Assembly: GCF_963675165.1 (NCBI RefSeq)
Contig: NC_087377.1
Coordinates: forward strand, 5,952,042-6,016,041
DNA from: Halichondria panicea
Taxonomy: Eukaryota > Porifera > Demospongiae > Suberitida > Halichondriidae
DNA: 64,000 nucleotides
Reading direction: 5' to 3'
Shown here: positions 1-64,000 of the stretch, piece after piece
How positions within the stretch are numbered: position 1 is the stretch's first letter
How the letters are laid out: each line of letters begins with the position of its first letter
Program-made: the position numbers and the translations under genes
The notes under the pieces: generated by a model
Told to the model about the DNA's origin: nothing
The model's database searches: none
Seen by the model: only the letters and a program-made list of their open reading frames with translations

Positions 1-56
1 AAAGTTATTGCATAGGCAAATTGCTAAATCGAGGCACGCGTGTCGTACCTCCTCTG
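1..56. repeat. Right end of a palindromic CAGAGG-type MITE
   Basis: The first 56 bases end in the inverted terminus TGTCGTACCTCCTCTG. They resemble the right half of the element at 49401-49553, sharing the stretch 'attgctaaatcgaggcacgcgtg' in close form. The left half lies outside the window. Confidence 0.7.
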
Positions 57-304
57 AGTTGCCACCATTTGCGCATTTTATTTGGGAAATGCCTAACTAG
101 CGTTGCATAATCAGGATTTGCTCGAAATTAATTGGTTGATTCTGGAATTAACTGTTTTCGTTGACCACGAACACCAAGCATAAACAAGTTGCAACTGCTA
201 TGCAAGTAGAGTCGTACTATGTGCAGTATCATAATAATTATACGGACTGTATAATTATAATACGTACTCCTGTGTGAATGTGAATTTTATAATTTACGGC
301 TTAC

Positions 305-426
305 CTGCATGAGTTGTGGCCGGAGGTAGTTAAGGATGTCTTGGTTGGCAGAAGACATGGAATGATTGAGCTGACTCTCTTGGGAAGATATAGAGAGAGG
401 AGACAGAGAGTCACGGCCATCTTCAG
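305..426 (-). CDS. Possible coding exon of a minus-strand gene
   Basis: An open frame on the minus strand runs from a pyrimidine-rich acceptor (AG at 428-427) to a good donor (GTAAGC at 304-299). It encodes a serine/glutamine-rich peptide ending LNYLRPQLMQ. I do not recognise it. It could be a 3' exon of gene B (2891-4035) or part of another gene leaving the left edge. At least two frames are open through the exon, so the phase, and with it the link to gene B, is unresolved. Confidence 0.3.
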
Positions 427-2890
427 CTGTACATGTGGAGAATGATTTGGAAGAAAATTCAGTAGAATACAGGTATGAAATAATACCGAGATTCAGAAAG
501 TATATATGGACACAAGCTGTAAAGTAATCGAGTGTCAATTAATAGTCCATGGCACTTACTTAATAGATATAGCTCTAGCCTCCCAATATACTGGTTTCAA
601 ATGCGTATAGTTAATCAATTGCGAATGACACTGTACATGCAAGCATGAGTGCGTTTCTAACTATTGCATGCGAATGCTCTCTATTTAGGAGGCTTTTGTT
701 TGCAAAATGAGCAATTCGCAATGGCTCGCATTTGAAAACCTGTATAATTGGGTAATACGATAGACTACACAAACTTCATCTGTGGGGCCAAGTACAACTG
801 TTGCAAATACGGACTAATTATTGCTTAGTATCACTGAGAAAGTTTACACAGTCCACAAAAGTCGAAGAGGTGAGGTATTGTGTGAAATGGGTTGGTCCGT
901 GGGTACAGCATAGATACGCCTGTTTGTGTAGGGGGGCTAATGAGTCGTGCAGTTGATACAGGTGATTACTTTGCAAGTTGATTCAACTGTCAGAGAAAAA
1001 AATCTGCCACGTTCAAATTAGAAGTTCACATGCATGCATAGCAATTAAATGTTATTCCTTACAATAATGTTATGCCTAATGCGGAACGCTAAGAATGTGT
1101 CATCATTCATTCCTTGAAAAGAGAAGAAAAAGTCTCACAAAGTTTTCCCACACTTGTACACATGCAATAATAATTTATGTGATTGCGCTGATCAAGACAC
1201 TATAATGTCCTGTCTCGTCAGATTTGAAATATATACCACATGAACTACAGCACTATAAAGTTGGGGTTGCATAATTTCACATGAAAAAAACAGCAGCTCA
1301 GAGCTTAAGGTGGGAAGGGCTATCATGCGGTCAACGTGGTAAGAGGGACTGCTGGATGCACTAGTCCGAGGCCAGAGGCAGGACGGGTATTCACGAGTCC
1401 TCAACATGGATGGGCTCCACGTGGTTAAAATTATAGAGTGCACATGCATAGGACTAGATACATGTAGTTTGATGTCTCAAATCAGAAGTGTGTATATAGC
1501 TATAGCTAGCCCATGCATAGCCAAGCTTCCTAGCCTTTAATTGCTCACTTTATTCTACCACTAAGATTTTAAGAAAATCTTCCACAGGTAAAACTAATAA
1601 CTTGTTGTGTTGAAGCTATCGATGCTGTAACACACCATTTAAGCTAGTTGAACAGACTTAGAATCGCAAGCAAAGAGAACAAACCGTGGAAGAAACAGAT
1701 ACAACACGTGGCACCGCGGTGCACCTCGGGTTAATGACAATAGGAAGTGCAGCAAATTAATGTAAACATTTTCATCATGATAATAATTATTATCATTATG
1801 TGTAATAATAATAATTATTAGCTAGATATAATAATTATACATTGTAGTAGCTTTAGTTATTGTGCCTTTGACACATCTACAGAAGCATCAGCAGCGGGTG
1901 CTTTTATTGCTATAATTATATGATGCCAATAATAATTATGGAGAGTGCTGTAAGTCTTTTTCTAAGAGGTACTTTAATTTCACAGTCAATATACAAAATA
2001 AATGAGCCATGTATTTACTTCTGTATCAATACTCAACGTACATGTACCTGTGATGTTGGCTGCACTGAAGTCAGTAGAATCTTCTTCCTATATAGGAGTA
2101 ACAGTTGGCACATGGGGATGTTTAGTTAATATATTGATATAGTATTTGTAATGTAAGTTTGCCTGAATCATCTACGTACCATTTCCCTTCATTTTCCATT
2201 TACACAACCATGCAGATAATAATTTTATTATGGTCTATGTCTGCCATTGCCATTTCTAAGGAAGTGTTGTCACGCTTGGCTGTAACCTAATATCCATTAT
2301 CATATTACCTCCATGCTGGCACCAAAAAACTTCAGGCCAGGTTATTTGGAATAGTTGTACAATCATGTCTAATAATTATACATTAGCTGATGAAATAATT
2401 ACACAGAGGAGCCTGTATAAACTTGCCGATGTACGTTATTTTTACCAGATGCAAACTTATCCTCCCACATGACCTCAGGCTATTGAGGAGAATAAGCTAT
2501 TTGCTTAATGATCACTGAACTCAAAGTGTAAGGAATGTGAACTGCAATTTGATACTGCTTTATGCACACAGTTACCCTCCTAAAGACACATTGCTTAGTC
2601 CAATTGTCTACCTTCAGTTTACCCAGGCATGAAGCTGGTTGCACACACAAACAGCAGATGATTTTATGTTTCTGCTACCAGTATCACAACAAAATATTCA
2701 ACGCTAAACAGGAGCTCAATCATGCAAAGATACAATAATATATATAGGTCATTAATTGTATCGCACCAAAATGAAATCATAGCTAAAATTATAATACTTG
2801 TCTCTCCTATAAAATAAAAATCTCCATTTGAAAAACCCTCTACACGCATAATATGAGTGCGGAGGGTAAAAATAGAGATTATAATCTCTT
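427..2890. other. Non-coding stretch with short repeat ends
   Basis: No convincing exon is visible; the open frames are short and have no domain pattern. A terminus with 'caccgcggtgcacctcggg' lies near 1710-1730. The 3' end of the R1 repeat family (gcatcagcagcgggtgctttt) lies near 1885-1905. AT-rich ataattatt runs fill 1780-1850. Confidence 0.5.
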
Positions 2891-2899
2891 TTACCCTCT
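2862..2899. repeat. 38-base near-perfect hairpin at the 3' end of gene B
   Basis: GAGGGTAAAA followed by AGAGATTATAATCTCT and TTTTACCCTC forms an almost perfect inverted repeat. It overlaps the TAA that ends the third gene B exon at 2891-2893. It may be a tiny mobile-element relic or an RNA hairpin at a transcript end. Confidence 0.55.
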
Positions 2900-4035
2900 T
2901 TGTGTGCTGAGTTGTATTATAGATGCTTTTACCGTTATATTTGAGTGTAGGGTCATTTCCAGTGGATCTTTCTCAGCTTTCACAACAACTCCAGGATTGA
3001 TATTTGACCCAGTCACCATGGAAACAGTTCCAGGGAACATGATCGGTATTTGAGAACCAGAGGCCGGTATTAGCTCAATGTTGGAATTAGAGCGTTTAAG
3101 TTCACCATTCTCTGAGTGGAGGTGAATTTGGCAATTGACGGTGAAATTTACAACACCATTTGACGATGTAGGTGTAACAGCTGACACTTCAGATGCTTGA
3201 AGTGCCTGTAAATTAATAGAAGAGAAATTATTTATATAAAACAGCTGATTTGGTATACTGTTGTACTGGTCTCGGAAAATGACAAGTTTTTGCAAAAATG
3301 CAATCGTTATACAGTAGGCGTACTTTAATAGTAGCGGTGGTGATTAAAATTTATCTCTACAGCTACACACATCAAGGTAACTTGCTGTTTCATTGTTCAA
3401 CGTTTTCCCTTCATTTCTCTTTCCACTTCGCCAGCTTGCCCATTGTCCTTTATTACTGCTAGACTTCAAATCATAGAAAGGACTAGTAGCTTCCTTCTTG
3501 TTTGGAGAATTCTTGCTGGGATTTTTGTCTGTTGATGCAACACTACTGAAATGTTGTGCAGATCTTGGTAAGGACGAGCTCATCCTTGGCTGATTCAAAT
3601 CCGAGAATCTTTGACAACCTTCTGTGAGGGAAAAACTAGACTGCCCTGTAGTAGTATCAACCGTGGTGATCAGAAAGCTATGATGTTCTTCATCATCAGA
3701 GTCTTCTCCTTCACTTGGACTGCACCGATCATCTTGTGGAACTCGCTCGGGAGTCATGCTAAATGGATCCGTCAGTTGTGAGATCGAAGCTCCTGTAACA
3801 GCAAACATGCGTGTGCAACATTATCATGTACAACAGTACACATACATCTAGCTACGTATACAGAGTCATAAATTAATTAGAGCTGACACATATTAAAGAG
3901 CACAAGTACAAGTTAAAGTTCTATCAAATTACCTGCGAAAGTTGATTGGCTGTATGTAGACTGGGATGCCAAACTTGGTGTTTGATACCACCAAGGTGTG
4001 TTGGGATCTCCAGTAGTGAAATTAGATCGAGCCAT
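2891..4035 (-). CDS. Gene B: unrecognised acidic/serine-rich protein, divergent to gene A
   Basis: Exon 1 (4035-3933) starts at an ATG and encodes a segment containing TPWWYQTPSLASQS. It ends at a GTAATT donor in phase 1. Exon 2 starts at 3792 after a good acceptor and keeps the frame. It encodes a low-complexity region with an acidic patch (SEGEDSDDEE) and many Ser, Lys and Asn residues, and reaches a stop at 3344. Exon 3 (3205-2891) has a strong acceptor (ttctcttctattaatttacag) in phase 0 and encodes 104 residues with beta-like alternation, ending at TAA. Joining exons 2 and 3 needs a weak phase-0 donor (GTGTGT after 3371), giving about 279 residues. Without it, exon 2 ends a 183-residue protein. 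No family is recognised. The 340-base gap to the ATG of gene A suggests a shared divergent promoter. Confidence 0.5.
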
Positions 4036-4375
4036 TGCAGACAGTGCTGTAGTGCATACAAATAACTAGATACATCTAAGAGGATAATTATATTAAACTA
4101 CCGGTAAATCACTTAGATCTATGTTATAATTACCTAATGTTATTTCTTTTCAGTGTCCAGACACTTGTGTCAATGGTTTCTTTAGTTATAACTGGCAATA
4201 AACTGTAGACTCAAATAGTCTATGTTCACACACACCTTCCTGCTTGATGCCATTCTGCGAAGTTGCAAGCACAATTATTCTACTCCCACTCAACCACAAA
4301 GACGTTGTCAGTGCATTATCATCTACTTCTATAACGATCTTAACCGCTTGGTAGTCACGCCCAACATAAGAAAAC
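4036..4375. promoter_or_regulatory. Probable bidirectional promoter between genes B and A
   Basis: Only 340 bases separate the divergent start codons of gene B (4035, minus) and gene A (4376, plus). This is inferred from gene arrangement; no TATA box or defined factor site is claimed. Short reading frames inside it on both strands look like chance. Confidence 0.45.
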
Positions 4376-7300
4376 ATGTCCACTTCACCCGAGTATCTAG
4401 CCTTCAAAGAAGCTTACTACAAGCTCTCTCTATCTCTGAGCCACCCTGAAGTGCTGGCGGGTCTGCTATGGTCCAATGGATTTATCACACCAATGGAGAA
4501 ACATGATGCACAGGATGTATCAAAGATGGCCAGAGTTAGAGCTACAGTTCTTTTGGATGTGATAGCAAATAAGATTGAGCTTCAGGCGGAAAAATTGAAA
4601 CAGTTTGTTACCATTCTCAAACAAGACACTTCACTCAAAGACTTGGCAATGATTCTCGAACCTAGTACGTAAACGTACACCAGATCTAGTGTGTACATAT
4701 TGATTCAATGTGCCAGCAAACTGAGCAATGCTTTTTAATCAGTCTGTTTTCATTTATTTGGTTAGTTTTCTGCCCGCATAACTTGTTCATTAGCTGTACA
4801 ATGTCTGTACATTAGGTACATATATGTCGGTATGCATAATTATTGGTAGTAGTACTAATTATTATGTTTTCCCTTTTTTTCCCGTAGCTCGTGAAGAACC
4901 TCAGTTGTCCGCTTCTCAACCACGAGGTGTGTGTGATAGCGTGTCTCTATTACTCTCTATTCTCTATTACTCTCTATTGAATGTGTGTTGACGAAGGCTT
5001 TTTTTTATCACAAATTCCATTGCTGAGACATTTGTTTTGATTCGTACATTCCCACAATTGTTTTGTAGTGAGTACTAACGGCAAGTCTGAAGAACAAATG
5101 AAAGTATGGCTGAAAGAAATTGGACTAAGGGATCGAGACATCGAACTACTGATAGGTAACGAATATTTGTACTAGCTGCAGACACATTGGAAAAGTATGT
5201 CCTGAATATTTCCATGTACTACTTACGGGAGTCATTTGGACACTTACATGTACACCACTGTCGTATTTAGCATCTGCAATCTTTATTATCATGTACACGT
5301 GTGCTGTATATATAAATGATTATGTCATTTTCAGATGAGGGGTTTGGAACTGGTCCTGGATTCATGACACTAGAGAAAGAGGATATTGATGATATGAAGT
5401 TTACGAAAGGCGGAAAAAAGCTACTGTTAAACAAAATTTCTACAAATTCAGAAACGGAAACAGTTTCCATGGATACCACTCCCACATTAGTTAGACCCTT
5501 GGCAGGAGGTGTGTAATAAAGAAGTTCAACAGTTATTTATTAAGATGAGTACTGTACATAATAGCTACATGTAGGTCTAGTATGAGAGTCATGATGTGTA
5601 GGAATGTAGTTCACTCATACATACACACAGTCCCACCCTCCACACTACTACCAGAATCAAGCACTGCAGACGAAATATGTGATGAAATAGGGTTGCCCCC
5701 TTACGTACTGGACACCGAATTCCCTGACCACTACTCAGTAAATCTCTCATTCGCAAAATTAATCCCAGATTGGAAAGTGTTTGCACAAGGTCTTGGACTA
5801 TCCCCTCAGGATATACGAGGAATAGAGACAAACATTAGCCTGACTATTATGATGCAAAGTACTGAGACTATTAATATTTGGAAGAGCCGTTTTGGATTCA
5901 AGGCTCGCTACAGGATGTTGGTGGATGTGGCATTGCAACACAGACTGTTGAATTTGGCAAGACAGTTTTGTAGACTCTTACAGAGTAAGTCCAACGTACC
6001 TTATTGGCTGTATTGTTTTATGTGCAATATACACCTGTATACTGTCTACTTTTGCACGGTTTTGACACAGCACTCATGTATTCGTACATGTGCGATGTGT
6101 AGGTTGATTGTACTTTACTTAGCCCATTACTTGAGAATATATCATTTTGTATCTGACTTTTTGCTGGCTAAGATCTACTGTCCTCAACAAACCTAGTGTT
6201 ATCGACTTGTGGTTTTTAAAGTGATGCGTTTTGCAGCTACCATAAATTATAATACATTCGTCATAATTTTCCCCTATAGAAATGGTGGGCAGAGCTCCAG
6301 TAGAACCTGTTAGTTCAAGACAACCTGGTGAGACACGGAGTACATGCACATGTAATGGTTACATACATTGTAGCTCCGAGATGGCCATGAGAGCTAGTGT
6401 TTACTAGAAAACACCAACTGTTGTCGGTTAACTCTGTTGCATGAGCCATATCGCCCTCCCTGGTGGCGTACTCCTGTACATATATATAATTACATTACAG
6501 CCAAACAAAAGCATGTACAATGTAATTCTACACATGTCTCAACGATGAATTTCTCCAAATTTGGTTTAGTTTTAGTAGTGGACAGTAGATTGTCAGCTAG
6601 ATTAATCCATTTAACGTCTTAATTAAGGGCCAGCTGTTTGAAGTGTATTGATCATGATTTTCATATCAATTAAATTTGCACACCCTTGTATATAAATCTG
6701 TTTGTGATCAACAAGCATGCAACATGTACAATCTCTTACACATTATTTTGTGGATCGCACACCCGTCGCTTGTGAACCTTTTCACATGTATTACACACAG
6801 CTAAATTGGTAAGTATGGAAGTCTCACTCGATTCTCTGCTAGTTGCACTCGAACCATTACACTTCTCAAGGAGCTACAATGGACAGTTGTCTAGAGCACT
6901 ACGTGTACCTGACTCAAAACTGAGCGAGTTTGAGGCTAACAATTACAATGATATCCGTCAAGTTAGAACTGAGATCTTGAAAGAGTGGTTGAGACAAGGT
7001 GAAGACGTATCATGGCATACAGTGGCTGCTGCTGTGCTGAGAATTGGCGATCGGGCTCTGTCGAGGAAACTAATGGGTGAGTATGTTTCAGTGCAATACA
7101 ATAATTACGCAAATGCATTGTAGTTATACAACAGCACCGATTGTTATCCGAGGTGTGTAGGCGGTCATGGGTATAGTAGTCGGTTGGTTTGTCTATCTGT
7201 TTGTTTGTGATTGCTCACCTGGATACCATAGCAGTGAGGGTCAGCATGGATATAGCCTTCACACAATAAGTTATATAGTTTTAATAGTGGCAGATTTTGA

Positions 7301-9921
7301 TGTTAAAGCTTCGTTGTCAATAAAAGCAAGCAAAAACTAAGCTGGCTACTGTGAGCCTACTCCGGTCCCACTACATGCCAGCAAAAATGTTCATCATGTA
7401 TTAAAGCTATATTGCTAATAGCTAGTAGCTTAATACGCCTCGGTGCGCATGCGCAAGCGAGGTATACGGTAGTGTGTCTAGACTGCTACAGCTGCTCAAG
7501 GATCAATGTGAAGTTCAAGTAAGCGTTTATATAGGTTTCTAGTTATGTTTTCTTGGATTTTTATTCGTAAATAATACTTCGTTCTTGAGTAATGCCTAGT
7601 TTTGCTTACTTGGAATTCCATTGCAGTTTTTTCAGAAGAGTGCGTGGCAAAACTTGTCCATGGAGTGTTGCTACTCTACTTAGTACTTAGCTTTGCACTA
7701 GAATGCTAGCTATTGGTAGCTGCAAGAGTGAGAAGAGAGCTGCTAGGCTCTGCTGCAGAGGAGGTACGACACGCGGTTGGCTGCTATTTCTTAAGTGAAG
7801 GCAAAGAAGTCGTTAAAAATGCATTCCAATGATGACATTCAGCTGGTGGCAAGTAAGAGACACTTTTAGAGCATAAAACCCAGTGAATTTGTTACTGGCT
7901 AGTAGCTAGAGTTTTTTACAAGTAGAGATTAGATTTGTTGTAAGAACCAAGACTCAGATGTTGGCAGTGATCCTATCCTGAATGCAGGCACGGAATACTT
8001 CTTAAACACTCTAAAACAGAAATACAATAATATCTCAAAATCTAAGTGGTAGTTAAAATTGGTTGAAAAGCTATTTCACATCAGCATAAGCCCAACAATC
8101 AACCAGCCTGATCTTAGAAACGTCAAGTGTATTTCTTGAAAGATACACGCCAAACCAAACCAAATCCACTATCAAAGTACACACTGACAGTCTTGAATGA
8201 TATTCATGCACAAGTTAAAATAATCATTTTGGTTGGTCATGTGACCGTGTCGTACCTCCTCTGGCTCTGCTGGTGCAGTTCATTTTAGACTTGTACTTTT
8301 GGCATCGATCGTTTTTGACAACATAGTTGATCATTACCCACTCCTTGAGTTTCTTTGCAGCAAAAATATAATGTTCATCATGATATCAAGGGTGTATGAA
8401 GAGAAGAGGGCATGCAACTACAATCTATCAAATTACAAATGGGAGGGGCGTGTGCACTAAAAATAGATTGCACGTGCACTTACTCCATAATAGTCACCAA
8501 GCCAGCTAGCTAGCTAGCACTGTACTGTTGGGTAGAGGTAGCCACAAGGTCAACAAGCGGAAGAGAAGGACCAATGCTACAATGTAGACTAGAAGTAGCC
8601 ATTGATCATTAATTTTGCGGTAATTTCTAGTATAACAGTGTTCACGCCCACTATCATGCCTATTTACCTGTGGGTGGTTGGCTAAATATAGTATATCCTG
8701 CTGACTCATCAGTATTTTGACGACTACACAGTATACATTGCGAGTTGCATGCCCTCTTCTCTTCATATGCCCTTGATGATATATAATGAGTGTATAGCTA
8801 AAATAGCTATAGTAGCTGTATATTATGTACATGTAGCTTTGAAACCTCCACCGAGGCATTAGCACCCGCGGTGCTTTCATTGATTCAGCACTTAAAGAAC
8901 CAGCTCTAACTCTGCTTTACAAGGTTCCTGGTTCTAAAATTATTCTAAAATTACTTTACCTGACATGAACTTTGATGTGGGACGGAGTTCGGCAACTTAC
9001 TCTACCTCGCCTGCGCATGCGCACACCGAGGCATAATTAATTTGGGGCGAGCGAAGCAAGTTTCTCACCTAGTGTTCAACGTTGAGATTTTGTCTGTGTG
9101 TCTGTCTGTTATGGACCAGCACGATATTCGTTTTTCGTACTCGTGACCCTTTACCAACTTTTACGTGAATTGCTTCATGGGCACAATAGCTATAGCTACA
9201 CTCATCAGCAACGAAGCTCAGACAAGACACAGACACTCTTGATGCCACAGGCAAACCTACAGCAGGTCAGAGAAGCTTAGCCTGAGATCACACAGGCACG
9301 CCTGCAGGAGGTCACAGCAACTCATTCGCTATTTTTCATCAATGATAGGTCACAGTAAATCACTAAATACCTTGTCTACTTATGTTCAGCATAGTCTTGT
9401 GTCTTTTGATAATAAACCTGCTAGCTCAACAGGACAACAACGAGACCAGACACTACGGCAGGTCAGAATACCTCAAATGGAAACTTCTGAGGTCACACAT
9501 GTACCTTTGCAACATTTAGTCAGAGCAGCTTATTACTTGCCAATTAAGCCATGATAAATATACTTGTTAGCCTTGTAACTAAAGCTCAGACGAGACACAG
9601 ACTCTTGAGGCCACAGGCACACCTGCAGTAAAACAAACCTTGCCGGCTTGGTCACAATAAACATGCAAAACAAACAACTTTGAAACTACTTTTGCATCCG
9701 ACATGCAGTTCAGTCTCAGCTATGGTCTCAGAGTCACTAGCTAAATGGGGCTGGTAACTGATCACATGAACAAAGTGCATCAAATTAAACACAGATAAAC
9801 TCAAATGCTTCAGCTCGCCCCATGACACGTTACGTACCTTGCTGCGTCACTCTAGTTATGTGTAGTTGTAACAGTGAATCACGATCTTTTTATTTTTGCA
9901 GCCTATAGAAGTCCAGAATGA
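4376..9921 (+). CDS. Gene A: CARD-like / SAM-like / death domain / death domain adaptor
   Basis: Proposed exons are 4376-4664, 4888-4926, 5069-5155, 5335-5508, 5631-5984, 6295-6327, 6801-7076 and 9902-9921. All internal joins are phase 1, and the sum is 1272 nt, an intact frame of 423 residues plus TGA. Residues about 5-92 form an all-helical CARD-like domain (GFITPMEKHDAQDVSKMARV, then LKQFVTIL). Residues about 112-175 read as a SAM domain (VWLKEIGLRDRDIELLI, DEGFGTGPG, LEKEDIDDM, GGKKLLLNKI) split by an intron after LLI. Residues about 225-312 are a death domain (IPDWKVFAQGLGLSPQDI, then INIWKSRFGFKARYRML). Residues about 330-416 are a second one (ILKEWLRQGEDVSWHTVAAA). Short P/S-rich exons link the modules. 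The tiny last exon (AYRSPE, stop) lies 2.8 kb downstream across repeats and is the weakest part. Likely a cytoplasmic signalling adaptor; no catalytic domain is seen. Confidence 0.7.
7140..7370 (+). repeat. Repeat family R2, end fragment in the last intron of gene A
   Basis: The stretch from 'gttatccgaggtgtgtaggc' through 'gggtatagtagtcgg', the Gtttg-rich run and 'ggcagattttgatgttaaagc' is matched in inverted orientation at about 22010-22235. Two dispersed copies and the absence of an open frame make it a non-autonomous repeat. Confidence 0.6.
7756..8263. mobile_element. 508-bp CAGAGGAGGTACGAC element with 9-bp target duplication
   Basis: Termini are CAGAGGAGGTACGACACG and the inverse CGTGTCGTACCTCCTCTG. 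The 9-mer GCTCTGCTG lies at 7747-7755 and again at 8264-8272, a perfect target-site duplication. No transposase frame is inside, so the element is non-autonomous. A 9-bp duplication points to Mutator-like mobilisation. Confidence 0.85.
8387..8775. mobile_element. MITE with GAAGAGGGCATGCAACT termini
   Basis: The left arm (ggtgtatgaagagaagaggg then catgcaact) is the inverse of the right arm at about 8743-8774. One-sided relatives start near 32024 and 54373 (agggcgtataaaagaagagg). No protein frame is present. Confidence 0.7.
9005..9045 (-). repeat. R1 5' terminus only
   Basis: Bases reading 'tacctcgcctgcgcatgcgc acaccgaggcata' are the inverted 5' end of R1. The rest of the element is absent; it abuts the element that starts near 9047. 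Confidence 0.55.
9047..9826. mobile_element. Approximately 780-bp element with imperfect GGGGCGAGC ends
   Basis: The left end ggggcgagcgaagcaag and right end cttcagctcgcccc are imperfect inverted repeats. The interior carries degenerate copies of a 'cacaggca-acctgcaggaggtcac' motif. The short plus-strand frames here come from that motif and have no domain. Confidence 0.45.
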
Positions 9922-10896
9922 TGACTAACCCCGCCTCCCTACGGACTGAATCTCTAGTGCATGTGGTGAAGACCGATCCTCTTTGTGTGTACTTTCCTTC
10001 AGGGACACTGTTTTCTTAATTATTATGACTGTACATATGTAGCTATGTTATTGTTTGATGAATGATGATAATGATGATACTGTTCATCAGTTTTTTATAC
10101 TTATTATACAAAATGATAACAGATTAAAAAAGATTGAGTAAAATTATGGCATGCATGGACATTAGCCTCGTTCCCAGGAGGCCTTACTTTTTTTGCTGTT
10201 GTCATTGTAAAAATAGACAAAATGAGGCAGCAAAGAAAGAAATGGGCGTACTTAAGTCCAGCCTCGATTCCGGGCCAGGCCACTCTAGCGAGAGGGGCTG
10301 GGATCGAGGCTAAGCTATATAATTATACGTCTATTTCTTCTTTTATTCCTCCAATTAATGTATTTTAATCTGCCTGGATTCGAGGCTAATATTGTAGAAC
10401 CTAGCGTTATTTTAGAGACAACTCGGCTGGGAACGTTCCGTACCGTATAATTATGATTTCCCCCCACGGCCCCGTGGATTATCGAGGTGGATTATTGGCT
10501 GTGTACATGTAGCTGAGATTATTATAGAGCTAGAGAGGACTGGACCTTGGACTAGACCAGATCGAGAGACCCGTGTCCTTATTTCTGTGCTACCCATCAG
10601 CTAGGTAGGTCAATTAATTAGGCTATCAGCAAGTCTAGGTGTTAACCATGTAGCTCTATATCTGTGTGCATGTGTGTGTGTGTGTGTGTGTGTGTACTGC
10701 TATTCGGAGGGGCCTGGGCCATTTGTGACAAAAATGGGTAGTAGTAACTTAACTACCAAGACTTGTTTCTGGCCTTAAGTGCTGCATGCCATTAGATAAC
10801 TGAGTGGTGATACCATAGATTGAAGAGAGAGGGATTGGCAACGGAACACCCTCGAAGTACCATCTGTGTTTCCCCTAATCGAGGCTAATATTTCTA
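9922..10896. other. Intergenic stretch between gene A and the MULE
   Basis: It holds a possible 3' UTR of gene A with AT-rich tail sequence near 10080-10140. A small palindromic 'cctcgattccgggcc ... gggatcgaggct' element lies at 10260-10312, a (TG)n run near 10669-10696, and one arm of the CATAGATTGAARRGA family near 10814-10850. No gene is seen. Confidence 0.5.
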
Positions 10897-11178
10897 CGCT
10901 GTGTCTACTGAACCGGCACCGGTATCGCAATTTATTACACTTACAGGACCGTCACCGGCGCTACTGCACTGTAGAACAGAGTACCGTCACCGGTAGCCAG
11001 TACAGATCTACTTGTAGGACCGGCTTGTGCTTTCTTGTGAGCTAGCTAGCTAGCTAAAGTGCATGAACAGTATCTATTCTCTCTCATGTCCTGTTGTTGT
11101 GAAGCTTTATTTAGAAAAAGTACATGGGTCATCAATACAATAAAAATCACTGCAAAATTTAATTATTATTATTATTCT

Positions 11179-11632
11179 TTAGTTTGAGGCTGCCTGGTAA
11201 CAGGAACGACAGAACCAGTTCTTTGCCTTGGGCCTCTTCAGAAGACCAACACAACTGAAGTGAAACCAAAGCAAACACGATTCACACGCAATAGAATCCC
11301 CTGACGTCTTCGAATTTAAGTCGTGATGGCATATGTTGCACACCCAGGTCATCTTCTTGTGCTTTTGTTTTACGACTTGTTCAACTAACATCCAGGCTTC
11401 ATACGTGTAATATTTACGAATTGTTTGCACTTGTACATTTTCATCCGCAACTGCATCGGTTATCTTTTCTGGTCTACATTCGACATGTTCCTCTTCTATT
11501 AAAACTCCCTGCTTTAGAGCTGGCTCTGTGACTTTCTTGTCAACAAACCATAACAGCATCACTGTGGAACAATGAATAATAAGCATCATGTTTTACAACA
11601 CAAAAATACATCAAACGCTGCGTACATAAGAC

Positions 11633-11670
<38 letters not shown>

Positions 11671-14600
11671 GCACCTTCTTCCTTTCTTGATATATGAAGG
11701 CGACTGAAGCTGCATGGCTTTGATTTCTTGTCAGCGTCTTTCTTTGCTTTCTTTGCTGGTAGCCCAATTGTGGTTAACTCATGACCTCTCGGTCGCCCTC
11801 TCTTTTTCACAATAGGTACGACTTTGATTCCTGAGAATAAGGAGACTCGGTGAGTAAAAATTGCTTACTGTACCCTTGTGAAAATACCAAAATGCGAACT
11901 TCTTAGAAAGGTATTTGATGCCAACCCAGAAAAAAGAGTTAGTAGCACGTGTTTAGAATAATAATTGACGAAATGTATCACAATAAATTAAGATTGTACC
12001 CGGCCTATACTATACATTCCACCATAATTATTCATACATACCCAATGTTCCTTGGGTTGTGTTTACATTCTGTCCTCCAATGACTGGCGATTCACGCGGT
12101 GACTTGATGTCTGGTGCCACAGTGCCAGTCTCTTCAAGTGCAGCACCTTCCTTGCTTTTGACAGAGTGCTGCTCATCATTATCATCATCACCAGACTCTG
12201 AGCTGACTTCACTGACTTCACCTGAACATTATTTGTGAGGAGGTGGTGTGCATTGTTTAGAATATGGGAATACCTGTACATTACATGTCACTCAAGTACA
12301 AATAAAGTGGTATTGTGGGAAGAGGGAGAGCTACAAACAGCATTTTAAGTGGCACCACTTGCAATGAAATAATTATCAGACTCACTTTCATTCAGTTCTG
12401 CGAGCCCAACTTCTTCTCCATTCTTCCAATACAATATTAAATCTTTTACTAGCTTCATTCGCCTGTCAAATTGGTTTTTGGATGCATAGCTTGCAACTGA
12501 CGCCAACTCAGCAGAAAGAATTGACATTTTTCAAAATTTTGGATGTTGGCTTAGTGAGCGGCGATGCTCCTTTCCAGTTGTTAAAACCAATGTACCCTCT
12601 GAAGAATGGGCTGAGAAAATCCGATGTGTAGATCGATAGTAAGCAGTAGTCCATCTTTCGTTACAAAGAACAGCATCATAGGTAGATATACCAAGTTGAG
12701 AGTGCAGTGCGAAAATATGGCGACAAGGCAGGAGCATTGACCTACTGAATATGCACTCGCAACTAGAAATTGTGACGTTTTTTTGTCCCTCTGATGTTTT
12801 CACAATATACACGTCACCTTCCTTTGTGATTTTCGATACCTTACCAGCTAATTCTAGCTGCTTGTGAACAAAATCAGCCGCATAATTTGTCAATAGTCGG
12901 GAGTACATACTTTCAGAACTGTCATCTCGAAATAGGTTAACTTTCACTCGTTGAAAGACCAGAGCAGCCTTATGATCACATTCAGTTCTCAATGCAGTTA
13001 AAATGACGAAAAATCTATCAACAAACTCTTCCAGGGAGCTATGGCGATTTATTACTTGCTTCAACTTTCCATTGATACTCTCCAATCGATTGTTAGTAAA
13101 ATTGAGAAAGTTGCCACAGTTGGACTTCATTCCGAGAACCCATTCATCTCTAATGCTATGCCAATTTTCGTCAAAATATAACACAACTTCCCTTGGAGCA
13201 GATCTCTGGAAGTTAGCATAAAGCTCTCGATAGTGAGCTTCTGTGGTAGCGTAAGCCATTTTCTGTACCATCTCCAAGCAGAGGGACCGTTGCCCAGATG
13301 AAATCCCCATTTTTTTCACAAGTGATCTCTCTTCGTAGGCTTCTCAACGCGTGGAATAAGCATATGAGAACAGAAGCATTTGGTAGTTGCTCCTTAACAA
13401 CATCTCTCTCGCCAATATCTTTGTCTGCCATCACAACTCGTACATTCTTCCAATTTTGATTATGCTGTTTGAAAGCCTCCATCATCCAAGACATGCTCTC
13501 TCTATCTTCTGTCACCAACAAGCAGACTGCCACTATTTCACTTTGACCGTTAGAATCCTCGGTGAGCATTAAATATACAGGCAGCCCTAATTCCAGCAAT
13601 TTGTATGCGGCATCAAGGCATAGAAGCTCAGGGTATGCTTTAAAACATTCTTTCATTTGCTGATCCTGAAAAAATACGCCTTTCAGGTTTTTTTCACTGT
13701 CTGAGAATATTTCCACAGAAGCTCCTATGCCAAAGAGAGACTTGTGTAAGTACATGCAAGCTAGACATTAGATGGGTATTTTAGGGGCAGAGCTGTTATT
13801 CTGAAAGAATCAACATGCACTAATTATAAACGCATATAAATTATACTAATGAATCTTGCACGCCATTAGTATTAGTGACTTACCATAATGCGTCATCAGA
13901 GTATCAACCGTAGCATCTAGGCTGTTTCTGCTTTTCCTGAGTTTGGTAGAGGATGCAATGTTTGTCAGATCTTTTAAAAGAATAACATTCCCTGTCTCTC
14001 GTACTAGTTCTTGCTGCAACAGCTTTTTGTTTACATTCATCCCCAGAAGTTTAGTAGCCTTTTCTTTAGCTTCAGTAGGGAGGCTTCTTTGACGTGGTAG
14101 ATGTTTAAACAGCTCCTACACATTGGAACACACAAATTATGTCTTATCAGTACATGCATGGTGATAAAACTAACCTGAGATACTTCATGGGTATGTTCCG
14201 TCGAGACACTTCCCACTTCAAAAGCAGTGCATTTTCAAGGATATATGAGCCGGACAATCTTGCCTGAAGGTCCTAAAGAAAAAGTGCCAGGAGCGAGAAA
14301 TAAACAAGAAATAAACAGAGGAACACTATGCTCATGATTCATGATTCTACTAGATATAGATACGTACAGACAGATAATAAGATTTTTCGTGTTATAGTCA
14401 GTAATTATGCAACTATCAATGTCAGTCCCCACTACTCCCCCCCCTGTGGAGGACATAGTGGGGATTTGATTCAGTAAGTAACTCGAGGTGCGGGATAGGG
14501 TGGGGAATTTGACTTCCTCATTTCCTCAGTATACAAACTTACAACAGTAATATCTAGAAAATGTAACACATGCAAGTCAAATCCCGGGGTTATTAAGTAC

Positions 14601-15101
14601 GCATTAAGTAGGGGTATGGGAGGGGAAGTAGGGATTTGATTTCAACCAGTCCCCCAGGGGTGGGGCAGTAGATATTGATGCAAATCAAATCCCCACTAAA
14701 CCCCGACATACCCTGCAAGGTGGGTATAGTGGGGACTGAAATTGATAGGTGTATAACTGCATGCAATATTAAACTACGACTTACGAAGTGCACCTGCTTC
14801 CCTTCCCTCGGGGCTTAAAGGATCGACCGCCATGTATACAACAGTACTTTAATTCATAGTACTTCAGATCAGTCTTTAAAGGTCGCTCTATCCCTCTCTT
14901 ACGAGCAGCAGTAATCGTTCTGGAGTCTCTCCTCCACAGCTCTATAAAAGCTTCTTTCTTGTAACATTCTACTTTCAATTCAAATTCTTCCAAGCTACTA
15001 AATTTATCTCCAATTTTAAAATTGATTGTTGAGTTGTCACTGCCAGTAGCAGGACCAGCACTAGCCATTTCTTTATAGTTCTCTAAACGATGGCCAGCCA
15101 C
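11179..15101 (-). pseudogene. MULE transposase with SWIM, AT-hook and PHD finger; three lesions
   Basis: Exons, 5' to 3' on minus: 15101-14796, 14263-14175, 14115-13884, 13724-12386, 12221-12042, 11830-11675, 11561-11179. Exon 1 plus exon 2 form a FAR1/ZSWIM3-like N-terminus (SLEEFELKVECYKKEAF; CPAHISLKM; EHTHEVSQ). Exon 4 holds the MULE core (LCLDAAYKL, VVMADKDIGERD, LICLFHALRSLRREI) and a SWIM finger (CECIFSRSMLLPCRH). Exon 5 is acidic. Exon 6 has an AT-hook (KKRGRPRG). Exon 7 has a C4HC3 PHD finger (CNICHHDL, CESCLLWFHFSC, WFCRSC). Splice phases agree throughout. Lesions are a frameshift at a T4 run (plus-strand 14220-14223), one at a seven-base run (13310-13316), and an in-frame TGA (12531-12533). 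Either the copy recently died or some frameshifts are assembly errors. Confidence 0.85.
14405..14757. mobile_element. MITE nested in the MULE intron
   Basis: The left arm (aactatcaatgtcagtcccc then actactcc) is inverted in the right arm (tagtggggactgaaattgat). The interior has internal 'ggggatttgatt' repeats. It lies between transposase exons 1 and 2, so it inserted after the MULE or arrived as part of the intron. Confidence 0.7.
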
Positions 15102-15424
15102 GTGGCCGGTTCAATTGTACGCAGGACTATAGGAACCGGAGCCGGTTCTCCTAAGTCAATATTATTGATGCCGGTGCCGGTTCAGTAGACACAGCGATAT
15201 TTCTAACGTGGAGTCTAAACATGAATAATTCATGAGAATTATTTTTTCTGTCAGTAAAAGTCCACAAGCAGTTCTGCTGCTAAACGTCAACTTCACCTCA
15301 TTGTTGTGGCCTGTTGACGTTGGGACACAGCTATTAAAGCATACTACTTACATGTACATGTAGTAACACAACCTTAGCTATAATTATCATACATGTAGGT
15401 GCTATAGGTACACAAGCATGAAAA

Positions 15425-16114
15425 AGCGCTCTATAGACCCATTGCAGTGGGTGTGGTTATGACGTCACGCTTTGATACTTCAATGATAGCCGCCATTTTG
15501 GGGTACCACATCAAACAGATTTGTGCAATTTACAGGTAAAAATAGTGATTTTTGTACTTATTGTGGAAATCCTAGTAGTAGGGATAAAGACAAGAACTTC
15601 TACTGACTCCCAAGTGTCATCCCAAGTCAAAGAGACAAAGAATTAGAGCTGAGCAGCCTGAGACATGGAGAATGGCTTGTGTATTTTCTGCAGTTTTGCT
15701 GTTCCTGTAACTTTTTCATAGAATTTTCAATTCAGTTCATACTTGCACACACATGTCACGAATCATTATAGCTAAATATAGCTAACACATATAAACTTGA
15801 AAACAACTCTATGTCATTGCAATGTACACATTTCCACTAGTATAAAGCCATCTTTTCACTCTTTGTTTTCAGCCGCATTTTGAAGGATCTAGACCAATAA
15901 TGATATCTAGCTTGTTCAGGTACTTCTTCTTGCCACCTTGGTCTTGTTTCAAAGATAAATAACCTTCTACAAAGGGTATCTTTTTGGTGCTAAATACTAG
16001 CCAAATTGTGTTCATTGTACGTAAAAGTCTGTTACTGGTACCTCAAAATGGCTGATATTCCAATGACATCATTATTAATTACGTTTACGTCACTGCAATG
16101 GGTCTATAGCGCTT
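15425..16114 (+). mobile_element. P-element-like relic with a THAP-type remnant
   Basis: Termini (ctatagacccattgcagtg and cactgcaatgggtctatag) are a nearly perfect inverted repeat. Near 15553-15660 one plus frame reads CTYCGNPSSRDKDKNFY, then a stop, then LPSVIPSQRDKEL. This resembles the C-x2-C and FxxLP pattern of a THAP DNA-binding domain. The rest of a transposase is not visible. THAP domains are typical of P elements; assignment is by that motif only. Confidence 0.55.
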
Positions 16115-17581
16115 GTGTATAAACTTTCGTGGAATGAGGTTTTTGCAGTATAGGAGCCCTTGGCAGCATGCATGTATATTAATTCGTGGGTATAAATGTT
16201 CGTGGTACATGTTTATAATCAGCAAAAACTGCGAACATTTATATATACCCTCGAGAATATACCCGCTATACGGCACCTCTAACTACTTCACGACAATCAA
16301 GATTCATTTTCTTTGTATTCACCATCAGGAGGCATATCTTTAAATGTTGGAGGGGTGAGCATGCATTAGACAATAAGTTTCGCGGGAATTTTACTTATGT
16401 AGACTTCATTGTAGAGCATCACGTGAATCGCTTCCGTTACCAATCCCGCTCTCTTTAATGATGGTGATATCACTTTCTTTAACCAAAAGGGGTGTGTCAA
16501 TGCTTTTTACCACAAGCGGGGGCTGATGAGAAACAAGGAAAATCTACTTTGCCTGGCCTAATAGAAGCGCCAAGTCCACAACCTCCCCACCGACTGCTGA
16601 GTTTACACAACTTCCCACCATGTGGTTTCATGCCCCAAGATTTCTTAGGTGTTAGGCTGCAAGTTCACCCGACCTATTGGTACCTAACTAAGAATTTCAA
16701 TACAAAGGGTTGGGGAGGGCGTGGCCAGACTAGGAAACCTGAGTAGGGAAGGCACGTCCATACAGACACATAGAAAACGCGTGTATTCTGCGCACTTACG
16801 TTTTGGGCCAGGCTCTCAATGCCAACATTTAGTTTATCCGGACAAAGACACATTTCAAGCAATGTAGTTTTATTGCTAGCAAGAGTTTTGCGGTTAGATA
16901 TCTCGAAGAATAGCTCTTTTAAACTACATGTACATGTATAGAGACCATTTGCATGTAAGAGCTAATTGCTGTGACGTCATTGTAAAATTCATGAATTGAG
17001 ACTTTACATGTGCACTGTGCGCTTGTTACTACCCGAGAAGCTCGTTGCTAGGTAGCAAGTGCGTTCTAATTAGAAAATAAGGCAGCTGCCACACTAGTCC
17101 TTGCTAAGACAGAGCTAGCTAGCGAGCTAGAGCCTGTTACTCTCTGGCCGGCCTTATAAATGGAGGATTCTTCCCAACTTGTCTGCAACACTGCTGTGTG
17201 ATCAATGGACCAGTAAACAGTCAACATGCAAGCATCCTTTCTACGCATGTAACATGCATGGGTGTAATACATGCATGTAGTCTGACGCATGTAATTTCCT
17301 ATTATGTGCACACTATTTCGCATAGGGACGTTGTACAAGGATGAGTTTTAAGGTTGAATGGAAAGTTTGGAGTCAGATACAGATGAAAAAAAGGCTAGCT
17401 TGCTTCGCATACCACATTACATTATACAAAAGTACATTAGAAAAAAAATTAAAAATTTTTTTAAGGAGTTTATAATTTTTTTTTATTGGCACGTACTTAA
17501 TTTAGCGTTAATTACAAAATTCGCTAAAATTTGCTAAAATTAGTACCCGTTTATAATAGTAACAATAAGGTACCGACGTAA

Positions 17582-18180
17582 AATAGCCGAGGGTTAGCAC
17601 TTCAGTGCTCTAGTTATTTAAGTAGAAACATTTTCTGCTGAATCTGCAGTGCAGTTCTCCACGTGCAAGTGAGTCTTTGTTGCAAGTCAAAAGAGTGTTC
17701 AGTTCTAGAGATATAGACAAAAGAAGCACTATTAGTGTGAGAACACAAAGACAAGAGATGACAGTTAGTTTACTGCACAGACTTCCTAGAGACCCAAGCA
17801 AGAGAGCTGAATGGCTAGAGCTTCTCCAGCTGAAGAAGAAAAGTATCCAGACACTTGTGAACCTGGTTTGAAAAATTTTCCTACAGCTAGCTTCAGCTCT
17901 GAAAAAACTCTTGCTTGAGTCTCTAAGAAGTCTCTTGTCTTTATGTTTCCCTTGGAACCTGTATTGTATGCTTGTGCCTGTATACATTCCTCGAAGGAAG
18001 AAAAGGAGACCTGCCACATGTACTAACTGTTGCAGCACATGCATGCGCAAAATGATTGGAAAACTAAAATTTTTACCAGAAAAATATCCTGATGAATATA
18101 CAGACAGAAGTCATACACAGAGCTATAATTATACATGTACATGTACATTTGGCTAGCAAGCTACAGACAGAACTGTAGGT
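17582..18180 (+). pseudogene. THAP-domain transposase remnant
   Basis: A plus frame at 17677-17871 includes LLHRLPRDPSKRAEWLELL, matching the LP-x-DP-x-R-x2-W core of THAP domains. It starts beside a terminus gccgagggttagcacttcag, which recurs inverted near 21605-21645 and directly near 63543-63565. The frame then breaks. The overlapping minus frame is treated as a shadow. Confidence 0.5.
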
Positions 18181-18231
18181 TTGTTGCAACAGCTATTTTC
18201 TTCTTTTCTGATAGAGTCTGTAATTATAATT

Positions 18232-18290
18232 ATGCCTCGAGGCGTAGCCGCACGAGGGTTATAGTAAAGCAGAGGAGGTACGACATGGTT
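18232..18290 (+). repeat. R1-like start interrupted by a CAGAGG terminus
   Basis: 'atgcctcgaggcgtagccgc' then 'acgaggg' matches the start of the divergent R1 copy near 30456. Directly after 'atagtaaag' comes CAGAGGAGGTACGACA at 18270, the terminus of the CAGAGG MITE family. A possible decayed right end (gcgtacctcct) lies near 18542-18552, but no target duplication is visible. Confidence 0.5.
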
Positions 18291-18629
18291 GACCTTTTCT
18301 CAATCGGTCTCTAGTGACCTTTATTGCATTCTTCGAGACCACAAGAATATGAAAATTAGCATTCTGCGGCTAGGAATGTGTTGTTGTACTAGCTGCACTG
18401 GATATAGCAAGCTTTCCAAGCAGGCAAATAAACGATCAAAAGAAATAAAGCAGGCAAATAAATGATCAAAAGGAATAGAAGCGCTAGCGCTAGATGAAAA
18501 ACATAATGGGTGCAATAATCAATAACGCAAGACATTACCCTGCGTACCTCCTATCGATCTAGTTTTGTCTATAATTATTTTTTGCTGATTATTATTGCAC
18601 ACTGTACATGCATGGTTCTAGAGTTCTAG

Positions 18630-21600
18630 ATGGAGGAATGGCCTAAAGCGACTGAGGCTCAGTTGAGCCTTGAGTGCTCAGATCAAGCTCTTCAGCAGTT
18701 GTCTGCCGAGATAGCTGGCTATAACAAATACAAGCACATGTTGGGCCTCAGTGATGCTGTGATTAATGAAATCGATCACAATCCAAGCACCTTCTACAGC
18801 ACTCAGGGCAAATTTCATTCTGCTCTAAAAAAGTGGAAATCAAAAAACCTCGATACAAAAACAGCGTCTTACAGTCGATTAGTAGAAATAGTTAAGACTA
18901 CCAATGATGGAGATGCTCGCAGGAAAATTCACAGAGCGTGTGTCAATGCAGGTAAGTTGATGTCATAATAAGTATTAATTATCAAATGAACAAAGGCTAT
19001 AATTTTTTCATAGCAAAGAATGTCGGCTGTCTGAAATATAATGGAGGTAAGCACATGTGTATAGATACATACCATAATATTGTACTTGTACCATGATGTG
19101 CTCTGACACTAAGTAAGGTACAAATTCCATGTACCTTTCCATGGGTGTACATTTATACCCTAGGGTACATGGCTGTGGTCTCAGCCTGAAGCCCTCCCTC
19201 CACTCTTTAAGGACCAAAGTACCGTTGCGGTAACAAAAATTGTAGAAAGCACAAAAATTAATGTGCAGGTGTTTGAAGTTGTAAATGTGGTTTTGTCAAG
19301 TGCAGCACACGCACACAATATGTACAATTGCTTCTAATCAATAGGTGTTTCATAGTACAAGCCACCTGTACCATGGATATATAATTATGTGTGTATTTTG
19401 TTTACCTCGTGCAGTTGTATGTATTCCCTCGGGTTACAAATCCAATACACCCTTGAATCCATGGTACAACTATTACATGTACATGTATGTACATACACCT
19501 GCACATGCATTCCGCATGATCCTCTATATAATAACAGAGGAGTATCAAACTCCCACGCACATTCCATTCTACATCTAGGAGTAGGACTAAAATTCACTGA
19601 ATACGTCACCCTACTGGAGTTTGCAGAATCTTTGCAACACACCAGTAAAAGCATAGAACGTTTACGCGTTCCGTACATGTATATGGGTTTTGTGTACACA
19701 TTGTAGTATCTGTTTTACTACTTAAATGTGTAAGCACTAGTAAGGAACCAGAGGAGGTACGACAGGCGCGGTGCAGCTCAAGCAATTAGCCTTTGATTGA
19801 GCAATAATTATTATCCGCCCACATCGTATGTTTTTGCTGAGAGTAATCAAAGGCTAATTACTTGAGCTGCACCGCACCTGTCGGACCTCCTCTGGTAAGG
19901 AACTATAGTGCTCAACACTTATTCATGTGTTGCGAAGATACGCAACTCCAGTAACACTTGTAGTTGTGTAAACTGTTCGCCAGAAATAAAATAAAATTTG
20001 GGCTGGAGGACAAACCACAGCATGGACCGTATCATTTTTAACTCTACACATACGCACCCACTTAAAATGTGGTTTGAGAGTGAAATAGTATGACATTACT
20101 TGTACCGTAATGTGGTTTGTACTACAACTGCCAATGAAAGCACCGCGAGTGTGCTGAGGTGTCAAAGCTACCATAAAGCTACTAGTTATTAGCATATATT
20201 TTTATATGCACATTATTACCGTATAGCGCGAAATTTTCGAGGGGCGAAATTTTCGCGGATATCATGGGTTAGCAATCCTACACGAAAATTAAGTCTACGA
20301 AAATTGTTCTTTATTAAAATTATAACATTTAAAGGTGTGGCTTCCGGTAAGCAGTCATTCTGCGAACATTGTGCAACGAAATGCTTTTAGAGGCCAATCC
20401 ACCAAATATAAGTGCCTCGAAAATTTTGCGCTATACGGTTATCATGATGAACATTTTGCATTAATTGCATCCAGGTATAATCCAGACTAAAAGTGTATAG
20501 AAACTCTTACATGTACTTGCACTTTATTGATCCTTGAACAGCTGTAGCAGTCTACACAGACAGACACACATGCAGTGGCGTAGCCAGGGGGTGGCGAAGG
20601 GGGCAAATGCCCCCCCTTTTTCTGGATCTCTACTGCTCTGCTCAGGTTAGTGTAGCTGATTATCTTGCTGAGCACTCCCTTTCTTCCGAATCTTGCTGCA
20701 GTTAGCTAGCTAGTAGGCAAGCAAAATAATTTAGTCCCTAAACTGTGAGCTATTCTGGTCTAAATCTATGGACAGTTCTTGTTCTTTGCTAAACTAGCTT
20801 CTTCTATGCAAATAAAACATCACGCCACACCCAACTAGGTAGAGAAGTAAATTATGCCGTCATAATTAAGAGGCGTGGCTTCTGATCAAAATTTTGGCAC
20901 TGCGCGGCTGGTAAATTTTGTCCCCTCTTCCAAAAAATCCTGGCTACGCTCCTGACATGTATACAAACACACTACTGTATACCTCGCTTGCTCATGCGCA
21001 CCGAGGCATAATAATGCTGTGTCCTAGCAACGAAACATACGATAGCAGGTACATTTAGTGATTTTATTTTGCTGTATGATTGTGTTTACGTGTGATACAT
21101 GTAGATTGAAGCATGCAGGGACAGTTCCTAGATTATTAATCCCTAACCAAATCATCTACTCACCAAACGTATACTGTAATCGAATGTCCTTATAGGCTTA
21201 AAATCCGATGAACCACCACCGTTAGAGCAACTGAGGAGTCATGAGCCTGCCCCAGAAATTCCCAAGCCTCCTGAGGAAGCACCTGACAATAAGGTACAGC
21301 TTGGTGCGGTTTTCTCTGTACATGACATTGTATATGTGATTCCCGTGATTTGCCAAGCCATGAGCTACATGCATGTACATGTATATTGCATAAGTGGACC
21401 CACTTCAGGGCTGAATTCAGGATTTTATGCCAGGGAGGCAAATGAACAATGTAGGAGGGGGAGAAGCCACCCGCGGCATAATATGTTTCATTGCATACTA
21501 AACTAGGGGGATCCGGGGGCATGCTCCCCCGGAAAAAAGAGGGCTGATGCATCCCTGCACTTCTACGACGTGGGGCGGTGTATTACAAGTACATGTAGGC

Positions 21601-24600
21601 TGCACACTTCACAACTAGAGCACTAAAGTGCAAACCCTCGGCTGGTGACATGATAATAAAGAAACCAGAAGAGTGATGATGCGGTGCATGTAGCATACAT
21701 GCTAGTCATACATGTATGACTAGCACAGCAACTCAAGAGCAATAAAACTAAACCAGACCAGCTGGAGGCATGCTGAAACATTGAGTGGTACATGTCACAT
21801 GAGACATATACTGTGGACTGGGATCACAGCAAAGAAGCCTGGAGTCTTAGACTTAGAGAGGTATGGCTCCTACCAGGCTGGAGTATATAGGATCCAGAGT
21901 CAGCCAACAACCAGTCACAATTTTAGCTTTCTACTATCAATTGTTCCAGGTACGGATCACTTCAGCTGCAACTACGTAATCAAGGCCATGTGTAGCTAGC
22001 TACATTGTAGCTGCCAACATGCAAGTTCAAGCTTCTTAGCTTTTGCTCAACAAAGAAGCTTCAACATCAAAATCTGCCACTATTTAAACCAAGATATTGT
22101 TCTGTGAAGGCTATACATGCTGTAAACGCAGCACTGTGGTACCCAGGTGAGTAGATATACCTGTGACAAACAAACAAACAAACAGACCAACGGGCTACTA
22201 TACCCGTGGCCGCCCACGCGCGCCTCGGGTAATAATTATACATCTACATGTATGCCCCATGCATGCATGTTTTCTTATACGTTAACGATATAGATATCAG
22301 GGCTATGTTATACATGTAATAGAATGTTTTGCGAGCATCAAACATATGCGAAATTTGTGAGGGTTGATCGATAACCACACGATCCTTGCCAGAACGCAAT
22401 ACAAAAATAATGTTTAGATAGCAAAAAAGGTCAAATTTTCTGCTGATTAGACTCATTCGCAAAGGTTTTTCACCAGCAAAATATTCTAGATAATAGTTAT
22501 AGGCTGAGTCCAAGGTCTTTATGGGGTTTTGAGAACCGAAGTTTGCTGATTTTCGTGCTTCTCTAGATGCTGAAATGAAGCGACTTCAATCTGCTGGTGT
22601 TGGCTCTGTACGTAAGCAGGCTGAACCACTTTGCCTTGAAGAAGAAGAGGGTTGCTGTGGGAGAAAAAACTGTTAGGAGACCACAGCCCGGACGCTCTTT
22701 TGAACACAATAGTTGTTCATGAATGGACTGTATTTTGCATTGCACAGTGGAGGTGAGCACAGACAACTTCACCATAATCCTTGCCATGCAGATTGAATTT
22801 GTGAGCCTCGAAATGAACAATCATTCCTCAGATACAGGGAAGACGTATCGAAGAATCCTCCCAGAGGATTGAAAGGACGCAAGTTCAAACCCAAAGTAGT
22901 GGTTCACTATTCAAATCCCGAAAATCCTCAGAGATGCTTTGTTGAGCTGTTTAAGAGATACAATAGCTTGTGTCCTCATGATCGCCCGAGCAATGCGTTC
23001 TACCTCTCTCCTCTGACAAAACCTAAACAAGATTGCTGGTTTTCCCGAGCACCTTTGGGACACAACACCTTGAAGAACATGGTGAAGAACATGTGTAAAA
23101 AAGCAGGAATACAAGGTTTCAAAACGAACCATTCGCTCAGAGCCACAACTGCAACCAGGTTGTACTCAAGTGGTGTTGATAAACAACTCGTAATGGAGCG
23201 TATAGGCCATCGCAGTATCGAAGGGATCAGAAGCTACAAGCGAACCTCCTTAGAGCAGCATGAAAACATTTCAGACATCCTACACAGTAAAAAGTCCCTG
23301 TAGCCAGAAACCAATTCACAGAGTCTTATCTGCCATCTCTGCCTCCTCCAATGGCTGCCACCACATTTCCGTGCTCACAAGTGTCGACAAACAACGTAAG
23401 CGCACCTCGCACCTCATTCTCAAGTGATGATCATGCAGGAGTATTCTACATAAGTTCATGCTCAAACATATCTAATCATTCCAACTAACTGTGAACTCTG
23501 AACGTCATTATAATTATCGACATTTACATAATTAGTCAATTCAGTATGATTGTATGTATCATGTAAAAAATGTTAAATGCATGTAGTAAACATATAATGG
23601 ACCTCCATAGAAGACCTCTGAATGTCTGAGAGGTCGAAAGGACCTCCAAGTAACCAATCAGATTGCACCATTTGTGACAAGCATTTTCTAATAACACGGT
23701 ATATCTGTACATGCATGTGCTTGTACATGTAGGTGCCTGAGATTCAGCAATTTTGCTACATTCACGAATCAACCCGACGTCACTTGGTATGGGATGTGAA
23801 GCAAATTTCTGAGCTGAAAGTGCATTTTCTGAACCCTGACATTCTAGAGAAGGAGCACTGGAAGTGTGGGCATGCGGGTCCCCTGACAGTTGACACTATC
23901 CTGGCTTGGGCCACTGTCTGGAATAGCCATGCTGAAAAGTACCCACATATTGCTGATGAGCTAGCAACCGCTGACACAGCTCAAATAAGAGTGTTTTTTA
24001 CCAGCAACAGTAAGTAATTATTTTCAGCGGGGCGATAATTATAAACCCTCCCCAATAGCATCGCCCTGATACAATGTACATCTATCATGCAAGATAAAGA
24101 TTATATATACCGTATTTACTTGATTAAACACCCATCTCGTTTAAACGCCCATGGTGATCAAGCTGTCTTTGTCAATAAACGCCCCTCTTAAATAATCGCC
24201 CATGTATGGGGCGTGGCACTGTGTGTGGAGCTGAATTAGCTTGTGGAACCAGCTAAAACAATGGCAGCATAGAATAAATAGAGGGAGTTATGATGGCAGA
24301 GAGGACACAGAGGGAGTAACGCCACTCCTACGACTTAAGATTGAAGCTGAGAGCTGTAGCAGCAGTCAAAAAGAGCATAATAACTGCTGATGAGCAAGAG
24401 TTTGAAGTATACAAACAATAAATGCCCGTTTTGAATAAGCGCCCATCTCGTTTAAACGCCCCCTCTACAGATGTTGCTAGGACGTTTAATCAAGTAAATA
24501 CATTACATGTACAGTGGAACCTCTTACCCTTAAGGTGACATTCTCAGGTATTTTTTTTGCAGTATATAGCACGGGAAGTCCTTTTATAGTGCTGAAGTCA

Positions 24601-27600
24601 CATGCCATAATTAATCGGATTTATTTACTGATTCACTCCGTATCTTAGGTGATTTCCAGTGAATATGAGCCATATTTTACTTCCCCCAGGGAAGTATGGA
24701 ATATGGCTCATATTTTTACTTCCTACAAGCACTATTCAACTTTTAAATCATCTTGACAATTTGTACACAGTAAAATAGCAATATAGCACGCACAAAGTTT
24801 TTGTAGACTAGATGTATGTTGTGCTATTGTCGTATTGACCTGAGCTAGCTAGCAGTCTAAGCTCATGAGGCTTGAAACACTGCAGTTCAATCCTTGCTCT
24901 GTGTTTCTAGTCAAGGCTGTGGCGCAGAGGTACTGTACTAGGTAGAGGAGTTCGAGTACAGTGCATGCAGTGTTGGTAGACTTGTGCAATGCAAATTCAA
25001 AACAGCAGCTGCTGATATTGGTGGGCGGGTCTGGTCAAAGTTTATGGCTTCCAGTAGAACCTAGCTGCTTGGAGAAGTAGCTAGCTCTCATACTTGACAG
25101 CTGTAGCTGTTCTAACTGCATATTCTGAGGCACAACTGTGAGAGCAAGCTTGACTGTCTCCATTGATGTTCAAATGACTGTTTTGCTGTTTTTTTCAGTA
25201 AATAAATCAGTTGTTGACTGGTTGCCTAGTAATTATGGTTTATAAACAACCTCAGCCTCGGGCTACGCCCTCGGCATTGGTTGGTTATAAGCCATAATTA
25301 CTAGTCAACCAGTCAATAACTATAACATACCACACCTACGTGTATTAGGAGGGTATGCACCCAGTGTATCCATGCTATACTGTGGTTACATATCCCATCA
25401 GCTGCGTCCCAGAGTAACCACACTAGCAGAGGATGTAATAATTATGGGTGCATATAATTATTATCCGTAAGTAGTTGTGGTGTGGTACCGGTGACATAAT
25501 TATTTTCGCGGGTAGCTGCTATTTCTGCGACTGAGAGTAAAATCGATTCGCAAAAATGTGTACTTGCGGATAATTGGAAAATGTAATTAAAACCACTGGC
25601 GAGTAATTAGAAACGTTATGATAATTTCACAACTTGAAGGATTTGGCAGAATACCAGCAAAATATGATAAACAGTGAAATCGCAAACAAATCTACGTGTA
25701 CCTGAAAATATGTCACCTTCTTCAGGTACATGTACCTATAGTACATAAAGCTAACAACTAGCTTGTACATACATGTAGTACGCACATTTTAAATTTATGG
25801 TGAAGCAATTGTTTGTGCCCGGCTGTGTGTATAGCAATTAAGGCTTTGACTTTCTACATGTATGCCTACAGGAAAAGTGATGTCCTGGTCGAAGGTTGGA
25901 ACCGCAGCAACTTGGGAAACTGATAAAAATATGGCGACAATGGTCTTCAACTTGTATGGCATGACAAAAGCTGTCCAAAGAAGCATAGTGATTCATGAAT
26001 TTGGCCATGCCTTGGGACTGGATCACGAGCATCAACGATCCGACTTCTGGGATGTCTTGCAGCCATTCACTATCGGAACAAATCAAATGAAGAACGGAGA
26101 CAGTGGGCGTTGCATATCAGCTTCTGAGGCTGTTTTCAATCTCAGGGAAACGATTGGAAGTGATCGAACTGAATATGACAGCAAGAGCATCATGCATTAC
26201 TGGTAAGTGACTATTCTGTATGCATGTTAGAACACCTCCAAATGGTGCATGCCTGGTCTAAATTTATGTTACCATCTGGCCCACTGCTAAAAAGCTAAAA
26301 GCTCGGCCTATTTTAAGTAATTTACCTACTGGCTGTAATAATACGAAATACAAAAATAAAGATGTATACCGTAGAAACTGGATTATTGGCGCATGCGCTT
26401 TTGGGGTCAATAGCAGAGCTCTATACGCTTACATGTATATTCGAGAATACGCCTATAATGCAGTCATTTCGAGCCCCACCCAGCAACCGGATGTCTCTGT
26501 GATGAGAGCTGACTTGCAAGCTGGCTTGAAAGTGAGCAAGCAAGACAAGCAGGCAACCCTAACTGGATCTGTATCATACTATTATATTGCAGTTCATTTT
26601 GCAAATCATAGCCAGCTAGTAAGTATAACATATTGACCATGAACTTGGAATAAAAGGACCTCATGTACGTCTCACATTCTCTCAGCCATGATCAGACAAG
26701 GTAACAGCATGCCCAGACAGTCCTTCCAGATGGATATTACCAGCTATAATTATAGCTATCGTGCACTGTACAAGCTAACTAGCTCATAGATAAACAAAAT
26801 TAGCTGAATTAATTCTAAAATTTCACTAATAGCCTTCGTATAATTGGAAAAGCGCTTCAATTCAAATAAAAAGCCTACAGTTGACCATGCACTTAAAATA
26901 AAGATACGCTTATAGTCGAGTAAGCGCTAATAATCCAGTTTCTACGGTATCCTATTTCCTCCGTACAGAGATGCTCACGGTGTAATAGTCATTCATGGTG
27001 ATATAATTTATATCACTGATATTTCCCCATTGCGACCAGACATGTACATTTTGTAGATAATTTTCTGCCCTCTTGCACGCTAGGCTGCCATAAAGCTTTA
27101 CAAAATGAAAGCACCGCAGGTACTGATGCCTCGGTGGAGATGCCACGGTGGAGATGCCAAAGCTACATAACAAATAGCTGATGAACATTTTTGCAATAAT
27201 TATTTTGCTGCATGCAAACTCAAAGAGTGGGTAATGATCGACCATGATTGTCGTTAAAAACGATCGATGCCAAAAGTTAAAGTCTAAAATTAATGGCTGC
27301 CATCAGCAGAGCCTTGCAGCTCTCTTCCTCACTCTTGCAGCTACCAATAGCTAGCGTTCTAGTGCAGAGCTAACTACTAAGTAGAGTAGTAACACTCGGT
27401 AAACAAGTTTGGCTACGTGCTCTTCTGAAAAGGCTGCAATGGCATTCCAAGTAAGCAAAACTAGGCATAACTCGAGAATGAAGCATTATTTTGCAAATCC
27501 ACGAATTAAAATTCAAGTAAACATGACTAGAAGCCTATAGAAACTCTTGATTCATCCTTGAGCAGCTGTAGCAGTCTACACAGACACACACACAGACACA

Positions 27601-30600
27601 CAAACACACTACCGTATACCTCGCTTGCGCATGCGCACCGAGGCATAAAAACCATTTGCAATGTGAAAAATTTCTTGGATTGACCAGGGAACAGTGTCAA
27701 TTACATTTTGTAAAATTTACTTTAGTTTTATTATGAGCCTTCGTTCTTGATTTATGCCTAGTTTTGTTTGCCATTGCAGCCTTTTTAGAAGAGTGCTTAT
27801 AGCAAAACTTGTCTATGGAGTGTTGCTACTCTACTTAGTAGATACATGACATAATTATACAGTGTACTACGCTAGGTGTTGGTAGCTGCAAGACAGGAAT
27901 GAGAATGAGCCTTTATCAGTAGGTTTTACATAGGATTGGCAGTGGGTTTGCCCGTGTTTAGCAATATTTCAATTATTTTGACTCATGTTCAAACTGTTCG
28001 GAAAGGCCACATCAAGGAACTGGCTAGACAGATAGTTTATTTAGCCTTTTCTTTCTTTGTATCTCTCATTTCATAATCCATGAACATTTTAATGAATGAA
28101 TATTGTCATTTTAAAAATTGTACTATTTTGACGTTTCACCGCTCTTTGTCTGACTGACTAAGTAAGTAAGTAAGTGAGTAAGTAAGTTTCTTGCCCAGCA
28201 TTTGCTCCAAGTACAGCCATCTCCAGGACATTCTGCACAGGGTTTCCAAACGACTACAACCTGGATTACAAAGCGCTACTTCAGATTTGCGATTGCTTCC
28301 ACGAGGCAGATGACCTCTCAGTCTCTATTTCTCTTACCTAGACAATTCCGCCATCTTTAATGACTCAGCAATTATTGCGTTGTGGCCAAATAATAGATAG
28401 GCGTGGCTAAGAAACCGTGCGCCCACTGCTGTGCTTTTCCAGAGCCTGAGGTGTTGCTTTACTTCACACTGTTCAGCTCTAGCTCCCTTTCTCTGACAGG
28501 CATGCTATATGCACTGGCTAGATATCATGCTCTTAAAATGGCTGTCATTTAACACAAATTCAACATATCAAGCAATTAATAGTATGATATTATCCTATGG
28601 ATACTGAAGATTATCACGAGTCTGTGCCAGTAACTGCACGAGTGCCTGCAAGGCACGAGTGACAGTTACTAGGCACGGACGAGTGATAATCATCAGTATC
28701 CATAGGATAATGCATTTATTGCTTGGCAACCAAAATGCAAGTTGAATCTGCGCATGCGCAACATGCGGTTGCTTTATCAACCAGAAGAATGCGTAGCAAC
28801 AAAATTGATTTCTCCCAGTTGAAGACGAGTTTAAGAGAAAGAAAACAGCTAGAAAGACAAAGAAATAAGACTCTAGAACACCAAGAGAGCTTGCAGAAGG
28901 CTACTTAAAGATTTTGTAGAGAACAGACAAGAAAAAAGACAAGAAAAACGTTGACAACCAGCAACCCGTTTTGAAAATGGATAGTTCTGAAGGATAAACA
29001 GCATGTGCTTGCTTTCTATCATGCTCCAGTGTATCAGAAGAGGAAACATGCACCGCTATAACTGAAGAAAAGTGTGACAACCGTTTTTGAAGCCAAAACG
29101 ACTTTATACAAGCCTGAACAGGCTTATATGGTGGTCCAGTACACTTCTACATGTGCAATACTCCGCTCAAAGCACCCACTTCCAACACTGATGCCTGTTT
29201 GATGCGTTAAATATGAACACTGACAACCTCCTGACCCTCAGCTTCACTGCAAAAATAGCACAGAAGTGATACAGAGCATCAGAAAACAAGAAAAGAGACT
29301 GATAAACATTGCAATGCATGATTATAAGTGTGTAAACTATGTTTTTTCTTGTTCTCTCACTGCTGAAAACGTTTTATTCCAAATAAGAATCACTTCCTAG
29401 TGTGCAATAACAAGTGTGCAATAATACTTCCGGGTGTGCAATATGGAAAAATATCTGCACAGTCGGTGATGAGTCGCTTCCTGTGCAATTTGAATGTAAA
29501 ACGCTGATGTCAGCACTTATTAAAAAGCAATAATACTCATTATTAGTCCAGAGATATTCGAGAAGATATCTGATTAGTTCTGTCTTTTCTTCTTGAACTT
29601 CTGTACTGCCTCTTGACGTTCCACTTATGCATGTCATGATACGTAAATTTATACTTCTGCACTGAAAAACAAAGGGAATCCGACTAGAAAAAGATTTTCA
29701 ATGTGAAAAATTGCTAGGATTGGCCAGGGGAACCACAAAAAAGCGTGGAAACAAGAAATCAGACGAGAGCATAACTCCAATCCGTTACAACGTCATGAAC
29801 ATGTACAATACATAGTATAGACTGTGTTCCAGATCCATCTACCAGCTTCCATCCACCACATCATTCCATGCAGGTCACCAGTACAGTAATTCTACAGTAA
29901 ATCATCATGATTATAATTATGCCTGCACAATGGATGTATAATAAATATATATAAGGATTGGTCTGATTATAGATGTATAATAAATATATATAAGGATTGG
30001 TCATGTACATGTAACTCATAATTTTTTTGATGAAAATAGCAAGGCACCTGTCAGGCGAGCTGTTTTCAGCAGCTATTGAAGTACATGTATGATCGGCATG
30101 CAAACAATATTAATAATTAATTTTGGCTCAAAGTGATTTTGAAATTATTGTAGGTTTGACATGAACTGGTTGCTACCCGCCTACCGTTCTCTTGCCAACA
30201 TTAAAACAAATACACAACTGACTGTTGCTCAGAAGAAAGTACTTGAGGGTGTACATGCTCATGACTGCCGCAAAGGAGCACAATTGTCAAAAAATCCTTC
30301 GATACTGGATTATACGACTCTAAACAAGTCCTATGCAGCTATGTCTCAAGGTGAGCTGCATGTACACTGTAGCATAATTACATGCATGAAGTATTGTTCT
30401 GATCATCTTATAGTCTGAGAATTTCACCAATATTGTTTTGATTTACCACATAATTATGCCTCGAGGCGTAGCCGCACGAGGGATACGGTAAAGCTGACTG
30501 TGTGTGTGTGTGTCTGTGTGTCTGTTCCAGCTGTAACTGCTCAACGGTTGCAATGCGACAAAAGCTAACAGCTTCTATAGGCTTCTAGGCACGTTCTCTT

Positions 30601-33600
30601 GGATTTTGATTCGTGGATTTGCAAACTAAAGCTTCTTTCTCGAGTTATGGCTAGTTTGACTCACATTGAAGGCTGTTGCAGTCTCTTCAGAATCTTTCAT
30701 AGCATCATCTGTTCGCACAAACTTTCTATTCAACATAATGAGTTAGCCTTGCACTAAAGCGCTAGCTTTTTGTTAGCTACAATACTCAGAAAATATCTGT
30801 TAAAACAGCTAGCTAGCAATACAGTAGCCATTTGTGAAATTGATCTCTTTGGACCACACCCTTTAATTATTCCTGTGGATGTAATGCGCATGCGCGCTCA
30901 TTCCCCATGTGTGAGAAATAACATCCAAGATCCAGATCCAGATCCTCCTGGCAGAATCATCTTTGTCTTGAGTGCCTGGTAAGCCACAAAACACTACCAT
31001 ATAACAATATAGATAACAATAATTTTTTTTATGCATTTACACAGGTCTTTTCTTCTTAGATATTATATACACTGAACTACAGATCCTGGAAGAATCAATT
31101 TTCTTCTTTCTTGAGGTCCTAGTAGACCACATAATACAACAATAGATGCATGTAAATAAGTCTTTTCTTCTCAGTGACTTTATATAGATAATAAGCTAAC
31201 TTTAATATAAAATTCATTATAGAAACTAATATAACACTCTAATACTTTTCAGCGAAAGCAAAAACATGGCGAGAGGCATTAGCACAGCGCCAGCTTGAAC
31301 ACTAGTATATACATGTATCTATGTACTTATAATTACATGTTTTAGACTTTAATTAACGTTATTACTACTTTTTTCCGTATACTTGAATCTGTGGCTTATG
31401 CCCTCCATTGCGTTGTCGAGAAGGCTTGCACATGCACTAGTCAGAAGCCAGATCTCAACTGCCTCTACGATGGTCGTATGGTCGGGTTATCTTCCAGTTG
31501 GAAGTACAAAGACTTGCCATAGCCTATACAGGAACCAAGCTCAGACATTCCGACCATTCGACCATTTGTACATGTAGAGGTAGATGAGTACAAAGACTTG
31601 CCATAGCCTATACAGGAACCAAGCTCAGACATTCCGACCATACGACCATTTGTACATGTAGAGGTAGATGAGAGCCTCTTCTGGCTTCTGAGTAGTGTGC
31701 CAGCTTTCTCGCAATGGAGGGCAGCCAGCCACAGCTAGCTAAACTACATATATAGTACAATGTAGATAGTACATTGATAGTACATAGGCGTGGACGGCCA
31801 CGCCTATGGTTACTATCACCCATGCAATAGATACCAGGCCGTATTTTATCAGCCTGGGGCTGAGGCTAGAACATGCAGGAGCCCAGTGGAGTTAGTGGGC
31901 GACATGTCTTCTTAAGTTTTTCAGTAATTTTTATAATCCTTTTTTCCTCAGATCTTCAAAGGACCAGTGACACAAAACTATTAATTAGCTTTCTTTTACT
32001 TCTCGAAGACAACTTACGTATTAAGGGCGTATAAAAAGAAGAGGGCATGCAACTCGCTATGTACTGTATGTACTCAGCATACTTCATATCAGAGGCCAGA
32101 TATAGTTTACAATTATGTGAACAAGTGGGTGGTGTTATGTACGGAGTGGGCGTGTACATAGAGCTGCCTAGCCTAGTTCAGAGGAGGTACGACAACATTA
32201 CGTGTGGGACAATGGACTGTAAATTAACATGCAGCAAAGATGTGGTGGTGGGCGTGGCCTTTATCATTCAGACCACACCTACAATACTATTTACTGCTGT
32301 TGATAGAAATTTCATTGTCCGCGCACGTGATGTTGTCGTACCTCGTCCTCTGAGCCTAGTTTACAATGTAGTACAGAAAAGCATCATGACCAGTAGTCCA
32401 GCCAGACCCCAAGACAACCCCTTTAAGTGTGAAGTTAGTCACTGGACGTATTGTTAAAAAGTACCAGTTCAACTCCTGGTAGATCTATTAATGCAGTGGA
32501 CAGGACTTTCGTATCTTCTTGGTGCTGCTGAATGCACTGCCTTTAATACTGCTAGTACGAGCCATACTGCTGGTTTTATCAACGCTGAATGCTGCAATAA
32601 TTGAGCTAAAGTCTATTTGGAAGTTGTGTGGTCAATTATGGCTTCATTTATGCTTTACGGTTGACAAGTATGCCAGTAACTTCTGCATGGAAAGTGACTG
32701 GTTAAGCTCGATCAGCATAATTATAGTGATAGAAGCGCTTTTTAACAAGAAATCCAATACTATGAAACTTTGAATTTCAGTGCAGTATGACAAAGTTATA
32801 ACACGAACGTCAACAACACTTTCCCCAAAATCCATTCATTGCTATGTCCAATCGGGCACCTTCAGAAGTGTTAGCTGTAGTAGCAGATAAGGTCTCCTTA
32901 TTAATTTTTGTGATGGGATGTAGATCAGGCTCCACCCTCACGTCATGGCATACCTCAGTCAGAACTGAAGCTGTTAAGTCCCTTGTTTCGTTATGCCTAA
33001 TAATAGGGAAAGCCCCTCTTGGGTAAGGGATAGCATGCTCAACCGAGAACCGGGAACAAGTTGTGAGTAAGCCTGCAGGCATCTGGAATGTGATGATACT
33101 AATGTACATGTATCTCTAAACGCACTCTTGTGGAGGTTGAACCCATACTCTTGTAATGATATTAGCATTGAGCCAAGAGCAACTATCTTGTGTTTCCTTT
33201 CGGATGTCCCATTTGTTCTGAAGCTATTGTGATATGGTCTCTATGGGGTAGTTTTGTGATGATGGGGATGGTATCACTTTCTGTAGAGGTTCAGTTACTT
33301 TCCGGGAATCGTCGAAGTAGTGGTTACAGGTTGATGAGTTCAGCATACTAATTCCACCGAGCTCTGCAGGGAGGTCTAAGATTCCTCTCTGTGTTGTTTA
33401 GAGGTGGTTTGCCGGTGAGAGCTAGATGACAGCAAGTTTCTTCTAATGATTTCCTCAATCTCTCCCAAGAGATGGCAGATGTTCAGTACGGTCCTTGTCA
33501 GGAAAGACCATCTACTGCTCCAGCCATGTGTGTATGCTGCGTGTGGTTGTGTGCCGGCCCATTGGCACAGTTTGAGGAGCTCCGCTTTCCAGGTTTCAAG

Positions 33601-35589
33601 TTTCGTATGTACAAAATTCTCTACATCTGTAGGTGTCACCAATGCCGATAGGTCTCATACCTGGGCATTTTTCTAGGGCAATGAGACGACATGCTAAGAG
33701 CCTTGGTGGTTAGAGTCTTTCCAATCATACGCTTCAAGGCCCAAAGGCTTTCAGGGCTTAGTAGAACCCTCACTATACGTTCGGTCTCCCGGCCTTTGGG
33801 CTTCTTAAATCACATAGAAACTTCCTAAACAATGTACAAAATGAGGGGCTATTTGAAAGAAATTATGGAATTAAAACAACCGTGAGAGCCTCAAGTCCAA
33901 ACACACGTACAGGAAGTTTGTTTACATTTACATGTATAATTATGTACGTGTACATGTAGTTGTGTATCGAATGATCATATTCTGTGGTCGTTTTCTTAAT
34001 TCCCATGGAACTTTATCTCCCACCTGCAGCAGTCGCTGGTGAACATGTTCAGCTTCCACCTGTGCTTTCACTGTCTGCTCGGCCTGCTGAACTTGAAGCT
34101 GTTTCATTCGACGGTATATAGAGTGTCATAGAGTATTTGTTAACATGTACGTATAATTATACCGTATAGAGGGTATATTTCGAGGGTATAAATGTTCGTG
34201 GTTTTCGCGGATTAGGCATGAACCGCAAATTTAATATTTCATGCATGCATGCTGCAAAAAAGGCGCTATTCCACGAAAATTAAATCTGTGAAAACCTTTC
34301 TAAAGGCACATCCGCGAAAATTTATACCCTCGAAATATACCCGCTATACGGTAGTTACCACACAAGAATGAGTGCAGTTGAACCTCCCTTACCACCTCCG
34401 AAGAGCAATCTTCGGCTATAAAACGGCCAATTTATGTTCAAATTAGTTATAGTTATTAACTGGGTTGCCTAGTAATGTTGGCTTATTACCAACCAATGCC
34501 GATGGCATAACAGCTGATATTTATAAATACCTATCTATACTAGGAGAATGTACAACATTGTGGAGCGAGCGTGCGCGAATTGTGCATATATCTGGGTTGT
34601 AGATCCAATTAACTCAAAAGAAGTTGGTAAAGGATTATGAGTCTCAAAACCAATTATCGTGCCGGTCCATGACATACATACATACATACAAACAAACATG
34701 CGGACAGAATTGCAACAGTGAAGACTAGGTAGGGACTCGCTTTGCTCACCCCTATAATTAATCACTGTGGTTATATATGTCGTACATACGTTATAGTACA
34801 GTAGAACCTCGATTATCCGGCTTAAAAGTTTATTTTTAATCAATTCGGAAAATGGGCGTGTCCCTGAAATGTGCATGCGCATTGCAGCTGTTACTATGGA
34901 GACAGGTCTGCTTATGTTCGGCGCATGCGCAGAACCATGTGGCACTCCTGTTTATCAATAAAGTTGGTGGATCAAGGCGTGGTTTATCTATTCGATTATC
35001 CGGTTATCCGGCCTGCCTCTGGAACCAAGGTGTATGGAATATGGGCCGTCTGTAAGGGACACGTACTGCATTAAATACCTATCTATATTAATGACTGTGC
35101 TTATGCCCCCCCCCCCATTGACTAAACGTACAATTTATTACATGTTTTATTATGTGGCTCGATCAAAAGTGATCCAAAGTGTCCTTTATCTTGTTCTACT
35201 GTATTAATTTGGCGCTAACATATTATTATTACTGTAACCCTGCATGTATACACTATAATACCGTAACTTACATGTAATTATGTTCGATACCTGACTTTCC
35301 TTCTAATGCAGTACTGACTATGGATCACTTCACTACTATTTTCGAGATACTTAAGAAAACAAATAAGGAATGGTACAACATAGGTCTCGGACTTAATGTG
35401 GAGATGGATGAGCTTGAGAAGTTTGAAGATAATTTTCCAAATGATAACGTTAAGTGTCTGAGAAAGATGTTGACTCGTCGCATACAACAAGGTGGTCTGA
35501 CTCGCTCCCTACTGTGTGAAAGCCTAAGGCGACCTTTAGTGAAGAGAAGTGATGTAGCTGATGAAGTTCAGACTGCAAAGCTCTTGTAG
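18630..35589 (+). CDS. Gene D: death domain - astacin-like metallopeptidase - death domain
   Basis: Exons 18630-18951, 19014-19046, 21196-21293, 23733-24009, 25872-26202, 30154-30350, 34030-34113 and 35312-35589 sum to 1620 nt, a continuous 539-residue frame. Splice phases agree at all seven joins (1,1,0,1,2,1,1). Residues 1-107 are a death domain (ALKKWKSKNLDTKTASYSRL). Residues 108-151 are a proline/glutamate-rich linker. Residues about 160-419 are an astacin-type peptidase: a strand with LKVHFLNPDIL, AQIRVFF, SWSKVGTAA, then zinc motif HEFGHALGLDHEHQR (H285, E286, H289, H295) and Met-turn SIMHY (M351, Y353). Residues 448-539 are a second death domain (WYNIGLGLNVEMDELE). No signal peptide or propeptide is seen, so an intracellular protease is inferred, unlike secreted astacins. 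ATTAAA at 35767-35772 may be its poly(A) signal. The least certain join is exon 6 to exon 7 (3.7 kb intron); the last two exons could belong to a separate gene. Confidence 0.72.
19749..19894. mobile_element. 146-bp palindromic CAGAGG MITE, 9-bp duplication
   Basis: Nearly the whole element folds back on itself, with ends CAGAGGAGGTACGACAGG and CCTGTCGGACCTCCTCTG. GTAAGGAAC flanks it at 19740-19748 and 19895-19903. It lies in intron 2 of gene D. Confidence 0.9.
20218..20439. mobile_element. ACCGTATAGCGCGAAATTTT palindromic MITE
   Basis: The ends accgtatagcgcgaaatttt and aaaattttgcgctatacggt are inverted repeats. Relatives lie at 34160-34353, 35829-35880 (cut by the gap), about 37195-37243, about 38864-39021, and one arm near 16230-16280. 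Confidence 0.8.
20573..20954. mobile_element. hAT-like non-autonomous element
   Basis: Termini CAGTGGCGTAGCCAGG and GGCTACGCTCCTG are of the CAGNG hAT type. No frame is inside. Flanking 8-bp duplications are not clear. Confidence 0.6.
21406..21557. mobile_element. Short CAGGG...CCCTG element
   Basis: The ends are CAGGGCTGAATTCAGG and GATGCATCCCTG, and CACTT flanks both sides (21401-21405 and 21558-21562). A minus reading frame across it is a chance product. Confidence 0.5.
21600..22235 (-). repeat. R2 repeat copy in intron 3 of gene D
   Basis: The right part (about 22010-22235) is the inverse of 7140-7370. The left end carries the inverted gccgagggttagcacttcag terminus at about 21605-21645, also seen at 17590 and 63545. 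No coding frame is credible. Confidence 0.5.
22830..23303 (+). pseudogene. Crypton-like tyrosine recombinase, C-terminal fragment
   Basis: A 144-residue open frame (22869-23303) ends in a tyrosine-recombinase catalytic region: HSLRATTATRLY (H-x2-R), then MERIGHRSIEGIRSYKRTS, supplying the later His and the nucleophile Tyr. This arrangement is that of metazoan Crypton/DUF3504 proteins. The N-terminal half and the first catalytic Arg are missing, and a stop lies just upstream, so this is a fragment. It lies in the same orientation inside intron 3 of gene D. An unannotated host use of the exon cannot be excluded. Confidence 0.75.
24108..24500. mobile_element. MITE with ACCGTATTTACTTGATTAAA ends
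   Basis: The left end accgtatttacttgattaaa and right end tttaatcaagtaaata are inverse. Both subterminal regions repeat 'gcccatctcgtttaaacgcc'. It lies in intron 4 of gene D. Confidence 0.75.
25203..25322. repeat. 120-bp palindrome in intron 4 of gene D
   Basis: 'gttgactggttgcctagtaa' near the left is inverted as 'ttactagtcaaccagtc' on the right, around a central gc-rich loop. A half copy lies near 34442-34515. Confidence 0.7.
26367..26949. mobile_element. MITE with TACCGTAGAAACTGGATTAT ends
   Basis: The left end taccgtagaaactggattat and the right end ataatccagtttctacggta are perfect inverse repeats, 583 bp apart end to end. No transposase frame is inside. It lies in intron 5 of gene D. Confidence 0.85.
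27108..27648 (-). mobile_element. Most complete R1 copy (about 540 bp)
   Basis: It runs from gaaagcaccgcaggtactga to gcatgcgcaccgaggcata. It contains all blocks shared by other copies: a CA/TG-rich part, 'gaagcattattttgcaaatc', 'actactaagtagagtag' and 'gggtaatgatcgaccatgat'. It serves as the reference for the interrupted copies. A further partial plus copy lies at about 27735-27900. Confidence 0.8.
28590..28710. repeat. Perfect-armed palindrome, intron 5 of gene D
   Basis: 'tatcctatggatactga' and 'tcagtatccataggata' bound the unit, with 'cgagtctgtgcc' mirrored by 'ggcacggacg'. The lysine/arginine-rich open frame just downstream (28723-28908) has no recognised domain and is not called a gene. 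Confidence 0.7.
29931..30002. repeat. Tandem duplication of an AT-rich unit
   Basis: 'atgtataataaatatatata' followed by 'aggattggtc' occurs twice, separated by 'tgattatag'. It is adjacent to exon 6 of gene D. Confidence 0.8.
30455..30760 (+). repeat. Divergent R1 copy
   Basis: It starts with tgcctcgaggcgtagccgca and has the R1 order of a GT-rich run, 'cttctataggcttctag', 'cgtggatttgcaaa' and 'ctcgagttatggctag'. It lies in intron 6 of gene D. Confidence 0.6.
31398..31725. repeat. Palindromic element with internal 84-bp tandem duplication
   Basis: The outer arms (ccctccattgcg ... cttgcacatgcactagtcag and the inverse near 31676-31725) form a fold-back. Inside, 31504-31587 and 31588-31671 are almost identical direct copies. 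It lies in intron 6 of gene D. Confidence 0.75.
32179..32352. mobile_element. 174-bp CAGAGG MITE, 9-bp duplication
   Basis: Ends are CAGAGGAGGTACGACA and TGTCGTACCTCGTCCTCTG. AGCCTAGTT lies at 32170-32178 and 32353-32361. It sits in intron 6 of gene D. An open frame running through it is fortuitous. Confidence 0.88.
32778..33720 (-). pseudogene. Reverse-transcriptase retroelement relic
   Basis: Minus frames contain, in order, a CPGMR / PIGIGDT-type start (around 33610-33680), TWKAELLKLCQWAGTQPHA and LLGEIEEIIRRNLLS, and further on PRGAFPIIRHNETRDLTASV, LTEVCHDV and EGARLDIAMNGFWG. These resemble conserved strings of RT-bearing retroelements common in sponges and cnidarians, recognised by pattern only. 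The frames are broken by stops and shifts, so it is dead. It is antisense in intron 6 of gene D. Confidence 0.6.
34160..34353. mobile_element. ACCGTATAG palindromic MITE
   Basis: The left arm (accgtatagagggtatattt, cgagggtataaat) is inverted in the right arm (aatttataccctcgaaatat, acccgctatacggt). It lies between exons 7 and 8 of gene D. Confidence 0.8.
34797..35062. repeat. Tigger-like end in the last intron of gene D
   Basis: 'tacagtagaacctcgattat' followed by ccgg is a typical pogo/Tigger-type terminus. 'gattatccggttatccggcc' near 34994-35013 is an internal or broken partner. No clean right end is seen. Confidence 0.45.
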
Positions 35590-35880
35590 CTACATGTGCA
35601 TGTACCTGCACATGTAGTTGTTAAGATTGTGAGTTTTGTACCAGAATATTTTTACTTTTGTGTTTTCAAATTGTCATAACTGCATGATGTCCAATTATTT
35701 TCATTACTATGTTGTCGAGGTAACAGGGTGTAATATATTTACATGGTTGCGTAGCCATGATTTGGTATTAAAGGGGTCGTCGTTCTATCAATACAGTGTA
35801 GCATAAGAATCCTCATGTCTTATGCAATACCGTATACCGTATAGCGCCGTATACCGTATAGCGGGTAATTTTCTGGAGAC

Positions 35881-36080
35881 NNNNNNNNNNNNNNNNNNNN
35901 NNNNNNNNNNNNNNNNNNNNNNNNNNNNNNNNNNNNNNNNNNNNNNNNNNNNNNNNNNNNNNNNNNNNNNNNNNNNNNNNNNNNNNNNNNNNNNNNNNNN
36001 NNNNNNNNNNNNNNNNNNNNNNNNNNNNNNNNNNNNNNNNNNNNNNNNNNNNNNNNNNNNNNNNNNNNNNNNNNNNNNNN
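35881..36080. other. Assembly gap of 200 Ns
   Basis: Unknown bases. The gap is entered from a ccgtatagcgggtaatt repeat end and left into a ggcctagaattttaaaa repeat, so it probably marks collapsed repeats. Confidence 0.99.
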
Positions 36081-37065
36081 GGGCCTAGAATTTTAAAATT
36101 TTGGGCCCCCCGGGCCTAGAATGTTAACAGTTTAGGCCCCCCAGGGGGTCCAAACTCTTAACATTCTAGGCCCCCACTGTGAGATTAGGCCCCCCCCTCT
36201 TCTGCTATCCTTTTCTGCACGATAGAACGAAGTCAAAGAGATATAATAATATGGTAAGGTTAGCTCTATTAGTTGACAAAGCATCAAAGAGACTGCATGC
36301 ATGCAAAGACTCTGTATATCAAAGTAGCAAAAATGTTTGCATTATTATTCTATTATGGAATTCAAAGTGAAGGAAGATTTACCTTTCATTATAAGAGTTA
36401 ATGGCTTTGATGCAGCTCTGCAATGTTGGATCTGCCTGTAAGACAATCGATGTTGTTGCATAGCTATCGGCATATTTGCAACTTTGTGCTTACTTTCTCA
36501 GCCAAATTTCAGGACAAAAAAGTATAAAACACACAATTTTTCAGTGCAAAGACAACAATTCATATCTTCCTCCATGTTTTCCTATACATAGAAGATGTAA
36601 ATTGTTGTGGGGATGCTCCAATAGCATCACTGGCTCAGCTCTCAAGTAATGTGGAATCACAGATAGAGTCAAGAGAGAAACTGTTTTAACATGGTGGAAT
36701 CACAATAGCAGTTTCCTTTCGGAACAAGGGTAATCTTGGACAGTCCTGACCAATTCGGGACAGTTGGCACCTATGTGCTTCGTGCTGCATGAGGCCTGAT
36801 TCATAGAATGACATGGTGCAGTGTGATGGCTGTGAGACCAGTGGTATACTACTGACAGTACTGTACATGCATGAAATGTGTGTGTGTGAGGAGAGCTGCA
36901 TTCAGTAACTGGCACTGCATAGACTGTGAAGACCATAGAAGACTGTATTGGTGTATTTTGAGAATGCACTGTCCATAATGTTACCGCTGTTATGCTGTTA
37001 ATGGGGGGCCTAAAATGTTAAAATTCTAGGCCTGGGGGGGCCCAATCTCATGGGGGGCCTAAAAT
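36081..37065. mobile_element. Repeat with GGGGGGCCTAAAATTTTA arms flanking the gap
   Basis: 'gggcctagaattttaaaatt' and 'aggccccccagg' motifs at 36081-36200 are inverted at 37002-37065 ('ggggggcctaaaatgttaaa'). Outside these arms lie a ccgtatagcgggtaatt end (35837-35880) and a gcgctatacggt end (37193-37243), so one element may sit inside another. Confidence 0.5.
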
Positions 37066-37243
37066 TTTATGACACTTGAGCACCCTCTGGCCTCCAGACA
37101 CCAATCCACTGGTCTTACTAACTGAGCAGTTGCATGTCCTCTGCATGAAAGTATAATTATTGGCTCGTGTTACTAGTCATGAGCCATGACCACGCCCTAC
37201 TGTGAAAATTAAGCCCCTCGAACAATTTTCGCGCTATACGGTA

Positions 37244-40100
37244 TTTCTAAGTATGCAGCCCTCCACTGAAGTATAATGATGGTCCTCACTGAAAAGAGTT
37301 ACTTGAACAGTGAGAAGAAATGCATGGCAAATAGAATAAAAGTTAGTACAAGTATATAATTATAATTATAGATGTACATGTAATAATTAAGGTAGAACAA
37401 TCAGGGCAAGCTGATCGATCGCCTTCAAAATTCGCTGCTGTAAGAAACAGCAAAAAATTCAATTGTTAGTGACACTAGCGCAAGTATTAGTTGCTTTCTC
37501 CCCCTCGAACATCTCTGGCGTCCTGGAAGTATAGGCTTGTCAGGACAACAGTACGTGGCCACATTTAGCGCTTGTCTTCCTCATTTTATACTGCATGGGA
37601 ATGCATGGTATAAATTATAGATCTAGAATAATAATAATAATATAATAATCGATATTTGCATGCCTTAAATGTTACAGAGTCCCTTCCAGCAAAATATCTT
37701 GTTAGTCAGAGCCATGTCGGGCGTTGTATAAAAATTAAGCAATATGCCATGCAAACTTTGTGGCAGCTCTGAGGTGAAATTCTTCATCTATTATAAATAG
37801 GTCTGCTGTACAACGAGTTAATACGAGCTAGGCTATTTGGACAGATACGCTTGCCCTACTCAAAATAATTATAGTGCCTGAAACATGCAGCACATTTCAT
37901 GCTAGCCTCGACCCCAGGCCGATCCGTCTCCAATTGAACGCTAGGTTGCCTCTTCGAGGACGCTAATTTCATGCATGCATGGAATATGAATATAGGTACC
38001 AATGTACGTCATTGCTCAGACATGCCTGAAATAATATACATGTACCTGAAACGGGTAAAGGATTTGGGACGCTTTACAGGTAGGAACAGTGCATGATTAG
38101 TAGGCTTTTCCCAATTATGCTGGCATAATTTTGGAATAATAGGGACCATTTTTGAGCTCCATTAGCATTAAGCATTATTCCAGAATAATAGGTGAACAAA
38201 ATAAATTTGGAGGTGTGGTTTTACTTAAAGAGGCGTGGTTTAATATAAAGGGGCGTGCAAAGACCACATGGCCAAAACCAGAGGAGGTCTGGGCCAAAAC
38301 TAGTCAGTGTATACAGTATGCAGAAAGAGTTTTTTCTATTTTGGAAAGTTCTTTTAATAAGAAACAAACCCATTCTCTTCAAGACTATATATGTGCATCT
38401 GTAATGCTACCAGAAAATAGCTTTTTCTTTTTGTAAACACTGTCTCACACACTTTTTTAATGATTCATTTTCCGAAAAATTAATAGGTGACAGTCAAAGA
38501 ATAATAGGTAACATACTAACAGTCGAAGAATAATAGATGGACCTTCCTGGCATAAAAGAATAGCATAATAGGCAAATTTTTTAGCATAATTGGGAAAAGC
38601 CTCATGATTAGGTGCATGGTCTGAAACATGCATGAATCAATATCTGATCGTGCACGTTTCATGCATGAAATTAAAACATGCATGTTTCATGCTAGCCTCG
38701 ATTCCAGGCCGCTGAAAAAGGCCACTATTCAAGGGGCTGGAGTCGAGGCTAGTTTCATGCATGTTCATTGAATGCTTGCAGTATAATGGGGAGTTTAGCT
38801 GTATTCGGAAAATGAAACCTTCGTTTAAGCGCTTAATTTGTATAATTATAGTATGGCAATATGGGCTATAATAGATGGATAATATTTTCGTGGTTGCTAC
38901 TTGCACTGCAGGTATAGGTAGGCAAGTTCGCTTCATTCGTAGGTAAAATATTCGTGGTCCAAACTTCAACCATGAAAACTACGAATATTTTGTCCCACAA
39001 AAATTACCCGCTATACGGTACATAGATCTCATTGTTCGGCTCTGACAGTAGTGCCTGTACTATAATTTATAGCTTTGAACTGTATAACTACTGCATTAAA
39101 AAGTAAGCACTTAAACAAAAGTTTTCCAGTCCAACTTATAGTCAATTGTAGCAGATAGAGATTAAGATAGATGCGTCCTATTAAATAGCTATGGTCAAGT
39201 GGTTTCAGCCTCCTCGGATTTAGGCCCCCTGCGCTGGATCATATTGCATATGCACATCAAAGACAGTCCACTGCGATTGTCTCTTAACCGCTTCCCTAGC
39301 TAGCTGATGAAGTGCGAGGCTAGTCGCAGAGACTCTTGCAAAGAGGCTGGAATTCGAGACTAAGGCTAGCCTCCTTCAATGTAATTATTAATGACATTAA
39401 ACGGAGTTAACAACAGGGGAGCTGGTTGAGAGGCAGGGGGCAAAGCCTTTTCTTTGCACCTTCGCCCTCTGCTATCATTATGACTCTTGGTCGAATGATA
39501 AGTTAATTGAATGACCCTGTTGACATAATTATACACAAATTTAGCTTCTTCCATGATTTCTAATACACACAAAGCCTGTGTATCCGACCTGTACCTATGA
39601 TACTGCATGCCCTAAGCTTGCTGTATTATGCGGCCCCTGCCCTTGGCCCTATTGCTTCTACCTACTGGCCCTTAACTAGGCTTTGGGTAAGGCAGAAGGC
39701 AATGGTCATTCGACCAAGGAAAAGGCTTTGTGCGTATATTAAGGGTCATACGACCAAAGACCAACGGCAGGAGAAGTCATACGACCAAGGGCAGAGTTTA
39801 TGGCGGCATTGCAGAAATCGTGGTGTATTTTGACGAAGGTCAAAGCAAGGGTCAGGGTGAGTTGTAGGGGTCTAACCCACTGCAGGCAGAGGGAGGCTTG
39901 GCACACCTGATGGTGGCACACCTGATGGTGACAAGAGAGGCAATAAGCTGGTAGCAACGTTATTAGTTGGTGCATCCATGTGAGAATGCACTTTGATGAG
40001 CTGGAACCATGCATTTTCTCAGCAACTCCACACTCTGTACCTGCTATCGAATATCCCAACAATTTATACCAAAAGGAGTATCTATTGGCTGGCTAGGTTG
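37244..40100. other. Gene-free stretch with small palindromic elements
   Basis: No exon-like frame with a domain is visible. It holds the 38100-38602 element, a 'gctagcctcgattccaggcc' palindrome at 38694-38752, a ccgctatacggt element ending near 39021, and simple AT-rich runs. Confidence 0.5.
38100..38602. mobile_element. 503-bp element with AGGCTTTTCCCAATTATGCT ends
   Basis: The ends taggcttttcccaattatgc and gcataattgggaaaagcct are inverse. CATGATTA lies at 38092-38099 and 38603-38610; a following G makes the match 9 bases if the left end is taken one base later. An 8-bp duplication would suit hAT. No transposase is inside. Confidence 0.8.
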
Positions 40101-40109
40101 GTGAAGTGA

Positions 40110-40965
40110 GTATTGTTGTTGTCCGTGCTAAAGTTTGTGTCTGTAATTAAGATGCTACCTTGGGCTGCTGCCAAGAAAGATGGTACTGTGCTGCATGTGT
40201 TCACATTGCACATGTATGGCTGGTTTAGGCGTAGCCTCGAGACCAGCCGTTCGTTATCTGAAAGAACGTTCTTTCAGATAACGAACGGCAGGTTTAACGA
40301 AGTTTTTTCACACATTACAGCTACATTGTTTGCTGTGGATACTTACAACGTACAGTATCTAAAGACGATACTTGTACATGTACATCACAGTTATGTGCCT
40401 GGCTACCACCAAGTATGCAAAACCAGCCAGCCAATAGATTGTGTGTTCACCCCGACTTTCCATACCTCGGTGCTAGCCCAGATGGTGTGGTAGAATGTGA
40501 CTGTTGTGGTCGAGGCGTCAAGTGCCCATTCTCATGTAGAGAACAATCTTTTTCGAAGGCTAGTGAGGACTCGCCTTCTTTTTGTTTAGGAACGAACGAA
40601 GATGGTCAGTTTCAGTTGAAAAAAACCATGCTTACTACTACCAAGTTCAGCTGCAAATGAAACTCTGCGATCTGAACTATGCTGATTTTATTATTTGGAG
40701 ATTTAACGTTTTTTGAGGAAGCGCTGCACAAAGTAAAATAATTCTTTATAGTATGGTATTCTTCCTGAGCTACTGGCTAGATGGTATACAACGTAATCTA
40801 CAGCAAACAACGCCGATGTTACTGGAGATGCTGACAATATCGTGGTTGTTTCTTTTACAGAAAATCAATATTGTTATTTTATTTGCTGTGATGGACAAAA
40901 CTGGTAGAATGTCCAAAAGGAAATGGTTTTGCCCTGACTGTAGGAAAATGCCGTCAACTAAGTGA
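40110..40965 (+). pseudogene. YqaJ-type nuclease plus PHD remnant of a DNA transposon
   Basis: Plus frames show FPYLGASPDGVVECDCCGRG followed by VKCPFSCRE and LGTNEDGQFQLKKT. This is the ASPDG...VKCP pattern of YqaJ/PD-(D/E)xK exonucleases. A C-terminal KRKWFCPDCRKM resembles the last part of a PHD finger. Frames shift between 40113-40493, 40415-40660 and 40753-40965, and a perfect 44-base palindrome interrupts the first. YqaJ proteins accompany DDE transposases in ISL2EU-type elements, and a DDE relic lies convergently at 41180-41330. Confidence 0.6.
40246..40289. repeat. Perfect 44-base palindrome
   Basis: Twenty-two bases starting GCCGTTCGTTATCTGAAAG are followed at once by their exact inverse, with no loop. 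It lies inside the YqaJ remnant. Confidence 0.95.
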
Positions 40966-41179
40966 ACAGTGATATTGACTTTTTGGTTGTGTATAATTAT
41001 GGAAGATTGAATGAATGTTAATGTATAGGTAGTGGAGCGTGCATGTATAGACGATTACATAACTAACAAAAAATAGATAATAAATTATTGTATAGCGCTG
41101 CACATACATAAAAAATTTTGTCTACTGCACTAATAATCATCTGTTTTTTTTTGTCGCACATCATCATGTTTATGGTCAG

Positions 41180-41330
41180 TGTTCAGTGTTGACGAGAGAA
41201 GAGTACTTAATTCTGTCGTATCGCTCTTTCGACATGAACTCGAACGCGTGCCTGTTGTCTACTAGCCACTGCATCTTGCACGGTAAACCCTCGATCAGCC
41301 AACACTAAAATCACCAGGCTCAAGGTAATT
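41180..41330 (-). pseudogene. DDE_4-type transposase fragment
   Basis: A minus frame reads [13 protein letters not shown], then RVRVHVERAIRQN and a stop. These match the LADRGF and RIHVERAI motifs near the last catalytic residue of DDE_Tnp_4 transposases. The segment normally between them is deleted. Together with the YqaJ remnant it suggests a decayed ISL2EU-like element. Confidence 0.6.
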
Positions 41331-41739
41331 CAAAAGGCCACACATTTCTGTGAGACACTTATTGGACACTCGGCCACCCCATCCCTTTGAGACAAATGAA
41401 AAGAGTGTGATAGCTATCAAAAACTTCTGATGCTTGTAGTTCGAACATGTTTGAGCTCTGGCCATTAGGTAACAAAGCCGTGTAACAAAGCAGTATTATA
41501 TGCAACTACTAGCAGATCACAGCCATGCAAATCTAAGCGATTCGGGCATCATCTTGTAGATCTTTGACTGGTATATCTTCCTAGCGTAACTTGCACAATC
41601 AAAAGTCGAAGCGATATAACACCTTCCAGGTCAGATATCGGTCCGTCCGTCCGTCTCCCCTGCTCCCCTCAATACGGAGCTGGAGGGGGTAAATTAAACC
41701 AATCCCACAATACGCACTCCACTCCAAGTAATCAAGTTA

Positions 41740-44050
41740 CCTCAATTCTAAATTTCGGCTGCCTAAATATTAGAGGTTTCAAATCAAAATTAATATAGAT
41801 TATCTGCGTACACTACTTCTATTCGCAATTTCTGAACACTGGCTTCATAAGTACGACCTGCACCTTCTCTCCTCCCTTATCAGACAACTTCTTGTGCGTC
41901 CACCCCCACTCCAGAGGACCCAGTATGGTGCTGACCTAGTTTCTTAAGGCCAGGCCATTTTCTTCAGGAAATCACTTCAGAACCTTGTCAGGAAACTAGA
42001 CACATCACTCTCTCACTGTGTTGTCGGGTTGCAATTATAAGAACCCTTCCCTTCCCAGTCTGCTTTCTAGGAGTCTATCTCTTGGGCTGCACCGACAATT
42101 TTAGAGAGTGCCTTGACTACATTGACTCTTTGATTAACTCCTTCTGAACGCAGACCCTGGAGAACCAAACGAACAGGGCAGGATTCTCCGTCAGTACGTG
42201 GAATTACACCTGTACCTTTCTTCCTTATCTCATTACCACACACAGTGAGGCCGTTGACCATAATTATTCTCTGTCACTTGCGCTTCCTAGATGTTTTCAC
42301 CTCGGCAAAAATCTAGAATGTCCCATGAACACCTCTGACCATCTCCCAATCTCGGCTAGTATCCTAGATACTCTCATGGCCAACCACAACTCTACTAGCT
42401 GCCCGGGTGAAAATTTGAAATAGAAGAGAGATATACGACGGCTCCTCTATAGAGATAGCTTGGTCACTCCCGCCTACACGTGGCTCCACCTCTCAAATTG
42501 ATACCTCTATCCGTAGTCTGGTATGCCTAATGTACGAGACAGCTTAGCAGACTGGCAAGGTTCTTGAGCGAGAACCATTGAGAAAAAATAAGTTTGACAA
42601 ATATAGGTATGTCAAAGGCCTTTTTAAGGGCCTTTTTTCTGCTTCTCAGTGCAGCTCCGAGGATCTTTATGCTTGCTTTTCCTGTCACATCCCTGAGCTG
42701 CTTACCCTTGGCTACGGCTATCCCAAAAGGTGCAGATAAAGACCTTAAGAACCCTACAGACGTATTTCGCTCCTGTCCAATGTTGGAAAATTATTTGAGA
42801 AACTAATTTTGGAGAAGATGCTGTCCCATGGCATTTCTCTCAGCCCTCTCCAGGGAGGCTTCCGTCCAGGCTACAGCACAATCCATACAGCCTTTATATT
42901 CCAAGAAGCAGTCTAGTCAGTCTCTCTCTTAGATAGCAGAAAAAAACTCAATGGTTCTCGCTCAAGAACCTTGCCGGTCTCCTAAGGAGTACGCCAAGGT
43001 GCGATCCTCTCCCCGCTTTTCTACTCGGTGTTTGTAGATGATCTGCTTGCCCAACTACATCAATGCGGTCTTGGCACTATGGTTGGTTCCGTCCACTGTC
43101 CCTCCCCAATGTACGCTGACGACTCATTGCTGACTCTTCAAAAAGCCTGCAGAAGCTTCTAGAGCGGGTGCCGGGTCCAACTAGACGAATGCTGGTAACT
43201 ACATCTGGCCTGGCAAAAATATCCAATCGTTGCTCTGCAGGGAGGAGTGCCTTTTTGCCTTGAACTCGATTGGAGCAAGATTTGGCTGCCTCTCCACCCT
43301 ATACTCTTCTCTCTGCCTCCCCATGCTGGAAAGATCCCACAGGAAAATACTGCGCACGATTCAGGGTCTCCTGACCTAGATGTCCCTCACTTGCACTGAC
43401 GCAGCTCTGCTTTATCAACTCTATCGCCTGTATGTCAACAGAAGAGTATGTCAACAGAAGACCTCCCCAAAAAACTGCTCCAAAACACTTTCATTGGGGT
43501 ACTCAACTTCTACACACTCATTCCCTCCAATATTTAATATGGTATTGAATGGCAAAAACAAAGATTCTTTCAAAGCAGTAGCAAAAAAGTCAATGCTCAT
43601 CAAACAGCACGTAGACTCCTGCTCGAACCTCTATATATCATCCCTGTCTGCCCATCTTGGGAAGCCCTCCCAGTTGTGGTCATGTTCCCTGAACGACAGA
43701 TCTCTTCACGGCCCTCAGGATCAGGCTTCTTACAGGCTGTGACGGCCTAGAACTTGACGCCTCAAGATTCAGATATACAGGTCAACTAACGCTGCACCGG
43801 GAGATGCAACCTGCAAACTTTGTAATCTAGGACTAGAATCACCCTCGCACTTCTTGTCGACCTGCCCAGCTCTCTCCTCACTCAGGGAGGCTCTCATAGC
43901 CGCCAGCATAAAATACCACAGTTCTGGGGACGTACTGCTTGGTCTAGTCTGGTCATCTGATGCCCATGCATGCGTAAGACTGGATCTTACACTCTCTCCA
44001 CAATCTGCACAGTGACATTCTAACTTTAAGGTGGAGCCTGTGTCTTCGCA
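41740..44050 (+). pseudogene. LINE (APE endonuclease + reverse transcriptase) relic
   Basis: Around 41830-42300 plus frames hold endonuclease-like pieces (SEHWLHKYDL, DNFLCVHPHSRGP). Around 42780-43150 they hold RT pieces (SPLQGGFRPGYSTIHTAF, GVRQGAILSPLFYSVFVDDL, MYADDSLL). A later zinc-knuckle-like or C-terminal part (ATCKLCNLG, PSHFLSTCPALSS) follows. Many stops and frame changes show it is dead. Orientation plus; family probably CR1/L2-like, not certain. Confidence 0.7.
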
Positions 44051-44367
44051 TGTGATCTGCCGAAGAAGGTATAAGTCAGATATGATATGCTACATACCGC
44101 CTCGGAGTAACATGTGCATATATCCTCCTCTTAGGTGTGGCATACTTAACTGGTTCTATAATTAGAACAATTACAGTATCGATACTTTCCGTGGCGGTCG
44201 TGGTGGTGCATGCAGGTGGTTGACCTCGCGCGAGACAAAAGGAGTTCCTGGACTTCTAGTGAACATGTAGGCTTTGATACTGAGGGACGTTGACTCACAG
44301 TCTTAACCGCCAGGAGCAGGAGTGGCTAAACGGGAGCTAGCCAAGCCCATGCAAGCAAGCCCTCCCC

Positions 44368-44681
44368 TAGTCTGGGGGCCAGACAATCAAGAGAGCTAGG
44401 ATTAGGTCTGGAGACTCTTGCAGCATTTCCGTGTGCTCTAGCGGAATGTGGCCAGAGCCTATGTCATGTGATTTTTAACCCAATGAAATGCGAGTATTGC
44501 CTCTGTGGAATTTGGATTACAGCCAATGGAATTTAGACCAATGAAATGAGAGTATTGTTACATCTACTCCTTCTTTATAACCTCCAATATCACAGTCTCC
44601 TCCCTATTGACATTCCAAGAGCACACGTCTCTCTTCCCCCTCCCGGCCCCCCTCTGAGAAAAAGGTCTGGCCCCCAGACTA
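44368..44681. mobile_element. 314-bp TAGTCTGGGGGCCAGAC element, 9-bp duplication
   Basis: Ends TAGTCTGGGGGCCAGAC and GTCTGGCCCCCAGACTA are perfect inverse. GCCCTCCCC lies at 44359-44367 and 44682-44690. Non-autonomous. Confidence 0.9.
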
Positions 44682-44699
44682 GCCCTCCCCAACTTCGTA

Positions 44700-46180
44700 T
44701 CGTATAATTATCTTGCAGCAGAGAGAAAGAGGCTGGAATTCGAGACTAAGACTTAGTCTAATCATAGATCTCCGGACAGTCGAACTTAAATATAAGTATC
44801 TTATCAACCGTACACGATACTTTCGGAGAAGAGTAAAGCTTCGTCCCAACATTGCACGCTTGGAAAGTGAACTTATGTCTGCTACTAAATTAAACTTTGA
44901 GGCAGATCTGGTTCAAAATTTTGCATATTCGAATGATAGCGAGATATACAAGTACATTAACAGCATACTCAAGTGCAACAGTCTACCTGTGTGCATGTAT
45001 CTAGAATCTAAAGTTGCCTCAAGTGATTTAGAAAAGGCCTCACTGTCATGCAGTTTATTCCAAATCTGACTTTCAAAACTCTGATTTGCAATCTAAAGCT
45101 ACCTCTTCATCCACACCATCTCTAAATTTTATAGAAATCACCAAGCAAAGGGTACTTTCTGCACTTTAAAGTCTAAACGCCTCAGGTATGGACTCTATCG
45201 GGCCAAAAATTCTCAAAACTTGCTCTCTTGGCCTTCATGAAGTACTTCACCATTTGTTCAGCCTCTCTCAGAGTGGAAAATTCATTGTATAGTTCCTATA
45301 TTCAAATCTGGCGATAAATGCTCTGTCTCAAATTACCGCCCAATATCTTTATTATCCTCAGTTTCAAAAGTGTTGGAGAGATTGGTTTATGATAAACTTT
45401 TTAGTTTTCTCAGTAATAAAATCTCAAAAGCACAATTTGGTTTCCTTAACACTTCTTCCGGTGACCTCGGGTGTCCCTCAAGGGAGCATCTTGGGTCCAT
45501 TGCTATTTTTGGTTTTTATAAATGATTTACCTAACTCTGCCCTGTGTTCTTTTATTCATTTTGTTTGCTGACGACACAAAGTGTTCAAAACAAGTCATAT
45601 ATTGGAACGATGTCTCTAACTTGCAGGAAGACTTGGATCGTCTGTATAACTGGAGTATGAAATGGTCTCTCAAGATTCAAAGTGTATTAGCATGTCTTTT
45701 TCCTCTTCTCAACCATCCATCAACTCTTCCTACCACATCGCTGGTAATAATGTTAAACAATTAAACTTGATCTAGGAATTATATTGCAAGAGAACTTGAA
45801 ATGGGTTCATCACTACGACTCAATATCAGCGAAGGCTTACCAGAAACTTGGTTTAATTAAGAGAACATTTTCTACCTCAAACTCCATCTCAACTAAAAAA
45901 CAACTGTACCTCTAGGTCCCAGCTCTCCTATGGCTCCCAATTATGGCTCCCAATGCTCATTAAGCATATTGTTTCACTTGAAAAGATTTAACGCAGGGCA
46001 ACTAAATTCATAGTAGGATACAACTCTAACCTGTCATATAAAGAGAGGCTCATTCAATTGAACCTACTTCCACTGATGTATCATTTGGAGCTATATATTG
46101 GATGTTGTATTTTTTGTGACATCTTTCAAAAATCTATCAATTTGTTTTGACATCAGTAAGTATGTCTCTATCTCTACAGT
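44700..46180 (+). pseudogene. Second LINE reverse-transcriptase relic
   Basis: A 118-residue frame (44713-45069) looks like the pre-RT region. RT motifs follow: [31 protein letters not shown] and LFADDTK. Downstream pieces (LQEDLDRLYNWSMKWSL, KLGLIKRTF) match the thumb/C-terminal part. Stops and shifts break it. It differs from the relic at 41740-44050 and is probably CR1/Jockey-like. Confidence 0.75.
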
Positions 46181-46727
46181 TCATTATTATCATTTGAAAT
46201 GTCCTTGTTGCAAATGCATTCTTAACTAGTAAATATAATAGTTTTGGTAACCTGTTTCAATCAGGATTGCCCTCAGCATCACTTATTTTATGTAATCATA
46301 TCAAAATCTATCACTGTACATGTGAATGTCTATTGCTGTAAAATCAGATTGATTAAATTTAGCTTTCTCGTGTGTCGACCATTATCGATTGAATGTGGAG
46401 TGTATAGCTTTGATGATTTACTAAAGCGAGCATTATTGCATCCTTAGTATTATCAAGAGTTCATTGCTAGTATCTAATTGAACCTGTGTGACAAAGAGAA
46501 GAAGAAGGAGAGCCTGCGAAGGAGGCTAAGGCTAGACAGGCTGTCTTTGTACAATTGTATAGTGAGTCTCCCCAACTGAAGGTACCTCGGTAAGTTTTAT
46601 GTTTGTACAATGTACAATGTGTAATAATTACGTAAATAACGCTATAATTATATAAGTTTTTTTGTATAAAGACCAAAGAAAATACCAAGCAAAATACCGT
46701 ATTCACCCGAATTACCGGGACATTATT

Positions 46728-47872
46728 CCAGAGATAAAGTAAGGAAAGGGATTGGCAACGGTCGAAAAAATGTGACTATCCGTGATGCGCTACGTCATCG
46801 ACTTTTTTTCATCTTTTGTAGCCTCCATTTATAGCTAAAAATAAAAAAACATGCTTAAGAAAATCAAAATCAAGAATTTATGCAGCCTAGTTGATCAACA
46901 GAGACACAACAAAACAAGATATGTAGGTAAAACATCATAGGCTTACAGCAGTGCTTCTTAAAAGGGGCACAAACTAATACAGTAGACTCTCGCTATTCCG
47001 GCTCTCTGAAGTACGGCCACCTCGATATACCGGCCATTTGGTTTGGCACGGAATGCTACCTCTATGTTTACTGCACAAAACTCACCCTGAAGTACGGCCA
47101 CTCGCTATTCCGTTTACCGGCCAGTGCTGACTGTCCCAAATAACGTTTTCAATGTAATTTTTATATGTGTATTACGGCCGGATATGATGTTTTGGGTGTG
47201 GTTTAGTAAATAAAATTGGACTACACTTAAATAGAGAGCAGAATGATTCATTATCTTTCATTATCCTCGAGACAAGAACTGCAAATCAGTGATTAGATTC
47301 GAGGTAAGGTTGTTTTTAAGCCGCGGCTAATTATCCGAAGTATGGCCACCTCGCTATTCCGGCCAAGCTGCATGGTCCCAAGGGTGGCCGGATTAACGAG
47401 AGTCTACTGTATAACACTTCCTCGTCTTTTACAGCCTCCATTTTAGCATTTTTGGTTATAAATGTAAAAAACATACAAAAGAGATTTAACCAAAGAAATG
47501 TATGCAGGCCAGTTTGTCAACATAGACACAAATAAACAGGATCTGTAGGCAAAACATCATTTGGCTACGGCAGTGCTTCTTAAAAGGGGGCACAGACCAA
47601 TAATAACTAGTTTTCAAGCTCTAGAGCACCACAGTAAATTCTTCCACGCTTGGACTTCACTTTAAATAAAGCACAGGACACGTGTAGCCTTATTCTAAAG
47701 TCTCATGAGACTAATAACTAACTAAAAGTAATAATTACTTCGTTTCGCGGGCGTTGTGCCGGGAAATAATGCGCATCAAGGATGGTTGAGAGGAAATCAA
47801 TATGAAATCAATGTGAAATGATCATGTGAGTTACTCCCGTTGCCAATCCCTCTATTACTCTATCTCTGACTA
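46728..47872. mobile_element. Inner GGGATTGGCAACGG element
   Basis: The arms 'ccagagataaagtaaggaaa' plus 'gggattggcaacgg' and the inverse 'ccgttgccaatccctc ... tatctctg' bound it. It is related to the family at 52230-53016. Confidence 0.65.
46980..47409. mobile_element. Tigger/pogo-like MITE, TA duplication
   Basis: Ends CAGTAGACTCTCGCTATTCC and its inverse (...cgagagtctactg) are flanked by TA on both sides. 'cggccacctcg' repeats occur inside. A right end of the same family lies near 54941-54966. Confidence 0.8.
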
Positions 47873-48806
47873 TTCTAAGGGACACTTCGGACTTACGTAA
47901 TTTTTTTCATTCTATATTAAGGAACAACAGGAAATGTAGACATCCCGATCTAATTAGAACGAAAAAGAGCATGTTAGCTCGATAGAGACTCAAAACTCTT
48001 AGAAACTCTCTGGATTCTACTCTCTGGCACCGTAATAATTATGTCACTGACGGTTGAAGACACCTTTGTAGACATGGAACCCGCGTACACAGCTTCTAAA
48101 CTGCATGAAAGACATTTTAGCTGCAGAACTAGCCTCGGCCTGGAATCGAGGCCGTGTACGTACCTTAAATGGGGAAATATTCGTTGTAATTACTACGGGA
48201 CACCCCTAATACAAGGGACACTTCGAATTTTTCTTGCTCTATTCCAAGGGACACTGGAAGCCGTAATTATTTTTTGTGTCCCGGTAATTCGGGTGAATAC
48301 GGTAAGTCGTGTTGTGTGTTTAAGGTTACGGTATAGTGTTCCCACCCATGCATCAAACGCTCAATTATTTTTGTGCATTTTGTACAGTGGAGAATCACAA
48401 AGTTAAAAATGTTTTCAGTCGGCCAGCCTCGGTAGGCCAGAACTGAAGCTTCTATCTATTTATACGAATGAGCAGGGCGACACGAAGAGAAATGTGCGCA
48501 TAATCACTTCTGTGTAATGCCAAAAGTTGATCCGCGTTTCGCCTTTAGACACCCCGCCAACCCAGCGGGAAATGTTATTACTATCATTCACAGCTCCCCA
48601 GTGAGACTCTTAGTCCTGTGCTGAGCATCCACGCCTACTGTGCATCATATAGAACCTGGCATAGGGTCCAAACTACTTGATATAAACATTTATCCTTGAA
48701 TTGAAGGAAAGAAGTACATGTAAACTCAGACTGCTGTGGAGCAGCAGGTAGGGGATGCCATTTTTGTAGATCAATAACCACACCCTTTGTCCGTTATTAT
48801 AGGCGG

Positions 48807-49193
48807 TTACCGTAATACCTCGATTTAAGGCGACCCTCCAAAAATGCCGACCCTCCAAAAATGCGACACCCAGGAGCTTCAGCAATTTTCTGACCTCTAA
48901 AATAGCGACAGCTGCGTTGACAATTATTTTTTAATGTCACGTTCTAAATAGAGGTAGATGTAGCCACTCCCTAGCCTCGATTGTAGCCCACTGGAAAATC
49001 GATCAGTGTTTTTAAACGGCCTGAAATCGAGGCAAGTAACTCCGTAAAGTTACCTCTAATTAGATGCGACCCTCTAAATATGCGACACCAGGACTCCAAT
49101 ATAATTTTTCGACCTCCAACAGAAGCGACCTCTGGCTTCGTAATTATTAAAAAGTGTCGCTTTAAATTGATGTCTTACGGTAATTCTTGCACT
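48807..49193. mobile_element. MITE with TTACCGTAATACCTCGATTT ends
   Basis: The left 'taccgtaatacctcgattta' and right 'taaattgatgtcttacggta' are imperfect inverse repeats. 'gcgaccctccaaaaatgcga' repeats lie inside. Confidence 0.75.
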
Positions 49194-49319
49194 AAATGTA
49201 TCTTTTGTGCAAAAGGCTAGTCCGTTGTCCGGAGTTTGGAGGTGTCCGCTATTTGGGGTTGCAAGTACACTAGTTAGATAGTAAAAGCAGTTCGGAGGTT
49301 CCTAGATATACTGTGATGC

Positions 49320-49717
49320 ACTAGCATCAAGAGTATGTAATAGAGAGAGAGAGTATCGAACGTTAGGCATAATTTATAGTGTATCAGATGTATGCGGAGA
49401 CAGAGGAGGTATGACACGCGTGCTTCGATTTAGCAATTAGCCTCAGCAATAACGTTGAGCATAGGCGGAATTATGTCTCGATTATCCGCCCACGCTCAAC
49501 TTTATTGCAGAGGCTAATTGCTAAATTGAGGCACGCATGTCGTACCTTCTCTGATGGACGTGGAGTGGGTAGATTACATCACCCACACTTGGATTGGTCA
49601 GTGTGCAAATTCCAAGCCCATGACAGATACAGGAAGTCACGTTACTCTCCGCATACATCTGATGCACAGTATGCATAGCCTACGTTCGAGATACTCTCTC
49701 TCTATTACTCTTGCTAG
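49320..49717. mobile_element. Palindromic element holding a CAGAGG MITE
   Basis: The outer arms (gtaatagagagagagagtat, cgaacgttaggc, atcagatgtatgcggaga) are inverted at 49640-49717. The CAGAGG MITE 49401-49553 sits in the centre. Confidence 0.7.
49401..49553. mobile_element. 153-bp CAGAGG MITE without a visible duplication
   Basis: Ends CAGAGGAGGTATGACACG and CATGTCGTACCTTCTCTG. The interior is inverted and closely related to 1-56. The flanking 9-mers (atgcggaga and atggacgtg) do not match, unlike in the other three complete copies. Confidence 0.8.
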
Positions 49718-50512
49718 CATGTAATAGGGGGTGTGGGCAACAAATGTGGGAGTGGTCAAACATTTTGCGGGGTGCTTACCAAACCTCCCCCCATCCTAGA
49801 TGAAACCCTGATAGTCTTCCCAAAAGATGGGCGGCTGATTCATGAGACTATACTATTCAATGGTTTCTGCATACGGGATGCATTATTTACGACAGCAGTG
49901 CTCTTATTAATTTCCGGTCACCGTCAATAGCTAAGGAGTTCACTCAGCTTTGCCCTGAAAAATGAGTAAAACTGTCTCATTTCACCAAAAACAAAGAACT
50001 TTGCATAAAGCCAAACAGTCTTTGTTGAAGGCGTAATTTGTAGAGGTGTTTACCACTACCCTAGCTGATGGATGGGATGTAAAGCCGGAGGTCCCCAGGG
50101 GATCTGACTCAGTAAGCTTCAAACTTACTTCAGACCCTTGTCAGCAGATCCGCTGCAGCCACTATCAGTAGTAGCTTGAGCTATCTGTATCATGGCTGGC
50201 ACTGTGTGCTCGCTTCATTCTTCCAGCCGCTTACTGTGTTTCATCGTGTATACTTAGAAGTTGGACGCTCCTTCTCATATTTATGAGCTCCTATCTCTAG
50301 CCATTACCACAGCACTGTATTAATCCTCCAAGGTTGGAATTCAATTTGGTCATTTCATTATAAAGCAAACTAATGACCTTATCTAAAAAATATTTTGAGC
50401 TAAGCACGAGTATGATACCACGAGGGTGCTTCGTTTCCAACCCCTCTCAGGGAAATTTGGGGAAAGGTTTGGCACGCCGCAAAATGTTTGGCCACACCCC
50501 TTATTACATGTT
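49718..50512. mobile_element. 795-bp element with ATGTAATAGGGGGTGTGG ends
   Basis: The left 'atgtaatagggggtgtgggc' and right 'gccacaccccttattacat' are near-perfect inverse, with 'aacattttgcgg' mirrored by 'ccgcaaaatgttt'. The open frame at the left end is a by-product. Confidence 0.75.
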
Positions 50513-51339
50513 AGTGAATTACAGTAGATAGTTACATAGTGCACGTCATAGAACAGTACTACTAATGTGATGATGTCATTATTCTACAACATTTTGGGGG
50601 GTTTTGGGGGGAAGTTTACCCCTGCCCCCCCCCCTACTAGATGAGACCCTGCCTTTTTATTCTATCTATGCTGCCACCTAGTCCCGCTGGCCGTACATGG
50701 AAAATCGGAAAGATTGTGACTAGCTGCTCTAATTATAGCCTGTAGTAGGGAAAGTAATAATTGCATCCTGTCATGTGCTTCATTAACCATTCGAGTTTAG
50801 GGTGTTCTACCATTATTTTTGAACCATGATTTACTCAGCACCCAGTTCTCTGTGTGCATGCGTTCTATGTGGTTCGAGTGTGTCGAACTTGTCCCTATTA
50901 AAACCAGAGTTTTATAACTGCAATGTGAAGCAATACTCTGACTGCAATTGCTGAAACTTTCAGATAGCTACTAGATCTAGATCTAGATCTACTATATGCT
51001 CATGCAGTCTGCACATGCAATAAAACACTGCTAGGGTGCATGATCATGTGACCGCTGAAAGATGATTGGTAGTAAGTTCCACATTAAAGAATTCGACACA
51101 AAAACTTGATGTATAGTCACCATGAATTCGTTTCGTATGGCCGTCGAGACTACCTGCCACCTTGCTACATTGCTTTACACATGTATGTGTGCATATATGC
51201 TGCTAATGTACAGTAGTACTGCAATACGTTGATGGGTTACTATACAATGTATGTCCATGGCTATATAGCAGATTTGCTGCCCACTTACATGTACTACATG
51301 TAGGTTACCACAATAATAATGATTCATTGCGTGTATTGA

Positions 51340-51363
51340 TTCCCCCTCTCCCTCCCCTGTAGG
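51340..51363 (+). promoter_or_regulatory. Strong splice acceptor just before the gene C start
   Basis: A long pyrimidine tract (ccccctctccctcccctgtag) ends at 51362, two bases before the ATG. This implies a 5' UTR exon upstream, not yet located, and that transcription starts further left. Confidence 0.6.
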
Positions 51364-54300
51364 ATGTCTCGTATCAGTCTACAGCAGTTGAAGGACAATA
51401 CGGGAGTCACTGACGACCAACTAGCCTCAGTGTGCTCCGATCAACACCTCAAAGAGTTAGCAGAACTTATCGACGACTACCAACAGTTTGCCGTTGCACT
51501 TGAACTAAAGGGATGGAGAATTACGGAGATTAATACGGACTTAGCAATGAATTATGTCATGAAAACTCGCACGGTTTTGAAGCAGTGGAAGAATGAGAAT
51601 GCTTTTGAGGCAACTTATTTGAACTTGTTGAACGCGGTGCTTAGCCTGGGTGAGGGTGTTCTGGCGATCAAGCTCTGTGAGCTTTGCAGACGTGAGTATG
51701 TGTGTGGGAGGGAGGAGGGGATGATAATTTTTTTACTGCCTGTCATGTGGAACCTATAAGGGTGCATGACGTCATGATTATAATACAGTATGCTGAAACA
51801 GCAGTTTTAAAAATTCTGTTGTTTACATACAGTGTATATGCCTGCTTGGCTACGGCCTATAATTATTTCAACAGTTGAAAAATGCACCTCATGGTTTAAA
51901 CTGAAGTTCTAATGTACGAAGAGTTACAGTGTCTTTATAGTCTATAGAGTAAAATTAATAAACGCAATTTGATGCGTATTGGTACATAAATATAAATATT
52001 TTGGGATTAGAACATTATGATGATACCATTGTGTTGGTGAACAAAACATATCAACAAATATTTCCAAAGGTGGTGGGTACATGTATGTGGTGGTTTATGT
52101 AACACCAACATTTTTCTATAGTGGACAATCGCTTAGCTATGGAAAAGACCAATCGTTTTCGGCTAAGGTATGGAACTTTGGCACAACATTCCTAAATAGT
52201 TAACCTAACATAATTATGCACGGTTACGTCATAGATTGAAAAGGAAGGGGATTGGAAACGAACGGGCCTACCTGTGTAAATGGTTGAAACACTCCACGTT
52301 ATATTTCGCGCTCGCGAATATTTTCGTGATTGAATGGTCTAGTAATTAATTTCTAGCTCTCCTATCCACTAGCGATCACTCAGAAGCTGGGAGGTACTCT
52401 AGAGAAGTAAGTTTATACCACTGACAAGCTCTAAGTCCGTTGTCTTTACTCGGTTTCCAATTTTTGTTGAGTTTAGCTTGAATTACTCTATGTCAACTTT
52501 TCTCTTTCCCTGCTGTGAAGTCAAAACAGCAAAGGACATTTGCTTGACTGGGTTATTAAATATCTTAGTACTGCATAGAATGGCTTCATGCTATGGATAA
52601 GCTGTACTGTTCATAAACGTTTGCAGTATAGTCCTTCAAACTGCTTTAGTATACTTTTACTAAAAGTTTTGGACACACCACGGGCCTTGCTTTAGTATAC
52701 TTTTACTTTTACAGACACACCACAGGCCTTGACCTCTCACAACTTAATTCATAGTAAGAGCTATTCCTTCTTGTATAGCATTTATTTATTTAGTGACAGT
52801 GACTGTGTGGCTTAGTCAACTTTTAGAGCTAGAAAAATCAACATTAAAAGTGATCAATTTCACCATTTCTATGTACAGCACATTGTATAGCAGTCAAGAC
52901 AGGTACTGAGCATGCTGACTATAAATTTAATCCTTTGTAGTTTTAGCCACACCCTATAACGCGGAGTGTTTCACGTAAACATTTTCGTTTCCAATCCCCT
53001 TCCTTTTCAATCTATGGTTACGTATAGCTTACATAAGTAGGCTAAGGTCTAATCGTTTTGTTTTTGCACGTCCACTATCTTTTGATACAAAAAATTTGTC
53101 CAGAAATACTTTAGTTCTGGAGATATTAATTTGATGTTACACATAATTATTTTTTTACGATCACCACTAAAATGATTTCCCACTGCAACAACTTTTGGGG
53201 AAATATTTTTGAATAATGTACGTTGTAGCTTATTCATTCACCTACACAATGGTATCAGCACAATTTCTTAGAATCTTGAGATACATTTAAGTACAACTAC
53301 TCACCCTATTGTGGTATTTACTCTCAAGGCTGAAGGCACTGTATAATCGTAGTTGTTAGTGCAAGAATACTGAGAATATATGTACATGTACGGCATGCTT
53401 GATCCACGTACCCACTTAAATCATTTTTGATGAACAGCAATTCAAATTTAGTGCAAAATTTAGTGCACGTGGCTGCATGCCTGTCTGTCGGCATGATTCC
53501 AGCTGCATATTTAAAGGACATACCCGTTTTCTGAATTATTAATTGCATGTATACATAGAGCTAATTAAGCCGGCATAGTCAATGTTTGGATAATGGAGGT
53601 TCAACTGCACTACATGTAGGTTGTATAAAATAATAGCACTGGAAACAGGTGAAACTTTGTGAAAAAGTTATTTTTTTAACTAATTTTGTCCTCTGGGCTG
53701 TTTTACCCAGTGTCCAGTGGCCCTGTTAGAGTTCCCAGATCTAGTGAGTTGTGTACATTGAGGCTTTTCAAAGCATTTCCCGCGGATTGACATTTTCATG
53801 CTAATAATAATATTGGTTGATTCGTATGATGTGGTACGTACGTACAGCAACCACATGTCATGTCATGCATGCGCAGATTCAGCCAGCACTGAAACTTGCA
53901 CAGTAATTAATCCCCTATGAGTAATTGCACGGGGAAAATGTTATTAAAGAGAACTGCATTATTAACGATTAGAAATCAAAACTCGTGCAATAAGGGTACT
54001 CATAACCTCACTATTAATTACAGGCACATGGTTCCAATCTTCCTCGAATATCTATGCCCTAGAAACTAAAAAAAGTGTGTTAACTGCTTCCTCTGCTGAT
54101 TCATTGCTGCTCTGACCCCTATTAGAATGCAATGGTGACGATGAGTCTGCCAGTGGCCCTCCCGCACCAAATGCCCTGCCTCCCTCATTGTCAGGTGAGA
54201 ACTACTGTAGTTGCGATTGATATACATGTACAATTGAGACTATACATGTACATGTATATAGAGGTCATCAGTGAAACCTCCAAATATATGTAGGGCCCTG

Positions 54301-56766
54301 CATATATATGAATTTGTACTCCCTTGTCCTTTGTCCAGTACATGTGTAGATTCACCTGCATGCAGTGGTATCAAGGGCGTATAAAAGAAGAGAGGGCATG
54401 CAACTCCACTATCAGTACACGTAGCTAGCAGAGTTCAAACGTGGGCGGAGGAATGTGTGCATTTGCATGAAGTGCTAAAAATAGAAATTTTTATTTTTAG
54501 CATTTCATGTACAGTCATCCAATTGCGGTAAAATACTGTGTAGTGCAAATCTTATATTATAATTACAGCACACATTCATGTATAATAATTATTATGCAGG
54601 CACAATAATTAATTTTATAGGTCAGTTTCTAGCGTATAACAGTTTGAACATAAGTGAAAGTACGTGCAACAGCCGTGCCAATCCTATTGTACAGTGGCGG
54701 TCAACAAGTTCCCGTTACATTAACGTACATGTAGTATGTCCGTACCCAAAACGTCATATCTGGCCGTATTAAAAAATTTAGTGTGGGGCAGCCAGAGCTG
54801 GCCGGTATATGGAATAGCGAGTGGCTGCATTTCTGGGTGAGTTTTTTGTAGTAAAGATCAAGCTACATGTACATGTACATGTAGCAATCCGTTCCAAACA
54901 AAACGGCCAATATAATTATCGAGGTGACCGTACACTTCAGAGAGCCGGATTAGCGAGAGTCTACTGTTATCATTAGGTTTGACTGTGCGCTAGCCTCGAT
55001 TCCAGGCCGTATTTTAATCGGCCTTGAATCGAGGCTAACTGTGCGCATACCCTAGCGTTGTATAAATCATAGACTGGAAACCACTCCCCTTTTCTGTGGG
55101 AGAAAGGGACTGACAAGCTGCCGTGTTGAGAGTTGTCCCGTGGAATGCAATTAGCGTAATGCGTGGGTGCCTCGAGAACAAACTGCCAGTGATGTACTTA
55201 TATACTAGAGGCCAGTAATAGTTAGTGTGTGGGCGGTGACACATGAGTATTTGTGACGTTTGCATTCTTGTGGCAGTGTGACATTTTCACGCGCTGGGAC
55301 AACTCAACACGGCAGCTTGCCAGTCCCTTTCTCCCAGAGAGAAGGGGAGTGGTTTCCAGTCTAAAACATAATTTTTCATGATGACGTCACAACTGCTTGA
55401 TTGATAATGAAGGAAGTGGTCCTTTCTGCATCCAGTTTAACGCTATCGTTTATACGTGCGTTAAAAGGAACTTTTTACTGTACGTATACGTTTCCGTTCA
55501 CACCGTATTAAAAGCGTTGTAATTTACTGTATTGTTGCTATACTTATTTGTTGCACGTTACAGCTAACTCGCTAGCTCTAAACAGCTAGCTGCCTGCGGT
55601 GTGGCCGGAGTAATAATTTTTGTGCCTACTTTTAGCGTTTATTTTGCGCCGATCAGCGTACTACGGATCAATTTACTATACGTAAATTGAACAAGAACCT
55701 CTATATTGGTTGCTACTGTAGTACAATCCTAACTATTTATTATTGACTGTCTACATGCGTACATGTATCTTGCTCAGTATCCTCTTACTGCACGGTAAAA
55801 AGAGTTTGTGTATTGAGTTCATCTGTCACTCCCCACGCAGACAGTGAACTCGACATACTCAAGCAAATGCAGGACCAGACTGGAGTAACAAATGGACAAT
55901 TGACTCAACAGTGTTCTGTAGCTCATCTCAAGACAATAGCCGAACATATTGAGAATTACGAACCATTCGCTGAAATATTGCAAATCAAACGGTGGAGAGT
56001 CACAGAGATTAAAATAGATCCAGCACTGAGTTATGTGCACAAGACCCAGGCCATTTTGAAACAATGGAGACAGGATAATCCTTATGAGGCTACATATATG
56101 AATCTTGCACTGGCAACACTTAAACTGAAGGAAGGCACAGTGGCTGCTAGGATCTGTGAGCTGGCACACGGTAAGTCCCTCCAATTATAATCATGACGTG
56201 ATAGTGTACAGTTATTCAACATCTCTTCTGTGGCCCATCACAATAACAATATCAACATGATTGTTACATTCTGTGGAACTCTCTTTCCCACTTGCAGGTA
56301 CTGCAACAGTTGCCAATAAACATGTTTATGCACCTGAGTCTTCACCATCTCCTCGGCCTGCAAATTTGGAAGCTGTTCAATTTGAAGGTAGTGATTTCTA
56401 TCATTATTTTTACTATGTCTTATTGCTATCGACAGTATGCTATTTAGCATGTATTTCTCTCTCTCTCTCATACATATAACATGCAAAGTTTTGACAATGA
56501 ATCATTTTTCGAATATTTTCGAGATAGTTAAAAAGGCAAGCAAGGAATGGTACAACATTGGTCTCGGACTTAATGTGGAGATGGATGAGCTTGAGCAATT
56601 TGAAGATAATTTTCCAAACGATAATGTTAAGTGTCTGAGAAAGATGTTGACACGTCGCATACAACAAGGTGGTCTGACTCGCTCCCTACTGTGTGAAAGC
56701 CTAAGACGGCCTCTAGTGAAGAGAAGTGATCTAGCTGATAAGATTCAGAATGCAAACCTCTTGTAG
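51364..56766 (+). CDS. Gene C: protein of three death domains
   Basis: Exons 51364-51691, 54126-54194, 55841-56170, 56298-56387 and 56489-56766 join only in phase 1 and total 1095 nt, giving 364 residues plus stop. Residues 1-109 and 133-242 are tandemly related death domains. Both contain the TGVT-x2-QL start, the F-A-x2-L-x2-K-x-WR-x-TEI core and LKQW-x4-N-x-x-EATY-x-NL; about half their residues match. Residues 110-132 and 243-272 are P/S/A-rich linkers, each on its own exon. Residues 273-364 are the C-terminal death domain nearly shared with gene D. No enzyme domain is seen, so a scaffold or adaptor role is inferred. Intron 1 (2.4 kb) contains a transposon pair. The alternative reading is two genes split at exon 2, but matching phases argue against it. 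Confidence 0.72.
51938..53335. mobile_element. Inverted-repeat copy 1, split by an 800-bp insertion
   Basis: Bases 51938-52221 and 53024-53335 match, inverted, the uninterrupted copy at 57672-58330. Shared strings include 'ggtatggaactttggcacaa', 'ggacaatcgcttagc' and 'aatacgcaccaaattgcg' in inverse. Element ends have the form TGCCTTCAGC. It lies in intron 1 of gene C. Confidence 0.8.
52230..53016. mobile_element. CATAGATTGAAAAGGAAGGG element, duplication proved by an empty site
   Basis: The ends catagattgaaaaggaagg and the inverse (ccttccttttcaatctatg) bound it. GTTACGT flanks both sides, and the related copy at 57672-58330 has this string only once (acgtaacc near 57990) with no insert. Related single arms lie near 10814 and 16432. 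Confidence 0.85.
54370..55800. other. Intron 2 of gene C: repeat ends only
   Basis: It holds a 'caagggcgtataaaagaaga' MITE arm at 54372, a Tigger-like right end at 54941-54966 and a 'gcctcgattccaggcc' palindrome at 54990-55038. An inverted pair 'ggaaaccactccccttttct' / 'agaaggggagtggtttcc' lies at about 55076-55361. No extra exon is seen. Confidence 0.5.
55076..55361. repeat. Fold-back element in intron 2 of gene C
   Basis: 'gactggaaaccactcccctt' with 'gggagaaagggactgacaag' and 'ctgccgtgttgag' is inverted at about 55294-55361. Probably a MITE of about 285 bp. Confidence 0.75.
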
Positions 56767-59373
56767 CTATAATTATAGCCTTCGCAGTGTAATTTGCATG
56801 AATTATAATTATAGAAATAATTTGTTGGCATAATTATACGTTTTTTACTTTCATGTTAATTGTGCTCGCTGTCCTCGCTGTGTTCAAGAACAATTACAAT
56901 GTCATGTAGACATGTACCTGTATGACTGTAGTGTCGTGAATCTCTCAGACTCTTCTACACAAGGGGGGCTACTAATTCATAAAGAGTATTGTAGTCTATA
57001 ATTAATCACAGCGCATGCAGTACCGCTGCGATCGATTTCACTCGTCCATTTTTTTTTACATACAAGCAAGGTAAACAGTAAATAGCCAGAGTAGAAGCTA
57101 ATACAAATCTGTTACCTACTAAGACAGACAAAACATGTACAACAGAACATACTATGATTATACTTTCAGTAGCTGATTTTTAGAATACATGATACACGTA
57201 CCATCTGTGTCAAAACCTTGATTCCAGGCTAATAGAGTTTCTGGAAGATTCGAAAGTGCTAGACATCGCAAACGGGACCGAAAGCTGAGTAATGTTCAAC
57301 TGGTAAGCTAGGCTGATCTCTGATTGTGAACGGAGGATTGGGACAAGACATGTCTCCTGAATATTAATAGTAGGCAAAGTCTGATTATAATTATGTTTCG
57401 GCACTCAGCCAGAGTGTTAATGTTGCACATGGTTAGCAGTCTCATTTCACCCATGATTGCTCAGCTGTGCAAATCAATTAATTCCCACTCGTCAATTGCT
57501 GTGATCGATCCCACTATACGATTCCACTACATGTACGACCAACACGGCATTTCGAGTAGACTAACAATTAAATAAATTTAACGGGCTACTATAGAGCATA
57601 ATAATTATGTGGAACTTCATTATAATTATTAAATTGACTATAATAATTATTATGAAAACAGTTACATGCCTTCAGCTTTGAGAGTAAATACCACAATACA
57701 TGTAGGGTGAGTAGTTGTATTAGTTGTTGTAGTGGGAAATCGTTTCAGGTGAAAATGGGGGTGATCGTAAAAAAATAATGATGTGTAACATCAAATAATT
57801 ATATCGATCTGGAACTAAAGTGTTTCTGGGACACATTTTTAGATAGAAAATTCATAAAGTGCAAAAACAATAATTATTATACCTTAGACGACAAATTTGC
57901 TTGAGTTCCATCGCTAAGCGAAAAGGCACCTAAAATATACCCCATAATTGAGTATTAATCAGTACGTGTACTTATGTAAGCTATACGTAACCATGCATGC
58001 ATAAATTATGTTAGGTTAACTATTCAGAAATGTTGTGCCAAAGTTCCATACCTTAGCCGAAAACGATTGGTCTTTTCCATTGCTAAGCGATTGTCCACTA
58101 TAGAAAAAAATAATAATGTTTGTGATATAAACCACCACATACCCACCACCTTTGGTTCCCATGGACATCTTTTTGGATGAGTTTTAGATAATTAATTTTG
58201 TTCACCATGCAACACAATGGTATCGATCATCATAATTATTTTCTTATAAATGTTCCAATCCCAAAATATTTACAAGTATGTACCAATACGCACCAAATTG
58301 CGTTTATTTACTGTATAGGCTGAATGCACGTACTGTATCATACTCCGGCTCTGTCATGTATTTTTTCTCTTGATGCTCATACGGCAAAATATCGACGAGC
58401 ACCTCGATTACGGAGGAATAATTCCAGGGTCAAAAGGTCATTAATTATAAAACAACACATGGCACATGAGTTTACCCTTGCGCCCTGAGTTTATACACCA
58501 CCACTGGATCCTCTATAATCACAATAGAAATCGGTTGAGCTATTGTGCCCTAGACAAACCAGTTTTCAAGAAGAGATCCAGGGTAGTGAAACAGACTATG
58601 ACAGTGATCCAGATGAAGACCTTTTCACTGATGAGGTAGCTCAATAATTCTTCAATTACTTTATATTGCCCTTTTCTTGGACGGCAGACATCGATTAAAA
58701 TACCCTCCGAAACAATTGCTTTTTTGTTTTTTCTGTACATTCTATAAAGAGTGGACTGTTGTGCAAGTGTTTTGTTTTCATTTGGTGCAGAATGTCTAGC
58801 TGTAAAAATTTCTGAAAAACTGTCTGGCCACATCATTTGCACCCTATATACTACACATGCCCAAATTTGGGAGCCTGAGGAATGAACAGGATTGAAGTCA
58901 TCAGTATAAATTCCAAGTTTTCCTTCTTCTCATGTAGTACTTGATTATCATAATAATAGTTGCGGTTAATGGAATGCAAAAAGGGGTGTGACACCTTAAT
59001 GTACGTTCCCTCTGTCGATCTCCAGTCTATGTGAGAAGTCCAATGGATGGTGCTACATGCAGACAGTTATGCAATATTGCTGAGTATGGTTCTAATTTAA
59101 AGTAATGTGCATTGAGCGTGAACAAAAAGTCACATGCAAAACGACTTTATTGTTGAATTATAATGGCAACGCCTTATGCAATTAGTAGCCTTGCCATTGC
59201 TTAATTGTTACTCGTGCTAAATCACCACATACCTATACCCCACCTTTTTTGGGGGATCATTCTTTTACCTTTTACCTACACAATGGTAATAATTGTAAGC
59301 AATAGGACTCTCTTAGACTAAAAAGCACCGCATTGTTAACTCATTAAAACTCCCCAGTACAAAACCAGAATTA
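56767..59373. other. Gap between genes C and E
   Basis: Apart from the repeat copy 57672-58330, nothing is confidently coding. A short plus stretch near 58562-58635 reads an acidic ETDYDSDPDEDLF, and a 100-residue minus frame covers 58540-58842. Either could be a transposon remnant; neither is called a gene. Confidence 0.45.
57672..58330. mobile_element. Inverted-repeat copy 2 (uninterrupted)
   Basis: It is the inverse counterpart of 51938-53335 without the 800-bp insert. About 90 bases near 57865-57955 are poorly matched. The ends tgccttcagctttgagagta and ggctgaatgca are imperfect inverse. The two copies flank exons 2-5 of gene C. Confidence 0.75.
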
Positions 59374-62300
59374 TCAAACATGATATATTGCATCTATCTC
59401 TATCAATACATCACTATAAAGTATCCTATCGCGTCTCAGTATCTGCACAAAGTCTGCAAACTTCCTGGGGAAACTCCTAACCCTGCCCAGTACTGCACTG
59501 TACAACCGACTTCCCTTAGAGTTTCTAGTTTCGTTCAATTCGCTTGTTTCGTCCATAGTGGCTTGAGAGATGAATCCTTCACCATATAGAGCCTGAGCAA
59601 GTGCTTTTGGGTCTTTAGACATGGCGTGGTTGAGCTTCACACTACATCGGACCATTGTGTTGTAGGCATTAGAGCAGTCACATTGGGAGTAGTCATAGTC
59701 ATTGTTGAGTTCGTTCACTACTGGGTATGAGAATGCAAAAGCGGGCACATCCATATGAACTACGGTACAATAAAACCTCTAAAAATAATACCTGTCAGTG
59801 TTATACGCAGGGTTTTGCCTATGCAAACTGGTCGGGTACCGACCTCTATAAACGACCAGCACTTACCTCTCTGCCACCACTAGCTACAGTAACTCTCTAC
59901 ATAGCTAGCTACAGCATGCGCATAATTATGTGCAAGTGAGGCATACAGTAGTGTGTTAATTGTGCATGTGTCTGTCTGTGTAGACTGATCAAGGGGATGC
60001 AAGTAAGAGTTTCTATAGGCTTCTAGTCATGTTTTGGATTTTAATTCGTGGATTTGCAAAAATAATTGTCCATGGAGTGTTGCGACTCTACTTAGTAGTT
60101 AGCTCTGCACTAGAATGCTGGTAGCTAGCTGCATGCTAGGCTTTACTGATGCAGCAGCAATCATTCTTTTTAGCTACAATCATGAGCTTGCAGAAAAATT
60201 AATGCAAAAGTGTTCATCATGTTATTTTACTGATACAGTGCAAACTCCATTAACAACCACCTCCAAAGAGCAACCAGCACACGCTATAAACGGCTAAGAG
60301 CTCATGTCCGGATTGAAACTAAAATGACTTCAATGTAGAGCAACCTCTCAGGAGCGACCACCTCTCTACTCCGTATAATGAGCAGCTTTCTCGTCCCCAA
60401 CCAAGTTTAGCAATGGAAAATAACCTCCCAGAACGGACAGCCACACCCATAATTAGTAGACAATTATTGCTGAGATATGAAAACCTAGCTGTAGCTTGTC
60501 CCTAAGAGCTTGTATGAGCTAAAGAAGCAGTTAGCAAAGCTCTAAGATTCATTTGCAGCAAGAAATGACTCATAGAGCATACATACATGTAGCTGGCAAT
60601 CAAAACCTCCTAAGGAAGACCACCTCTCTATAATGGCCAAAAGGCTGTTCCCCAATGGTGTCCGTTTTATGGAGGTTCCACTGTATCATGTTCCTATGAT
60701 TCTATTGGCAATACCTTAATGTTACTATTATAAACAGGTATACTACTTATAGTGAATTTGTAATTAACGCTAAATTAAGTCCGCGCTAATAATAAAACGC
60801 ATTAAATAATGAATTGATGAACATTTTTGCACTGCATGCCAGAATCACAAAGAGTGGGTAATAATCGACCATGATTGTTGTTAAAAAGGATCGATGCCAA
60901 AAGTATAAGTCTAAAATGAATGGCTAGCCTTGAACCTCACTCTTACAGCTACCAATAGCTAGCGCTAACTACTAAGTAACACTCCATGGACAAGTTTTTC
61001 TACGCACTCTTCTGAAAGACTGCAATGGCCATTCCAAGTAGGCATAACTCGGAAACGAAGCATTATTTTGCAAATCCTTTTAGACGCCTATAGAAACTCT
61101 CTTCATTGATCCTTGAGCAGCTGTAGCAGTCTACACGCACACAGACACATACACACGCTAAACACAGACACAGACACACACTACCGTATACCTCGGTGCA
61201 CGCATGCCACGAGTCATAAATAATTATAATAATTATACTTGCACGTTTTTTGTCTTTCTGGTGAAATTTCTCTCTAGAATTGTTCAAGCATAAACAAACG
61301 AGCAATTTTTTTTCGGGGTGGGAGAAAAGACCCTGGTCTAGCCTGGTACCACTCAACTAATCCTGGGTCAGTATGTTTCTTCTGTCCTCGTTTTCACACC
61401 TGATTAAAATTAATGTATGGATAATAATTTTTACCTGGGCTGTTATAAAGGTGTCTTGGTACAGCTCCAACAGACCGACCCGCTACAGAACCAGTAGCTC
61501 CAGCAACAGGTTGCTCTGTGGGAGAGGAAAAGGGTGTCTGAGTTTATTAATTATGTGTGTGCAACTCTATGAAACTTCACTCACAACCAACATACATGTA
61601 GATATTGGCCAACACAGTACATAATTTATAATTTATACGTACTTTGTTTCTTTTCCTTTGGTTCAGTGATCAGTTTTGGAAGCAGTCTCTTGCCTAGAGT
61701 AACAACAATTAATAGTGGCAGTAATAGATAATAATTATAATTATGCACCTACTATAATTATATGAAAACACTGCGGGTGCCGATACCACCTCGGTGAAGA
61801 CTCTAAACATTTATGACATGAAGCTACTAGCTATATTACACACATGTACAATATGCTGGAGGTAATGCAATGGTGTAAAAGAGTGGGAAATGATCGACCA
61901 TGATGGTTGCTAAAACGACGACAAAAGTACAAAGTATATACATGTAATTAATTAATGGCTGCTCTCATGATCTGATCGGTGGAGCTCTTTGTTCACTTTT
62001 GAAGCTACTTATAGCTAGCGTTTTAGAGCTATATAACTATTAAGTAGAATAGCAACACTCGATGTACTAGTTTTGTTACACACTACTCTGACTCCTGCTT
62101 GCACTTTAGCAAAAAATCTATACACACACACACACAACCGTATACCTCACTGAATCATGAGCTCACCGAGACATAATAATTACAGGGCCTCAAAACTTAG
62201 GGTTCACCCATAAAACTGACCTGCTTTAGTCAATGGCATGTCTTCGAGATCTTCAGGTAGTAACAACTCAAAACATTGAGCAGTAGAAAATCCCTCATCT

Positions 62301-63844
62301 GCAAAAAAGGTTTATCAGTATAAATCACAGCAAATTTTAGACTTCAAAACAGTTCTATAGCCTCATTCTAGCGTCGACTCCTATAGATGCTCAAGAGATT
62401 CCTTGGTCCAAGCATTGACCATTCGACGTCTTTTACTAGAGTTGTAAGCTCCTCTTGGATAAAATGAATCTAAACAACGCCCATGGACCCATGGAAGCTT
62501 AGCCATCTTCCCGTGATATCATGTGTGTATTTTACAAACGGAATACGAGCAGCACATAATCAGCAGCACACGTGTACTTGCATCCTGCACGTATCCGACA
62601 TTTGTTTAGCATTAATTTCGTGCTGTTTGCGTGCTGCATGGTGTATTTTAGACATAGGTGTGGGACGAGTGCAGGATAAGTGCGACTGTTATAGCTGTGG
62701 TACATGTGCTGCATGTGTACCTCATGTATGTAGCCTGCTCGTATTTGAAGGACGTGTGTTTTCCACATGTGTGCAGAACGCATGTAATGGCAGCTATGTA
62801 CATTCGTGCTGCACACATGCCACGTACGATTGGTGCTTTCATGTTGCACCTATACTATGCGCATTGAGCACGCGTGCTACCCGTGTGTGTGTAGACTGTG
62901 TGTGTGTGTAGACTGTGTGTGTGTAGACTGTGTGTGTGTAGACTGCTACTGCTCAAGGATGAATCAAGTGCAAGTAAGAGTTTCTATAGGCTTCTAGTCA
63001 TGTTTTCTTGGATTTTAATTTGTGGAATTTTTGCAAAATAATGCTTCGTTCTCAAGTTATGCCTACATGTAGTTTTGCTTATTTGGAATGCCATTGCAGC
63101 CTTTTCAAAAGAGTTCGTAGCAAAACTTGTTCACCGAGTGTTGCTACTCTACTTAGTAGTTAGCTCTGCACTAGAACGCTAGCTATTGGTAGCTGCAATA
63201 GTGAGAAGAGAGCTGCAAGGCTCTGCTGACTTGCAGCCATTAATTTTACACTAGAACTTTTGGTATCGATCGTTTTTACAACAATCATAGTCGATCATTA
63301 CCCACTCTTTGAGTTTCCCTGTGATTATGGATCCTGCATGCAGGAAAATTAAAATCTTGTGACATTGATCAATGTGTGTATAAAAGGTAGAGTTGTGTAT
63401 GTAGCTTTTGCACCTCCATCGAGGCATCAAAACCAGCGGTGCTTCCATTTTTGTGGCGGACATGTTTGCTCTTATTTCAATGGTTCCTCTTAACTAATTT
63501 ACACAATTTTACTGGTGAGTGTTTTTATTTATTCATGTCGACAGCCGAGAGTTAGCACTTCAGGGCTCCATAGTTTTAACAGAGTCAACATTTTCAAGTA
63601 CATGCATGTACATGTATTAAGTGACCTCTCAGTGCTCCACCCCAAAATCTATTCTCCTAACTACACAAGAGCTTAAAGTAAAGGACTACCTCTTGCTACA
63701 AAAAACAAAAATTAACGTTATGAATGTACATACTGCATAGAGACTAACCAGCCAGAGTTTGTATGTCCTTGCCAGACACCCCCTTGTGTGTCAGCCATGA
63801 AATGAAGGAGGGAAAAGTGTGGGGAGAGTCATCAACTACGCAAT
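59374..63844 (-). CDS. Gene E (partial): SAM-like domain, linker, C-terminal CARD-like domain
   Basis: Exons on minus: 63844-63749, 62298-62221, 61693-61643, 61515-61435, 59720-59374. All joins are phase 1, and the first exon begins in phase 1, so the gene starts beyond the right edge or in an unseen exon. The first three exons form a SAM-like fold (FISWLTHKGVSGKDIQTLA; DEGFSTAQCFELLLPEDLED; GKRLLPKL), split at the same DEGF point as in gene A. Exon 4 is an A/G/V/P-rich linker. Exon 5 encodes 115 residues resembling the CARD-like start of gene A (LAQALYGEGFISQATMDE, then FADFVQILRRD) and ends at TGA or TAA at 59374. No catalytic domain. The order is the reverse of gene A. Repeats fill its introns. 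Confidence 0.68.
59935..60235 (+). repeat. Partial R1 copy in the last intron of gene E
   Basis: 'gcaagtgaggcatacagtag' then 'agagtttctataggcttcta' and 'tctacttagtagttagctct' follow the R1 order, with internal deletions. It ends at the Tigger-like element 60236-60683. Confidence 0.65.
60236..60683. mobile_element. Mariner/Tigger-like MITE, TA duplication
   Basis: Ends CAGTGCAAACTCCATTAAC and the inverse-like ttttatggaggttccactg are flanked by TA on both sides. 'accacctc' motifs recur inside. It lies in the last intron of gene E. Confidence 0.7.
60800..61215 (-). repeat. R1 copy, inverted, in the last intron of gene E
   Basis: From 'gaacatttttgcactgcatg' and 'gggtaataatcgaccatgat' to 'ctaccgtatacctcggtgca', in R1 inverse order. 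The 3' tip is absent. Confidence 0.65.
61765..62175 (-). repeat. Diverged R1 copy in gene E
   Basis: 'tgaaaacactgcgggtgccg' at the left and 'accgtatacctcactgaatc' at the right are R1 termini; the middle is shortened. It lies between the second and third SAM exons. Confidence 0.6.
62880..63452 (+). repeat. R1 copy with GT-repeat expansion in gene E
   Basis: A run of four 'tgtgtgtgtagac' units precedes 'tgctactgctcaaggatgaa' and the full R1 block order, ending 'catcaaaaccagcggtgctt'. It separates the first two SAM exons. Confidence 0.7.
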
Positions 63845-64000
63845 CTGAGGGAGAGTAGTGTGTGTGTTTGCATATTAATTATTATGATCTAGTGCAGGCA
63901 AATGCAACAGATAATAATCTCACATGTACAGTTACATGACCTGCTAACTGTATGTAGCTTTGCGAAATACGCCCACCCTTTTCTGCAAGAAGTTTAGGCT

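Follow-up and report, generated by a model that had tools for sequence, protein, structure and literature searches.

A candidate death domain-metzincin-death domain protein encoded in a tandem gene family of the sponge Halichondria panicea

Death domains are docking modules through which enzymes of cell death and immunity are switched on. Caspases and the paracaspase MALT1 are proteases recruited by death folds, and death-fold assemblies activate cysteine proteases and kinases. A locus of the sponge Halichondria panicea raises the question of whether a protease of another catalytic class, a zinc metalloprotease, has been brought under the same kind of control. The whole stretch of DNA analysed here (the window) is 64,000 nucleotides long and corresponds to C1:5952042-6016041 of a genome of 131 Mb over 39 contigs; unless a contig is named, positions are those of the window. 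An earlier note made from the letters alone had described in it an astacin-like protease with a death-domain-like region on either side and had proposed an intracellular, assembly-activated enzyme. In this work we examined the gene model, the class of the protease, its pro-segment, the two flanking domains, and the related loci of the same genome. We propose that the gene encodes a latent intracellular metalloprotease whose copies would be gathered when death domains assemble and would become active by cleaving one another, a full account to which we give a probability of roughly 0.55.

Gene model in the window

Seven plus-strand exons within 18630-35589 join in frame through GT-AG borders to give a protein of 511 amino acids (aa) with a terminal stop and no inner stop. 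Exon 1 (18630-18951) begins with a Met start, encodes the N-terminal death domain (DD1), and ends in the phase-1 donor CAG/GTAAGT. Exon 2 (19014-19046), a short linker, and exon 3 (21196-21293), a proline/glutamate-rich linker, are provisional, being placed on GT-AG borders and phase alone, and neither had a separate match in the paralogous loci searched, whereas exons 1, 4, 5, 6, and the last exon were recovered in paralogs. Exon 4 (23733-24009) encodes the pro-segment and the N-terminal portion of the protease domain, exon 5 (25872-26202) the catalytic core, and exon 6 (30154-30350) the C-terminal portion, ending in the phase-1 donor AAG/GTGAGC; the last exon (35312-35589) carries the C-terminal death domain (DD2) and the stop codon. 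Because the frame of exon 4 contains no Met and a stop lies upstream, this exon must be joined to something upstream of it. Four residues into the last exon stands a Met that could serve as a separate start. The MEEWP start of the window gene resembles MKEWP in two near-identical copies on contig C12 and, on C17, MEKWP; of the ten DD1-type starts that we inspected, six are without this Met and have the look of internal exons. The earlier note had counted eight exons and 539 residues: the in-frame GT-AG joining stands, while the eighth exon and that length are not established, since six 84-base stretches in 30351-35310 fit frame and borders as well as the extra 84-base exon requires and none of them is supported.

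The zinc-binding motif HEFGHALGLDHEHQR (25994-26038) and the Met-turn SIMHY (26186-26200), already noticed as mid-protein features, lie in one open exon (exon 5); the catalytic Glu is E286 in the 511-aa numbering. A DNA pattern for the zinc motif performed no better than chance in the window. The codon of a pro-segment cysteine, C159, is found at 23754-23756 in exon 4. The modelled protein has no hydrophobic start, and its largest 19-residue Kyte-Doolittle mean is 0.9, which would fit the lack of a signal peptide given in the earlier note. Introns of the gene reach 5 kb, and the one between exons 3 and 4 contains a tyrosine-recombinase-like frame (22797-23303, plus strand; DUF3504, Phage_integrase), which we take to be probably a Crypton-type element. 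Elsewhere in the window, a 270-aa frame on the minus strand (12534-13343) matches the ZSWIM1/3 helical domain at 28.0 bits against a cut-off of 27.3 bits.

The protease and its pro-segment cysteine

The window protease carries the zinc motif HExxHxxGxxHE and the Met-turn SxMHY, and it matches Pfam Astacin (PF01400) at 33.1-35.5 bits (cut-off 22.5); all ten protease sequences of our alignment A1 match this model at E <= 0.1, and the piece from exons 4 and 5 of the window gene barely passes Matrixin (24.1 versus 24.0) and Reprolysin_3 (22.6 versus 22.4) as well. The caspase active-site motif is QACxG, and a caspase was ruled out since no QAC.G occurs in the 511 aa. When the A1 profile was run against PDB, the bacterial protease myroilysin scored 72.7 bits and the best animal astacin 29.8. 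With the same profile 18 of 19 bacterial open reading frames (ORFs) scored 47.0-70.7 bits (the other, L042, 23.9) and four astacins from the sponge's own genome 17.1-25.6, a comparison biased in favour of the bacteria because their loci were chosen by A1-derived patterns; the PDB comparison is without such bias. In bacterial genomes 14 related loci were confirmed, 11 of them from Pseudomonas. Three Pseudomonas loci (L031, L035, and L037) hold two protease-motif ORFs each, in which a Cys follows the likely start Met by a few residues and no obvious signal peptide was seen by eye. The disulfide cysteines of astacins are present in the sponge's own astacins L001, L002, and L004 (L003 gave no sequence) and, compared by eye, missing as a set from the A1 family, in which no Cys column is held by more than five of the ten sequences. 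The FXGD pro-motif was also sought, and no F.GD occurs anywhere in the 511 aa. All ten A1 members match the bacterial NCBIfam models AbsR1 and LegP far below their cut-offs (window copy, 38.6 versus 650 bits and 29.9 versus 300 bits, respectively).

Judged from the PDB and profile scores, the missing disulfide cysteines, and the lack of FXGD, the protease is best placed among the metzincins in the bacterial, myroilysin-like branch and apart from the animal astacins, though it falls within Pfam's broad family. The earlier label "astacin (M12A)" is thus right as far as the Pfam match goes and has to be amended for kinship, the protease being far nearer to myroilysin; a secreted animal astacin as nearest kin is rejected on the same three grounds. 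Myroilysin itself is treated as a bacterial xenologue of animal astacins in the relevant passages of papers including PMC9848320 and PMC9629494. The zinc ligands, the catalytic Glu, and the Met and Tyr of the Met-turn region are invariant across the ten A1 sequences; one further list of zinc motifs was built with the motif in its own pattern and is uninformative on conservation. Between the window copy and nine of the twelve copies of a cluster on C1 (L010, L018, and L019 excluded; C3_1437 inestimable), dN/dS of exon 5 is 0.14-0.34 with dS 0.77-1.41, so that exon 5 evolves under purifying selection, with dS near saturation.

The pro-segment cysteine near the start of exon 4 has a counterpart in a matching place in 20 of 22 sponge copies and could not be placed in C8b and C8c. 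It shares one alignment column with an N-terminal Cys in each of the 11 bacterial sequences that were aligned from a set of 16 ORFs, 15 of which have a Cys in that region. That alignment used 13 of the 22 sponge pro-segments and left out five bacterial ORFs (the second of L031, L034, L038, L039, and L043) in which the pattern did not locate where the catalytic domain starts; a Cys stands within the last 60 residues before the cut in four of them and is absent there in L034. In the nine-row alignment A4 the Cys column is one of 29 invariant columns. In both alignments this column is favoured by the trimming of sponge pro-segments shortly ahead of the Cys. The aligned portion of myroilysin stops short of the pro-segment Cys. 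Myroilysin is kept latent by a cysteine switch according to the pertinent sections of PMC9848320 and PMC9629494, the latter describing how a pro-segment cysteine blocks its zinc; by this likeness a cysteine switch is suggested for the sponge protease family, and we regard it as a fair prediction. The window copy has 12 residues between the Cys and the first Trp of the protease, where 17 other sponge copies have 25-41 and two bacterial sequences 42; its pro-segment is about 20 residues shorter than in relatives. With so short a spacing the switch may be lost or altered in this copy, whose latency may differ from that of the family.

Death domains, gene family, and NACHT-LRR receptors

Both flanking regions resemble death domains, as had been supposed, with scores that fall just below the Pfam Death (PF00531) cut-off of 22.6 bits: DD1 (residues 1-107) matches with E = 1.9e-4 (21.9 bits) and DD2, encoded by the last exon, with 1.5e-3 (19.1 bits), or 7.2e-4 (20.1 bits) when trimmed. 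Relatives score well above it, including the DD1 paralogs at C1:5420984 (29.9 bits) and C1:5393964 (29.1 bits). In alignments of eight DD1-type (A2) and eight DD2-type members (A3), 7/8 and 6/8 match Pfam Death at E <= 0.1, the best with 4.4e-7 and 1.1e-11, respectively. Against PDB the A3 profile, built in part from two C3 domains that share just 24% identity with the window DD2, found the death domains of FADD, RIPK1, and PIDD (best FADD, E = 5.8e-7), and the A2 profile weakly found RIPK1 and FADD (best E = 0.022). AlphaFold models of DD1 and DD2 alone, made in single-sequence mode, have mean pLDDT of 46.7 and 48.1, i.e., very low confidence. Of 18 death-domain exons of the N-terminal type, 15 have a phase-1 donor with a score of at least 4 shortly after the domain, a Met stands 9-10 residues ahead of the domain in nine of ten exons of the divergent N-terminal type, and in DD2 exons shown whole the frame stops within about 10 residues of the domain. 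The genome holds at least 148 Pfam Death matches (best 150 of 503 candidates scored), at least 100 DD1-type matches, and at least 150 DD2-type matches, all lower bounds because the best candidates alone were scored and some stretches of the genome lay outside the scan.

The window contains further death domains, all on the plus strand. The two exons at 55867-56163 and 56485-56754 are of the divergent N-terminal type and seem to form a protease-free gene with a pair of death domains. At 51391-51687 there is also a copy of DD2, which shares about 86% identity with the window gene's last exon. A 215-aa frame at 5549-6193 matches Pfam Death at 27.0 bits, above the cut-off, and a weak second domain-like stretch follows at 6881-7027.

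Protease-family exons gave at least 127 matches in the genome at E <= 1 (123 candidates), with ordinary astacins among the weaker ones. Twelve protease copies, all on the plus strand, are clustered at C1:5.317-5.470 Mb, about 0.5 Mb from the window, so that with the window gene 13 copies could be compared; the cluster was sampled as 120 kb in twelve pieces, which were scanned with the protease, DD1, and DD2 profiles. A same-strand death domain lies within 5 kb upstream of exon 4 in 10 of the 13, within 5 kb downstream of exon 6 in 11, and on both sides in eight, so that in five copies a death domain was detected within this distance on one side alone; in these counts no other protease intervenes, and the domains are matches at E <= 1e-5, the weaker ones at 5399207 and 5408375 being omitted. 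Some death-domain exons of the cluster sit between two proteases, can be assigned to either, and were counted for both; the flanks of six copies (L009, L013, L014, L019, L020, and the window gene) were counted for no neighbour, although L014 and L019 are near-identical and their independence is limited. The window gene belongs to a tandem gene family. On contig C3 a death domain lies 0.2-0.7 kb behind the protease in three of four minus-strand copies fetched, and two of these domains match Pfam Death at 44.2 and 40.0 bits, far above the cut-off. A C3 frame uniting the protease end with the death domain was set aside as proof of fusion since a sister copy suggests intron read-through, and the 0.2 kb spacing alone was kept. 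In the stretches fetched, no death domain was found ahead of the C3 proteases or around the copies on C8 and C12.

Several loci depart from the common arrangement. At C1:5410138-5421208 (L016/L017) two protease modules stand 1.35 kb apart with death domains flanking the pair and none found between them, possibly a double-protease gene. Three family protease modules within 6 kb at C8:4827649-4833693 (L024), with no detected death domains, are perhaps unfused relatives. L018 (C1:5446940-5447333) is a near-copy of L013 with exon 5 split across two frames and is probably a broken copy.

Death domains of these types are also found next to NACHT domains, of which the genome has at least 102 matches (102 of 265 candidates scored). 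None of those 102 falls inside the window, where a weak one could have been missed among the candidates beyond them. At C14:5398770 a domain 61% identical to DD1 lies 1.5 kb ahead of an 858-aa frame with NACHT (2.2e-24) and LRRs. With the window's own exons excluded (99 of 100 DD1-type and 149 of 150 DD2-type matches used), a NACHT start lies within 3 kb downstream on the same strand in four of the 99 DD1-type matches (each 61% identical) and nine of the 149 DD2-type (31-40%), and in none of either set does one lie within 3 kb upstream or on the other strand. Another DD1 copy has an ankyrin-repeat frame about 2 kb further on (L025), and at C1:2487501-2497000 (L044) three tandem DD1 exons precede a frame whose end resembles, by eye, that of a protein kinase. 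Sensors and further proteins thus have the DD1 module in common, which homotypic signalling would call for, and NACHT-LRR receptors (NLRs) are candidate partners of the window protein, though domains of either type seldom precede a detected NACHT.

Proposed mechanism, alternatives, and known systems

We consider it quite probable that the locus encodes a real fusion, cytosolic and probably active as a protease. Spliced into one mRNA, the exons would give a single cytosolic protein composed of DD1, a short linker, a pro-segment with the conserved Cys, the myroilysin-like metzincin, and DD2. The pro-segment Cys would cap the catalytic zinc and keep the enzyme latent. DD1, DD2, or both may enter assemblies that other death-domain proteins nucleate, the best candidates being NACHT-LRR receptors with DD1-like domains; crowded neighbours would then cut each other's linkers, with removal of DD1 and the pro-segment, and the freed protease would cleave proteins of the cell or of an invader. 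The intracellular metalloprotease of the earlier note is borne out in its domain order, its lack of a hydrophobic start, and its recruitment logic, and its activation by proximity is a prediction. More tentatively, and with rather less than even odds, NLRs with DD1- or DD2-type domains may seed filaments by which death-domain metzincins are recruited and activated (a "metalloprotease inflammasome"), a bacterial-type protease family having been taken into animal immune signalling and multiplied in tandem.

An unlikely alternative, and one that bears directly on the gene model, is that DD1, the protease, and DD2 are two or three genes (all three separate, or the protease with one death domain), the single protein being an artefact. 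Introns of up to 5 kb would permit this, none of the paralogous loci searched gave a match of its own to the linker exons 2 and 3, and death-domain exons abound in the genome (at least 148 Pfam Death matches, 150 of 503 candidates scored); some in the cluster lie between two proteases, the C3 copies have one behind alone, and the Met four residues into the last exon could start it. Yet the DD1 frame stays open up to a strong donor, exon 4 is devoid of Met, a strong donor also closes exon 6, and the last exon, with an acceptor ahead of it, bears the stop, all phases being compatible; moreover, the same order recurs on one strand over about 5-7 kb in L009/L010, L013, L014, L019, and L020, of which L014 and L019 are near-identical.

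Less probable again is a real fusion in which the protease is not the output, being inactive or a decoy, or in which the protein is a scaffold cross-linking DD1-type and DD2-type assemblies. Two death domains of different types could indeed bridge two assemblies, and the shortened pro-segment of the window copy suggests changed regulation, but the invariance of the zinc ligands, catalytic Glu, Met-turn Met, and Tyr in the ten A1 sequences and the purifying selection on exon 5 (dN/dS 0.14-0.34) speak against this reading. It is very improbable that the gene encodes a common animal astacin, secreted or membrane-bound, with signal peptide and prodomain exons that escaped the model and death domains that lie next to it by chance: the Pfam Astacin match in 10/10 sequences at E <= 0.1 (window, 35.5 bits, above the cut-off) is set against a PDB score more than 40 bits nearer to bacterial myroilysin, against 47.0-70.7 bits for 18 of 19 bacterial ORFs versus 17.1-25.6 for the sponge's own astacins (a choice of loci that favours the bacterial side), and against the lack of FXGD, of a hydrophobic N-terminus, and of the disulfide cysteines as a set.

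If the fused, latent, assembly-activated protease that we favour is real, animals do not depend on the caspase fold for proteolysis activated by assembly and can achieve it with zinc, and animal death-fold signalling has gained control over a protease of bacterial type that has a latency cysteine of its own. The proposal is readily testable: a small protein is involved, the predictions name its active-site and switch residues, and the same genome encodes candidate NLR partners with death domains 61% identical to DD1.

Among solved structures the closest relative by profile is myroilysin (bacterial M12A; PDB 5gwd, 5czw, 5zjk), which is alike in zinc motif and Met-turn, is described as secreted in the portion of PMC4377995 that concerns it, and has no death domains, whereas the window protein has them and a much shorter segment after its candidate Cys. 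Animal astacins (BMP1/tolloid, meprins, and crayfish astacin) share the zinc motif with its following Glu, SxMHY, and PF01400; the account of them in the relevant part of PMC9848320 is of extracellular enzymes with an FXGD aspartate switch and disulfides, and neither FXGD nor the disulfide cysteines were found in the window protease. Sponge death-domain NLRs (NLRD) use death domains as N-terminal adaptors, according to the pertinent text of PMC12909245, and some NLRs of the present genome carry DD1- or DD2-like domains, but NLRD are NACHT and LRR sensors without a protease, and the window gene is a protease without NACHT. In the open literature searched (protein databases lay outside its scope) we recognised no description of a death domain-metzincin fusion. 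Kaur and others, in the section of PMC8195603 on Amphimedon, describe proteins with one to three N-terminal death-like domains and varied C-terminal effectors including caspase; in that section no metalloprotease or zincin is among the C-terminal domains named for these death-like/TRADD-N expansions. TRADD-N was looked for in the window gene by Pfam scans alone. Death-fold modules on varied effectors are, on the strength of that section, a known plan in sponges (PMC8195603).

The closest parallel in logic is with caspases and MALT1, which likewise combine a protease with death-fold domains and to which the window protein is alike in its predicted activation by assembly and proximity. The window protein differs from them in being a zinc metzincin, not a Cys-His dyad enzyme, in having death domains on both sides, and in lacking QACxG. 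A protease recruited by death folds is of a known kind; the catalytic class proposed here would be new to it.
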